A program made the position numbers and the translations under genes. From Brachionus manjavacas (lineage: Eukaryota; Rotifera; Eurotatoria; Ploima; Brachionidae), in contig JAHQIY010000016.1 of the NCBI GenBank assembly GCA_019054805.1, forward strand, positions 372,001 to 436,000: 64,000 nt of DNA. The letters run 5' to 3'. Numbering within the stretch: position 1 is the first letter of the stretch; every line of letters starts with the position of its first letter. The notes under the pieces were generated by a model. The model was not told the DNA's origin. It saw only the letters and a list, made by a program, of their open reading frames with translations, and ran no database searches. Shown one piece after another: positions 1 to 64,000 of this stretch.

Positions 1-90
1 ATCGTTTTAAGAAATGAATCAATTGACAAAAAGAGAATAGCTTTTGTGTCCGATTCATGTCGAAAAGCACCGTGCAATAATGTCAAAAAT

Positions 91-975
91 TTAACTGAAG
101 CAAAGGTTGAAATTATTCATTGACATTGTTTGGTATTTGCTTGAATGTGGTCCGGGATTGATTTTAAAAGATGATTTTTTTAGTGCTGCACTGAGCAATG
201 GATCAGTGTTAGTCATCAAAATGTTTCTGTTGGCTTCTCTAGGTTCTTGGGTTTTATTATCAACAGAGTTTTGTTTGATCATTGAAGATATAGATCGTTC
301 GGCCCACCAGTGTTCCATATCAAAGGCAACAAATCCATCCAAATGAGGATACTGTTCATTTTCATCAATGTGCTTTAATGGACCATTTTGGGTTCCGATC
401 TCGCTCGAATATTTATCCCACACTGAAACATGAATTTATTTTTTTTAATTCTAAATTTTTTTAGTAAATTTTTATTTTACTTGATTTAACATAAGAAATA
501 CAAGTTAGATCAACAGGCTCTTCCGAAGAAGACTCATTTTTTGCTTGTTTTTTGCCATGACTATTTTTTACTTTTCTTGCTTCATCATCATTACTAAAAA
601 AAAATTCTTAAATTCGATTCTCAAAAATTCTCAAAAAATTCGGCCATACTATTGAAATGGAATAATGGTTGAATCAACAGGACTTGCGTTGCCATTTGGT
701 AAAGAATTATTGTTGTCATCGACTAGAATAGAAGAGACAGTCATAACTGAGTTAACGATGGATGTTGGTGGGGAATAGATCGGTGATGTGTCTCCACTTG
801 TCTTCTGGGATTTGGGTTCACTGGAAGTCAGACTGAGGTTAGAGCTACATGTTGAAATAGTGCTGCATACAGAAGACGCCATGTTGCTAGATGGAGCAAC
901 CACTTTTCGATTGCTGGCTATGTTGTTCAAGCCCAGCTTGAGACCTGATTTTTGGCTTTTGAATCGAGTGTACAT
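91..975 (-). CDS. Orphan Ser-rich protein, three coding exons
   Basis: I do not recognise this gene. Coding exons are 975-650, 593-481 and 422-91 (minus strand), joined by GT-AG introns of 56 and 58 nt. The phases match (326+113+332 nt = 257 codons with stop, 256 aa). The start is the ATG at 975-973, beginning MYTRFKSQK; reading further upstream meets an in-frame stop, and a GTGAGT...CTAG pair just upstream suggests a 5'UTR intron. Residues 1-110 are Ser/Thr-rich and probably disordered, a short Lys-rich part follows, and the C-terminal half is better ordered, with aromatic stretches such as DGFVAFDMEHWWAERSIS. Exon 2 encodes SSEEPVDLTC; PVDLT fits the PxDLS consensus for binding CtBP corepressors. 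A nuclear corepressor-associated role is therefore possible but is only inference from a 5-residue motif. Confidence 0.7.
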
Positions 976-3007
976 GGCGTTCGAATGCAATATTTAAATC
1001 TAGAATTGATTCAGCAAATTAGTATTTATACTCACGGATAAGTGTTTGTATAAAGCCCTTAAAAAAGGTCAGTGCAATTTATGATCATTTTTTTAGGTTT
1101 CAGCTAAAAATATTATCATTCTTAGATGAGATCAAGTAGAACCGCGTTTTTTAAAACGCAAAATATAAAAAATATATACTGAATACTAAATACTTGAATT
1201 TATTTGAATGAAACTAAAGATTAGATAATGAAAGTTTGAAAAATGTAAACAATGTTCATATTATAGATGGTGGATGAAAAATTGCCAATTGCAACATTGC
1301 GTTAGAGAAGGTGTGTTTTTGGAAGCTTAGTTTCTTACGTTATTGAAAAATTTATAAAGACTCTTTTCTCCATCAAGCTCAAGCCTTTTTATATGAGATT
1401 TTTTTATTTAAAAAATAAAACTTAAACTAGTGGAATGATTTTATTTTCATAAATTTAAATAATAGAGTGACGCCGCTCACTTAATATTGTTGCCATACAT
1501 AAATCCAATGTTAGTTGCACACATTTCAGGGCTCAGAACTAAATTTTAAACAAATTATTTAACCAGTCGATTCATTTTTATTGCTTCGACTAAACGTGAA
1601 TTTAAGATGCTAATTATGTAACTTATTCTTAGTTACATAATATTCTATCGATAAGATTGATTGTGAAATCTAGGCACATACCTCAAAGTGTCTATGCGCA
1701 TGGCTTTATCAAAGGTTAGATTGACTAGATGAGTTTTTTTTTGATATTTTTATCTAAATTTTGACTCAAGCTAAAATGCATCGATTCATGGTGAATTTTT
1801 TTCAAATTTTTTTAAAGCCAAATATTTTCAAGAGCAATGAAAACAAATGACCAAATTAAAAAAGAAGCTGGAAAAGTTCTTTTTATGAATTTTTTCAAGT
1901 AAAAAAAAGTGGCAATTTAAGCTGGAATTAATCTATGTGCCAATTATCATTTAAACAGCCGCAAATTAATAAAATCAACTTTTTTCAAGATTTAAAAATT
2001 GACTCAAAATAAAGAGAAGATTTAAATTTGAACAAATACTTTCTAAATTTAAAAATATTTTTGATGACAGAATAATAAACAAATGATTATATTTGCATCT
2101 TACTTTATATATATTTTGATTATTTTGAATTTTTGGCACTTTTAATTTATTTTAAATCATTGAAACAAATTCACTGCTTTAATAAATTTAGCTGAATAGA
2201 ATCTAAATTGAATTTTTTTTAAAGAATACATGTAAAGAAAATATTTGTCGAATCAGTCTAGTCTATAAATACCCAAAATATTTGGTAATAATTAAAAAAT
2301 CGGTTTTTTAATTTTAATTTTTAATGCAAAACAAAATAATAAAAAAAAAAAGTAATATTATAAATTGTTACAAATTTTGCTGGTATTTCTAGACTAAATT
2401 AAAGTTAAGTAAACAAAATATTCTTTTAAATAATTATTATGATCAAATAAAAATAGCAGCTTGTAATTTTTTTTCAAAGATATCAATTGAATCAATTAAA
2501 AAGTGAAAACTTAAAAGCAATTTGTAAATGGTATGTGTCAAGAGATTCTAAAAAAATTCTGTGCCCAATTTAATCGCAGACAAGTTGCTTCTTGGCTCGA
2601 CAAAACTAATTCAAAAATATTTCATAAACAAAGGATTAAGGCTATATGGTTACCGACCAAATCTTTTATGAACAACCAGAAAATCTACAAATACAATTAT
2701 TTTAATAAGATCCAGATTTTTCAAACCTATTAACTAAACCTTCATATAATTCAATTTTTTCTTATGCAATTTAAAGGTAGACTTTGGAGAAATTTAAAAA
2801 ATTTAATCAAAATTTTCAAGTTCTTGATAGGTTTAGCAGCCCAAAGAGAATTTGAATCAAACGCAAAATTTTTAGGCTCTAAGCAAATTAAATAAAACTG
2901 ATCATATTTCGCCATAAATTTAAGAATAAAAAAATTTACGTTTAAATTTTTTTCAATCAAAATAAATGATTATTGATGTTTAATTTCTAGTTTTGTCTTC
3001 TCAAATA
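976..3007. other. Intergenic, no gene seen
   Basis: About 2 kb of AT-rich sequence. The first 60-100 bases probably hold the 5'UTR exon of the minus-strand gene to the left. The small open frames in both directions are low-complexity Lys/Ile/Asn-rich and show no recognisable domain. A polypyrimidine-AG acceptor (tttctag) lies about 20 bases before the protease ATG; it could be a 5'UTR splice site or a trans-splicing acceptor. Confidence 0.6.
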
Positions 3008-4027
3008 ATGAATTCAAATACATTTATTGTTCTTCTAATATTAGGATTTTTTTTTATCGTTTTTATTCTGACATCTACTTTGATATCAATTTTAGTAATA
3101 AGTAATAAGCCACTAACAAATGATTCCATACATTTGTATAATCGAAATTCAGGTAAAGATAACAATAAACTTTTGGCTGGTTTGGGAGAAAAAAGCGATA
3201 CAGTAAAACAGATTATAAGACTAAATTTTACTCAATGTTCAAAAATAAGCAATTTCCCACGTATTTTTAATGGTCTAAAGGCAACTCCAAACATGTATCC
3301 GTGGATTGTGTCCCTTCGACTTTTTAAAAATCAAAATCTCTATGATCACTTTTGTGCAGGGGTTTTAGTTTCTCAAAGAGTAGTAATTACTGCAGCCCAT
3401 TGCCTAATAGATAAAAAACCGAGCGAAATTCTCGCTGTCTTTGGTCTTTATCGTCGCACTGATTTATCAAGTTTTGTCATGAATAATTCATATCAAATAT
3501 GGAAAATTGTAATTCATGAAAATAGCACAGAAAATGATATAGCAATTTTAATTGTGTCTAAATCAGTGATTTTTAAAGAGAACATAAAACCAATTTGTTT
3601 ATCAAATGGCTACAGTGTTGATGAGTTTATGGAAAGTAAAGTTAATGTAATTGGATGGGGATTAAGAGTGTTAGATCAACCATCGGAAGTTTTACAGAGA
3701 GCCCAACTGACAATATTAAATAATAGTGATTCAAGGTGCATTATTCATGTTAAAAAATCAACATATAAAAAGCTTATATGTGCTTTACAAATTGAGAATG
3801 GTAGAAATTCGAATGAGCATAAAAGGATGACTACAATTTGTAGCGGTGATTCAGGAGGGCCGCTATTTGCCTATAAAAACGGTAAATGGCTGCTCTTAGG
3901 AATTGTATCGTTTGTACAAACTTATAAGTCAACTGATAATCAACATTATTTATGCAATCCTAAACAGGCATCATTTTACACAAATGTAGGCTTTTATTTT
4001 AATTGGATAAACAAATTCATTATTTAA
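3008..4027 (+). CDS. Membrane-anchored S1A serine protease
   Basis: Trypsin-fold (peptidase S1A) endopeptidase of 339 aa in one exon, starting at the ATG encoding MNSNTFIVLL. Residues about 7-31 are a single hydrophobic segment without a clear cleavage site, so this is probably a type II signal anchor with the catalytic domain outside the cell. The zymogen would be cut after Arg85 (FPR|IFNG); Cys77 lies where the pro-peptide disulfide Cys is expected. The triad is complete: His131 in TAAHC, Asp177 in ENDIAI, Ser282 in GDSGGPL. The substrate pocket is unusual. Counting back from the Ser, position 189 (chymotrypsin numbering) is Thr in TTICSGDSGG, so it is not trypsin-like, and the usual SWG at 214-216 reads SFV. 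Activity is likely, but specificity cannot be predicted. An A/T-rich 3' end follows at once. Confidence 0.9.
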   Translation: MNSNTFIVLLILGFFFIVFILTSTLISILVISNKPLTNDSIHLYNRNSGKDNNKLLAGLGEKSDTVKQIIRLNFTQCSKISNFPRIFNGLKATPNMYPWIVSLRLFKNQNLYDHFCAGVLVSQRVVITAAHCLIDKKPSEILAVFGLYRRTDLSSFVMNNSYQIWKIVIHENSTENDIAILIVSKSVIFKENIKPICLSNGYSVDEFMESKVNVIGWGLRVLDQPSEVLQRAQLTILNNSDSRCIIHVKKSTYKKLICALQIENGRNSNEHKRMTTICSGDSGGPLFAYKNGKWLLLGIVSFVQTYKSTDNQHYLCNPKQASFYTNVGFYFNWINKFII

Positions 4028-4224
4028 AATAAAAAATATCCTATAATTTAAAATTGATTTTTATTTTATAAGAATTAGTATTAATAGACTAGCCTGTTTG
4101 TCTCTTCTCAATTAGGAAAAACTAAAATCTTGAAGATTTAAAGCCCGGCATAGCGTCTTTTGGGGCCCTCCTTCCCCCCACTCTTATTCTTAAATATTTA
4201 CTTTCTTTAATGGGTATTTCTGAC

Positions 4225-4300
4225 TTTTATTTATTTGTTTTCTGTACCGAGCTAGAGCTCCTTCAGAATAAAATAAAATAAAATAAAATAAAAATAGAAT
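4225..4300 (+). repeat. Dispersed repeat with (ATAAA)n tail, copy 1
   Basis: The core TTTTCTGTACCGAGCTAGAG, continuing CTCCTTCAGA, is followed by five or so ATAAA units. The core contains the near-palindrome GAGCTAGAGCTC. Related cores with the same A/T tail occur near 15.9, 60.3, 60.45 and 60.65 kb in both orientations. This looks like the 3' end of a SINE or short LINE family. The GC-richer stretch at 4140-4185 may belong to the same insertion. Confidence 0.6.
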
Positions 4301-4506
4301 TAAAGTTAATAAAATAAGATAAAAAAAAAAAAATAAAGTAAATTAAATAAATGAAAGTTAAGTAGACAAGAATTGGAATAGATTGTTACATGTGTAACAG
4401 CTTTTATTTTTTTTTGATATGCAGTGAGTATAGTAAAAAACAAATTAAATTCCATGGACGAAGACAAGAAATTACGCTATGGTGTTTGTATAATAATTTA
4501 TCATTA

Positions 4507-6310
4507 ATAATAATAATAATAATAAGCAACAGCAAGCAAGCTTGCGGAGATGACCTTCTAGGAGGACATCTATGGTAGCCGAAATTGCGCAGAAAAGATG
4601 GAAAATAACTGACAAATACATTATTTTTTTTTTTAGTTCAGTAAGAGTCATTGTTTAATTTAATCTAAGAAAGTATTGTGTAAATTTAAGTAAGTATTAT
4701 GTACAAGAATTTTACAAAGGAAAAATATTCAAGAATACAGAACTAGAATTACATAATAAAAGATTACAGTTTAAATACCATTACAAATCAATTAAAATTA
4801 CAATTTAAATAGAATTACAATGAAAAATTAAAATAGAAGAAGTATACAATAAAAAAGGGTGGAAGGATCTAGCGCGCGTTAGTGAAATCAAATACTAGAC
4901 TTGAAGGCGTCGTACTTATTCTTGAACTGGTTGATTGATTGAGACTCGGTAACTTCGGCTGGCAGGGCATTCCAATGGTTAAAAACTCTGTTCGTGAAGA
5001 AGTTGGACCTCTGCATACATTTAGTTGAGGGCTCCACGGAGAGTCTTCTCTTATGTCCTCTGATTCCCCTTGCTGGACCAGTCTATGTGAGAGAACTACA
5101 TTGCACCAGAGGATTCACCCAGGACACTTCGTTGAAGCGATTGTTGAACTTGAATAGCTGGATCAGATCCCCTTTAATTCTGCGATCATGAAGTGGCGTC
5201 AGACCTAATACAGTGATACGGTCTTCAAAGCTCCAGTTTCTGATTCTAGGCACCAGCTTGGTAGCTTTCCTCTGAACGGTCTCTAATGCTCTAATGTCTC
5301 GCTTACTGGATGGTGACCAAACTGATGAGGCGTATTCCAAATAGGGTCTCACATATGCGCAGTAGAGGGTCTTGAAGGTGTCGATAGTCCAGAAAATGAA
5401 CGTTCTTCTAAGCTGCCCAAGAATACGGTAAGCTTTGTTGGCCTGAATCCTGATGTGACTAGAGAACTTTAAAATTACGTTCGAAAGTGACTCTGAGGTC
5501 CTTTTCATTTTCTACAGATTTGAGAATGTGTTGCGTCGAACTCGCCCATGAATAACTCCGTGTTGGTTAATTTGCTCTTAACAGACCTGCTAAACACCAT
5601 TACCTTACACTTGTAGACGTGAAAGAGAATTCGCCACGTGTTAGACCACTCCATAAGTGCATCGAGGTCCTGCTGCAGTGACGTGAGGTCGTTGCTACAA
5701 ATGGTAGCGATTTGTTTGCTGTCATCAGCGAATAGCTAAGCAATGTGGTTGACAACTGAAGGCATGTCGTTAATGTATATTACGAACAGTAACGGACCGA
5801 GGACGCTGCCTTTCTGGATGCCGCTTGATACGTCGATCCATTCATCGTTATGTTGCCCGATTACCACTCGTTGCTGCCGTTTGGATAAGAAATGACTGAC
5901 CTAGTTGACAATACTGTCGCACAAGCCGCAAGCGATCATTTTGGTCTTAAGGGACGAGTGACAGACTCTATCGAAGGTCTTAGCGAAGTCGAGAAATACA
6001 ACGAGCTCATGCAGGCCTTTACTTATGCGATCGACAGTCTCTAAAAGATTAGTAACAACGGGTTTTCTCAGTACGAACCCATGCTGCTCAGGGACTATGG
6101 CATTGTTGCTGTACAGATGCTCCATCATGACGTCACGTACTATGCGCTCCATTAACTTGAATGGCACTGAGGGCAAGGAGATCGGTCTATAGTTGCCTGG
6201 AGAATTTCTGCTGCCTTTCTTAAAAATGGGGCTTATCTGGGCTAGTCTCCAGGCGTGCGGTATCCTTCTGCTGATGAAGGAACGACTGAAAATCACAATC
6301 AATGCCTCAG
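4507..6310 (-). mobile_element. Non-LTR retrotransposon fragment A (RT, CR1/Jockey-like)
   Basis: This is a decayed 5'-truncated LINE. The minus-strand frame 6302-5901 encodes RT fingers and palm (ISPIFKKGSRNSPGNYRPIS, then FLDFAKTFDRVCHSSL). The catalytic box FADDSKQIAT lies near 5740-5705 with an in-frame TAG just before it. The frame 5508-5083 is the RT thumb and C-terminal part (TLYCAYVRPYLEYASSVWSP). Frame breaks and stops separate these blocks, so it cannot encode an active enzyme. The 3' end (low coordinates) is a trinucleotide tail, seen as (taa)n at 4506-4524 on the plus strand. It is clearly richer in GC than the host genes, as expected for a more recent or foreign-composition insert. 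Confidence 0.88.
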
Positions 6311-6554
6311 AAAAAGCAACATTATTTTGAAATGTTAATTTTTTAATTTTGATAATTATTATTCATTGTATTTTTTTTTTTTTCCTTTTTTTTTTTTTTT
6401 TGAACCAAACCGACTCTCAAACCGAATTAGGATTTAGCATGAGCAGTCCAACAGCGGTGGAGATTTTCAATTTTTTTTTTAGGTAAAAAGCCTTTTTTTT
6501 TTCTCTTCAATTGGATATTAAGTTGTTGTCTGCGCGACGAACCTCTTTGAATCA

Positions 6555-7605
6555 GCCGATTTGACGACAAGAGCAATCGCATACAAGTGCCCAGTAGATG
6601 TCATCTACACCGATTTTGCGAAGGCTTTTGACAAGGTTCCACATCAAAGACTGTTGCTCAAGCTTTCGGCTCACGGGGTAGAAGGAACCGTACACAGATG
6701 GATCAGGGCGTTCCTCTCGGGCAGGAGGAAAAGAGTTGTCCTCGGCGAGTACTGTTCGGAATGGGCACCAGTCAAGAGCAGCTGTATTGAGCAGCTGCAA
6801 CGCGACTTGGAAGCCTTAGCAGCATGGTGCGACAAATGGCTGATGAAACTGAACCTCGGCAAATGTAAAGTCATGCATAATAGTAAACATAACCGGAGGA
6901 ATAAATACTACATCCTAGATAGGTCGACCGGTATACTACACTAGCTTGAGGTTACTAAAACAGAAAAAGACCTGGGAGTCCATGTTAGTGACACTTTGGG
7001 CACAAAGATTCAAGTGGATAAATCCGTGGGAAAAGCCAATCCCATGCTCGGAGTGCTTCGCAAGACGCTGGTTTCAAAGTATGCGTATTTATGGAAACAA
7101 ATTTGCACTACGTACGTCAATCCAAGCATGGAGACCATACCGCCTCGGCGAGATAAACACACTGGAAAAAGTTAAGCACCGTGCTACAAGTCCCAACTCA
7201 ACTCCGCGGCATTACATACATAGGCAGGTGCCTAAAACTGAAGTTGACAACGCTTGAGGAAAGGAGTGCCAGGGGTGATTTGATAGAAATGTGCAAAATT
7301 CAGAAAGGACTGGACACTGTCTAATGGCACTCTTCTCTACAAATTGGACCACCTAGAAGCGGGCATCGAGGGCACATCAGACCAGAGCTAGTGAAGGACT
7401 GTCTAAACAGACGTAATGCTTTTCGCAACAGGGTAGCACGAATGCGCAACAAGCTCCCCGATTCAGTCATTGACGCACCAAGTGTCAACTCTTTCAAGCA
7501 TAGGATTGACGACCAAAGAACAGGCTGCTCATAGGACTCAGGTTCTCTTGCTGGAGTCATCCGGCTACTCGCAGTCATCCATTTACAACTACTACTACTA
7601 CTACA
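6555..7605 (+). mobile_element. Non-LTR retrotransposon fragment B, internally deleted
   Basis: A plus-strand LINE fragment in the opposite orientation to fragment A, also GC-rich. The frame 6561-6944 starts in the RT palm (VIYTDFAKAFDKVPHQRL) and then jumps from CSEWAPVKS straight to EQLQRDLEALAAWCDKW. The segment that should hold the GVPQGSVLGP box and the YADD catalytic motif is missing. The junction near 6777-6800 has a repeated gagcagctg, consistent with deletion between short direct repeats. Downstream coding (KDLGVHVSDTLGTKIQVDKS, then the C-terminal SVIDAPSVNSFK type ending) is broken by stops and shifts. It ends in a short (act)n tail at about 7585-7605. Confidence 0.85.
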
Positions 7606-7639
7606 TGTTTTAATATATTATAAATCAGTTAAAAAAAGA

Positions 7640-9905
7640 AGAAATTACTAGATAGCAATTACACAATTGAGTTGGATATTCGATTTATCTAGATTCGAAA
7701 CCTTCTCTATATTCTTCTACCAGTTTCACGACCAGTGGGTTAGAATGACTCAATCCTGTCCTGACATATCTCTCACTCAACTCAAAAAGTCGATTCGAGA
7801 CTGTAAGTAAATTTAGTTTATTGAAGGCTTCTTGGTGCATAATATTGGAGGGGGTATCATATTTCAGCTTCAAAATAGATCGAACTGCTGAATTTTGAAT
7901 AACTTTTATTTTGTTGATGTTAGTTTCTGAGAATAAATTTAAACAAGGAAAAGAATAATCCAAAATTGATCCTATTAAGGATTTGTAAAGATTACCTAAT
8001 GTTTCTTGTTTTAGACCCCATTTTCTATTTGAAAGATATTTTTTTAAATTAAGTCTAGAGTTACAGTGTTCTTTTAGTTCATCTACCATTGACTAAATGT
8101 AAGTCTAACGTGATTCCTAAAAATTTCACTTTTTCCTCGTTATTTAAACCGATACCATTAATATTAAGGTTAAGATTGGTTTTAACATTTGTTTTTTTCT
8201 CAAAGATCATGTAACATGACTTTTCAACAGATATTTTCATTTTCCATTTGAAAAGCCATTTTTCAACTTCGTTTAGGTACTTATTAGTCACGTTTTCAAG
8301 ATTTCCTATTTTTTTTAAAGTAAAAAAGATAGCCAAATCATCTGCAAAAAGAAGAGAGTATTGGCAATTGGTTTTGTTTCTTTTTGGTATATGATTTACA
8401 AAAATGCTAAAAAGAAGTTGACTAATTACTGACACTTGTGGGAACTTTGTTTTAATAGGGTATTGATCACTTAGATGACCATTTACATTTACTCTAAAAG
8501 ATCTTAAATGCAGAAATGATCTTATCCAATTAATAACATAAGGAGGGAGGTCAATTTTAATTAGCTTGTAAACTAGTCCATTGTGCCAAACTCTATCAAA
8601 AGCTTTAGAAATGTCAAAATATAGACAACATACTTTTTTCTTTTTATTAAAAGACTCTACAATTTTTTGAATTAGAAAGGAGAGATTATCCGCAGTGCGT
8701 CTATGTTTTCTAAATCCTGATTGCTCATGTATGAGTAATTTTTTGTTTTCAAGAAAATTATTTATTCTGGCGTAAATAATACGTTCAAGTAACTTTCCAA
8801 GAAAACTTGTCATACTAATTGGACGATAGTTATTAGGGTCTTGAGTTGGAGAAGATTTTTTAGGGATCAGTGTTATGGTTGCTATTTTCCAGGATTTAGC
8901 ACTTGGCCTAGTTCCAAACTCATGTTAAAGAGTTGACTTATCTTACTATTTAAAACCAAAATGTGTGAAAAAAGTAAAATGTTCATACATATACTAACGA
9001 TAACTAACTTTAATATTTGAATTAAGAGCTTTTAAAAGTTTCTTAATCTTTTTTTTATATTACATAATATATATTAATTTTTTTGCAATCTAAAATTACA
9101 TTTTAATTAAAAAATTAAGCAAAGAAAAAACATTCAAATTCATTGAAATTCATTTATTCAAGTTTATATTACAAGAAATGTTGTTTGAACAGTATGCCAC
9201 AAAAAATTAGAATCAAGTTGAAAAAAATAAAAATTTTTAAAAATTTAAAAATTTTTTTTAGCCGAGTTAATAAAATAATTAACAAAAAAACAATCGGATT
9301 AAAAAAAAAGTTTGACTCTAAATTTTTGCGACAAACTGTACAGAAATATTCATTAAATCATTTAATTAACACTTATGAAAAAAAATTTTAAAATCAGTTT
9401 TTTATAAGAATTTTTCAATATAATAAATCAATCAATTAAATAATCAATACTAATTTATTTTTCATTCAATTTAATTATTCTGGCAGCGGAGCAACAGGTA
9501 AAACCTTGTTTAAATTAAAGTCACTGTGGTAAAGTTTTTTAACATTAGATTGTGAATACGATCTAACACTAGTTCTTATAGTTTTTTAAAGGAATTTTTA
9601 ATTTCAATAAAAGAGTGATAGGATCGTTTAATTTAAATTGATGCAGCCAAATCGAGGTGAGGACTAAAAGTAGTGGCTAAAAGATCTCCAAAGATTTTTC
9701 CTTTATTTTTATCCGTATTAAATTCTTTACCGTCTTTAAAAAGCGATGGAATTTGTCTTGTGCATTTCTTTAATCTGAGCTTATTTATTTTTCTCCAAAA
9801 AGGCCTACTTGACAGCGGATTTTTTCCTGCCTAATTTATGAACTCGAGCCAGTTTTGGTTCCAGAATTTTTTTATACTTTGACCAAGCTCAGATCTTATT
9901 AACTA
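7640..9905 (-). mobile_element. Non-LTR retrotransposon C (AT-rich), decayed
   Basis: Minus-strand RT in host-like AT-rich codon usage. The frame 8813-8079 carries the RT core (CLYFDISKAFDRVWHNGLVY, then LLFADDLAIFF), and 8089-7685 carries the C-terminal domain in another frame, so there is a frameshift near 8085. Upstream of 8813 the reading continues as TITLIPKKSSPTQDPNNYRP and, after another shift, as ILVLNSKISQLFNMSLELGQ to about 8970. The linker is found again at about 9905-9490 (FWRKINKLRLKK, GKIFGDLLATTFS). The 8970-9480 segment between them does not translate into LINE protein and looks like an insertion or replacement. The box before the catalytic motif reads FPQVSVISQLLF, altered from the usual PQGSVLSPLLF, another sign of decay. 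Confidence 0.82.
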
Positions 9906-9908
9906 CTA

Positions 9909-10480
9909 CCTTTAGAAAAAGTCCAATTCTGGCTCGACTTCATCTGCCAAGTTGTAATTTGAGTACTCTCTATGTATTCTTCGGCATTCTTGTTCATGTT
10001 CAATTTTTTCTTGGTCAGTAAACTCCTTTTTAACTCTTAAGACCAATTTTGTATCGGTAGTTGCAAAATTGAAAGATCCTATTTCTACTAATAATTCCAA
10101 ATGGTCATTAAATTTTCGCCAGGCTTCTGAACTGGCAAAACATTTGGCGGCCAATGGAATTAAATCGTCGGTCCACTTTTCATTTGATTTTCAAAGGCAT
10201 CTGCATATTCGATGGAATTAAAATCATTAAGATAAAATCTACGTTTGAATTCCATTTTAGAATTTATATTGTCCCGTAATTAGCCATAACTAATAACTAA
10301 ACAGGGATTATAGCTCATAAAAACTGTTAAATCTATAGTTTCATTCCTGCATAAAACGTTTTGTTTTTTGCAAGCCGGATGTTTAAACCAGCACCGGAAA
10401 GCTGCTCTTTGATTGAACATAGCGTATCTTCTAATGTCTTCTTGTGGGGAAGGCTTGTCTATACCATTTCTTCTATCACC
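9909..10480 (-). pseudogene. Unidentified coding remnant, broken
   Basis: About 190 codons of protein-like sequence on the minus strand with one stop and one frame change. It begins near 10480 (DKPSPQEDIRRYAMFNQRAA), continues with a Cys-bearing segment (FRCWFKHPACKKQNVLC) and then EFKRRFYLNDFNSIEYADAF. After a frame shift near 10150 it reads AAKCFASSEAWRKFNDHLEL to a stop at 9912. It lies between retrotransposons C and D. It may be the missing upstream portion of C's long ORF or an unrelated captured gene. I do not recognise the family. Confidence 0.45.
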
Positions 10481-10481
10481 A

Positions 10482-12660
10482 GTTGTTCTATTTGTGGGTA
10501 CATTAGCTTTGTGTCGTCAGCATAAGTTAACAAAAAACTTAACATAACTGACTTCCATTCGGATACAACATCACTAACTAAAACACGTTTTTTTCTGTTC
10601 CTGAGTCCATTTGACAACTATGATCGGAATTTCGTATGCTATATTTGACAATCAGAAACTCGTGCAAGACTTTGTCATACGCTTTGGCAAAATCCAGATA
10701 TAAAGCATCAGCGGGCTGTCTACGGCTCCTGCAATCAGTAAGAAATTCGAGAAATCGAGAAGATTCGTCCTACAGGCTTTATGCACCACAAAGCTATGCT
10801 GTTTGTTCGAAAGAATATTGCGCTGGTATAGATGCTTCAGAAAGTATTCTTTAATCATTGACTCCATTTCTTTGCAAGGGACTGAGGTAAGTGAAACTGG
10901 ACGATAATTCCCCCACTTCAGTTCCGCTCCCTCGCTTAAAAATTGGTGTGACATTGGCATCTTTCCGCTCATGAGGTATAGCTGAGTGTTTTAATGACTG
11001 CACGAAAAGGAAACCATCGTGTCAGCCAAAAATGCCGAACACATTTTGAAGGCATGCGAGGATACTTTGTCGACACCTGACGTCTTGTCGCTTTGCAGAC
11101 TTTCGAGTTCCTTGAGGACTTTTTCTGGTGTGACAATGTCTTCGACACTGAAGGCTGGATCAGGCTGGGCACGAATATGGAAGACATTAGTCGCATGAAA
11201 TATTTGCTCTCTTGAAGACTGAATGGAATAATTCGTTGAGTAGTTCAAAAATGCTTTCTCTATTGGTATCAAGTTCCCCATCATGATTTTTAAGCGCTGC
11301 AATTGACTCTCTTTGTGAAAATCGACTATTTATTTACAAAAAAAGTCTCTTCGGATTCTCTTTCGCATCCCTGGCCAGTTTTGAGTTCGAAATCGATGAC
11401 ACTTTGTTTGATAACTATCTTGACTATTTTACATGCTGCTTTGTGTTTAACGGACAATTTCTTGTTGTCCTTCGACACATTTACCGATGAAAAGACGTCT
11501 TTTGCGACGAATGAGAGAACATATTTGTTTATACTACCAAGGAGGCTTCACATTAACGGGTCGCGGCTTATGTAGTTTGACAAAAAGCTCTGTTCCAGCT
11601 GTTCCAAAAACATCCAGAAAGGCCGAATAAGAGCTCTGTATTGACTTAGTGTCGAAAATTTTCTTCCAGTCTATTTTTTTGAGGTAAGCTGTCATTGAAA
11701 CGTAGTCACCATTTCTCCAATTTAAGCGTCTTCTGTCAAATGGTTTTTCCGGAGTGATTGGTGAAATATACTGAAATCGCAGACTACAATGGCACCTTAA
11801 CGCGCTAGTGACCAAGGGTGGGCCAATCTCAACTTCAGTGGTCCGGTTTGAGTCGCTGATCAAGACGCGATCAAGCAAGCTTCTCGACTGACCATTACTG
11901 ATAAATTTGTTGCTGGATACGAGCTGAACAAGAGTTGAAATGCTGATCGCATCGTTGACATAAACGCATGGCGAAGCAACGTTAGCTAAAACCGGTGATC
12001 CATTCTCGCTTCACTCGACGTCTGGCATGTTAAAATCATCCATCAAGATGCTACTAGAATATGGTCTCCGAGGAGTCGTGTTGCGGTGTAGATTGATCGT
12101 GAGATGCAGCTGTCAGTGACCTATACTGTATTGGACACATTTTTGGGTGGTGGTCGATAGCCAACTAATAAAGGGGACTCATCTTCGAGCCTGATGGAAA
12201 CCCAAATTTGCTCACATTCTTAATTAAGAAAGCTACTTTCCTGTGCCTCAATTGCTTGTATTCCATCACGCACTTAAATGCATACTGCGCCTCCAGTTTT
12301 GTAGTCTTTGCGATCCGATCTGAAAAGCTGGAATCTAGAAAGTGCAGCAGTTGACCTTTGGTAAAACCATGTTTTTGTAATGATGATATCTGACAACATG
12401 GTTGCTGTATTTGCCTCCAGCAAATGCATCTTGTTATTCAGACTGGTTGCGTTTGTATACCAAAAGTTAAGTTTTTCTTTGGAAATTACTAGACTTATTG
12501 ACCGAGAAGTCTGAGACTTTGGGGAAGAACTAGCGTCCAAGAGTTGGAAGGATAAATCATTTGAGCTTTTTGAGAACGAAGATACAAAGCTGTTATCAAG
12601 AGTGTCAAGGCTTGAATTTTCATTATCCAATTTCGCCACAGATATGTAAGGAGAACTCAT
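10482..12660 (-). mobile_element. Non-LTR retrotransposon D with EN and RT domains, decayed
   Basis: The most complete LINE in the window. The ORF2-like start is the ATG at 12660. A Ser-rich leader is followed by the N-terminus of an APE-type endonuclease (LNFWYTNATSLNNKMHLLEA, then LSDIIITKTWFYQRS). The end of the endonuclease is at 11878-11760 (LLDRVLISDSNRTTEVEIGP); its catalytic SDH region is degraded. The linker lies at 11302-10991 (LESLQSDKTSGVDKVSSHAF). RT follows at 10972-10652 (WGNYRPVSLTSVPCKEMESM), with SNGLRNRKKRVLVSDVVSEW near 10610-10550 and the catalytic YADDTKL near 10526-10506. Frames change several times, so it is inactive. The 3' end is lost just after YADD. Confidence 0.82.
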
Positions 12661-12979
12661 TTTTTTTAAATATTTTTTTTAAATAAAATGATATAAACAA
12701 CTCTTTTTTATTTAAAACTTAGTTCGTAAGTCATAAATGACATTCTTTTTGATTCTCAACTGTAAGTATGAGATAAAATTCATTGTTTTTCTTAAATAAA
12801 GTCTCTCTCATTTTTTCATCCGGACTTGCGACCGACATCGGTATGGTTTCATCACTTCATTTTTTTTTCCAGATTCTTATGGTTTTTTTTAAATATTTTG
12901 ATTTAGTTTGAATTTTTAAATTTTTGAATTTTTTTTGTTTTTTTTTTCCATTATTTTGTTATTCGAAAGGAAAATTTTA
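12661..12979. other. AT-rich spacer, possible LINE 5'UTR
   Basis: T-rich sequence directly upstream of the start of element D. It contains a short GC-richer patch (gacttgcgaccgacatcgg, near 12822-12842) that may be D's 5' untranslated region. No gene is seen. Confidence 0.4.
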
Positions 12980-13454
12980 CATCTATTGACAACAACAACA
13001 AAAAAACTATGATTGAACTTTTTGTTCCTTTTAAAAAATTATTTTCTCATAAAATAAGTTTAGATATTCGTTATGAAAAGACGTGCTTTTATCCTTTTTA
13101 AATTTTTTTTTCTTTTTATTTTTTAGAATTTAATATTAGCCTTAGTCTAGAAAAGACTACTTTCTGTCCTTTTTGACTTTTATTTCTCAAAAAGAATGTT
13201 CTTTTTATACTTTTTAGAATTAAAATTGGCCTGAGTTAGAGAAATTAGTTAAGAGTAAGGATAAGTTAAATTTTGGGTAGGTGACAAAAAAGACTTTTTA
13301 TGGTCTTTATGACCTTAAATCTTTATGAAGATTCTTTTTGACTAGAAAAAGTCAGAAAGGATAAAAAAGACGTCTATTCTAGACAAATTACAATATTAAA
13401 AAGAACATCCTTTCAAAATAGAGAGTATATCTAAAGGCCCGTTGTCAATAGGTC
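12980..13454. mobile_element. MITE-like element with 8-bp target duplication
   Basis: A 475-bp element with inverted ends. The left end reads CATCTATTGACAAC and the right end, reverse-complemented, GACCTATTGACAAC. It is flanked on both sides by AAATTTTA (12972-12979 and 13455-13462). Inner arms also pair: the left arm near 13146-13210 (GTCTAGAAAAGACT, CCTTTTTGACTTTT, CTCAAAAAGAAT) matches the complement of 13320-13385. An 8-bp duplication with short inverted ends fits non-autonomous hAT-type elements. It has no coding capacity. Confidence 0.6.
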
Positions 13455-13744
13455 AAATTTTAATTATTCTACAAATTTTTACAAAAATAATTTTCCAATT
13501 TTAATTTTTCTATTTTGATGATTTTTGAAAAAGCATCGTAATATTTATTCTCTGTTTCAAAATAAGCACTATTTTTTATTCGAAATGATTTGCCTTCTGA
13601 TACAAAATTTATATTTATATTAAGAATTACTTTAATCAAATTCAAGGCAGTTTCCTTTGGTTTTTTTTCAGCATTTTTCTTGTCTTAAAATGTTCCATAC
13701 TTTCTAGGATTTATTATCTAATTAAATATTCCTTTCTTCTTCTA

Positions 13745-14025
13745 ATCTCGGATAACGTTGATGTCCTCATTTCCTTTTAATTTTATCTTTTTGAACAGCG
13801 ACTCCGAACTGGCACACAAAATCCAATCGAGTTGATCATCTGCACCGCTAATTTTTTTCAGTTTGTGAAATGGGTTTAATTACTCGTCCTTTACTGCAGA
13901 GATTTTTTCAAGTTTTTCCATCCATGGCCGGTTTTGAGCCCTTCAATATCTTTTACTCTTTCTGATTTCAACGATATGGGAGCCTTTTTGTCTAGGAGCT
14001 TTCTCAATATTTCAACATCGATTAA
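13745..14025 (-). pseudogene. Short coding-like remnant of unknown family
   Basis: The minus strand reads DVEILRKLLDKKAPISLKSE, then VKDIEGLKTGHGWKNL, from about 14022. After a frame change it reads LNPFHKLKKISGADDQLDWI and LCASSESLFKKIKLKG to a stop near 13750. Base composition is GC-richer than its flanks and the codon pattern is protein-like, but stops and a shift interrupt it. It could be an ORF1-type retrotransposon product or a dead host exon. No family is recognised. Confidence 0.3.
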
Positions 14026-15167
14026 AAAAATTAGATTTTATTTAGAATAGTTTATTGATTATTTAGAATGTTTTATTTGTTTTTATTTTAATAAAACTTT
14101 ATTAAATAGACCTTTTAATAATAAATGAATATTCTATTCAATTAGCAAAGCATTAATATAAATTATCCGAGTAAAAGAAGCTCATTTTGTCATTAAAAAA
14201 TAAAACGCACTTAAAATCTCCACACTTGCAAAGACCATCTCCACTATGTGCAGACACATGATCATTAAATTTTGATACCAATCGAAAAACACATCTTTAT
14301 TTAAGTATCATAAAGCTTATTGATTGTCAATTAAAATAAAAAACTGAGGCGATGGTGCAACTTGTTTGAAGCGAAGTACATCATTGACGATGGCAAAACT
14401 ATCATTCTGACAAGCACTATTTGCTTTTAAGTGTTTTATTGCTAACAGTGTTAGTATTGCGCCTGTGGGCCTATTGTACATTATTGGATTTTTGGTAATT
14501 TCGAGAATCAAAAATCACTGCTATCTGACGATCTGAAATCAATTAGTAAAGCGTATGTTTGATCAGACACTTGTTAAAATGGGACTTGAAAGAAAAACAA
14601 GTCTTAAGTGAGGGATTAAGCAACACACACTCGACACAGAGACATGCGCTCGCTCGCTCGCTCACACAGAGCGAGTATCGTGTCTTAGTTGATTAATGAA
14701 AATATTTTATCCGAAAACAAAGATTCTTCTAAGGTATTTGATTTAATCAGCCAATAAATTTCGACAATTTATCACGATATTGATCTTTTTTCATTTGATC
14801 AGATCTATTTCGCTGGTTGTAACAAAGCCTTAAAAAGATTAAAAAGGTATTAGCATTATTTGTCGATAAAAACGAATTTCTATCTCTCTTCGAGTGAAAG
14901 TAATTTGGATTTTTAGTTGGCCACCGTTAGAACCGATCTAGTTCTTATTGGTTTATCATGCTAATTGAAGTTAAATTCTCAATTTATTGATTTTTGTCTA
15001 TTATCATAATTAGTCCAGACCCAATTAGAATCTTTCTAATCATCTTTTTCTATACTATTGGCTCATCTTTGTATTTGTCAAATTTCGATCTTTATTTCCC
15101 TTTAAACTAGCAAAAAAAAATTAGAAAATTATTTAGTTAATTTTTGAACTTTATTTGGGAAATTAAA
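14026..15167. other. Upstream region of the tailless gene
   Basis: No gene is supported. Near 14647-14675 a CTCG microsatellite followed by CACACAGAGCGAG can fold back on itself (CTCGCTC with GAGCGAG). The rest is AT-rich and probably includes the promoter and 5'UTR of the nuclear receptor gene that begins at about 15.17 kb. Confidence 0.4.
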
Positions 15168-18100
15168 ATGAAAGGTACATTTGCACCACGGCCTTCATTA
15201 ACTTCACGTATTTTAAGCTTTCTTTTCCACCTAGGCGACCGACTACTAGACATCGCATGCAAGGTTTGCGGTGACAAGTCCTCCGGAAAGCATTACGGAA
15301 TTTATAGCTGCGACGGTAAGTCAAACTCTTTTTTTATTTAATCATTTGAGGATTTAACAAAAAATATTTTCAAATGAATTACCAAGTTTGTTCAATGAGT
15401 CTTATATCTTTGAATTTAAATCTCTAAACCTCTTTAACACTAAGGGTGTCAATTTTAAACCTTCTTCAACTGCCATTTGACACAGTCACAATCATGCTCA
15501 GTTTCTTTAGTTCTTATCAGATAAGTTAACTTTCTCTTTAGTTTCTGCACTTAAGTCCCATTAGTTCTCGCTGTATAAACAGTTGCTCTTGATTATTCAG
15601 TTCCATTGACTAAAAGACTTGTTTCGGAGTATCAAACAGGCTTCGATTCGAGATTTATTACGAATCCCACTCCTCTATGTAGCTGCTACCTAATTATACA
15701 AAAATTTTCTGACTCTTAAAATCTTATCTATATTTTTTGTTTTTTTTAATTTTTTTTCTTTCAACTCCATCTTTTTAATCAACTAAATAGTTCTTTAATT
15801 ATTATTTGTGAATCTCATCCTTTCATTGATAAATGAAAAATAATTTACTTTAAGTTTAAAATTTTTTGAACTGTTTTAATTATTTTATTTTATTTTTTTT
15901 TGTCTGAAGGAGCGTATGCTGGAACAGAAAACAAATAAATAATAAATGCTTTAAGATCTGACTAATTTTATCTTTTATTGATTGAAACCCGAAGCTCCCC
16001 AAAACTTTAAGTTTGGAGCTCAACAATTGGGAGTATCTAAAAGAAGCTTTCCCAAAATTTTTCTAAATTTTTTCCATTTTGTTCATTTAGCTTAAATCTG
16101 TAAAATTAGACAAAAATTATCAAAAATATAACAAAAGATTTTTGTAGATTAGCTATTTTGAGTCTGGTCTTTACAGGGTTAATTCTTTTGATCCCCAACT
16201 CTTAAACAAATAAAGAGAATAGACCGGAAAGTATTTTTGCTAGAAAGTGATTGAAAATTTTTGAAATTTTGATTTGAATCTTTCTTTTTACTCGAGATGA
16301 ATCGAGGCAGTTTGGAGCGCAGCTTAGTACTTTCTTTAAACATAATTTTAATAATGTGATCTTTTATTAAAATAGCCACGACTTATTTTTTAAATTAATA
16401 TTAAATTTTTTTTAATTTTGGAGAATCGATTATTGTTTTAAATTCTTTGTTGAAGTTAGAATTTTTTTAATTTTATTTATTTAAATAATAAAATAATGAC
16501 GAGATATTGAAAAGAAATTGTAAAATTCTCTATCACCATAAGCAAACTTGAGGACATTCTTTGTATCTAGTTTATGTTCTATTAAAACCGGAAAGACTAA
16601 ACTCTAAATAAAACTTTTCTAGAAAGTTTATTTAAGAAAAATCACTTGTTAAAATTTTTGTTACTGTATGGTTAATCTTATACCTTAAGCTAAATTAACC
16701 AAATAGAATGAATTTTGCAAAATTTAACTTCCACAATTAAAGACATATGAAGTCAAATTGACATCAGTTATTCTTGTATTAAACAAGTTAAATTAAGAAA
16801 TAAGCTCCAGAATACAAATATTAACAATTGAGCGGTTTTATTTAAATTTAATTTAAATTTTTTAACAGAGCCATGGCCGGTTGGAATGGAGTCCTTCCTT
16901 TCAGCCGCATCACTTAGTATTTGAATTCTTTATTTAAAAATTAAAATCTAGCATAAGAATAGAAGAAAATTACTTGGACTTTTGTGAATTTTTCATAAAG
17001 CCAAAATTGATACACATGGTCTAAGATCGACGCCTGAAGGAACATTTTCCTTACTAATCGAAACTTAGATGCTCATCTCACTTTGCGACTAATCAAATAG
17101 CTTGATGAATTTATAATATTTAAGTTTTTGGCTTATTAATGTTCAAACGATGATTTGAAACAATTTACTACTAAAAATTATATTAATTTACTAAAAAAAT
17201 TACAAATAAATAAAATTTTTAGGTAAATTGAACGAATTCTGAAGTAATTCCTTGTAATATTTTTAACAATTAAAATAATTCACAAAAAATGTCGTTATGG
17301 TGATCAAATTTTTTTCAAAATAAAAAATAAAAAAATTTAAGGGCATTTTTAGAATCGTAATTTAATCATTATTTATTTGTATAATTTTATTTAAAAAATA
17401 ATTTAGGAGGTGACCCTAGGGAAAGTCCGAATGGTGCAAGACCTTCTTTTGAGCCCGTATTAAAAAGAAAAATTGATATAAATTTAGATGATAGAATAAA
17501 ATTAGATAAAAATAAAAACATGAAAAAAATGATTAATTTAGTTTAAGAGCGAATTTAGATTAAAAAGAAAAAAAAAATTAGTTAATCATTAGTTAAACAT
17601 GTTTTTTTGATTAAAAAAATTAATTTTTTTTTTTAAGTTTAGTTTTTAGAAGAAAAAAATTCCATCTAGTTATGATTTTTTGGCAGCTCTTTTTAGTTTT
17701 CTTTTCAAGGTTTAATTATTAAATTTAATTTAATTTAATTTCGCAATTTAATATAAAAAATAGTGTTTTTAAAGTGAAATAGCTTTTTTAATCATTTTGT
17801 TAAAGGTTATTTCCTAATTTCAGTTTTTCTAACATAATTAAAATTTTAAAAGATATAAAAGAGAGAAGCTATTTTTTAAATACAACTATTTCAATTAATT
17901 AAGTCAGTGATTTTGTCTTTTTTTATCTTTAAATAAAACCTAAAAAAAACTTCAGAAAAAAGTATAAGCCAAGTTAAGCATTTGTTTTTTTGACTGTTTT
18001 TCGGATTTTGTCTTGTATTGGTTTAGTCCAAGCCTCAACAGCTTCTTTTTTATTTAGTTTTGGTTTTAATTTTTTTCTTTATTGCTTTAAGCTGAGATTA

Positions 18101-20053
18101 AATCTTATAGCAAGGTTAAAAAAAACTTAAAATAAAAAAATCTCAAAAGTAATTAATCAATATCTCTTATTTTCCACTTACGAAGACAAAATATTGAAAC
18201 ACTTTTATTTAAATCAAAAAATAATTGATTTTGATTTTGGCTGAAAGTAATTTTTTTCCTTTTTGAAAGGCTGTTCAGGATTTTTCAAAAGAAGCATTCA
18301 CAAGAATCGTGAGTATGTATGCAAGGCGGCAAGCGAATTGAAAGGCAAGTGCCCAATTGACAAGACCCATCGTAATCAATGCAGAGCATGTAGATTACAG
18401 AAATGCTTCGAAGTAAATATGAACAAAGACGGTAAGCGGTTTATTATATTGGACAGATCTAGGCAATCGTGATTTAGAAAATATCTTAAGGACAGATCAT
18501 GCGCTAACTAGAGTAAATTTTTAATTAATTGAGAAACTAAAAATATGCCTTTAAATAAGTCTGTAAAAAAAATTTCTAAATAAAAAATAGCTACAAAGCC
18601 AAATAGAGACATAATAAAAAGATTAGATTAATCACATTTGATGCTTGATTTATAATCTTAAAATTTAACTTGAGTGCAATCATGCTTAAATTACTTAGCT
18701 GACGTTTTCTTTTTTTTTCAAATAGCGGTACAACATGAGAGAGGACCCAGAAAAATAAAGCAAAAAACTTTTTATGATTTAACGTCATCTTCACCATCAT
18801 CGACGGGCTCATTCCGATCGGTTTCACCCAAAAGCTCGTCACCAGGTTTGAAACAAGCCAGCTGGCCTTTGACCATAAACCCATCATGTTTATACATGCC
18901 ATTATCGCCCTATCTTGTTCAGCAAGAATTTCAAAAGCAAGAATTTCAAAAGCAAGAACTTTTTAAAGTGCTTAATAACTACACCATACCATTTTCAACT
19001 ATTCAGACAGAATCTAAGACACCGCTAGCTAAAAGATTCAAAGCAGAAACTGTCGATAAATTGATGACCCCCAGTTGGTACACTAGATTGGTTGAATACA
19101 AACATCATCACTCTGACTCATTCAATTTGGCCAACTTGTTCACTTCTATGTATTCAAGACAGACTTTTGCAAGTATTGATCATCAGACAAAAAGTGATAG
19201 TTCCATTCAGGAGTATTTAAATAAGCCAGTAAATATCGGAGGAAATATTGTAACTAAATTAAATTCTTAAATAATTCAAAATTTATATCTTTTTTGTATT
19301 TAAAGTTGAATATACAGGAATCTGGAGCTAGAATTTTGTTTTTGATAATCAACTGGGCCAAATCATTTTTTCAGTATAAAGAAGTATCTCAAAATGATCA
19401 GGTAAGAAAATAAAACTTGACAAAATTTCTTTTTCTCATTATACATTTTGAAAGTTGCTTTTTATTGAAAAAAATTGGAAAGACTTGTTTGTGGTTAAAT
19501 TGATTCAGTGGTCAGTGCCGATACATTCATTAAAAGATCAAGATATAGCGTTAATAATCGAAATGATTAGTGAACAAGATAAAAATTTAAATCACCTTGA
19601 TCAATCTAAATGCTTGGAAAACTTTAATCTGGTTAAATATTATTACACAGTAATCAACAAATTGGCATTGGAGATCATTGACTATGAACTTTTGAAAATT
19701 TTGCTCTTGCTAAGAACAGGTATTTAACAATTTTTCAAATTGTTGATAATATTTCAATGCTGATTTTTAGATTGTGAAATGGATTTGGAAAATGAAGATA
19801 AAATAAAATTAATTCAAAAAGGTAAATTCAAATTTTTGGCAAATTTTAAATATATTTAGAGCAAATTTTTTAAGATGTGGTAAAAGAAAAAATTGAACAA
19901 ATTGATCCAAATAAATTAGCAGTAATTGCACAACTTTTGGACGAAATTCACAAAAATGTTCAAGAAAAAACATTGGAGCTTATATTTTTTAAATTTTCAA
20001 TAGGAAATTCGTGTATAAAAAAAATTCTCTGTGAACTTTATACTAATTCGTAA
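15168..20053 (+). CDS. tll/NR2E1: Tailless/TLX nuclear receptor (NR2E1-type)
   Basis: A DNA-binding transcriptional regulator, in other animals needed for brain and eye patterning and neural stem cells. Seven exons have matching phases: 15168-15315, 18270-18431, 18726-19249, 19306-19401, 19455-19719, 19771-19821 and 19875-20053 (474 aa). The zinc-finger domain is split by a 2.95-kb intron. Exon 1 has [20 protein letters not shown]; exon 2 has [20 protein letters not shown], then [20 protein letters not shown]; exon 3 adds AVQHERGPR, the TLX signature. A long Ser-rich hinge follows. The ligand-binding domain is recognisable but divergent: [15 protein letters not shown], then [20 protein letters not shown], and a C-terminal FFKFSIGN like the FFKKTIGN of TLX. 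The start is uncertain: the ATG at 15168 is used, but an acceptor (cacctag) at 15234 could instead join an unseen upstream exon. Confidence 0.93.
15316..18269 (+). other. Large intron 1 of the tailless gene
   Basis: This 2.95-kb intron separates the two zinc fingers of the receptor. It is AT-rich, holds one copy of the dispersed ATAAA-tailed repeat (about 15880-15946) and shows no nested gene. A weakly GC-richer patch lies at about 17405-17460. Confidence 0.8.
15880..15946 (-). repeat. Dispersed repeat with (ATAAA)n tail, copy 2
   Basis: Reverse-oriented copy: a TTTAT-rich tail at 15880-15900 followed by TCTGAAGGAGCGTATGCTGG and AACAGAAAACAAATAAATAA. It is a diverged match to the complement of the 4.24-kb core, inserted in intron 1 of the tailless gene. 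Confidence 0.55.
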
Positions 20054-22187
20054 ATAAGTATTTGGCTGTTAAAAAAATTGTATTCTAGTCTTCTCATTTA
20101 ATCGTTAAGCCATTTAAAAAAAATATGTGTCTTTTTGTTGTGGTTTAACTTTAATTTATTCCCTTAACTTTAAATAAATTTTTGAAAAAGCTTTGAAAAA
20201 TTAAATAAAATAAAATAATTAATCTCTGAAAACTCACCTGATTATTTGGATCAAATTTTTATAAGCTTTCTAAAAAACATAGCTTAATTTATAAACTTCA
20301 AACAAATTATTTTCAAGAATCAAATAAGCAAAATATTTCAAATCATTTTATTATATCTATTACCTACTTTAAATTAAAATTCACATTTCATTTACATCAA
20401 GTGTAATTTCAAATACTTATAAGACTTTTATCACGTTTTCTAAATCTTGCATTCTTGAACATTATCTTTAATGAAATTTTTCATAAACTTATTGCTCCAT
20501 GTAATAATTGTTACTTTCTTAATCAGATCTAAAAAAAAAATTAATTAAAAAAAGGGTTTAGTTAACTCCTTTTTAGTTTTAGATAAGCGCATTAAGTTGC
20601 AATAAAGGTAGAATATAGCGTTCAATAAACCAAAATGTTTTTTCTTAATTTAAAAAAAAATTAGAATGCTCGAGTTAGATTTTCAGTTTGATCTGGTACA
20701 AAAAGTGTTTATTTGGATAAAATTAAGGTCTTTTTGAGATTAAAAATTAAATTTGAGTTGGAAAAAAATTTTGATTCTTTCGGATTTAGCTTATCAAATT
20801 CCTAAATAACTTGGATTTGTGTAGTTTATTTCAATTCATTCAATTCTAATAACTTTTGAACGGAAAGTTATAAAATTATTCTGCAAAAGGTTAGATATTG
20901 TAACAATTTTGTTACAACTAAATAAATGGATCTGCAAAAACAATGCAGAGTGGATCGGACATCTTTTTTAATGGTGCGTGAATTTTGTAAAGTTACAGAA
21001 TTATGGCAAACCATTATTTTTGGTGTAACAAAATTGGTGCAATATAAAACCTTTTGCTGAATAATTGTATCACTTCCTGTTCAAAAGTTATTAGAGTTTG
21101 CATGAATTGAAATGATTGAATTGGAATCAACTTCAAAAAGCCAAATAACTTAGATAAAAAAGTAAATTTTTTTTTTGATTTTTCCAATATAAATTTCCAT
21201 GACAGTAGTGTCGTTTTTTAAAATTTGGTATAGAAAAAATTAATACATTAAGATCAATTAAAATAGTATCCTTTAAGTTTAGATTTTCTAATGTTGAAAC
21301 TTTAAGTACTTGAAATTTTTTTTCATAAAATCTTTTCAGCTTAAACTTCTCAAGTAAAGTGTTTATTTTTTTCTAAAACAAAAGAAAATTATTAAATATT
21401 ATAGAAAGTCACTTTTTTTCTTAACTTTAAAAGCTCAGAAGAAAATAATTAAACAAATATTTCAGAAATCTTTTCTTGAAACTTTGTCATTTACATTTGC
21501 AAGAACTCTTTAAAAATTTTCTAAGGCTTATTTTAACAATTAAAATTAGATTTTAAAAGGATTTCTATACCTATTAGATTAACATGTTTTCATCGAGTTG
21601 TTTTAAATTTTAAATAATTTTTTAATCGTATTTTAATAAAATGTTTTTATTTAAATGTTAAACTTTTAATTACATTTTAATAATAGAAAAAAACATTTTC
21701 CTAATTTTTTCATTTTTTAAATAGAAATTTCCATTTAAATTTGATTGTAGAAATTTAATTTAAATTAATAAATATCGAAGATTGTTTGCTTCTTTTTGAA
21801 TTCAATGATACCTTTCTGAAACTGAGTATGATTCGTAGCTAAGTAATTAATTTTAGTTTCTTTCTAAATTTGCTTAAAACTCTTAATTCCCTAATGCTCA
21901 ATCAGGATATTTTCAATTTTCAATTTTCAATTTTCGAAAGTAAATCTGTCTTTTTATCATTTTAAAGTAGATTAAATGACAAAATTAGACTCAAGATATC
22001 AAATTTTAAAATTGTGACATTTTCTGTTAAAAAAATTTAATTTAATTAAAAAATTGAAAAAATTGTCCTGTTGACCTGTTTAAATTTTTTTAACATCAGT
22101 TATGTCTATGAAAAATATTGATAATGCCTAATATTTTAAATATATTCAAAGTCATGTTTTATCAAATTTAATATTTAGATCAATCAA
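20054..22187. other. Intergenic between tailless and Ig-5TM copy A
   Basis: AT-rich sequence of about 2.1 kb. No gene is seen. It contains the large foldback element described separately at about 20795-21150. Confidence 0.6.
20795..21150. mobile_element. Foldback/MITE-like long inverted repeat
   Basis: The left arm (about 20829-20930: CTAATAACTTTTGAACGGAA, then TTATTCTGCAAAAGGTT, then CAATTTTGTTACA) is matched by the complement of about 21018-21122 (CTAATAACTTTTGAACAGGA, then TTATTCAGCAAAAGGTT, then CAATTTTGTTACA). Arms are about 100 nt with few differences, around a loop of about 85 nt that contains the GC-richer gcagagtggatcggacatc. Weaker pairing extends outward on both sides. It has no coding capacity. 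I could not fix the ends or a target duplication. Confidence 0.6.
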
Positions 22188-24263
22188 ATGAAACTTGTCC
22201 ACATCTATTTCGACATTATATGCCTATACAATTTGCTTAAAAGTAACTGCTAGATTTAAATTTAGAACAATTTAATGATATTAAATTTCAGTTAATGCGG
22301 CTTTTAGTGTATCATTTAGTCAGTCGACATATTCAGTTCAATATGGAGGTTCAGTTTTTTTAAAAGCTACAATGACGGGTTTTGGTGAACAAGGAATCGT
22401 TTGGCGATATTACCCGACAAGTGCACCTTCTAATGGAATAACGGTTTTTTATGAAGGCGATTATACAACTTCTGCAGATCGATCTAAGTATACAGTTTCA
22501 TTCGAAAGTTCCGGAACTGATATAATATCAACTTTTGAAGTCAGAAATACAATTTTTTCTGATGCTCTCAATACCTATGAAGTTTCATGCAACTTTTATA
22601 AAATTTCTGGATGCAATAGTTTGAGCTTTGATTCAGCAACTTTAGTCATTTTAACTACAACCTCGACAACCACTTCCACTTCAATTACAAATTCAATTAA
22701 TTCTACAACCTCAAGTATATTACTGGTAATATACTATTTAGTAAAAATTTCAAATCATCTTTTAGATTGTTTAGACGGAGCTTGGAATACAGTTCAGTAT
22801 ACATTGGTTATTTTGAATTTTGTCATTCTTGTTGTAACTACATTACTTTTTCATTTTTCATTTCACGGTAAGGCTTAGAATGAAACTTGGAGTTATTTAA
22901 TTTATTTGATTTTTAAAGGAACAGTACCTGAAACTTTTTTTATGGTCTTTACTCTTGTCCTATCCTTGGTCTTGATTGTCGTGAGCTTAATTTTCTGGAT
23001 AAATCCTACTCGTAAATAAACAGAAAAGAAAAATCAATTTTATTAAAATTTTTGGTTTAATCTAAGTTTCTTCTGATTCAACAACGGTACCTCTTGTGAT
23101 AATTTGCTGCGAACTAGGTGCTTGCTTATTTCAATGGATCTTGATTCTCCAATATTCAATTCGCTTAGGATTAAGTAAAAATAATAAAATAAGATTAAAT
23201 TAAATTTTTCTAATCTTAACAAGACAATCAAACACACTTGATTGTCAATGTTTTAATATGTGCCATTGCCGTTTTGGAATTGGGAACAGCCATTTTGCTC
23301 ATAACTGCAAATGCGTACTGTACTGGCCAGACAAGCATATCAGCAATGGGCGATTTTAACTATTGTAAATTTTTAATAAATCTAAAATGAATCCAAGTCT
23401 AAGAAAATAAAAGCTTATGTTGAATTGATTGCCGCATTGCTTCTTTTAATATTTTCAGGATTTATTTTTATAATATCCGGCGTAATTTTTTTCGGTAAGT
23501 TTAGTATAACAAAATTCTTAAATAATTAAAATAAAATTTAAGTTCAAAAGAAAAAAAAGGATAGCGAAAAATTTGCAAGTTTCGGGTATTTAGGATTAAA
23601 TAGTTTGGAAAATAAGCTTAATATTTTATTAGCAAAGTAATGAGTCCAACAGTGACGCCTTTTAATTTCCCAAGTGCTCCGAATTCGGCCCAACCAAGAC
23701 CTACATTTCAAAGTTTTTAAAATAAATTTGAGATTTTTTTAATCAATCAATCAAGAAATTTTTTTTAAGCCAATAAATCGAATCTATCCGATGAATCTTT
23801 TCCTCCTAAACCTGCAGCTAAATTGGCACCGAATTTTTCCAAAAGAAGAAACGACACATTTGTTTCGGATGTTACAATGAAAGAAGATGAATCAAGTCCA
23901 AACTTAAATCAAGACCTAGAAAAAGAGCCAGAAGTGCCGAAAACTCAAACACCTATTAGGCCAAAAACAAAAGTATTTGAAGAAGTTGGTTTGTCTAAGC
24001 CAGCTCAATTCGGTAATCCGAGTTTCATCTGGGATTCTGATAGCAAATTTTCAGAAATAAGCAAAAGTAAAATAGCTTTAGGAGCTCGAAAAGCCAGTGA
24101 TTTATCGGAAAATAGTTTGAAGACTTCAAAAGCAAAAAAGGCTAAAAATACTAAAACTAAATCTTCCAAAGATAAAGATAATTTAATATCAAACGATGAT
24201 AATAGTTCGACTGCTGATTCAAAGTTTAACAAAAGTGGACTAACTCGAGTATCACACTCATAA
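22188..24263 (+). CDS. Ig-like, Ser/Thr stalk, 5-TM membrane protein, copy A
   Basis: First of three tandem paralogues of a family I do not recognise. Exons: 22188-22242, 22292-22867, 22919-23011, 23067-23174, 23224-23364, 23414-23494, 23543-23585, 23633-23712 and 23770-24263; all phases agree (556 aa). Exon 1 and the start of exon 2 encode a signal peptide (MKLVHIYFDIICLYNLLK, then INAA). The Ig-like domain (about 23-135) keeps Trp56 and Cys118, but the first Ig Cys is Ala44. The stalk is short (TTTSTTTSTS). Five membrane helices follow, one per exon for TM2-TM5. The tail starts with VQKKKK and ends Lys/Ser-rich (KAKKAKNTKTKSSKDK), with the family motif as NPSFIWDSDS and ALGAR. An optional 51-nt in-frame intron may lie within exon 2 (CTCAA|GTATAT...TTTTAG), giving 539 aa. 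Likely a plasma-membrane adhesion or receptor protein (inference). Confidence 0.85.
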
Positions 24264-24454
24264 TGTAGATAAAAATGGCCTCATTTTATTAAATTAAAAA
24301 AATAATTGCTTTAATATTTTTACAAATAAATTTACGATAGATTCAAGCAACTAATTAATTTAATAAATTGTGACTTAACAATCACAGTTTTAAAGTAAAT
24401 TTCTAAATTTGAAACAACTTATTTTTTGACACTATTAGTTACTCAAATTTATCA

Positions 24455-27223
24455 ATGCCAAATATCAATGTGACAACAAGACATTTAATTTTTAGTTTAG
24501 CTCTGATTTTTTTGACTCAAAGTATTTAAATTTTGATTCTAAATTTTCAAAATTTAATTCATTTAATTTTTTACAAGAATATGGCTGTTTGGCTCAGTCG
24601 ATTCAGATGAATCCAGATTCATATTCTGCTCTATTGGGTACTAATGTGACTATGCGGTGCGATACTTCCGTAATATCAATTGATGGATTCATAATTACAT
24701 ATTATCCAATCGGAAATCCTGCCAATTTTAAATCAATATATATTGACAAATTTCCTAACTTTACTGATAAATTTGTTGTCAAATTTGCACCTATTGGAAA
24801 TAATTTTACAGCCTTCATCACAATTTTAAATGTAGATTTTAATGATCAAAACTACGAATACGAATGCACTTGTAGCAGATTTACAACATTTGGATGTAGT
24901 CCTACCTTATCATCTGTTGCAACCTTGTCAATTTTTTCAACCACAACAACTACTACTACCACAACAACAACTACAACTACAACCACTACTACAACCACAA
25001 CAACAACTACAACTACCACAACAACAACAACTACAACTACAACTACAACTACAACTACAACTACAACTACTACTACAACGAGTACAACTACCACAACAAC
25101 CACAACTAGTCCCGTAACTACAATATTGGCAACCACAGCCACAGTAAGCTCTTCTAATACTACCGGTGTTTGTTTAGATGGATTCAATCCAGCTCAATAC
25201 GCGATCTTAATAATTACATTTATAACTGTGGTTTTTGCTTCTTTATTTTTCCATTTTTCTTTTTTCGGAACTTTAGTTGAAACATTTTTTCTAGCTCTAG
25301 TTCTAATAATTAGTGCTTTCTGCTTCATTATTTCAATTATATTCTGGATCAGCCCTCAATGTAAGTCTTTCTATATGATTTGAAAAAAATTAAATTTTTA
25401 ATTTTAAGTAATTGGTAATACTGCATACGCCCCAATCCTAATAGTTGTAATGTTTTTATTCGGCTGCACTCTCAACTGGATATTAATACTTCAATATGCT
25501 ATAAGACTCAGTTTGGGTAATGATTACTCTTAAAAAAATGTTTTATATTTTAATTAATTTCAAAAATTATTTAGGAAAATTATTCAGGGTGATTGAGAAT
25601 GGACTAGCATTCTTTTCAATTCTTAGTTTTTTTTTAATAGAAAATTTAAAAAATTTAAATAACTTTCATTTAAATTGCGTGAATTTTAAAATAAGCTCAA
25701 TGTGATTTGAAAATTTACATTAGTTAAAAAGAATTTTATTTATCTAAAATAATAGTAAAGTAATCTATAAATTTTTAGCTCAGCTCTGACAACTGTGCTT
25801 AAAACTTTGCTTTTTCTCTTTAAGCTTCAAAAGTAATTGTGAAATTCATTACAGAAAAACACAAAATCAAAATTTCCTAAAATTGATTTAAGGAATAAAC
25901 CTCTTGATTAACTCACAGAGTACTTTCAAAGAGTACCAAATGATGCAATGATCCTTGTTGCACCTTCATAACTTCTACGAAAAATATTAAAGATATTAAT
26001 TTTAATTATTTTTTGATGTATTTTTGTATTGAATTCACAATCAGACTTCAGTATAAATTATTAAGTATTTTATAATTATAATTTTAAGCTGATGATATAA
26101 ACTTTGCAGTAATAATTGGAATATGTATTGATGCTGTGTTGGAACTTGGCGCAGCAATCATTGTAATTGTTGCAAATGCTTACTGCACTGGATATAGTAC
26201 CATTCAGCCGATTTCAGATTTTGACTATGGTAATTTTACCTTTATTGTTGATTAATCTTACAATTTTTGTTGAATAAAAGCATATCTGGAAATTATTGGA
26301 GCTGTTTTGTTACTAGTTTTTGCTTTGATTATACTGCTGGTAGCTGGAGTTGTCTTTTTCGGTAATTCTTTGGAAAAAATTCTCAGATTTTCATTTTTTT
26401 TTTAAGTAAGGAAAAAAAAAAAAGAATCTATGATGATAAACAATTTCAAGTAAAGTTTTTTTTTTAAATTATCAATTTTTTAATTAATCTTTAAAAAAGG
26501 CCAATTATAATGAGTGGTACACCGAATTCTCTAAATCAATCTATACTACCAAAAAGTTCTGATTCAAATCAAGGTTTTTAAGAAAAATTTAAAGAATAAT
26601 TACTATTTTTTTATTTAGGCTTTTGGACTCCCATAACAAAAAATAAAGATCCCATTAAAATCTCGGAAAATACTGAAAATAATGAGATTAAAGATGAGGT
26701 CAAAAATTATCCGTCCAAGCCTAAAAAATTGACTCCCATATTTTCACGAAAGCGAGCTGAGATCGCCAAATTTCCTGATTATGATGAGCCTGAAAATGTT
26801 GAAAATTTAGACACTGAAATAAATGACGAAATAAAGCTAAATGTCGAAGATTTGAGTGAGAATTTTAATGAAAAAAATGAATCAGAAGAACTGCCTGGTC
26901 GATTAAAATCAGTTCCGATAACCAAAGAAGTTAAGGAAATGCCCAAAAGTCCATTTGATTTTATCTGGGGATTTAATAGCATTGCGCCGTCTGAGAATGA
27001 TTCAGACCTAAAATTATCGCGTAAAAGCACAACTATAGGTGGCCGTGTTGATAAATCGATCATCAATCCGGATACTTTTAGTCTGAATGGCTTGATTAAC
27101 GAAAAAGAAAACAAGACTAAGAAAAAAAAATCTGTCAAAAAAAAGGATTCGAACAAAACTGAAGCAAAGCAGGAAAAAGACGAGCTACCGTTTGATTTTA
27201 GTATTCCTGCTTTGGAAATTTGA
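24455..27223 (+). CDS. Ig-like, poly-Thr stalk, 5-TM membrane protein, copy B
   Basis: Second tandem paralogue. Exons: 24455-24521, 24578-25360, 25409-25516, 26089-26229, 26281-26361, 26407-26449, 26500-26573 and 26619-27223 (633 aa). Signal peptide is MPNINVTTRHLIFSLALI to about LA28. The Ig-like domain has Cys50 and Cys119, plus Cys121 and Cys129 near the F-G loop; the usual core Trp is replaced (FIITYYP). A nearly pure Thr stalk of about 60 residues (about 144-201) is followed by CLDGFNPAQY and TM1. Here TM1 and TM2 share an exon: the intron present in copies A and C at this point is missing. TM3 to TM5 are on exons of 108, 141 and 81 nt, as in A and C. Intron 3 is long (572 nt). The tail has VRKKKKES, then VKEMPKSPFDFIW, then STTIGGRVD, a Lys-rich run, and ends PFDFSIPALEI. 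Positive charges after TM5 support a cytoplasmic C-terminus. Confidence 0.9.
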
Positions 27224-29789
27224 ATTTGAAATCGGCGATGAAAAAAAGTCATTTTATTTTTAGAAAAATTATTTTATAATTCAATCCAATTAATTTAAAA
27301 ATATTTACTAATCAAGCAAATATTTAATAAATATAATGGACTTTTTTTTGCTATTATTTAAAAATAAAAAAAAACACTTGTCTAGATATCACTATTAGTT
27401 AAATATTTAATTTAATTTTAACATTTATATGATCACTTTTTAGGATTTTAGCTTTAAAAATTCATACTGCATGAAAATTTTCTATCACAATTAATTAAAT
27501 TTCAATTTATAGTTTTTTGAAAGACCACCAAAAGTAGTCGAAACTTCTAATTAATTTTTTTCTAAGAAAAACTCTGAAAAAAACTTAGAATTTTTTAAAA
27601 GTTTTTGTTAACTTTTTAGCTCCAAACAAGCTAAATATTTGAATTGGATTGTCTATTATGTTGCCGATTTAAATTTGAGTTCACTCAATTCAGCCCCTTT
27701 AATAATCAAATAATTATTGAATTTTAATAGCCATTTAACTTAAAATTTTCTTCGAAGCACTCGTAAAGTGCGTAAAATTTTTCATTATATAAAAGATAGG
27801 AATTTTGAAAATTTTTGCGTCAAATTTTTTAGAATAGCGTGTTTTAAGTCTAATTGGCAATATCATTATTTGTTGACCATGTCGTTTTCTTTTTCTATTT
27901 AAAGACCGGAATCAGCGGTCTGGATAAATAATTTTTCGATAATGAAGCAATTTTCCGGCTTGTATAGAAAAAAAAATTATTTTTAAAATTGTCCTGAAAA
28001 TAGAGAGCGGGCTAGTAAATTAGTATTAATTATATTTAAAAAATAATTGCTTTTTCCATCAAATTTTCCGAAAGGTATTTTTCAGAATGGCAAAATTTTT
28101 CCATATTAGCTCTGGGCATTTTATTTAATTTGGAACCAGTTATGATTAAAATGACAGATTGCACAATCTAGCTTGTTTAATCTTATTTAAAGAAGGAGAA
28201 CTGCTTTGAAAAAATTTATAGCAAAATAGGCAACAAAGATTGATTTCAATATTTGCTGAAACTAAGAGCTAGTCTTGTCATTTTTAAGCTCCATTAGCAT
28301 AAGAATAGCCGCAACTAGGTTACGGCTTTTTAAGTCAAGTCACTCTGCATGCAATGGCAATCAAAAGGCGTCTCTAAACTTCATAATTAGCTTATTGCTT
28401 AGCGAATACATTATGGCATGAAGTGAGGATATTATATCCTTATTCTAACAGAGAATAATTCAAAGCCTTAGAGGAATTTAACCTCATTAAACTATTTGAT
28501 TTTTTGTTAAATATTCAAATATTTAAATTAAATATGAAAATTAAAACTGATGAATAAAGCCCGTTCTCAGCTAATTTTGTTGATAGCCTCAACAAAGCCG
28601 ATAGAAAAAGTCATTGTTAGAATTTAAATGCTTTGCAATTATTTTTATTTAAATTAGGTCTTTAGGTCTCTTTTTTAGATTGTTTTAAATGCAGAAAATG
28701 GAAAGGTGCCGTGTTGCCGATTGGAATTGCGCAATGCTGGCTTCAAATTTCCGATGCCGCTGCATCCAGATCTTTTTTATGCTAGAAAAACAATATCGAT
28801 TCTTTCGAGCTATTAATTACTTAAGCTGAAAATTACAGAGGCCTCGTTTTTGCCTATTCAGAATTAATAAACTAAATAAAAAAAAAAAGAATTTTATTTT
28901 TGTTTTGTTCGACAAAATATAAAGAATCAATTTAATGGTCAAAAAAACCAAATCGAAGTTTTTTACTTCTAATTAAAAAAAAAAAGAAAAAAGTTTATTA
29001 AGAATGAGTCGATCGACTTGAGCCATTTTTAATAAAAAATTAAGTTAGAAAAACAAATCGATCCATTTCTAGTTTAAGTATTTGTGAATGACGATTTTGT
29101 TTTTAGCGCTAGTTATTCAGAAATACTTAGTCTAAAGCCACCAAATGAATTTCATAGTCTAATTCAGACGAAAAATCGGTTAATTAAAATGTTAGTTTTC
29201 AAAGGACTTTGTTAATTGAAATAGGAGAATTTTTCTCCGAGCTAATATTTTTGCAACAAAATTCATGGTCAAATCTAGATTAGTTACCATTGGTATTGAG
29301 CAGAATTTTTGCAACAAAAATTCAAATGCAAATACAATTTTAAGCTTTCAAACGAATTAATTCAAATGCGCTATTTAAGGATTCATGAAGAGTGTCAAAT
29401 TGCTTTACAAGAATTCAAATTTAGTTCTCTAAGTTTATTAAATAACTTTTTGTGGGGGTTCGCTTTTCTTAAGAAAATTAGCAATACAGTTTAGCACTCT
29501 TATATTTTGGTTTTTTAAACAAACTTTTTAACACTTATATACTCTTGGTCATTTAAATTCAAAAAATATTAATTCAGTTTAAAGTTTTATTAATTTTCAA
29601 TTTTGGCAAATTGACAATAGGTTTTGTTTATTGGCATTAAAGTCAAATGGCTTTTTTTGTTGACTAACTTTTTCAATTTTTTTTCTTTTTAGATTTTTGA
29701 AATATATATGTGTGCATATGAAACGACTTTTTTTAGATAATTTGCTCAACGATCTGGCCAAAACAATCCTCGTCTTGGATCGGACGAAA
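27224..29789. other. Intergenic between Ig-5TM copies B and C
   Basis: About 2.6 kb, AT-rich. There is no supported gene and no remnant of a further Ig-5TM copy that I can see. Slightly GC-richer patches occur near 27900-28020 and 28690-28770 but do not translate into anything recognisable. Confidence 0.55.
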
Positions 29790-32288
29790 ATGATTTCTTT
29801 CAAAAAGTCCTTTTTTAGTCTATTAATTACCTGTATTTTAATAAAACGTAATGCAACTTTTTTTTTTCTCTTTTAATTTTCTTTAAATTATTCGCCAATT
29901 CTAGAATGTGTGTCCGAAGTTCAAATAAAAATTGACCCAGAATATCACTCTGCTTTAGTAGGCTCATCGCTGAAAATTACTTGTGAACTGTCAAATGTGG
30001 AGACCACCGACATAGTCTGGGTTTATTATCCAAATGGACAAGCCAAGTCCAGCACAACCATCTATTTTGAAAACAATTATTTGAACGGCATGGCTTCAAA
30101 ATTTACGGTAACTCTATCAGTTACGGGCTCAAATATAACAACTTATTTGACAATACCGTATGTTGAGTTGGACTATTCGGGCTACACATTCCAATGCGAG
30201 TGCAATGTCTATCGCTTGGCCTATTGTAATGCAAATCGACCGCGTGCGTCCTCTAGACTTTTAGCTTTCACTACGACCACGACCACAACAACTACCACAA
30301 CCACTACGACAACAACTACCACTACAACAACCACTACAACTTCAACTACCACTTCCACTACAACCACCACTACCACAACAACCACCACCACAACCACTAC
30401 AACCACCACTTCGACTACTACCTCAACTCTTCCTACAACTTCCATTGCCCCAACAACACCTTCAATTGCTCAAAGTCTTTCTTTATTTATCAGTTGCCTT
30501 AATCCGTCGTTTAACACAATTCAATATGTTCTATCATTTCTAAGCTATTTTTGTCTCGTTCTTGCCGTAATTTTGTTCCATTATTCATTTTTTGGTAAAT
30601 TTAAACTAATAAAATAAAATGCCTAATATTGGTAAAACTTTTTTTTTCAGGTTCTTTTGAAGAAAAGTCAACACTCATTTGTACTCTTATAACATCTTTT
30701 TCATGTTTAACTGTCTCAATTGTATTTTGGATTCATCCATTTAGTAAGTTATTGTCATCAAAAAAAAAAAGGGAAAATTTTATTCAAATTTATTTTTAAT
30801 TTTCTTTAGTATTAGGAGATGCGTCTTATTCTCCTATTTTAATAGTGATTGCAGCCATATTCGCATCAACTGTAATATGGATCCTTGTTTTTCAATACAT
30901 AATCAAATTAAGCATTAGTGAGAGAAAAAAAATTATTTTTAAATGTTTATTTTTTAAATGGAATTTTTAAGATGATGATATCAAACCAATAATAGTGATA
31001 TTGATGATAAGCGATGGACTATTTTCATCCATTTCAGCCATTTTGATGATTATATCTAATGCATACTGCACTGGACAATCAAATTTGCCAAATTTTGAAA
31101 TGATCAATTATGGTAAAGACGCCGTCCATTTTTTCTTAATCAAAAAACTAAACATTTATTTATCAAATAGCCTATATAAAAATAATTGGATCAAGTTTTT
31201 TTTTGATTTTTTCATTTTTGCTACTTTTAATGAGTGCCCTAGTGTTCCTGATTCGTAAGAACAAGAGAGACGATCTAATTTTCAATAATTTCAAGTATTT
31301 TTTCTAATTTCAAAGCAAACATTTTTGATCCATATTTGACTTTTTTTACTAAGAGCGCTTAGCAACGGGTCTGTTACTCCTAATAAATTTATAATTAGCA
31401 GTAGTTCATGCGGACTTGATCCATCAGCAATCACTCAAGATTGGTTGACAAAAACATCTAATGACCTAAGACTCTTGACTGAAATACCCTCTAATTACAC
31501 AAAGCCAAACCTTTTGCCACCGATTTTCCCAAGTAAAACAGTGGCTTCGAGCAACGAAAACGATGAAGAGAAAAAAGCCCCCAGAAAATGTGAATATTTT
31601 GAATAAAAATTTAAAATTATTTTTTTGTTGACTTTTTTTCTCTAATTAAGTTGACGGTAATAGACCTAATTTGGGCTTGGACAATCTAGACGCTACCATA
31701 GACGAAAGTACGATCGAAAATTTGAATGAAAAGCCAAAAAAGAAAAAGTCCAAGAAGAAACAACTGATGGAAGACAAGCTTTGTTTAAACGGAGTCCAAG
31801 AAAGAACTGAAAGTGAATTAAATGAATCGTCTGGATACAAATTGGTGAACATGATTGGCAATACTGATGTTAAGGAAATGCCAGTCAATCCGTTTGATTT
31901 TATTTGGAACACCAAGTCTTTGATGCCTCGAGACGAGGACGGTCGAATTGTCCTCAATGAAGAAGAAATTCAAAAATTGACCAGGAACAAAAGTATTCTC
32001 GGAGCTCGAGTAGATGCTTCGGATAAGCTACAGAAGATTTCGATTAATGAACTAGTTCTTCATACCAGTTCGGTAGCCGAAACTGAAAACAACCAAGAGG
32101 ATCAGATTGAAGAGAACAAAACGAGCAAGAAAGCAAGCAAGAAGAAAAAAGACAAAAAACAATCTTCCAAGACCAAGAAAACAAGCGAGAAAGCTTGTGA
32201 CGATAGCACATTTTTAGTGACCGAGACAAATTCAAATGACACTAGTGAAATAAATATGCCAGAATTGGACAAGAATAGCCAGGGATGA
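29790..32288 (+). CDS. Ig-like, poly-Thr stalk, 5-TM membrane protein, copy C
   Basis: Third tandem paralogue. Exons: 29790-29847, 29905-30594, 30651-30743, 30810-30917, 30972-31112, 31171-31294, 31354-31589 and 31651-32288 (695 aa). Signal peptide MISFKKSFFSLLITCILIKQ ends near CVS23. The Ig domain is the most canonical of the three: Cys46, Trp58 (DIVWVYYP), Cys117 (YTFQC), and the extra pair Cys119/Cys127. The Thr/Ser stalk covers about 142-200. TM exons are 93, 108 and 141 nt; the last TM exon is 124 nt, exactly 81+43, so the intron between TM5 and the Lys cluster is absent. The tail is longer than in A and B and contains VKEMPVNPFDFIW, then SILGARVD, then a strongly Lys-rich segment (KKASKKKKDKKQSSK). 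Function unknown; cell-surface location is inferred from the signal peptide, Ig domain and helices. Confidence 0.9.
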
Positions 32289-33585
32289 AAAATTTGTTAA
32301 TGAGTCAAAAAATTTGTTTTTTTTATTTAATCGATAATTAGAAACGATTAAAAGAATCTCCAAAAAATCTAAAAATGTTTATATTTTTTTAAATGTGCTT
32401 TTTTTAATTCTAGAATACAATTCTCAATTAAGCCAAGCTTAATAAAATAAATAGCCATAGCTGTTTTATTTTTTTTGCTATTTAGCTAATACAATTTTTT
32501 TTAAATAAGTTCAAAATTTTTATTTTCCCATAAAATTTGAATTTGACTGAAATTTTTACTGCTACTAGACTCGAATTACTTGAATTTGCATTCATTCGAA
32601 TTTATTCTAAAGGGGTTAATTATAAAAAATTCCATTTCAGACTTTATTTATTCGCTTATTGTATTTTTTTTGAATACTAAAGAACTTTATTTTTTATTCA
32701 TTAATTCGATTTATTTGTGGCTTCGATTCTGCAAATTGGGTCTTTAACTTTAAAGAGAAAAAATGTACAAAAAAGAAATCTACATTTTATTTAAATTTTA
32801 TTCAATATTTGTTCTATAAATACTATAAATATGTCTTCTTAAGAAGTATAATAAAAATAATCAAATAAATATTGCACTTAAAAAAGAAATATTCTTTGAA
32901 TTTGTTTTCAAATTTTTAAAATAAAGGAGCATTTATTTAATTCAAATTTTGCTTAGGTAAATAAGACCCATTTCTATTGTGGAGGAAGTTTATGATTTAA
33001 TTTTCGTTGCTGACCGATATTACATAGACTAAATATAAAGCTTGAGCCAATCTTCGAATAAATAAAAAATAAAATACAAACTTTGAAATTTTAGTTTTCC
33101 TTAGTTGATTATTTGAAAATTGTTTTGTATAATAAAATTAATTAACAAAAGTAGGAATTTATTCTAAGTCGAATTTTTCGACTCTTTAGTAAATCTGCTA
33201 AATATATCTTATCCAGAAATTATTGTAATTCGAATGAGTCTTTAACTTATTTAAAATATTTAGTTATATCCAAAAACAGACAAATAAAAATAAACATATA
33301 TCAATCACTAGTTCTTTATATTGTAATCATATATTTATTAAAAAAATAGAACCGGTAAAAAATAATTAAAACATTGGTATTAAAAATAAAAAAAAATATG
33401 TACAATTAAATTAAATTTTCGAAAAAAAATCTCAGTGAAAAAATTGATTGTTATTGCTCAACCAAAAATTTAGCATTTGTTGGAAGAAATTTTCCAATTA
33501 TACATTTAATTAAATTCGTATTTGATCTAAAAAGTGGAAAAAAAACTCGGATGCAATTTAAAGACTTTTTAACTCAAAAAATTTC
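32289..33585. other. Convergent intergenic region
   Basis: A/T-rich 3' flanks of two convergent genes, Ig-5TM copy C on the left and the GPCR on the right. Several AATAAA-like strings are present. No coding or structured feature is seen. Confidence 0.6.
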
Positions 33586-34836
33586 TCATACTGCTTCCAT
33601 ATTTGCGTCCATAGCACTTCTAGTTTCTGTATGAAAATACGAATTTTTTTTTATCATTTCATTTTGACTCTTGATATATAGCGATCTATTGTAAGGGTGA
33701 AATGACGGATTGAACAAGACCACCCGAGCAATGTCTCTAAAATTTTGTCCAAAAAAGCAATAAATTACAAAGTTAATACAACAGTTTAATGCTGCTAGTA
33801 AATCGCAAAATGGCTTTGTTATATGAAACCATTTTTTGTCTGCATGAGCAGTTGCCAATATGTTCAAGACCAAATAAGGAAATTGACAAATGAAAAATGC
33901 CAAAACAACTGCCATTACCATTAGGGTAATTTTGCGGTCGACTTTAAATGTCGCCGCAATTGACGATCGTAGCATCAGTGATTTTTTATTTGTCTTGGCG
34001 CTTTTTGCTTCATGCTGAGTCCTTATTCCATTCTTGATCAAAAGCTTGCTGTGATCATATTGACCAAGCAGGTTTTTTTTTCGCTTTTTTGCTTCTATCA
34101 TTTTTTTGACTATTCCCATATTGACAAATAAGAGTATGCTAAAAGGGAGCCCGTAGACGAATATCAAGTATCCGTATTTACGCATTATCTGGTTAAAAAT
34201 GTAATGTTTGCCGAACTGGGTGGTACGGGCCTGGTAGTATGTTCGATTGGTCACGGACACCTGGGCAAAGGATTCGATTTCGAACCATCTGGGCAAATTG
34301 TAGACAAAACAAAATAAGAATATGAACACTACTGCTCTGAACGTGTTCTTCATTGTGCAAATGGTATCGGCCTTGAGAGGCCACGTGACATAGATCCACC
34401 GATCTATGGTCACCGCTACAGTCAAGTAAATTGCATAAAGTTGAAAAGTGGTGAAAATGGGGCTCCAAATTCCGTAGATCAAATTAATAAAGCTTTCATA
34501 CGGGTGAATATCAGTGACGTAAGGCTGGTGAACATTTTTGATAAAGTATTCGTAAGAGACCAAGTATCTTAGCGAGTAAAGAAAAATGAAATTTAAAAGA
34601 CAAACCATGTTGGCTATAGAAAGTGTGGTAAGATATACATTGGTTGAAAAATTTCTCATGCGCGGATGTAACAATACAAGTACGGTAAATCCGTTTAGGA
34701 TAAGACCTATCAATGCAATCGGCAAGACAATCCATCCGTAAACAAACAACCTGATGTCAACAATGAGAATTTTTTCCTCAAAGGTCAGCATAGTTGAATA
34801 ATTGCTGGACAATTTACTGGTCAAGTTACCAACCAT
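33586..34836 (-). CDS. Class A GPCR, FMRFamide-receptor-like
   Basis: Intronless 416-aa seven-helix receptor, start ATG at 34836-34834 (MVGNLTSK). It should couple an extracellular, probably peptide, ligand to G proteins at the plasma membrane. N-glycosylation sites are at Asn4 and Asn12. TM1 carries Asn48 (LILNGF). TM3 ends in DRW (145-147) within TIDRWIYVTWPLKA, the form typical of FMRFamide-like receptors. The TM6 switch reads ICQFP (316-320) and TM7 NFVIYCFFG (355-363), a variant NPxxY followed by helix 8. Odd points: TM2 has Asn76 where most class A receptors have Asp, and I find no Cys at the top of TM3 or in extracellular loop 2, so the usual disulfide is absent. Loop 3 is long and basic. 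The ligand is not known; a neuropeptide is the best guess. Confidence 0.88.
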   Translation of the reverse strand: MVGNLTSKLSSNYSTMLTFEEKILIVDIRLFVYGWIVLPIALIGLILNGFTVLVLLHPRMRNFSTNVYLTTLSIANMVCLLNFIFLYSLRYLVSYEYFIKNVHQPYVTDIHPYESFINLIYGIWSPIFTTFQLYAIYLTVAVTIDRWIYVTWPLKADTICTMKNTFRAVVFIFLFCFVYNLPRWFEIESFAQVSVTNRTYYQARTTQFGKHYIFNQIMRKYGYLIFVYGLPFSILLFVNMGIVKKMIEAKKRKKNLLGQYDHSKLLIKNGIRTQHEAKSAKTNKKSLMLRSSIAATFKVDRKITLMVMAVVLAFFICQFPYLVLNILATAHADKKWFHITKPFCDLLAALNCCINFVIYCFFGQNFRDIARVVLFNPSFHPYNRSLYIKSQNEMIKKNSYFHTETRSAMDANMEAV

Positions 34837-37800
34837 AATTTGTTTATTTAAGCCAGTTTTTACTTGAAAATATCATTAAATATTTGTTTTTTATCTAAAA
34901 ATAGTTAAATAATTGTATAAATTCGATACTTAAGGGTTATTTTAATGAACAATCTTGAAGCTATTTGATTAATAGCTTTCAAAAGTTTGATTGATTCAAA
35001 TAATTATCTTTTTTTTGAATAGATAAGCTATTCGAATTAGATAAAAGACCGATCGTGTTAAGAGAAATTCTCGCAAAATAAGGGAAGTATCTGGTACGAG
35101 AATTTCTGATTATCCGAATTAAAGAATCGATATTTGATGAAAAAATTAAAATGCATTACTAAAATATTTATTCAGATTTAAAGAAAAAAGCGGAAATATT
35201 TAGATGAGAAGTAATGTTTGCAAGCTCATTTAATTTGGATTATATTATATTATATTAAAATTAAGGTGATAAAGTACTATAAAAATTATTAAATACTTAT
35301 TTATTTAACTAAAATAAAATAAAATAAAAAGAAATCTATTTTTTTTTGCTAAAATACAAATCCGAAAACCGCTTTGCTGATTTTGTAATAGTTTATCTAA
35401 AAAATTACGGCTAGAAATTGTTTTTTGTAACTAAAATTACCTTTTTTTATCACTAAAATAGATTTGCTTTATAAATATGCTTTTTGAATTTATAATACAA
35501 TTCTATTATTTTTTTATTAATTTTTTGATTTTTAAAAACCTTTTTTGATTTGAGAAAAATTTCCCAAATTTTACATAATTTTTTCATCAATTTCTATAAT
35601 AATTGATTTGCAAATTGAATCTGAAAATATGGACACTCAAACAATTGCAAGATAAAGATAAAGACCAAAATGAAAGAAAAAGCCGCTCAGTATTTTGAAG
35701 ATTATAAGTTTTTTTAGCGATATTTAAATTTTTTCGAACAAAAAAAAGAATTTTTATATTGAATACGTCTTAAAAATTAAAAATATTTTTTAATAAAATT
35801 CTTTTTTATGTAGATATAACTAAATTTAAACAGGTTAAGTTTTATTGATTGTGATAAAAAAGTAAAGGCCTAAAATTATTTAAAAAATCTTTATTTTTAA
35901 ATCAAAATAAGTTAAGTCCAAAATGTTACGAGTCGAAAACCTTTAGATGGATTTAATAGAATCCTTGTACAAATCGTAACACAATTAATCGAAACGAAGA
36001 TTTATCTTCGCCAAATCTGCATCCAAATCGCTCGGTTTTTATCCTCATTTAACAGGAACTAAATATATTATATAACAAATACAAATTAAGTTCTAACAGC
36101 TTATCCTCTAATGACGCAACAAAACTCAATCGGTTCGGTTTGTTCAATGAGCCTTAATTTCACAGCAAATGAAGATTTTACTAAACAAAATTTTAACCCA
36201 ATTCCCAAACTAAATTAGATGCCTGAAATATTTATTTTTTTAAATTAGACCCCAGGGTCGAATTTGTTTGAATTAATTCTCGAAACTAAACAATAAAAAA
36301 ATTGATATGTTTTGATTATTTTTTTTCCATGACGAAAAGATAAACAAAACTAATCGGGATACTAACCAGCCCAAATAGTTTAAATATCAGCTTTAAATAG
36401 AAATCTAGCGGAATAATTCTCTATGCCTCTTAAACAAGGATTAATGGATTTCTCTCTAAGTCTGTACCGCTATTGAATTTAATTATTTCAAAAATTAATT
36501 GGTTTTTGTCATCATTCTGATTTATCCTATCAATTTGGCGAGTAATTTCCGAATCAAGATGCGATTTAAAGTATCTATTTATTAGTCAAATTTAAATTTA
36601 GTCAAAATTTATCTGTCATTTTGGTTCTTCAAGTAGATATTCTTAATTTATGCATACATACTTAGGAAATTAAAAGTCTTTTTTATAAAACTGATCATTA
36701 TTAGATTAGCTTATTTATTTTAAATTTTATAAGCGTATTTTTAACTGATTAACTGATGAAAATACGCATACATACTCAAGCTAAATTGTACTAAACTTTT
36801 TCCTTTCCAAATCATTCAAAAGAGCTAATTGATTTATCAGACTAAGGCTTTGATTAAAAATTCCGTCATGCATTGATAAAAGATTTTCATTTCTCAAATA
36901 AATCAATAATTTCATTTAAAATTTTTAATTTTCTGAAAATTTGGAGCCTTATGCATCAGTTCTCCTCATCTATTTTGAATGAGATTAAAGTTGAAAATCT
37001 TGATGTTAGATTCAAATAATTATGAGGACATATTGAATTAATCTAATTATTTTGATGCTTTAATGATTATTTAAGATGTGAAAATTGATTTTATTTAAAT
37101 CTCATTTACAGAAAATATCGATTAAGAAATCAGGGTATCCGAACCTTAAATTATTCAGATATACTTTAACAACTTGTAAGCAACTGGAGGCTTCTAGTTG
37201 GAATTTTATTTTAAGAATAAATTGAAAAGCGTCTATTTAGCTTAATAGTTTTAAATTTAGAAAATTTTGCTGCAAATTTTTTTATTAATTTCACATTTAA
37301 TTTAACCAAGGAGATAATTTCTTTTTCAAATTAATAATAAAGCTGAGTGATTTGAATTTTTACAAAAAAATTCAATTATCGTCATTTCATATCATGTTCC
37401 TGTTAAAACAAAAATAATATATAAATAATGAAATATCAATGCAAATGATTACACCTAGTTTGTTTATTTTCTTCAATGATGTACAGACTCTTATCTGAAG
37501 TGAAGAGGAAATTTAATTACTTACTTACTCTAAAGAATATTTAAAATTCATTCTGGAAAAAAATCTCTTGAATTTAACTAATTCACCTTGTTTTCAGTAG
37601 ATTTCAACATGCTCCAAATGATTAGTTTTAAACTGACTAAATAATCAATTTAATGCTGCAGTTGTCAGTAATACTTGGAAAACTAGGCTGAAAATATCTT
37701 TATTTCAAATTGATTAGTCTTATTTACCTTATTTAGTTGCACCCACAGACAAAGAGGAACAATTCAAATTTCTGACAAACTTGATGTTATAATTAATTAT

Positions 37801-40800
37801 GAAATGGATAAATGATTCTTATTTAAATTATTTATTTTTTAATGATCAAAAGGATGTGAATAATTAAATATTTATATCAATCCTAAGAATTATATTATAG
37901 AATTAATTTTTAAATTTAATCTATTTATCTAATAAAAGAATTTTTTAATTAAAATCATGCGAATTTGATACTAAAATAATAACAATAAGACCTTTATTAA
38001 TAATTTACAATAATTTTTTTATTAGAGAAATTATGGATAATTCTTCTGACTTGTATCAAGTAATTTTCAAAACAAATTAAAAAAAGAAAATCATAATCTT
38101 TTCGATGCAAAAAACTTAAAATGTTTTGAGACTCATAAGAACATCACGAAATTTCTTTGGTAATCCTTGGCATTGCCTGTAGTTTAATGTTACTTATAAT
38201 TTAAGGAATATATTTAAATTTTTCTAAAAACTTGATTAATTAACAGTCACATAACTAATAACTTTCTAATTGAAAATTGTTAAGCGGCCTTTTATTACTG
38301 CTTCAAATAAAACATCTTTTAAAATAGATAAATATATTTCAGTCGACTTTAAACCAAAGTATTTATTTAATAAAAAAAGAGATAATAGAAACAAAAATTA
38401 AATTACTTTCGAAACTTTAGAATATGCTTTTTATTTTTAAAGACACTGATCTCATTTAATAATTATTTCAAGCTATTTAAATAAGCATAAAATAAATGTC
38501 TCAGGAATAAAACTAGTTTTGAGATCTAAATTTACATAGTTGTCAAAAATCGAATAAACCAAATCTATGATAGAAAACAATACGCTGCAAATGACTAAGC
38601 AAATTAAATCTAAAACAATTTAGAAATTCAAATAAATATTAATAGTTGAAAAGTTAATTTAAAAATTAAATCAATCATTGAATTTTCTTTTTTGTAGCCA
38701 TATCTTTTGTAAATTTTCCTCAATTTGACAAAAATATCGAAAATTTTCTAAAATACGGGAAAAAATCAGATAACTTTATATTTGGAATTGATTTCATTCA
38801 TTTGGTGAGGTATAGACAATGAAAATATTTAAAAGTAAAAATCCTTTCTGTACTTTTATACTTTTTCTAATTAATTTATTTGGCCCTGTTCCTTTTTGTA
38901 TTTTCTGTACTTTCTGTACTTTTTGTACTTTTTGTTCTTAATGGTAATAAAAAAACCTTTTATTAATCAATATTTTAAATATAAATTTTAAATTCAACTA
39001 ATATTTTTCTTACCTTCAGCATACGCGAATCCCTAAACCAGGGCTCCGCCCGGACCCCGTTTAAGTTTTAATAAAAAGATTAAAATTCCCATTAATCACA
39101 AAAAGTACAAAAAGGAACAGGGTCAAATAAAATAATATTTTGAAAAAGTACAAAAAGTACAGAAAGGAAAATGATTTTTTAAAAGTTTAATCTCATTGTC
39201 TATCCATGCATTTGGTATTTATTTTCTCATTTAATTCTTTTTTAATTTTTAACTGCATTATTTGATTTTGATGTCTTAATATTTTAAAATATTTTTCAAG
39301 TTTAAATGATTTTTTAAAATCTCCAAAAACAAAAAAAAAATAATCAGACATGCACTTTTGTAATAAAATGGAATATATGTTTTATATGATCTAATAAATG
39401 AAGAATTTTGCTGCGAATTTCGTCGTAAACACGCAAAAAAAGTTACCATAAGGAATAGTGGCTTAAATTTTTGTGTGTTTTAACAAAAAACATTTAAAAT
39501 AATAATTTTTTCAAATGTTTATAGATTGATTTAATAAACATAATAAAGTGTCAATGAACAATAGGTTAAGGTATCGCATAATGAAGCTCGGGGGCTAAAT
39601 AAATATTGATTAAAATTCAACAAAGAAAGTAAAAAACGTATTCTTCCACTTATATAAATACTTCCATTACAGAGAACCTGGTGAATGGCTTTAAAAATAT
39701 GATTAGTTTTATTTATATTCTCAAAATAACTCCATTTATGTTTTATAGAAATTTCAAGCTCTTTTGCTCTCAATTAAAAAGCGAGCTTACGTGTTTTAGA
39801 AAATTTTCCTCTATTATCTAATCTATTTTATCTAATTAATTTGTCTTTAAGATGCATGCGATTTTTAAAATTAGACTATTTTGAATTTTTTCTTGACTAA
39901 TGGTTTGATAAAAGTTTAGGCTTTAGTGCATTAAATTGTCATCTCTAACTAAAAACCTGACAAAGACGCTTAATTAATTTAAATTTTAAAATTTCTAAAT
40001 TATTATAAAGCTTTGAAGCTAAACTAAAAAGTTTTTTCTTTTCTACAATAGTGATGGCATTTTATACTGGCGCCGCCCCAAGCTTTATCTAAATTATTAA
40101 AAAATCAGACTAATAATTTAGATTAATATTTTATGGTGAGTAAATGTGTTGAGATTTAAAAAACAAAAGCAATATTTATTTCAACATTAAATAAATTACA
40201 AGTTTTTTAATTAAGGCGCTCAGGCAGCCCTAAAATAAATGTAAATATGATGATTTATCTTTATTCAATAAACTGTTGAATAAATATTTTATTTAGTCAA
40301 TAAGTCAAAACATAATTTAAATGTATTATTATATTCTATAAAGCGATTTATTAAAAATTATTTAGGTATTAAAGCTTAGACTTTTTTTATGTTTTTTTTT
40401 ATTAATAAGATTAAGATAAATGTTCGTTGTCATTATCCACTGCTTTTTAAAATCATTTCGACATCTTCTTATCTTGATAATATTTTTTTTCAAATAATAC
40501 CAAATTCAAATAAATTCAAAATTCGCTTAACTCTGAGACTAAAATATTAAGTTACATGAAGAAAGAAAATTTGATACATTCATATCCATTCCATTCAAAG
40601 ACACTCGATGCTTTCATGCTAAGTTTCACTAGCCTTTACATGATTTAATTTGATATTTCGACATTTCTGAACAAATACATCCTTAAATAATTTTTAACTA
40701 GATAATTAAATTAGCGCGAGAGGTCTACTATTTTTTTTATTAAATTTTTATTATTTTTTTAATTAAAATATCGTATTGCAATATTTATTGTTTTGTGTCA

Positions 40801-43800
40801 ATTTAAACTCTTCATTTTATGAATGTTTGTCTTAAAGCATCATAAAAATCCTAATTACCTAAAATTTATGGCATTTTTTTAAGCCATTGTGAATTTGGAA
40901 AAAAAAATTTAACAAGAAAAAATGTACAAAATAGAAAATTTGACTATTTTTTTTCTGCTAAAGCAAAATTGTTTCTATAATAATTCAATAAGTTGACACA
41001 CTCGATTCATTCACCAAAACATCGCTAATGAAAATATCCTGCAATATACTTACCGTAAATTTTAATCAGGATCAATTTTTTTAATTTTTTTTAGTTTCTC
41101 CAAACGTTGAATTTAAATAATTGTTTAAATATTTCGGCTGATATAATTTGCAGAACTATTTAGTCTTCCTTTCAGTTTCTCATCTTTTTTTTAATTCAGA
41201 ATATTATGAGTCATTTAAAAAAACAAGAAAATTAAAATTGGCAAAAATAAAATTTTACTTATTATCACATTGATTAGCAGTAGATGTTCTTATAAAAATA
41301 TCAGCACTGATAATCATAAAATTGAAAATTCTTGATGTAACGCTGAGAGGGTTCCTATTTTGAAATATTTTTTGATTTAGACAAATTCAAATTTGAGCTT
41401 TCAAATAAACTAATGTAAGAGAAAAATACATCACACTACACTGTTCCAGATATTTTTTAATTTAAAAGATAGAGAATAAACTATGCTGCTAAATTATCAT
41501 AAACCTATAGGTATTAGGGGAAAAATTGCTTTTAAATTTTTGATATAAATAAAGTAATTGACAAATTATGAGAAGAAATCATACATGTGCCCTAAAAATA
41601 TTTTTTTTTCAATTTATTAAGCCAGTTTTGTTCACATTGATCCATGCGTAATAATTAGCAAAATAAGTGGATATATAAAAAAAATGACTTTCGAGATAAA
41701 TGATTTATTTTATCAGTTCAATATAATGTTTGGAACTAGATTGGCAAATTTTCATATTCTCACGTATGACCAAAGCTAAGCCTAATAGTTATTTATTGAT
41801 AGAACAATTTTCGAAATGCTGAAAAAATCTAAATACGAGTTTGCGTAAGCAATAAATTATCTTATCTGTAATTTTATAGCCAAGAAAAATCTGAGACTTG
41901 CTTCTGAAATTTAATATTTTTTTTTACTGAAATTTAATTCCGACTTCATAAATCTAAACTGACCTAAGCAATATATCTAAATTAAATTCATTCAAATATT
42001 TTTGGTCCAGATAGATAGATCTTACAGGAAAAGATTTTTAAGATGATGCAGATTTTTAATGTATTGAACAATTTTCAATTCGCATTCAAATACATTTTCT
42101 GCTTTTCATGGCAAATTGAACATATTTTAATTATTAATAGCATGCTTTGTGACAATCCATTCATGTGTACTATTTGATAAAATGTTTCCTTTTAGAGCAA
42201 GTTATTGAATTCAGGAGAATATTAATCAAATTTAGTACAGTCTAAATATGCCGAAATAAAGGAATTAATAAATGATTTTATCTATAAAAATCCCTAATAT
42301 CAAATTAAATAAATCATTTATTATTATCACTAAGTGCTATTAAAGTGTTTGTACAGCTAGAGATAAATGTAAATATATTTTAAGAAAGCTATATTTATAA
42401 GCCTAATATCGAATTTTTAAAAAGAATACCAACTTTTTTCCAAATCTGTGATGATTGAATAGATTTGATTAATTTTTTATCATTTTTTAAACCTGGCAAA
42501 AATTTAAAAATCGCAATAAATCAAATCTGATATTTAGCACAGTCTAAATCATTTTAAATTAAAAAACATTTTCTTCTAAATAAACTAAAAGAACAATTTA
42601 ATTCCATTTGAATAAACACTATTACTTAAATCCATAATTTTTACCTAATAATTCTTTAAATTTTTTCGTGATATTTATATTTTAAAATTTTGAAATAATT
42701 TAAATCAACATTTAATAATTAAAAAAAATACGATTTTTAGGGCTTAATAGTTTAAAATTTGTCAAATTTAGTAAATTTTAATTTTACAAATTTTTAATGA
42801 CATTTAGTGTTCATCGAATCTAAACTTTCACAAAAAATAATTTTTCTGTATTTTAGTTAAATTTTTCGAAGTGTCCAATTTGGTTCCTTCCCATTCAATT
42901 TTTTTTAATTTTAATAGAAATACATATCATTTTGGTAAAAATTTGACCTTCAAACCGTAGGCAATTTTCATAGTTCATGATAAGATAAAAAAATTAATAC
43001 GGTCATATCCATTTAAGTATGAATCCTTATTTCTCAAATTTATTGGATTTGAAAATTATTTCCGAAAACATTATCGTGATCATTTATAAAATAAGAATTT
43101 ATGCTCTTTTTCTAAAATTAATCAATTGTGATATCATATTAATCATTTTAGGCTTGATAACCAAAAACTTGACATAAACAAAACTTTAAAAGTTTTATCT
43201 TTATCGAAAAATTTCCGAGTTCACATTTAAAATAAAAAATTTTTAAGTTTTTTAAAGTTGGATTTTTTTAAATCGTAATTTCTAGAAAGGGTTAATATTA
43301 AAATTGTTTTAATAAAATTTTTCATAAATCTAATAGAACATTTTTTGGAGCTTTTATCAGCATAGCTTTTAACATTAAAAATTAATAAGTGAGAAAATTA
43401 ATCATCATTTTAAATAATTTATATGTGAACAAGTGTGATGATGCATTTGAATATGTTAACAAGATAGGAAAAAGAAAATTGATTTACAATACATTTTTTT
43501 CACAGAAAAAATTCTGTTTATGAAATAAATATGATGAATTTTCGAGTTACTTTTAATTATATTTCTTTTGTTCTGACAAGATGATGATTCATCAAATTGA
43601 TTAATAAAGCTAGCAAAAAGCTGATTTTTCCTTATGCATTCTTTCGTATAATTAAATTTTTTATTTTCTTCATGGTTAGTTATTCTCGATTCCATAACTA
43701 AAACAATTCCAAAACATAAAGTCATTTTATATGATAAATTAAAAAAAAATGAAATCTCTTTAAATAAAGGTCTCTATTATCAGTAATTAGAACTAATGTT

Positions 43801-45081
43801 TGCTTTTCTTCGACATAAATTCCCTAATATGATCAACCACAATTAAACAAAATATAAACTAGACCTTGATTTTTGAACATTTTGAAGGAAATTTTAAGAA
43901 AATATCAAAGTAAAATATCAAAACTAGAGAAAAAATCTAACAACATTTGAATCAATAAGTATTGAATTTGAAAATCAACTACAAAATACAAATATTATTA
44001 AAATAACCTACTTTAATTTCTTACAGAAAATCATAAATAAATTCTTTACAAAGCCAATTTTTTGGAGATTGTTTAGTACCATTAATATTTTATAAATTAC
44101 TATTTGTAATAGACGAAATTGGAAGCAATAAAGAGAAAACATGTCATTTTCTTAGAACAAACTAACTTAATGAAATTTAAATTCATATTTACATTTTATT
44201 TAAATATTCAATTCGCTAAATCTTTTAATTGATAATAAAATTTAGACACCAATAGAGATTTATTTATTTTTTTCTGAAAATTTAAATCTTAGTTTCATTA
44301 TTTTTTCCCAAGTGAATGTTTGAAAATTAAAAAAAATAAGACGTGTTTTGAAAATTCATTTATTTCGGTGTTAATAATTTTCGTTTAAAAATAGAAATTT
44401 TAATTTCTTCAAAATATGTATCCTAAAAATATTTTTCCTTCAAAAAATTATCTACTAATTAAGCTCTAAATTAGTTTGTTTAATGGCATAATTTTATCAA
44501 TGCAATAATAATCAACATCGAAATTAATATTTATTAAACGCTTGTAAAATAATTTATTTTTAATTGAATCAAAAAAGCTCGACATGTGTCATTGAGTCTA
44601 AAACCAAACATGTTCTATAAGGGGCCTAAAAACAAATCACTATAGAATTTAATAATAATTTTTATTTTTTAAATCATATTCTATAGAATATTTTATAAAA
44701 TGTAATGGAACGAACTTTGTTTTTAGTTGAAATTATTAAGATTTATATTTTTGGCAATTTTCAAATTTGAAAGTTGAAAAGCAATCACTATTGGAAAAGT
44801 GTGCCAACAATCAGGTAAAGATACATCATTTTAACATTTTTTAAAATAATAAAATTAATCTTTTAAAATTGAAAATTAAGCTTGTTTTTTTTTAAATTTA
44901 AACTAAGACATAAAACCTCTATGGAATGACTTAATTTAATTAAAGCATGTTTTTCATATTTTTATATTGAGATTTAACACAACGTGACATGACTGTAAAA
45001 TTAATGGAATTACTTGATTAAATTCAAAAAATTTTTGAAAATTTTTATTTAAATATATTTAGTTAAAAAATGATCAATGAT
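34837..45081. other. 10-kb gene-poor region
   Basis: The longest gene-free stretch of the window. I find no supported exon on either strand; the few open frames are low-complexity or lack splice and start context. It contains one well-bounded MITE at 38807-39208, A/T microsatellites such as (tatat)n near 35240-35255, and (aaaat)n near 35310-35330. It may hold distal regulatory DNA for the flanking genes, but nothing in the sequence proves that. Confidence 0.55.
38807..39208. mobile_element. MITE with perfect 8-bp target duplication
   Basis: A 402-bp element flanked by identical CATTTGGT (38799-38806 and 39209-39216). The ends are inverted: left ATAGACAATGA, right the complement of TCATTGTCTAT. 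The inner arms pair over about 90 nt: left AAATCCTTTCTGTACTTTT, then TTTGGCCCTGTTCCTTTTTG; right the complement of CAAAAAGGAACAGGGTCAAA and AAAAAGTACAGAAAGGAAAA. The centre has an isolated GC-rich block (CAGGGCTCCGCCCGGACCCC near 39040). It has no coding capacity. The 8-bp duplication fits a hAT-type non-autonomous element. Confidence 0.82.
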
Positions 45082-48000
45082 TCAAAATTTCAGCCTTTTA
45101 ATAAGCAAAGAATTTGATGATAAATTGTTTAAGCTTGAATTGACCATAATTTCATTATTAGTGGTCCTGTTGAAAATATTCGTTGATACATTTGCGCCAG
45201 TAATTAAAGCCTGCGATTTAAACGGAGCCAATTTGGTCAAGCTAAAGTTTGTTTCGTACAACCTATTACTTGAATTGCTCAATTGATTAAGTTTTTTTTT
45301 CTGTTGATTCATTAGATATTTATTCAAAAATGTGTTTGATCTATCTTTAGACTTGAATTTAATGAGTTCGTCAATTTCGGGGATTATGTTGCTGTGAATG
45401 GCCGGGTCCGTTTGGTTCTCAGCTTCTTGATAAGCATTAATTCTGGATATAACATTCGAATAGTCCAAATTTTCTATTAAAATAGAAGAATTTGATTGAG
45501 AGTTTTTAAGAGCTAGATTCTTTATTTTGTTAGATGCTAAATTATTTTCATCATTTGTACTAAATTCTGATTTTTTAGTCCTACTTTGACTTGATTGTGC
45601 AAATGAGCAATTGTTGCTTTTGATCGGCAATTGTAAATCAATTATAGACAATTCTCTTTCTTTGTAACTTGGATTACAGTTTGCCTGATTGGGATTATAA
45701 GGAATATAGTTTCCAAATGTGTTTGTTGGGGTTTTATCATTGTTACCGGATAGATTTGAGTTCAAGCCAGGAGTTGTTGACCGATTGAGACGAACTTTGT
45801 TAGTTTCACCTTGGGTGTTGTTTCCCCAAAAACCATCAGGAAATTGGGAAGTGCCGTTTTTGTTAAAATTGGCAACATAGCGCTTCAAATAGGTCAATTT
45901 GGGATTTTTTACCAGCTTGGATTCTTCATCTAGCGCCGAATCAGGTTGTAGCGTGAATAGTTTATTCTTTAAAGCAGATTTGTTGTGTTTTCTATCAGTC
46001 ATCGGTTGAGAAATCTGCGGATTCATAAAAACTAAATTGTGATTTTGTAGTTGAAGGACGGGCTTTTGGTCATCTTTATTTCGAAAAGATTGTGTAGCTT
46101 TAATATCCAAATTTGACCGAGCTTGACCCGATGGTTGATATTGACTAAAATTTTTTTTCAATCTACTCTCTTTGGCTTTGGAATTTTTTATAAACTTAAA
46201 ATGGTCTACTCGTAGATTTGACGCCCTGGTATCGGACAATTCTCGATTTGTGTTTAAGGCTTGATCGCTTAAATATTTCTCCGTAATACCAATATTTCCT
46301 TTAAAAAAGTAAAACATTTTAATTTTAAATTTTAGACTTTTTTTAAAATAAATAAAATAAAATCTTTTCTATTATCTCTGTTTTTAAAATTATGTAATCA
46401 AACAAGCAAGCAATAATTCATTAAATAAAAAATTTTTAAAAAAAACTTAATTATCAGAATTTTTATTGACTCTTTAGAAAAATGATAAAATTCTTCGGTT
46501 TGATTAGAGCTAAACAGAAAGTCTCTTAGTCTCTTTTTTTTGAAAAATAAAGTAAATGTTTTAATTATTTTGATTGTATAAAATAAATTTTTTAAAAATA
46601 ATTAGATAAAAAAATGATGCCTCAGAGAGACTGGAAACGAAAATAGCTTATTTACGGTTTGTCAAAATGCCCACATTTTAAAAAATACTGATTAAGTCAA
46701 TCTAATCCATGTATTAAAATTAATTTAAGTGCAGATTAGAATTTGTAAAATTTGGCGTTAAAGAACAAAACAAAATGATTAAGATCTAGCAAATTTTTTT
46801 CTAGAAGCAAAAATTAGTGTGTGAATGCGACAAGGTGCAGAATTATTTTGCTGAAAAAATCGTAAACATTCTGAAATAACTCTGCAATTTTAAACAATAA
46901 TTTAACTAGGCTTAGTGAATATCGCAGGGATTTTAATAGCGATTAAAAGCTAGTTGATGGATCTTGTTCCATTTACAGAAATAATTTTTAGCTTAAATGG
47001 TTTAAAAAAAAAAATTTATTTTAAATTTTCAAAATTTTTTATTTAAAGTATTTTTTTCTGTAAAAAAGAATTTCCAAATTTTTGATAACTAATGAAAAAA
47101 TTATAATTTGCATAATAAAAATTAAAAAAATTTATTGATAAAAAAATCTGATCCTAATACGAGTAAAAAGAAAAAAATCGTAAAGACAAAAAAGATTTTA
47201 GGAATAAAATTAGGGAAACTATCTATGTATCTTTCCTTTTGAAAATCTGGCCAAAGATGTGTTACTAAGAGTGTTTAGCAAAAGTAAAAGATTGAAAAAT
47301 AAATTTGAATAAATCATTTCATTTAATGATTGTCAATTAGAAAATAAGAAAAAAATTGTTTTTTTTTAAATTACCCAAGCCTTTTTTACCCGAAAATTTA
47401 AAAGTGAGATTTTGTTGAATCAATAAAATAAAAAATTTTTTATGATTAAGGCTTGATACTAATTTAACAACCCAATTACAGAGAAAAAGATATAAGCTTT
47501 TTATCGTTAAGTTATGTTCTTTTGTTGAAAGTTGTCTTATTGTGTTTTAATTTCTAAATAAAAAAAAATTTTCATTTAAATTCGACTTTCATTTAAATTG
47601 TTTAATTTTCTTAGAATCTTTCAGTCAAGTCAAGTTTTTCTCATTCATTAGCTTTTTTTACGTTTTTTCACAGCAAATACAAATAATGAAGAAATAAAAT
47701 GAAAGAAAACTTAAAATAAACTCTTAAACATAAATTTAAAATTTATTTAACAAAAAAAAGTTAAAAAAATCTGACTGATCACTCTAAAAAATAAGTTTCA
47801 AAATTAAAAGTAAGTTTTAGTAAAAATTTAAATTTTTTTTGACAGAATTCTGACATGAAAAAAAATTTAACTATTTATTTAATTATTATGGAAAGCGATA
47901 AATGGTTGTATCATGCTGAATTAATTTTAACAACAATATTTACATTTGAATCTGATAAAAGTCCTATTTTGAATATTTAATTTAATCCCAAACTGGTAAT

Positions 48001-48355
48001 TTATGAGTCTGACAAAAGATTTAAGAATTTTAATATCTGAAAATAACAAAAAAATAAAATTTTATTCAATTTTTAACCAAGTTTGGAGAAATAATTAAAA
48101 AAAATAAAACTCTCTCGTTTATATTTTGATTTTTTTAGAAAAAACGACTTTAATTTTAGCCAAATGAAAAACCAAGTGCGTAAAAATACCTGCGGAGTTT
48201 TGTTCATTTTCATGTAACGTTTCATCTGTATTATTGTTTTTTTCCAAAATAGTCAAGTTGTAAAATTGCTCCAGACTAATTAACTTTTCTTTTGGTATAA
48301 TCCGATTGTGCATTGAGGACCAATCGATCTCGTCCTGATTGTGTTTGAAATCCAT
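45082..48355 (-). CDS. Orphan, Asn/Ser-rich disordered protein, two exons
   Basis: I do not recognise this gene. Exon 1 is 48355-48190 (start MDFKHNQDEIDWSSMHNR) and exon 2 is 46298-45082, joined by a 1.89-kb intron (CGCAG|GTATTT ... TTAAAG|GAAATA) with matching phase 1 (166+1217 nt, 460 aa). The long frame in exon 2 is also open for a few codons upstream of the acceptor; I prefer the spliced model because the phase fits and exon 1 has a good ATG. The product is hydrophilic, rich in Asn, Ser, Lys and Gln, without a signal peptide or membrane segment. Semi-ordered patches include NPKLTYLKRYVANFN and HSNIIPEIDELIKFKSK. It is probably an intracellular, largely disordered protein. Exon number could be larger if short exons were missed. 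Confidence 0.65.
46299..48189 (-). other. Intron of the orphan two-exon gene
   Basis: 1.89 kb of AT-rich intron between the two coding exons of the minus-strand orphan. No nested gene or repeat is recognised. Confidence 0.55.
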
Positions 48356-50478
48356 TTTGTGTCAAGTATGCAATTACTTTATAGTATAAAAATTTTCATT
48401 TTAAGATCAATTTAGAAATTAGATTATAAAAATAGTCGTCAATGTATCCCCAAATTCAACACTTGGGAGACTCTAAAATTAAGCTATTTTTAATGTTATT
48501 TTTATGAATCTGAAACAAACACAAACTTCAATAATAATTATTGCGATTTGCTTTGTTTATTGACGATTAATTATTTCTAATTTCAACTAAAATAATAATT
48601 GTATCCCTGAGGCACTATTTGAAAACACTTTTTTTCCAAACTGTTACTGTTTCTCGCTGAAATTTTGAACAATATTTTATTTGAAAAAACATAAGCAAAT
48701 TGAATTTTATTTTTTGATTTCTTGAATTGTTTGAAGCTGAAGTCTAATTATTGTAACCTACCAGCTTGGCGCCTTTTAACCATTTTAATAAAACTTAAAC
48801 AATTTTTTATATTTTTATCAATCAAAAAAACTTATAAATTAATTATCTTTTTAAAATTTTTAACTCGCAATACTTCAAAAACATGGGAATAAATAAAATT
48901 TATTTATGAAAAATTGATTTTGCTTTAAGATTTACTCTTAATTAACAATCAATACAAATTAGATCTTAAAATTAAAAAAATTTATGATATTTATTAACTG
49001 CTCTTTTGTCCGGTGAAGTAATCAAGGAAGTTCTGAATAATAGCGTTTGCCTGTGGCTTTTACAGATGGAAAAAGTCTAAAATTTTATACAGAAAGTTTT
49101 CTTGCGGCACTCAAACCCTCAAGACAATGCAACTTTGCTAAAACTAAATGAATTAGTAATCAAATTCGATGTGGATGAAATCTTGTGTTAAAAAAAAATC
49201 AAAGATGTTCAATCAATTTAAACTCGTCCAAAATTCATATCCCAAGGTTAGGAATTTATATTTTCAAGAACTTAAGTCAAATATTTAAAAAATAATTCTC
49301 AATTTTTGGCTCAATCCTATTTTTACAAATAAAAATTCGTAAATGCTAAATCTAGCTGGCTCTCGGTTTTGAAAATAAAAATGAGATGGATGTTTAATAA
49401 GATTATGAGGATCAAGAAGATTTTCAAGCAAAAGGTGAACTAAAGCAATTGATTGTTCAGTAGCAATGAATCCAATTCCGGTCCCTGAATCAAAAATGGA
49501 TGACAAACTTAAGAATAGACACAATCAGCTAAGACGTTTTTGAAGTCAATATCAATATTTTTTGTTTATTTGAGTCTATTTACTTAAATTTTCCTTTTTC
49601 TGATTTTCATTACGAACTGTCTTTATTTTTTATAAATTCTTCTTAAAACAATTAATTTTTGCAAATATTTTAAGCTTTTTTAAATCAATATTCCTAACTG
49701 TCAAGGATTGATAATTATAGGTTGTTAATCTGATAAAATTTTATTTAAATTATATTTCGCCTTACACTCAATAAATCAAAGACTTTTCCCTTAGATGACA
49801 TAATTAAAAGGATTCAAAGATTAAATAAAATAATGGTTTAAAAAATCAAAACAGATAAAAAGCAGTGATATTTTCATGGACTTATTTCATCAAGTTTATT
49901 GCCAGGATCATGGTCATAGAAGTGGAAAAAAATCAAGTTTTATATTTAAAATTTTTTCTCAAATGAACTAGAATCAATTTCACTTTTTTTCAGAAATTTT
50001 TTAAAATAAAATATAAAAAATATCCTGTTAGTAAATAAAAACTAGAAAAACATTCAAGTAAATAAATATTTTTATAAAATTTAAACAAAGACTTTTTGAT
50101 TTTTATATTCTTTTGATCGTTTGGCAAAATCAATTAATACAAAAAAAAATGATGAATTAATTATTTTAAAAGCTAATTAAGTTGTTTTTAAAATTAAAAT
50201 TTGATTTAATTTATTCCATTCGAAATTTATAAAATAATTGAAAATTTTTACAAAAATAAAAACTTTTTTTTTAAAAATTAGATGATTAAAATAAATTTAA
50301 TGAGAATAGCTACACAAACAATACTTTAAGTTCATTGACCGTCTTATATTTTTGCTAAATTTCACAAAACATTAAAGAACTATTCAAAAATTTTAAAGAG
50401 AAAAAATCTGCAAACTTTATTATTCAACTCGGCAATTTATTAAAATTTGCCTTTAATTGAAATTTTTGAAAAAAAAAA
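48356..50478. other. Intergenic with one exon-like open frame
   Basis: AT-rich spacer between two minus-strand genes. The minus-strand frame at 49524-49285 has exon-like features: a possible acceptor (ATTCTTAAG), protein-like content (FDSGTGIGFIATEQSIALVH, then NLLDPHNLIKHPSHFYF) and a donor GTAAAAATAG after FSIYEFLF. On the plus strand about 60 codons at 49014-49190 are open apart from one stop (EVIKEVLNNSVCLWLLQMEK, then VFLRHSNPQDNATLLKLNEL). Neither could be joined to other exons, so I call no gene. Confidence 0.35.
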
Positions 50479-53400
50479 TTATGCCCTTGTCAATTGTGGG
50501 ATATTAATCTCTACTTCGGAATCGGAATCAGTATCGCCCGCGCCTTGACCATTAGAATGACTTAATTTATTCAAACTCTCTGCTTCTTCATCATCACTAT
50601 TTTGGTTTAGTCTAGTAAAACCATTCTTTCTATTAGCATTCTTATTTAGCCATTTTCCAATTTTTCTGTGTCTTTTTTCTATTTTTGATCCGACATTGTT
50701 CAATTTTCCCATGTTCTTTAGTCTGACGATAAGTGCCAATAACACCACGAAAACTAATGGTATCCCCAAGAAGCCCATTATAAACAAGGATGTTCTAAAA
50801 TTTTCTTTGTCCGGATCTGGATTATTGCCTGTGTGGGGATTTTTTTTTAGCTTTCCATTTGTGTAATTAAAATTTACCAGAGCATATTTGAAAATTTTCG
50901 GCGGATTTAGGTTGCCGATGAAAATTTCTGATGCGTCATCATTAAGTTCTAATTCATGAGGAGTACGAATATCCGGGTGAAGATTTATAGTTGCAAATAC
51001 ATTACCGGTTTTGACCGAAATCAAAAATATTTTTTTCTCATACTGCTTTTCCTCTCTTGAATTGTAGCCATTAATAGCATAAAGAACCGAGGCATTGTTG
51101 GAAGCAAATGCAACACTATAAATAGGTCCAAAGTCTGGCGCAGTCATGTGATGAATTAAATTTCCATGCAAATCAAAGCATTGAATTCGAAAATTTTCTC
51201 TATCCGCAATGCACATTAAATTTTTCTGTTCGTTTAGTGCAATCGAGTGCGGGACATAAAAATGAGAGGGCATACCTTCATCTTCACTTGACCACTCTGT
51301 TATGTATTCACCATGCTTACTGAATTTAACAATTCGTGAATTACAATAGCCATCAGCCACAAAAAAATCTCCATTTTTCAAAACGGCTACATCAGCCGGT
51401 TGGCATAAATGTTTTCTATCACTACCAGGTATCATTTGTTCACCAATTTCTAAAACCGGTTGTTTTGTATTCTTTGGAGAAAATTTTAAAACTTGATGAC
51501 GCGCCACATCGGTCACCCATATATTACCCTCAGAGTCAAGTGTTAAACCATGTGGTAAATAGAACCTTAAAAAAATTGTTAAATAAAAAAATTTAGTTTA
51601 ATTCAGCCTCAGTATTGATTTGAAATGATGGTCGACGGTAGTTTGGGAAAATTTTTGTAAAATTTCTTTAATATTTTTTAACGTAATAATGCGTTAATTT
51701 ACTGTATCCTACAAGTAAAAACTGTATCGTTTATCTCCTGGTATTTTCTATCATTTTTTAATTTAATTCTTTTTATTATTTGTATTAATGATTTAACCGA
51801 AAAAATGAAGTTTGAATGAAATTTTTGTAGAAGATACCATTTTTGTAGGAACTATTCTAATGACATGAAGTAAAGTTGAAATATTTAGAGATTAAAGTTC
51901 GCGGGATGCAAAACTTCCATACTATCTTCATATATGAATTTTGACTTCATTTTTAGATTCTAGGTTAAGAAAACTTATGGTTAGCCAAAATTTTAGGGGG
52001 AGTCAAAAATTTATTTTTTTTGGCTAGGGGGTCTGAAACTTTACAGCTTTAAATATACTATATCTTATTTTAGCTTTTTTGTCTCAGAATTTTATCAAAC
52101 GAATTTACTCAATCGACATATTTTCTGATAGAGAATTAAATGGTCTTTATTCTGAGCTGGTTATCTTGAAAAAAAAAATTGAGAAATTTTTCGGAAAAAA
52201 ATCGGAAAAATTTTGACATTTTTTAACTTTTTTGGGATCTACTCTTTACCAAACCCCTTAACCTATATATTTTTTACAAATTCTAAAACTAGACAAAATA
52301 ATGAACAAAACTATGGTTTTACTTTTTTTTATTTATTTAGTTTAAAAATTTTTATAATCGCTCAAAAAGTGTTCATTTTTTTTTTTTAATTTTTTTTTGA
52401 AATATTTTCAAATTTTATAAAATAAATATTAATTTTTGACATCTTTTTACATAATTATAAAATTTTGAATTCATTTTGAAATTTTTAGTAATTTTTCAGA
52501 CTTTAGGTAACTTAAAAATGCCACTCAAATCAACCTTTTACCAAAGTAGAATCTCAAATTTTGGAAGTTGTGCTGAAAAAAAAGAGGTAGTTAAATCATC
52601 AGATGAAACATCTTCTGAAACAGTAACTCCTTCAAATTATAATCCCATTGGTGATGATACTTTCGAAGATACTACTGCAAAATTAGACGATTTTTTTTTG
52701 TTAAACTCACATCATAGCTATTATTATTATTATTATTATTGTAAAACCAAGTATAATACCTGATCTTTAAAAATATCAAAAAAAATCTAAATATTTAAAA
52801 TGATACGAGAAAAAAATAATTAACTATTGTACAAATTATTCTGTATAATAAGTAAAAGAATAAAACTTTATATTATTATCATTACAGTTTATTTAAAATG
52901 AATGCCTTTTAGACGATTTAAAAGTAAAACTTGATAAAAAAAGAATAAGACAAAAATCTTTAATTTACAAAATTAATTATTAAAATTTATATTAAAGATT
53001 TTTACCAAATTAAGTTATCAATAAATTAAAGAATTTGATTTTTGAGTTTTTTACAATATATTTCAATTTAAATTTTTGAGTTTTTATTTTAAATAATTTA
53101 ATATTACTTATCAAAATGTCAAATCCGTTCAAATAGACCAAAAACAACAGTCTAGTAAGCCCAAGAAAGATTTACCATGTCAAAATTTACAACCAAGGTA
53201 ACAGAAAGCGTTCTAGCAAAGAAAAATCCTTTGAGTATTACTAAACTGAAAACTAAAACTGCGTCAAATATTCTATTTTAATTATAACTCCACCAAAAAC
53301 ATAAGATTTAGTTCAATTGCCACATAAGTAAGAAAAAAAAATTAAATATTTTTTTATCCATTAACTATTATTAATAATTACTAAATATTAATATAAAAAT

Positions 53401-55484
53401 CAACTTAATCATTTATTATAAGATATTAATAAAAAATGTAAAAAATCATTATTTCTAATAATATAATATCTAGTTTCATTAATCCTTTGCTAAAAAATCT
53501 GCTTAAATATCTAATAAAAATTATACTTACATATTGGACCCCCAACTTTTGATCACTTTTCCTGTGTTTATATTCATAACAACAATTGTATCGCTTGATA
53601 TTATTCTATATTTTCTTGTATTAAAACGAAATTCCTCATTAAATGAACTAAAATAAAAAAATTAGCAAAATTTTAGTCTAATATGAGCAAACATTACTCC
53701 ATTTGCCAAAATTGTGTCGCTCTATGAAAAACTATAATGCTTTCTGTCTTTTGATCAACTGCAATGCCTCCTATTTGGCCAAAATTTACGGACTCGGGAT
53801 CGTACCAGTTTTCCAAGTTGGTGTATCGGCTTACTTAAAAAAATTTGATTTATTTAAATGCAAATATGGTCATTTATGCTAAGACAACTACAAGCAGTAA
53901 GAAGAATCACAACACTTATTCTTACTTGATATAGTTTTTGGGACTAGTAAATTTAAATTATTTATATTGTCCTTAAATTTTTCATTAAATCTAGAATTTG
54001 GTCGACTATTCGAATTGTAATTGTTTAATTTAGCTAATTGTAATAATAAAGCTGGATCAATTGGGTATTCGGACTCGGTATCTTGGGACAATACATCAAG
54101 TAATGAATTCGAGTCCAAGTACGAATTATCATTCAATTCAGCTTCATTATTAAATCGATTTTTAGAGCGCATTTGCTCCACATAATCGTAATATTCATCT
54201 AAATTTGGCAAAAAAAATGGCATAGAGTTGGGTGAATTTTTCTGACTCTGTTTCCTATCTTTAACTTGATGATGAGTTTTGCTACCTTTCATGTCATGAT
54301 GGGACAAAAATTGATCAATACCATCGTCCACTTGATGAAAATTGGACGGAGGTTGTGGCTTAACTTGGGCCTCTGGTGGAATTATTGACTCCAACTGAGG
54401 ATAGGTACTTCCTGAACAAGTATCTTGAACATCCTCGGTGGTGTCTGTATAAAACATAAGGTAAATATTGCACATTTCGTCATTGTGTGTGCTTCCGGCA
54501 TACACCATTCTGTTTTCATCATTGTGATAAGTGCAAATGCCTAAAAGAGCATCACCGTCTTTAATGTCATATATTTCATCAGTTGGATAGAATGCCTGCG
54601 GCCATTGAGGGTCTCCTTTGGCCAATTTGGTCCACTCGTTATGACGAACTCTATATGCTGCATTTACATCACCATGAGAATGAGCATGAACCCGATAAGC
54701 AAACATTTTCAGAGTTTTTCCGGAGTATTTACAGGAAAATTTTGTGGAATATTCTAAATAAAAACTTAAAAAAAAGGAAAAATAATATTTTTATTTACGT
54801 TTAGTCCTAGATGGGATCCCGATATAATTAGCAACCATTAGCATGATTCCAGCTTGGTACTTTGGTCTAATTAGATGGTTAGATTTTTGAAACAAAAATA
54901 GGTTTTGAATTAGCTTACGGTCTTTCAGTGAATGTGATTCCCAAGCCCGATTGATCATTTTGAACTTTTATCAAATAGTGAATATTGATGACAATGTATT
55001 TGTATGGTGTTTTTGGTCCGACTTTGAATGCCACATTTTCGGGAAGTTCCAAAGACGGAGCGTTTCGACCCCATGCGTACAAAATTGTCTTTGGTCCTTG
55101 ACAGACTATGTTTTCACAATTCCATGACTGAGATTCTGTCGCAGGTTTTTCGCATCCAAATGCGAATATATGGTGAGCGATTGCTGCTGTTGCCAATGGT
55201 TCCACATTAGCTTAAATTTAAAATGGCTTAATTTTATTCTCAATCATAAATAAACACCCGAAATGAATATAATTTATTGAGACTTAAAAATTATTTAACA
55301 ATTTTTCCCTATTGATTTTTTTATTCAAAAAAAAACCTTATATTGCGTCACATAACTTTTCAAATTTTTAATAACAATAATAATTAACTGGAAAAAATTA
55401 AATATGGCTATAAAAGAGACAAAACTTACTTATATACTGCTGGTATTCTGATAACTTGTAACTTGTACACATGTAAGCATCTTC
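50479..55484 (-). CDS. PAM: Bifunctional peptidylglycine alpha-amidating monooxygenase (PHM-PAL), 5' end missing
   Basis: PAM makes C-terminal amides on neuropeptides in secretory granules: PHM hydroxylates the terminal Gly and PAL cleaves it. Exons: 55484-55430, 55210-54919, 54866-54799, 54753-53926, 53833-53698, 53647-53531 and 51565-50479, with phases agreeing (860 aa seen). The PHM copper ligands are all present: HH in AIAHHIFAFGC, His in VINIHYL, HxH in YRVHAHSHG, and Met in DEMCNIYLMF. A hydrophilic linker follows. PAL has its three zinc His in FYLPHGL, VPHSIAL and TPHELEL, with Arg in VFHRATQ and ADRENFR and Tyr in DGYCNSR; the Asp that usually follows the third His is Glu here. A membrane helix (FLGIPLVFVVLLALIV) and an acidic cytoplasmic tail end the protein. 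The first exon (signal peptide and about 30-60 PHM residues) was not found between 55.5 and 58.3 kb. Confidence 0.95.
51566..53530 (-). other. Long intron inside the PAL domain of PAM
   Basis: A 1.97-kb intron interrupting the PAL region just before FYLPHGL. On the plus strand it holds an 81-codon open frame from the ATG at 52518 to 52763 (MPLKSTFYQSRISNFGSCAE, then SSETVTPSNYNPIGDDTFED, ending in a run of Tyr from a (tat)n microsatellite). Its composition is protein-like, but there is no homology or splice support. It might be a nested gene or chance. Confidence 0.4.
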
Positions 55485-58315
55485 CTTAATTAGAAAAAAT
55501 TAGAAAACTTGATTATTGATCAAATAAGTTTGATACTTTTTGAGTGGTGACATTTGACATTAGAATATTAATTCTTTCAGCATTTGATCGAGTGATTAAT
55601 AAGAATATGATTGTGTATATAGTGTATTTGAGATTCGGGCTCGTCAGAATTCCATTTTTCATGAATGAATATATTTCACAATTTTTCATTATTTGTTAAG
55701 ATACATAAAAATGATTAAAATTAAATTGAAAATAAAAATTTAGATCATGAAATGTGATTCAATGGGGAGGAGATAATTTATCTAAAACAAAAATAAATAC
55801 TAAACAATAGGCTATTTAGATTAAGAGAAACAAGACATCGCCATAAAACTATTTTAGCTTATTTTAAGTAAAATATTTTATTATAATTCTATTTTTGAGA
55901 AACTACTAATGTCATACTTTTTTTTGAAAATATTTTTTTTCATTTTGAATTGCAAGTCACAGAAAAAAAGAGAAAAATGACTATTGTATTTTCCATTTAA
56001 AATTATCATAATAATTTATTGCAAATGGATGTTCGGTCTCTTGAAATTTTGCTATTTAATCTAATATTAAAAATATATCGATTTTTGGCTCTTCTTTATT
56101 TTAAACTATTTGATCACAGAGGCGTTTTGCTGCTGATAATTTTGTCATGCAAAAAATTTAGGTAAACTAGTGAGCTAACAAATCGCTTTGACAGCATATT
56201 TCGAGAATATTTCATTCCTATTCTAAATATAAAAAAATTTGCTGGGCTGAATCAAAAAAAATCTAAATAAAAATTTAAATTTAACCCTAATGAGTTAAAT
56301 TACATAAATAATGATAATAAATGTCATGGTAATATTACACATTCGGCTTAGTTGGTAGGTTGTATAAGGCATTTGTTAGGCCACACTTAGAATACGCAGA
56401 ATTGGTCTGAAATCCCCATCTAAAGAAGCAAAATGATAAATCTTTTAGAGTTGGTTCAAAAACCGGCAATGAAAATAGTTCCAAAGCTAAAAAAAGCGAA
56501 GTTATGTCGAAAGGCTTGACGATTTGATCTTAGCTGTCCTAGAAACAAGGATTGAGTGGAGATTTACCGATTATGTACAATATAGTATGCAGATTAGACA
56601 AAATTACCTGGTATAAACATCAAATCTTCGAAAGGAATCAAGAAACAAATTTACATCAGATATTTAAAGATTTTAAAATGAAGAAACAATTGGTAAAAAA
56701 CTGTGACCAATTCAAAAATCAAAAATTTTAAATGATTTTAAAAATAATAAAGATAAACTAAATTTTGGTAAACTATTAAAAGGTGACTAGATCTCATTTC
56801 AGATAGCTTTTTTCCTTCTTATTAAATTAATAAGTATTTTTTGAATTATCATTAAAGATATTAAAGAATAAAAAGCGATTTTTCATTAATTCAAAAAAAA
56901 ATAAATTTTTACTTTTAAATAATAAGAGAACAAAAAAAAATTAGCTTTTTAAAGATTTCCATTGAAAGTATGCGAGTTGCACATTAATTTTTTTCAAAAA
57001 ATTTTCTTTGTTAATTTCCATTTCGATCAGACGTTTTAGTTAAGATAAAAAATTTAAAACATGAATCATTTTATAAATTTTTGATATTTTCTTTCAATTT
57101 TTTTAGTCATTTTTATGCAATTACAACTATTTTACAAAAATTTAAATAACTTATTTTTAACCTCAAAATTAATCTCAAATATAGAATATATTCCTTTAAA
57201 AAACATTATCAAAAGTCTTGGCTTTGCACTTTTTAAATTTACCATCCAAAAACTTTGTTCAGTTTTATGGATTATTTTTTAGATTTGTTAATATTCTTGC
57301 ATTTAATTATACTTTATAATGAATCTGTATTTATTTTATCAAAAATTCATTTATCGTAAGTGGTATCGGCTTGAATGAAAAGAGGCTTATTGTCGATTAA
57401 CACTTGGATGTTCGTTTTTTTTAACCCATTTTCAAAATTTTATAAACTCATTTTTCAAAATTCAAATTTCGGGTTGATTTATCTAGTTTATCTTTTTTTT
57501 TTATCTTTTATATTTACTAGTACAAATATTCTTTTTTCTTTCTGGTAGAATAAGAAAAAATTTTGAGATAAAAATTTAAATAGAAGATTATGTAACATGA
57601 TAATCTATACACATCTTTATTTTTATAATTTATAATTCAATGCTTAATCATTACGCAAACAGACAAAAGTTTTCTAGTGAGCAAAGAGAATGAATCGAAT
57701 TTAAAAATGAACTAGGAATGATAAATGAAATACTAATTGGTAAAATGTAATTTTAAATTTTAAAGCATTTTCTTTCGGTTTTCAGTAAATTTAAGAAGAT
57801 TTTTTATTTTCAAAAGGTAAAGTTAGTTTTGCAATTTTAAAAGACGGAAAAATTGGCTGAATTTGCACTTTGAAATGTCATCTTATGCATTTGAATTAAA
57901 ACAAAAAAAATCAATTTTTAATTGTGAATAAATTATTAAAATTGGCGAAGAATTTGTTATTTAACTACTTTTAGTTATGTTTTATGCAAAAAAAATAACA
58001 ACCTAAAATAGGAGATAAATTAAGTTAAACAAAAAGTTGGCGACTTGATTTTATTAAATAACGGTCGATCAATTGTTTATTTTTAATTAAAATAAATATC
58101 TGCAAGGCTTGTATAATCCGATTATAAATATGTTTCTGTGAGAAGTTTAATTAGCCAAATATTTTTTGAATTATTAGCCTCTAAAATCGATTTAAATGGC
58201 CTCTAGAACCGTCTCGTTCAAAACTATTTAAAAAGCTTGTTGTTTTTTAGATGAGATTTGATGAAAGTATTTGAGTTTTTAAACAAATGCGAAGAAAAAA
58301 TTTACCAAAATTGAA
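55485..58315. other. Divergent region between PAM and the LRRK1-like gene
   Basis: PAM reads left and the ankyrin-LRR gene reads right, so both promoters and PAM's missing first exon should lie here. I could not identify that exon. The only recognisable content is the LINE fragment at 56345-56735. Confidence 0.5.
56345..56735 (+). mobile_element. 3' fragment of a non-LTR retrotransposon
   Basis: The plus strand translates as LGRLYKAFVRPHLEYAELV, then a stop and NPHLKKQNDK. After frame changes it reads QKPAMKIVPKLKKAK and DLSCLETR. The block RLYKAFVRPHLEYA is the conserved C-terminal motif of CR1/Jockey-type reverse transcriptases. It is heavily decayed and truncated at both ends. Confidence 0.7.
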
Positions 58316-61300
58316 ATGGACAAATTTAATATCAATCAAGTAGCTGAGTTGGGAAATTATGACCAATTCAAGTTAATGGTCGATCTAGATATCAATCTGA
58401 TAGACTCAATCGAAGACCAATATGGTCGTACACCGCTAATTATTTGTTCCAAATACAAAAACTCTGTTTCTCATTCAAAAATTGCCCAATATCTCTTAGA
58501 AGTCGGATGTGAGTTGAAATTAAAGAAAACTTTTGTTTTATAATTTCGTTTTTATTAGGCGATGTGAATATCAAAGCTGATTCTAGGTGGGAAAGCTGGG
58601 TAATATATAAAGAGATTTTTTAGGAACAAAAATTAATTTTTCTTTGTTAAAGACAGCATTGTGTGCTGCATGCTTTTATGGAAATTCACAAATGGTAAAA
58701 TTAATTTTGAGCTCGAAATCAAATTTAGATCTTGACGATGACCAAATTCAAAAAGCATGTCAAATCGGAATCGACCGGTCAAACACCGAGTGCGTAAATC
58801 TTGTTCTAAATGAACTAGAGAATAGACAAGTTTATGACATGAAAAAAAGTATAGAAAAAAATCTTCAAAAAGCTGTGTATACTAATGATATTGAACTTCT
58901 TAATAAAACTGTAAATGAGATAAAAGAGAATAATTTAAGCGTAAAACAATTTATGAACTCGACCACAATTATTTCACATACTTTGCTTGATCGAGCATGT
59001 CGCAATTCCAAACCTGAATTGGTCAAGATACTGATCGATGAAAATATTATGGCAAAACCAAATTATTATACCAAGTATTCTCCATTATACATCGTATCTC
59101 ACATGGGACACTACGAAATTGCTGAACTATTGATCAGAGTAAGCTTCCCATTAAATTTTTAAATTTAAAGCATTATTTAAACTTTTTACATATTTTAAAC
59201 TAATAAATGTATTAATATACTTTTGTAAAGAAATATAATTTCTTTAAGATTGTTAAGTTTTTTTAATGAAACTTAAAAAAAAAATCATCAAGAGATTTTG
59301 ACATTTAATTTTAATATAAAAAAAAATTAGAAAAAAACTCAAATAAACCTTTAGGAAAATGCAACATGAATAAAAAGTATAATCGAGTACAATTATTTAC
59401 CTCTATTCAAAATATTCAAAACGACCATCACCATTTCCACTGAATTCAAAATACTTCTAAATTCATTTTTCACCAAGTAGATTTTTGATTTTACAAATAA
59501 ATCGATTTTTTGATCAATTCTTACTATTTTAAAAATATTTCACACACCAGGACTAAGATAATTTGTTTAGCATTAAAAAAAAACTTATTAAACAAATTTT
59601 ATTCTAAACTTCAATAATTTGACTGAAAATAATAATCATTGAAACAAAAAGAAAGAAATTTAAAATTCAATTTTAAAATTCTTTAAAAGTTAATTTACCA
59701 TTCTTTAAAACTTGAGTTTCAGAAAAATTTTACGAACTTTAATTAGTGAATATTTTATAATTATCTTATTTGGATAGCTTTATCATATTCATGGGAATGT
59801 TTAGTATGCCAATTTTAATCATAAATGATATTTTAAAAATAAATACAAATAATTTTATTTTATTTTTAATTTTTTCTTCTTTGATGTGAAAACTTTAAAT
59901 TGTAACCAAGGTTAAGTTCTGAGCCATTGACAGACGATTAAAGTTTTAACGTGAGCAAATTTGAAGAAAAGAGAGTTAAGAAATATATAAATTATTAAAT
60001 TAAGTCCTAATTTAACTTCCATAAAATATGCATTGCATCTCAATTAAATTAGTGTTTATTTTTATTTATAATTTTTTAAGATATCAAAATTTTAGTTTGT
60101 TCTTGGTTCTAATAAAATGTAGTGTATAAAATCAATGGCTAGTTTAAAATAAAGTATAAATGTCTAGTTGCTCTTTTTTTGAGTTTTACAAAACTTGATA
60201 AAAAATATTAATGGAAAAGCTGCATGATTTTTAACATTGATATATTATTTTTCATATTTTCTTATTTGAGGAATAAAATTACTTTATTTTTTTATGTTTA
60301 AAATTTCTTTTTGTTTGTTAATCTGTACTGAGCTAATGCTACTTCAAAAAAAAATTTAAAATAAATATAAATAAGATAAAATAATTTAAAAAGAAAAAAA
60401 AAGAGAATAAAGTTAAGTAATGTTAAGTAATCTTATTTTATCAACTTTATTTTTTTTTTAATTTTTTCTGAAGGAGCTCTAGCTCGGTACAGAAAACAAA
60501 TAAATAAATAAAACAAATCATTACTTGCAATTTGTAATTTTAATTATCTTTAATTATACATTTTAACTTATTTTACTTTTGTCTTTTTTTCTCCTTTCAT
60601 TTTTGTTTTATTTTTTTTTGATTTTAGTTTATTATCTGAAAGAGCTTTAACTTGGCACAGATAAAACTAATAAATTGAGAAATAACTTTTTCAATTGATC
60701 TTAATGAAAATAATTCATTGAACATATGGCAAGATTTTTTTTCTTTAGTATTTTCTATAATACTTTTAGAAAAATGCCCAAAATTAACTGATTTCATTGT
60801 AAAAAATCAAAACTGATAAATTCAAAATATCTCTTTTAATTAAATCAAATTATTTGATAGTTGTTCCGTTTATTTTTTCATAAATGCAATATCTTAATTA
60901 CAATAATTTATTTTTTGGGAACAAATTCAAAGAGAATCATTAAGCAGATTTTTTGATTTTTAACCAAACGTAGTTCAATATTTTTTAATTATTTTGTTCG
61001 ATTTTGTTTTTGATTTTTAACAAGTAAATCAAGTGTATAAAATATTAATACTCTATCAAATATATGTTAATATTTCATAAAAATATTTGTTTGCTTTTTT
61101 TTTAAATCTAAATCAAACGGTTTAGTGTGATGGCTCAAATCGAATAACTTGAATTCTTTGAGCACAGTACAAGTCTGAGTTAGACCAGATTTTTCTTTAA
61201 AAATTTTGGAAAAGTTGGTTGTCAAAAAACTCGAAATTTTAAAAAATTAATTAAAAAAATAAATGAATAAGAACAGAATAAAATAACAAGAAAAAAATAA

Positions 61301-64000
61301 AATACCAAATAAAACACCCACAACTTTTAAATTCAACTAAAAATTTGTTTAAAAGTTTTTAACAATATACAGTTTTTTTTAAATAAGTAAATCCGTTCTT
61401 TTACAAGTGATGAATTTTCTTTTAAATCTGTTCCTGTTGAAGGAAAACTTTAGTTCCGCAAGTTTTGGCAAAATTTTACTTGATTTTAGAAAATTTAATA
61501 AAAAAAATCTTACCACATGTAATCACTTGTCAAAAATTGAAAACTTATTTTTTTAATTTCTAATTTATTTTTATTGTAAGAAATTTCCGCATCTAATCCA
61601 AGTCGAAACGATAGAGAAATTTTTACCATTTCATGCAGTTTGTTCTCAGGGCCATATAGACATTCTGAAGCTGCTAATAAATTTTAACCTTAAAAGCGTC
61701 AAATCCGACCTCAAGGCGTTCTATTCGAAGTATTATATTTATTATTTGGAGCGAATTTTTTCCAATCCAACAAATCCTGGTCAAAAATACCAATTGTTGT
61801 TTGACTTAAATTTTTTAGACGCCAATGATCAATCAGCCCTGTACCACGCAGTAATCGCCAATAAGTACAACATATGCGACTATCTTCTTAAACTAAAAGT
61901 TCCCCTCTTATCTGTCTCCAAGGCGAGCTACTACGAAAAAAAAAGAAGAAAACTAAATGACCTATTCTCCAACGAGTCCTTTTATTTGTCCATATCCAGC
62001 TCAAAATCATCCAACGACTCTTTCTTGGACCAGCTTAAAAGTGTTTTCTTGGATCCCAAATCCTACGATCCATATTACACCATCAATTATTCAGCAAATG
62101 AAGAGCCCAAACTCGAACCCGAATCTTCGGACTCTGAGCCCGAAGACGAACAATTGGAATACTTCAATCCCATCAATGTAAATCAATACTCTAAATTTGG
62201 CTTGACTTGTTTGCACGAATCGATCCGAGCCAAGAACACAAAAATTGCGGATCTCCTAATCAAACACGGTGCAGACCCCAACTTGCCTGTTCTAGACTCA
62301 AAAATGGTCCCAGTATCCACTTCGCTGAACGAAGCCCTCAAGACTCAAGATGACAAATTGTTTTACTTAATTTTAAAAAATTTTTTCCTAACTACAGAAA
62401 GCTTCAATCAATGCCTAAACGCTTGTTTAAGCTGCGAATTCGGCTTCAGAGCCGTGTCCTATTTGTTTAAATTCAAGATAACCGATGACACAGACAACAA
62501 GATACAAAAGCCAAAGAATGCAATGTTCGGTCTGAGTCTTAACTTGGCCGATTTGAGCTTGCCAGAATTGTACGAGTCCTGGATACTTAATTCTTCTCTT
62601 AATTACAAAGCCGATTTGATAAAATTAAACTCAATGAATGCAAAAAAATTCCATCTAAATGTGATTACCAAAATAGACTTGTCCAAAAACTCTCTTGAAT
62701 CATTGCCCATGTTTTTATTCACCATAGAAACCATCAAATATCTAAAGCTAAGCTCAAACAAAATTAAATCACTGCCGGTCAGTCAAACTCAATTTGATAA
62801 TATAACTCTCAGAAAGACATGGAGCTACACGAGCCACCAGCTCGAAGAGCTTGACCTTGACCATAACATGTTGAACAAAGTTCCAAGCGAGTTTTTTGCT
62901 CTTAAAGGTCTGCGCCGGTTAAATCTAAGCCACAATTCAATCGAAAATTTGCCCATAGAAATCTGGCAATCTAGCCTCAACGAAATAAACTTGGCGTACA
63001 ATCGACTTGGCAATTTACCAGTAGTGGCTTCGTGCAGTCAGTTACGAGGCAGACATGAGTCCAAGCGTTCAGCCTTGGGCACTATGAAACCAATTATCAA
63101 ACCAAAGAAAATCGATGAACCAGTGCACAGCTATAAAGAGTGTAAAGTGGACAAGGCAAATTTTTGGAGTCAAAATTCGGCAATGTTTACCGAGCTCGAA
63201 ATCGATGACGATGATGAAAATGACAGAAAAGGAAAAAAAAACCAACTTAATGAATCCAAAATATATGAGCTGAATTTGTCTCATAACAACTTTAAGAAAA
63301 TACCAGAGTGTCTTAGCTGTGTAGTGCCTAAATTGTCCAAGTTAAATTTAAGTCACAATTTAATAGAGTCAATGGGTGCCATTGCCGACCTGCCAGCTAA
63401 CCTAAAATTTCTTGACCTCTCTTACAATTTAATAGCCGACTCGGGTCGATTATTAAATTCTAGTTTTTTAAAATTTATCGACATGTACCTGCTGAACAAA
63501 TCAGTCGAATTGAAGAGACTGGATTTTTCACTCTTGGACAATCAATTTTGCTTTCTAAATTTGAGTAGCAGCCGGTCGAGACCGAGGGAAAAGTCAATAC
63601 AGGTGAATTTGAGATCATCGAGTAATCGGCGCCGAGCGCGCTCTCAATCGCGCAACCCGGCCCGAAATTCTGTTCAAATAAACCCGGACAAAAAGCTCCC
63701 GTTTGACTTGTACTTGATGAATTTCAAATACAGAAGAGTGGAGAGTGAATTGGAAGTGTTGGATTTTGACGAAGTGTCAAAGCGAGAGCGCGAACATTTT
63801 TTGAACTCGCAAAACATTCAAATTTTCATCGAACAACTGTGTCCCCACAAACGTCACATAAAACTCGAGAGCCTAAAGTCTTTGAATCTTAGCTGTAACA
63901 AAATCAAAAAATTGGACATTATGTTCGATTTGAGTGGTGATGGCAAGTGCGGTGACGCGTCCGATGAAGAAGATGAGACCAAACACTCTAAGCAAAAGTC
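58316..64000 (+). CDS. Ankyrin-LRR protein, LRRK1-like, 3' end beyond window
   Basis: N-terminal part of a large protein, most likely a LRRK-type ROCO kinase, inferred from domain order because ROC, COR and kinase would lie past the window. Exons: 58316-58508, 58559-58599, 58653-59138 and 61581 to the edge; phases agree (240 aa, then an unbroken exon of over 800 codons). Start ATG gives MDKFNINQVAELGNYDQFKL. Ankyrin repeats fill about 1-240 (DSIEDQYGRTPLIICSKYKN; WTALCAACFYGNSQMVKLIL; YSPLYIVSHMGHYEIAELLI) and continue in exon 4 (FHAVCSQGHIDILKLLIN; GLTCLHESIRAKNTKIADLL). Leucine-rich repeats begin near 62.66 kb (ITKIDLSKNSLESLPMFLFT; LEELDLDHNMLNKVPSEFFA; LRRLNLSHNSIENLPIEIW) and run to the end, interrupted by basic and acidic inserts. 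The segment before the first LRR resembles LRRK1. Introns 1 and 2 are about 50 nt; intron 3 is 2.44 kb. Confidence 0.75.
60285..60400 (+). repeat. Dispersed repeat with A/T tail, copy 3
   Basis: Diverged plus-strand copy: TTTGTTTGTTAATCTGTACT, GAGCTAATGCTACTTCAAAA, then an ATAAA-like tail to about 60400. It faces copy 4 tail to tail. Confidence 0.5.
60432..60515 (-). repeat. Dispersed repeat with A/T tail, copy 4
   Basis: Minus-strand copy close to the 4.24-kb core: a TTTTAT-rich tail, then TTCTGAAGGAGCTCTAGCTC, then GGTACAGAAAACAAATAAAT. Together with copy 3 it makes an inverted pair inside an intron. Confidence 0.6.
60601..60680 (-). repeat. Dispersed repeat with A/T tail, copy 5
   Basis: The most diverged minus-strand copy: ATCTGAAAGAGCTTTAACTT, then GGCACAGATAAAACTAATAA, preceded by a TTTTATTTT tail. 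It is recognised only by comparison with the other copies. Confidence 0.4.

Follow-up and report, generated by a model that had tools for sequence, protein, structure and literature searches.

The window, a 64,000-nucleotide stretch of the Brachionus manjavacas genome (contig JAHQIY010000016.1, positions 372,001 to 436,000), contains a locus at 22188-32288 on the forward (+) strand with three spliced genes that are intact as modelled. The locus begins exactly at the opening ATG (22188) and ends exactly at the final stop codon (32288). Gene 1 (22188..24263; 10 exons, 535 aa) is assembled from exons 22188-22242, 22292-22714, 22766-22867, 22919-23011, 23067-23174, 23224-23364, 23414-23494, 23543-23578, 23638-23712 and 23770-24263. 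Gene 2 (24455..27223; 8 exons, 633 aa) comprises exons 24455-24521, 24578-25360, 25409-25516, 26089-26229, 26281-26361, 26407-26449, 26500-26573 and 26619-27223. Gene 3 (29718..32288; 8 exons, 719 aa) comprises exons 29718-29847, 29905-30594, 30651-30743, 30810-30917, 30972-31112, 31171-31294, 31354-31589 and 31651-32288. GT-AG borders are present in all 23 modelled introns, 22 of which are 45-66 nt long and one 572 nt. The models were built by hand and steered by agreement between the copies, and matching exon ends are therefore partly by construction. Tail splice sites have weak donors (GTTTTT, GTTTCG), and their certainty is lower than that of the core splice sites. The Gene 1 intron at 22715-22765 is 51 nt long and in frame, a possible read-through version having 17 more residues; it was accepted because its removal brings the CLDG motif beside the stalk.

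A previous sequence-only reading had proposed a same-strand tandem array of three genes with a fixed domain order, and the three spliced models bear this out. In 3/3 proteins a possible signal peptide leads into a single Ig-like domain on a Ser/Thr stalk; a juxtamembrane Cys-Leu motif, five hydrophobic helices, a cluster of basic residues and a charged tail come next. A profile of the five-helix core was run over the 1,863 stop-to-stop frames of at least 20 residues in the window and listed 14 of them at E<=10. Each of these 14 overlaps modelled exons, so that the window yielded no fourth copy. Scans of the window with Rfam (gathering cut-off) and for tRNAs gave no matches.

Signal peptides were assessed by eye with a hydropathy cut-off of 1.5. 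The N-terminus of Gene 3 reaches this value, whereas those of Genes 1 and 2 lie below it. The Ig-like domains are located at 22294..22653 in Gene 1, 24589..24936 in Gene 2 and 29910..30269 in Gene 3, where the domain is V-type. Comparison with the Pfam V-set gave E values of 2e-4 for Gene 3 (22.0 bits; cut-off 26), 0.072 for Gene 2 and 0.12 for Gene 1, all Pfam Ig scores being below cut-off. Against the PDB, the Ig profile matched antibody V domains. Its E of 2e-5 belongs to a chain with two V domains (summed), the best individual V domain of the top match reaching only E 0.28; the best single-V-domain chain was 7yoy_I (E 2e-4). Two AlphaFold runs of the Ig domain with the three paralogues gave failed models (pLDDT 39.9 and 34.4). 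A DUF3954 match in the Gene 1 Ig domain (Pfam E 0.005) was below cut-off and was rejected as chance or composition.

Genes 2 and 3 have the canonical B- and F-strand cysteines (DYSGYTFQC in Gene 3, to be compared with a DxGxYxC-type motif). Gene 1 has lost both and retains a CxxxxxxxC pair. Six aligned outer cysteines are common to Genes 2 and 3; Gene 1 keeps four of them, the two missing being precisely the canonical Ig pair, a pattern expected if the remaining four pair mutually. An extra cysteine lies near the presumed signal cleavage site in Gene 2 (residue 26) and Gene 3 (residue 45); Gene 1 has none.

The Ser/Thr stalks of Genes 1, 2 and 3 are 21, 78 and 75 residues long, with Ser+Thr fractions of 0.76, 0.87 and 0.83 and mixed ACN codons. 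The stalks include a 58-residue Thr run (24937..25110, Gene 2) and a 53-residue Thr/Ser run (30270..30428, Gene 3), likewise in mixed ACN codons. After the stalk the pattern CL..N..QY is found. The juxtamembrane motif had been described as CLDG-type, which holds for Genes 1 and 2 but not for Gene 3, where the sequence is CLNP.

Hydropathy revealed five hydrophobic segments in the core of 3/3 proteins. In Gene 1 the CLDG motif and helix 1 are encoded at 22766..22867, helix 2 at 22919..23011 (93 nt, as in Gene 3), helix 3 at 23067..23174 (108 nt in 3/3 genes), helix 4 with outer loop 2 (NAYCTG) at 23224..23364 (141 nt in 3/3 genes) and helix 5 at 23414..23494 (81 nt, as in Gene 2). The exon for helix 4 and outer loop 2 (NAYCTG) lies at 26089..26229 in Gene 2 and 30972..31112 in Gene 3. 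Phase-1 introns part the helices at core columns 65, 101 and 148 in 3/3 genes and at columns 34 and 175 in 2/3. Helix 3 starts with PLVI, PILI and PILI. With loop limits set by the author, 3/3 proteins have no Lys or Arg in the juxtamembrane stretch or in either outer loop; such residues do occur between helices 3 and 4 and beyond helix 5 in 3/3, in line with the predicted topology. The helix 1-2 loop, predicted to be inside, fits it poorly, with Lys or Arg in 1/3 and acidic residues in 3/3. The KKKK stop-transfer cluster that had been reported is found in Genes 1 and 2 and is replaced by RKNKR in Gene 3. The charged tails are 199, 238 and 304 aa long. The main tail exons of Gene 2 (26619..27223; EMPKSPFDFIW, RKSTTIGGRVD) and Gene 3 (31651..32288; EMPVNPFDFIW, NKSILGARVD) carry related motifs; the likeness of the Gene 1 and Gene 3 tails is within shuffles (43/300 reach the score). 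Two weak matches were rejected: a glycine receptor fragment, the sole PDB match of the core profile (E 0.19), which rests on the basic cluster after a helix, and Gram_pos_anchor in Gene 2 (Pfam E 0.003), which was below cut-off and ascribed to chance or composition.

The idea of a fast-changing ectodomain and a conserved membrane core agrees with the paralogue comparison, in which identity is 35-47% in the core and 21-26% in the Ig domain. Core alignments between paralogues reached z 21-28 against hydropathy-segment shuffles (300 each). Silent sites between the copies are near saturation, and the copies therefore look old. The lower Ig identity is not readable as positive selection. Wider searches with a short pattern covered viral contigs and bacterial and archaeal genomes: 426 stretches in the former and 328 in the latter fitted it, and tblastn with the spliced query confirmed 0 of either set. 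A full-text literature search, a weak test, gave no published match for a Thr-rich Ig five-helix protein.

Vertebrate CD47 is a "marker of self" receptor. The sequence-only reading knew of no named family with this combination of features; that statement is not supported, as a signal peptide, a single IgV domain and five helices are combined in CD47 (PMC8410850, PMC10902115). The former describes CD47 as the sole five-helix receptor in the immune system, with a unique fold, and places its linker residues W118 and F119 directly beneath the loop-2 cysteine (PMC8410850). Features that CD47 (PF08204 + PF04549; 7MYZ, 7WN8) would share with the window proteins, as these are predicted, are a signal peptide, a single IgV domain, five helices joined by short loops, an inside C-terminus and a cysteine in outer loop 2. 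CD47 differs in lacking a Ser/Thr stalk (21-78 residues in the window proteins) and in its tail of 4-34 aa (human, mouse) against 199, 238 and 304 aa. The CD47 disulfide joins C15 of the Ig domain to C245 of outer loop 2, whereas the window proteins have the loop-2 cysteine in 3/3 and no cysteine before the B strand of the aligned Ig domain in 3/3. The RVVSWF linker of CD47 runs directly from Ig domain to helix I; SWF is missing from the window proteins, which have CL..N..QY instead, and the GLG at the top of CD47 helix III is missing too.

We consider it fairly probable that the three genes form a small undescribed family whose products are cell-surface receptors built on a CD47-like plan and acting in recognition or adhesion, a role that is inferred. 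The single Ig domain at the tip would bind a partner on another cell or in the matrix. The stalk, probably O-glycosylated and stiff, would space the Ig domain from the membrane by a copy-specific distance, and its base would run into a compact five-helix bundle. There the invariant juxtamembrane cysteine (CL..) may be bonded to the NAYCTG cysteine of outer loop 2, which is likewise invariant, so that the stalk is locked to the bundle; this putative disulfide would stand in for the Ig-to-loop-2 disulfide and SWF linker of CD47. Cysteine 26 of Gene 2 or 45 of Gene 3, if kept, could be an alternative partner of the loop-2 cysteine. The bundle would relay binding to the cytoplasmic tail; this tail is long, and its conserved short motifs (FIW; LGAR or IGGR) may recruit cytoskeletal or trafficking partners.

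It is unlikely, if worth weighing, that the genes are true deep CD47 homologues, an invertebrate branch that gained stalk and tail and shifted the disulfide partner from Ig domain to linker. Consistent with such descent are the outer-loop-2 cysteine and the shared order, an Ig domain ahead of five helices whose loops are short. The Gene 3 core aligned with human CD47 beats 298/300 segment shuffles, locally and globally, and helices 1-4 were judged by eye to be in register; when a GPCR from the window serves as control, the Gene 3 score is reached by 185 and 235/300 shuffles. However, the corresponding scores of Gene 1 (81/300 local, 86/300 global) and Gene 2 (30/300 local, 14/300 global) are within shuffles. 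The best Gene 2 alignment is out of register, placing helix 3 over CD47 helix 1, and Gene 1 in local mode fits the GPCR control better (24/300). Profile alignment with hhalign gave a score of 18.2 and a probability of 1.2% for the core, 22 columns out of register and reached by 8/100 shuffles, and 10.4 and 0.1% for the Ig domain. Full proteins, cores and Ig domains each gave no listed PF04549 or PF08204 match at E<=10, in a search whose HMMER filters drop most weak matches; human CD47, the positive control, gave E 1e-52 and 8e-38. The missing A-strand Ig cysteine, SWF and GLG also argue against homology. As for a clear match to a characterised family, nothing above cut-off was obtained when the three proteins were checked against Pfam. 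Among the literature matches listed in a full-text search, titles and abstract openings contained no report of an invertebrate CD47 (a weak test). On sequence grounds the window proteins do not count as CD47, and none of the alignments convinces; the comparisons do not separate true relatives of CD47 from a look-alike.

A mucin-like or surface-coat protein, its stalk a protective glycan layer and its Ig domain a minor remnant, is distinctly improbable. The Ser+Thr content of the stalk (76-87%) suits a coat, and the loss of both canonical Ig cysteines from Gene 1 suggests a decaying remnant, but this same copy has the shortest stalk (21 residues), and a long tail together with a five-helix core whose interface residues are conserved would exceed what a coat protein needs. 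The genes might instead encode a channel, a transporter subunit or a sensory co-receptor whose work is done by the core, with the Ig stalk serving as sensor or tether. This is in keeping with better conservation of the core than of the ectodomain and with Glu/Asp within helix 4 in 3/3, but is very improbable, as the core profile has no convincing solved-structure match (one, E 0.19) and no Pfam match above cut-off.

For the favoured receptor family, a second occurrence of the CD47 plan, in an invertebrate, would mean that this receptor type is rooted deep in animal evolution or has arisen twice. It is doubtful, though conceivable, that the five-helix Ig receptor plan is ancient, with these genes as divergent offshoots of the CD47 family whose rigid Ig-bundle clamp has given way to a mucin stalk and a displaced disulfide, and that receptors of the "marker of self" type predate vertebrates. 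Such recognition receptors are poorly known in this animal group, where the window family would offer a candidate, open to test, for a role in cell or mate recognition. In Brachionus rotifers, a male receptor for the female Mate Recognition Protein was mentioned in 2012, unnamed in the part of the article available (PMC3495898). A link between that receptor and the window family is speculation.

Two other systems offer comparison. Botryllus fester (FF1) and its relatives have an Ig plus a Sushi domain, three helices and a short tail, and resemble the window proteins as polygenic invertebrate Ig-domain surface proteins with several helices (PMC12065747). The window proteins differ in having five helices and no Sushi match (Pfam, E up to 10). 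The Hydractinia Alr family consists of tandem invertebrate Ig-superfamily surface genes for self-recognition, and the tandem arrangement of Ig genes is shared with the window; unlike the window proteins, Alr proteins are single-pass and carry several Ig-like domains.

Splicing was modelled by hand with GT-AG introns, using agreement between copies as a guide. The resulting genes at 22188..24263, 24455..27223 and 29718..32288, all on the forward strand, encode uninterrupted proteins of 535, 633 and 719 residues respectively, and exactly match the span 22188-32288 proposed in the sequence-only reading. GT-AG borders are present in 23/23 modelled introns, 22 of which measure 45-66 nt and a single one 572 nt. 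Exon ends common to the copies are partly so by construction, because the copies guided one another's models; the open frames and the similarity of the paralogues are not products of copy-guided modelling. When stop-to-stop frames of at least 20 residues from the whole window were searched with a profile of the five-helix core, 14 of 1,863 came up with E no higher than 10, every one on modelled exons. Acceptor triplets of the 23 introns across 22188-32288 are AAG (16), TAG (5) and CAG (2). In most animals AAG is an uncommon acceptor, so this genome may have an unusual acceptor preference.

Core introns at alignment columns 65, 101 and 148 occur in all three genes; genes 1 and 3 have another at column 34, and genes 1 and 2 one at column 175. 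Every aligned core intron is in phase 1 and these introns separate the helices. Departures from one helix per exon are that the Ig exon also encodes helix 1 in genes 2 and 3, and helix 2 as well in gene 2. Agreement at fourfold sites of identical residues is 6/23, 9/17 and 6/20 by gene pair (0.31-0.33 expected from composition). Two pairs are saturated; genes 1 and 3 agree somewhat more than expected, at few sites. The copies are not recent. Between pairs of copies, 35-47% of core residues are identical, as against 25-37% for the tail and 21-26% for the Ig domain. The Ig domain is the least conserved region, from which positive selection cannot be read.

G+C is at most 0.312 in 27 of 32 two-kb windows (maximum 0.416). 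This low G+C, the shortness of the introns and the presence of animal-type neighbouring genes (GPCR, copper monooxygenase, trypsin) agree with an animal source. A rhodopsin-type GPCR in one open frame (33589-34872, reverse strand; 7tm_1 E 1e-23) lies tail-to-tail with gene 3. Also on the reverse strand, parts resembling peptidyl-glycine alpha-amidating enzyme (50482-55211) comprise an NHL-repeat frame (50482-51597), Cu2_monoox_C (53891-54790) and a further frame seen by eye (54918-55211), and may be a single bifunctional gene. A reverse transcriptase frame (8082-8924, reverse strand; RVT_1 E 4e-40) is accompanied by more RT-like frames, noted by eye on both strands, at 5086-12010. On the forward strand, a trypsin-like serine protease frame (2984-4024) has, as judged by eye, a hydrophobic N-terminal segment and is possibly a type II membrane protease, and an open frame at 61557-63998 encodes ankyrin then leucine-rich repeats up to the window edge.

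A signal peptide is possible at all three N-termini, the hydropathy cut-off of 1.5 being reached only by gene 3. Each protein then has a single Ig-like domain (116-120 residues), a stalk with 76-87% Ser+Thr, a five-helix core (175-176 residues) and a tail; in genes 1, 2 and 3 the stalk is 21, 78 and 75 residues long and the tail 199, 238 and 304. ACN codons are mixed in the Thr runs of gene 2 (ACA 27, ACT 20, ACC 7, ACG 1) and gene 3 (ACC 17, ACT 16, ACA 13, ACG 3). With loop limits chosen by the author, none of the three proteins has K/R in the juxtamembrane region or in either predicted outer loop, and all three have K/R both between helices 3 and 4 and following helix 5; between helices 1 and 2, one protein carries K/R and all carry acidic residues. 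On balance, the predicted N-outside, C-inside topology fits these charges, which are compatible with it, short of proof.

At an E limit of 10, the three-sequence Ig profile retrieved 813 sequences from the PDB, the best 60 being antibody V domains nearly throughout. The lowest E (2e-5) belongs to a diabody with two V domains summed, the better of which alone gives 0.28; the best one-V-domain chain is 7yoy_I (E 2e-4). Pfam V-set gave E 2e-4 for gene 3, a score short of the cut-off, 0.072 for gene 2 and 0.12 for gene 1. AlphaFold on the Ig domain with three-sequence input reached pLDDT 39.9 and 34.4, which speaks neither for nor against the fold. An Ig fold is likely, short of proof.

Six outer cysteines align between genes 2 and 3, namely the two canonical Ig positions, a further pair around the F-G region, a juxtamembrane cysteine and one within outer loop 2 (NAYCTG). 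Four of them are retained in gene 1, which lacks exactly the canonical pair. The simplest reading would be three independent disulfides, one joining stalk base to loop 2. An additional cysteine lies at the presumed signal cleavage site of gene 2 (residue 26) and gene 3 (residue 45), and an alternative partner is therefore possible in those two. The Ig tip would be held out on a glycan-stiffened stalk of copy-dependent length, with the linker-to-loop-2 disulfide probably clamping the stalk base onto the helix bundle. Cytoplasmic partners could dock on the tail, where FIW (3/3 proteins) and LGAR or IGGR motifs are present. Tails are significantly alike between genes 1 and 2 and between genes 2 and 3 (0/300 shuffles each); for genes 1 and 3 the tail comparison is not significant by shuffling (43/300).

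Neither CD47 family, PF04549 or PF08204, was listed for these proteins at E up to 10 (human CD47 as control, 1e-52 and 8e-38). With hhalign, the core scored 18.2 against CD47 (probability 1.2%, over 22 columns, out of register), matched by 8/100 segment shuffles, and the Ig domain 10.4 (0.1%). Pairwise scores against CD47 were reached by 81, 30 and 2 of 300 shuffles locally and 86, 14 and 2 globally (genes 1, 2 and 3); with the window GPCR (33589-34872) as alignment control, these were 24, 103 and 185, and 65, 193 and 235. By eye, helices 1-4 stay in register in the global alignment of gene 3 while helix 5 drops out; the alignment of gene 2 is out of register, and that of gene 1 is in register, yet scores within shuffles. 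Gene 3 provides the sole suggestive alignment, and on sequence, CD47 membership is neither supported nor excluded.

The overall plan predicted for the window proteins, and their loop-2 cysteine, recur in CD47. According to PMC8410850 and PMC10902115, C15, C245 and G191 of CD47 belong to a set of seven residues that even viral relatives keep unchanged. Since plan and cysteine are alike and the proteins did not pass the sequence tests, it is supported that these proteins are built like CD47, and not that they are CD47. The window tails are much longer, with 199-304 residues against 4-34 in human and mouse CD47. The stalk-base hold would also differ: a putative disulfide would serve in the window proteins, whereas in CD47 buried aromatic linker residues beside the loop-2 cysteine secure the corresponding spot (PMC8410850).
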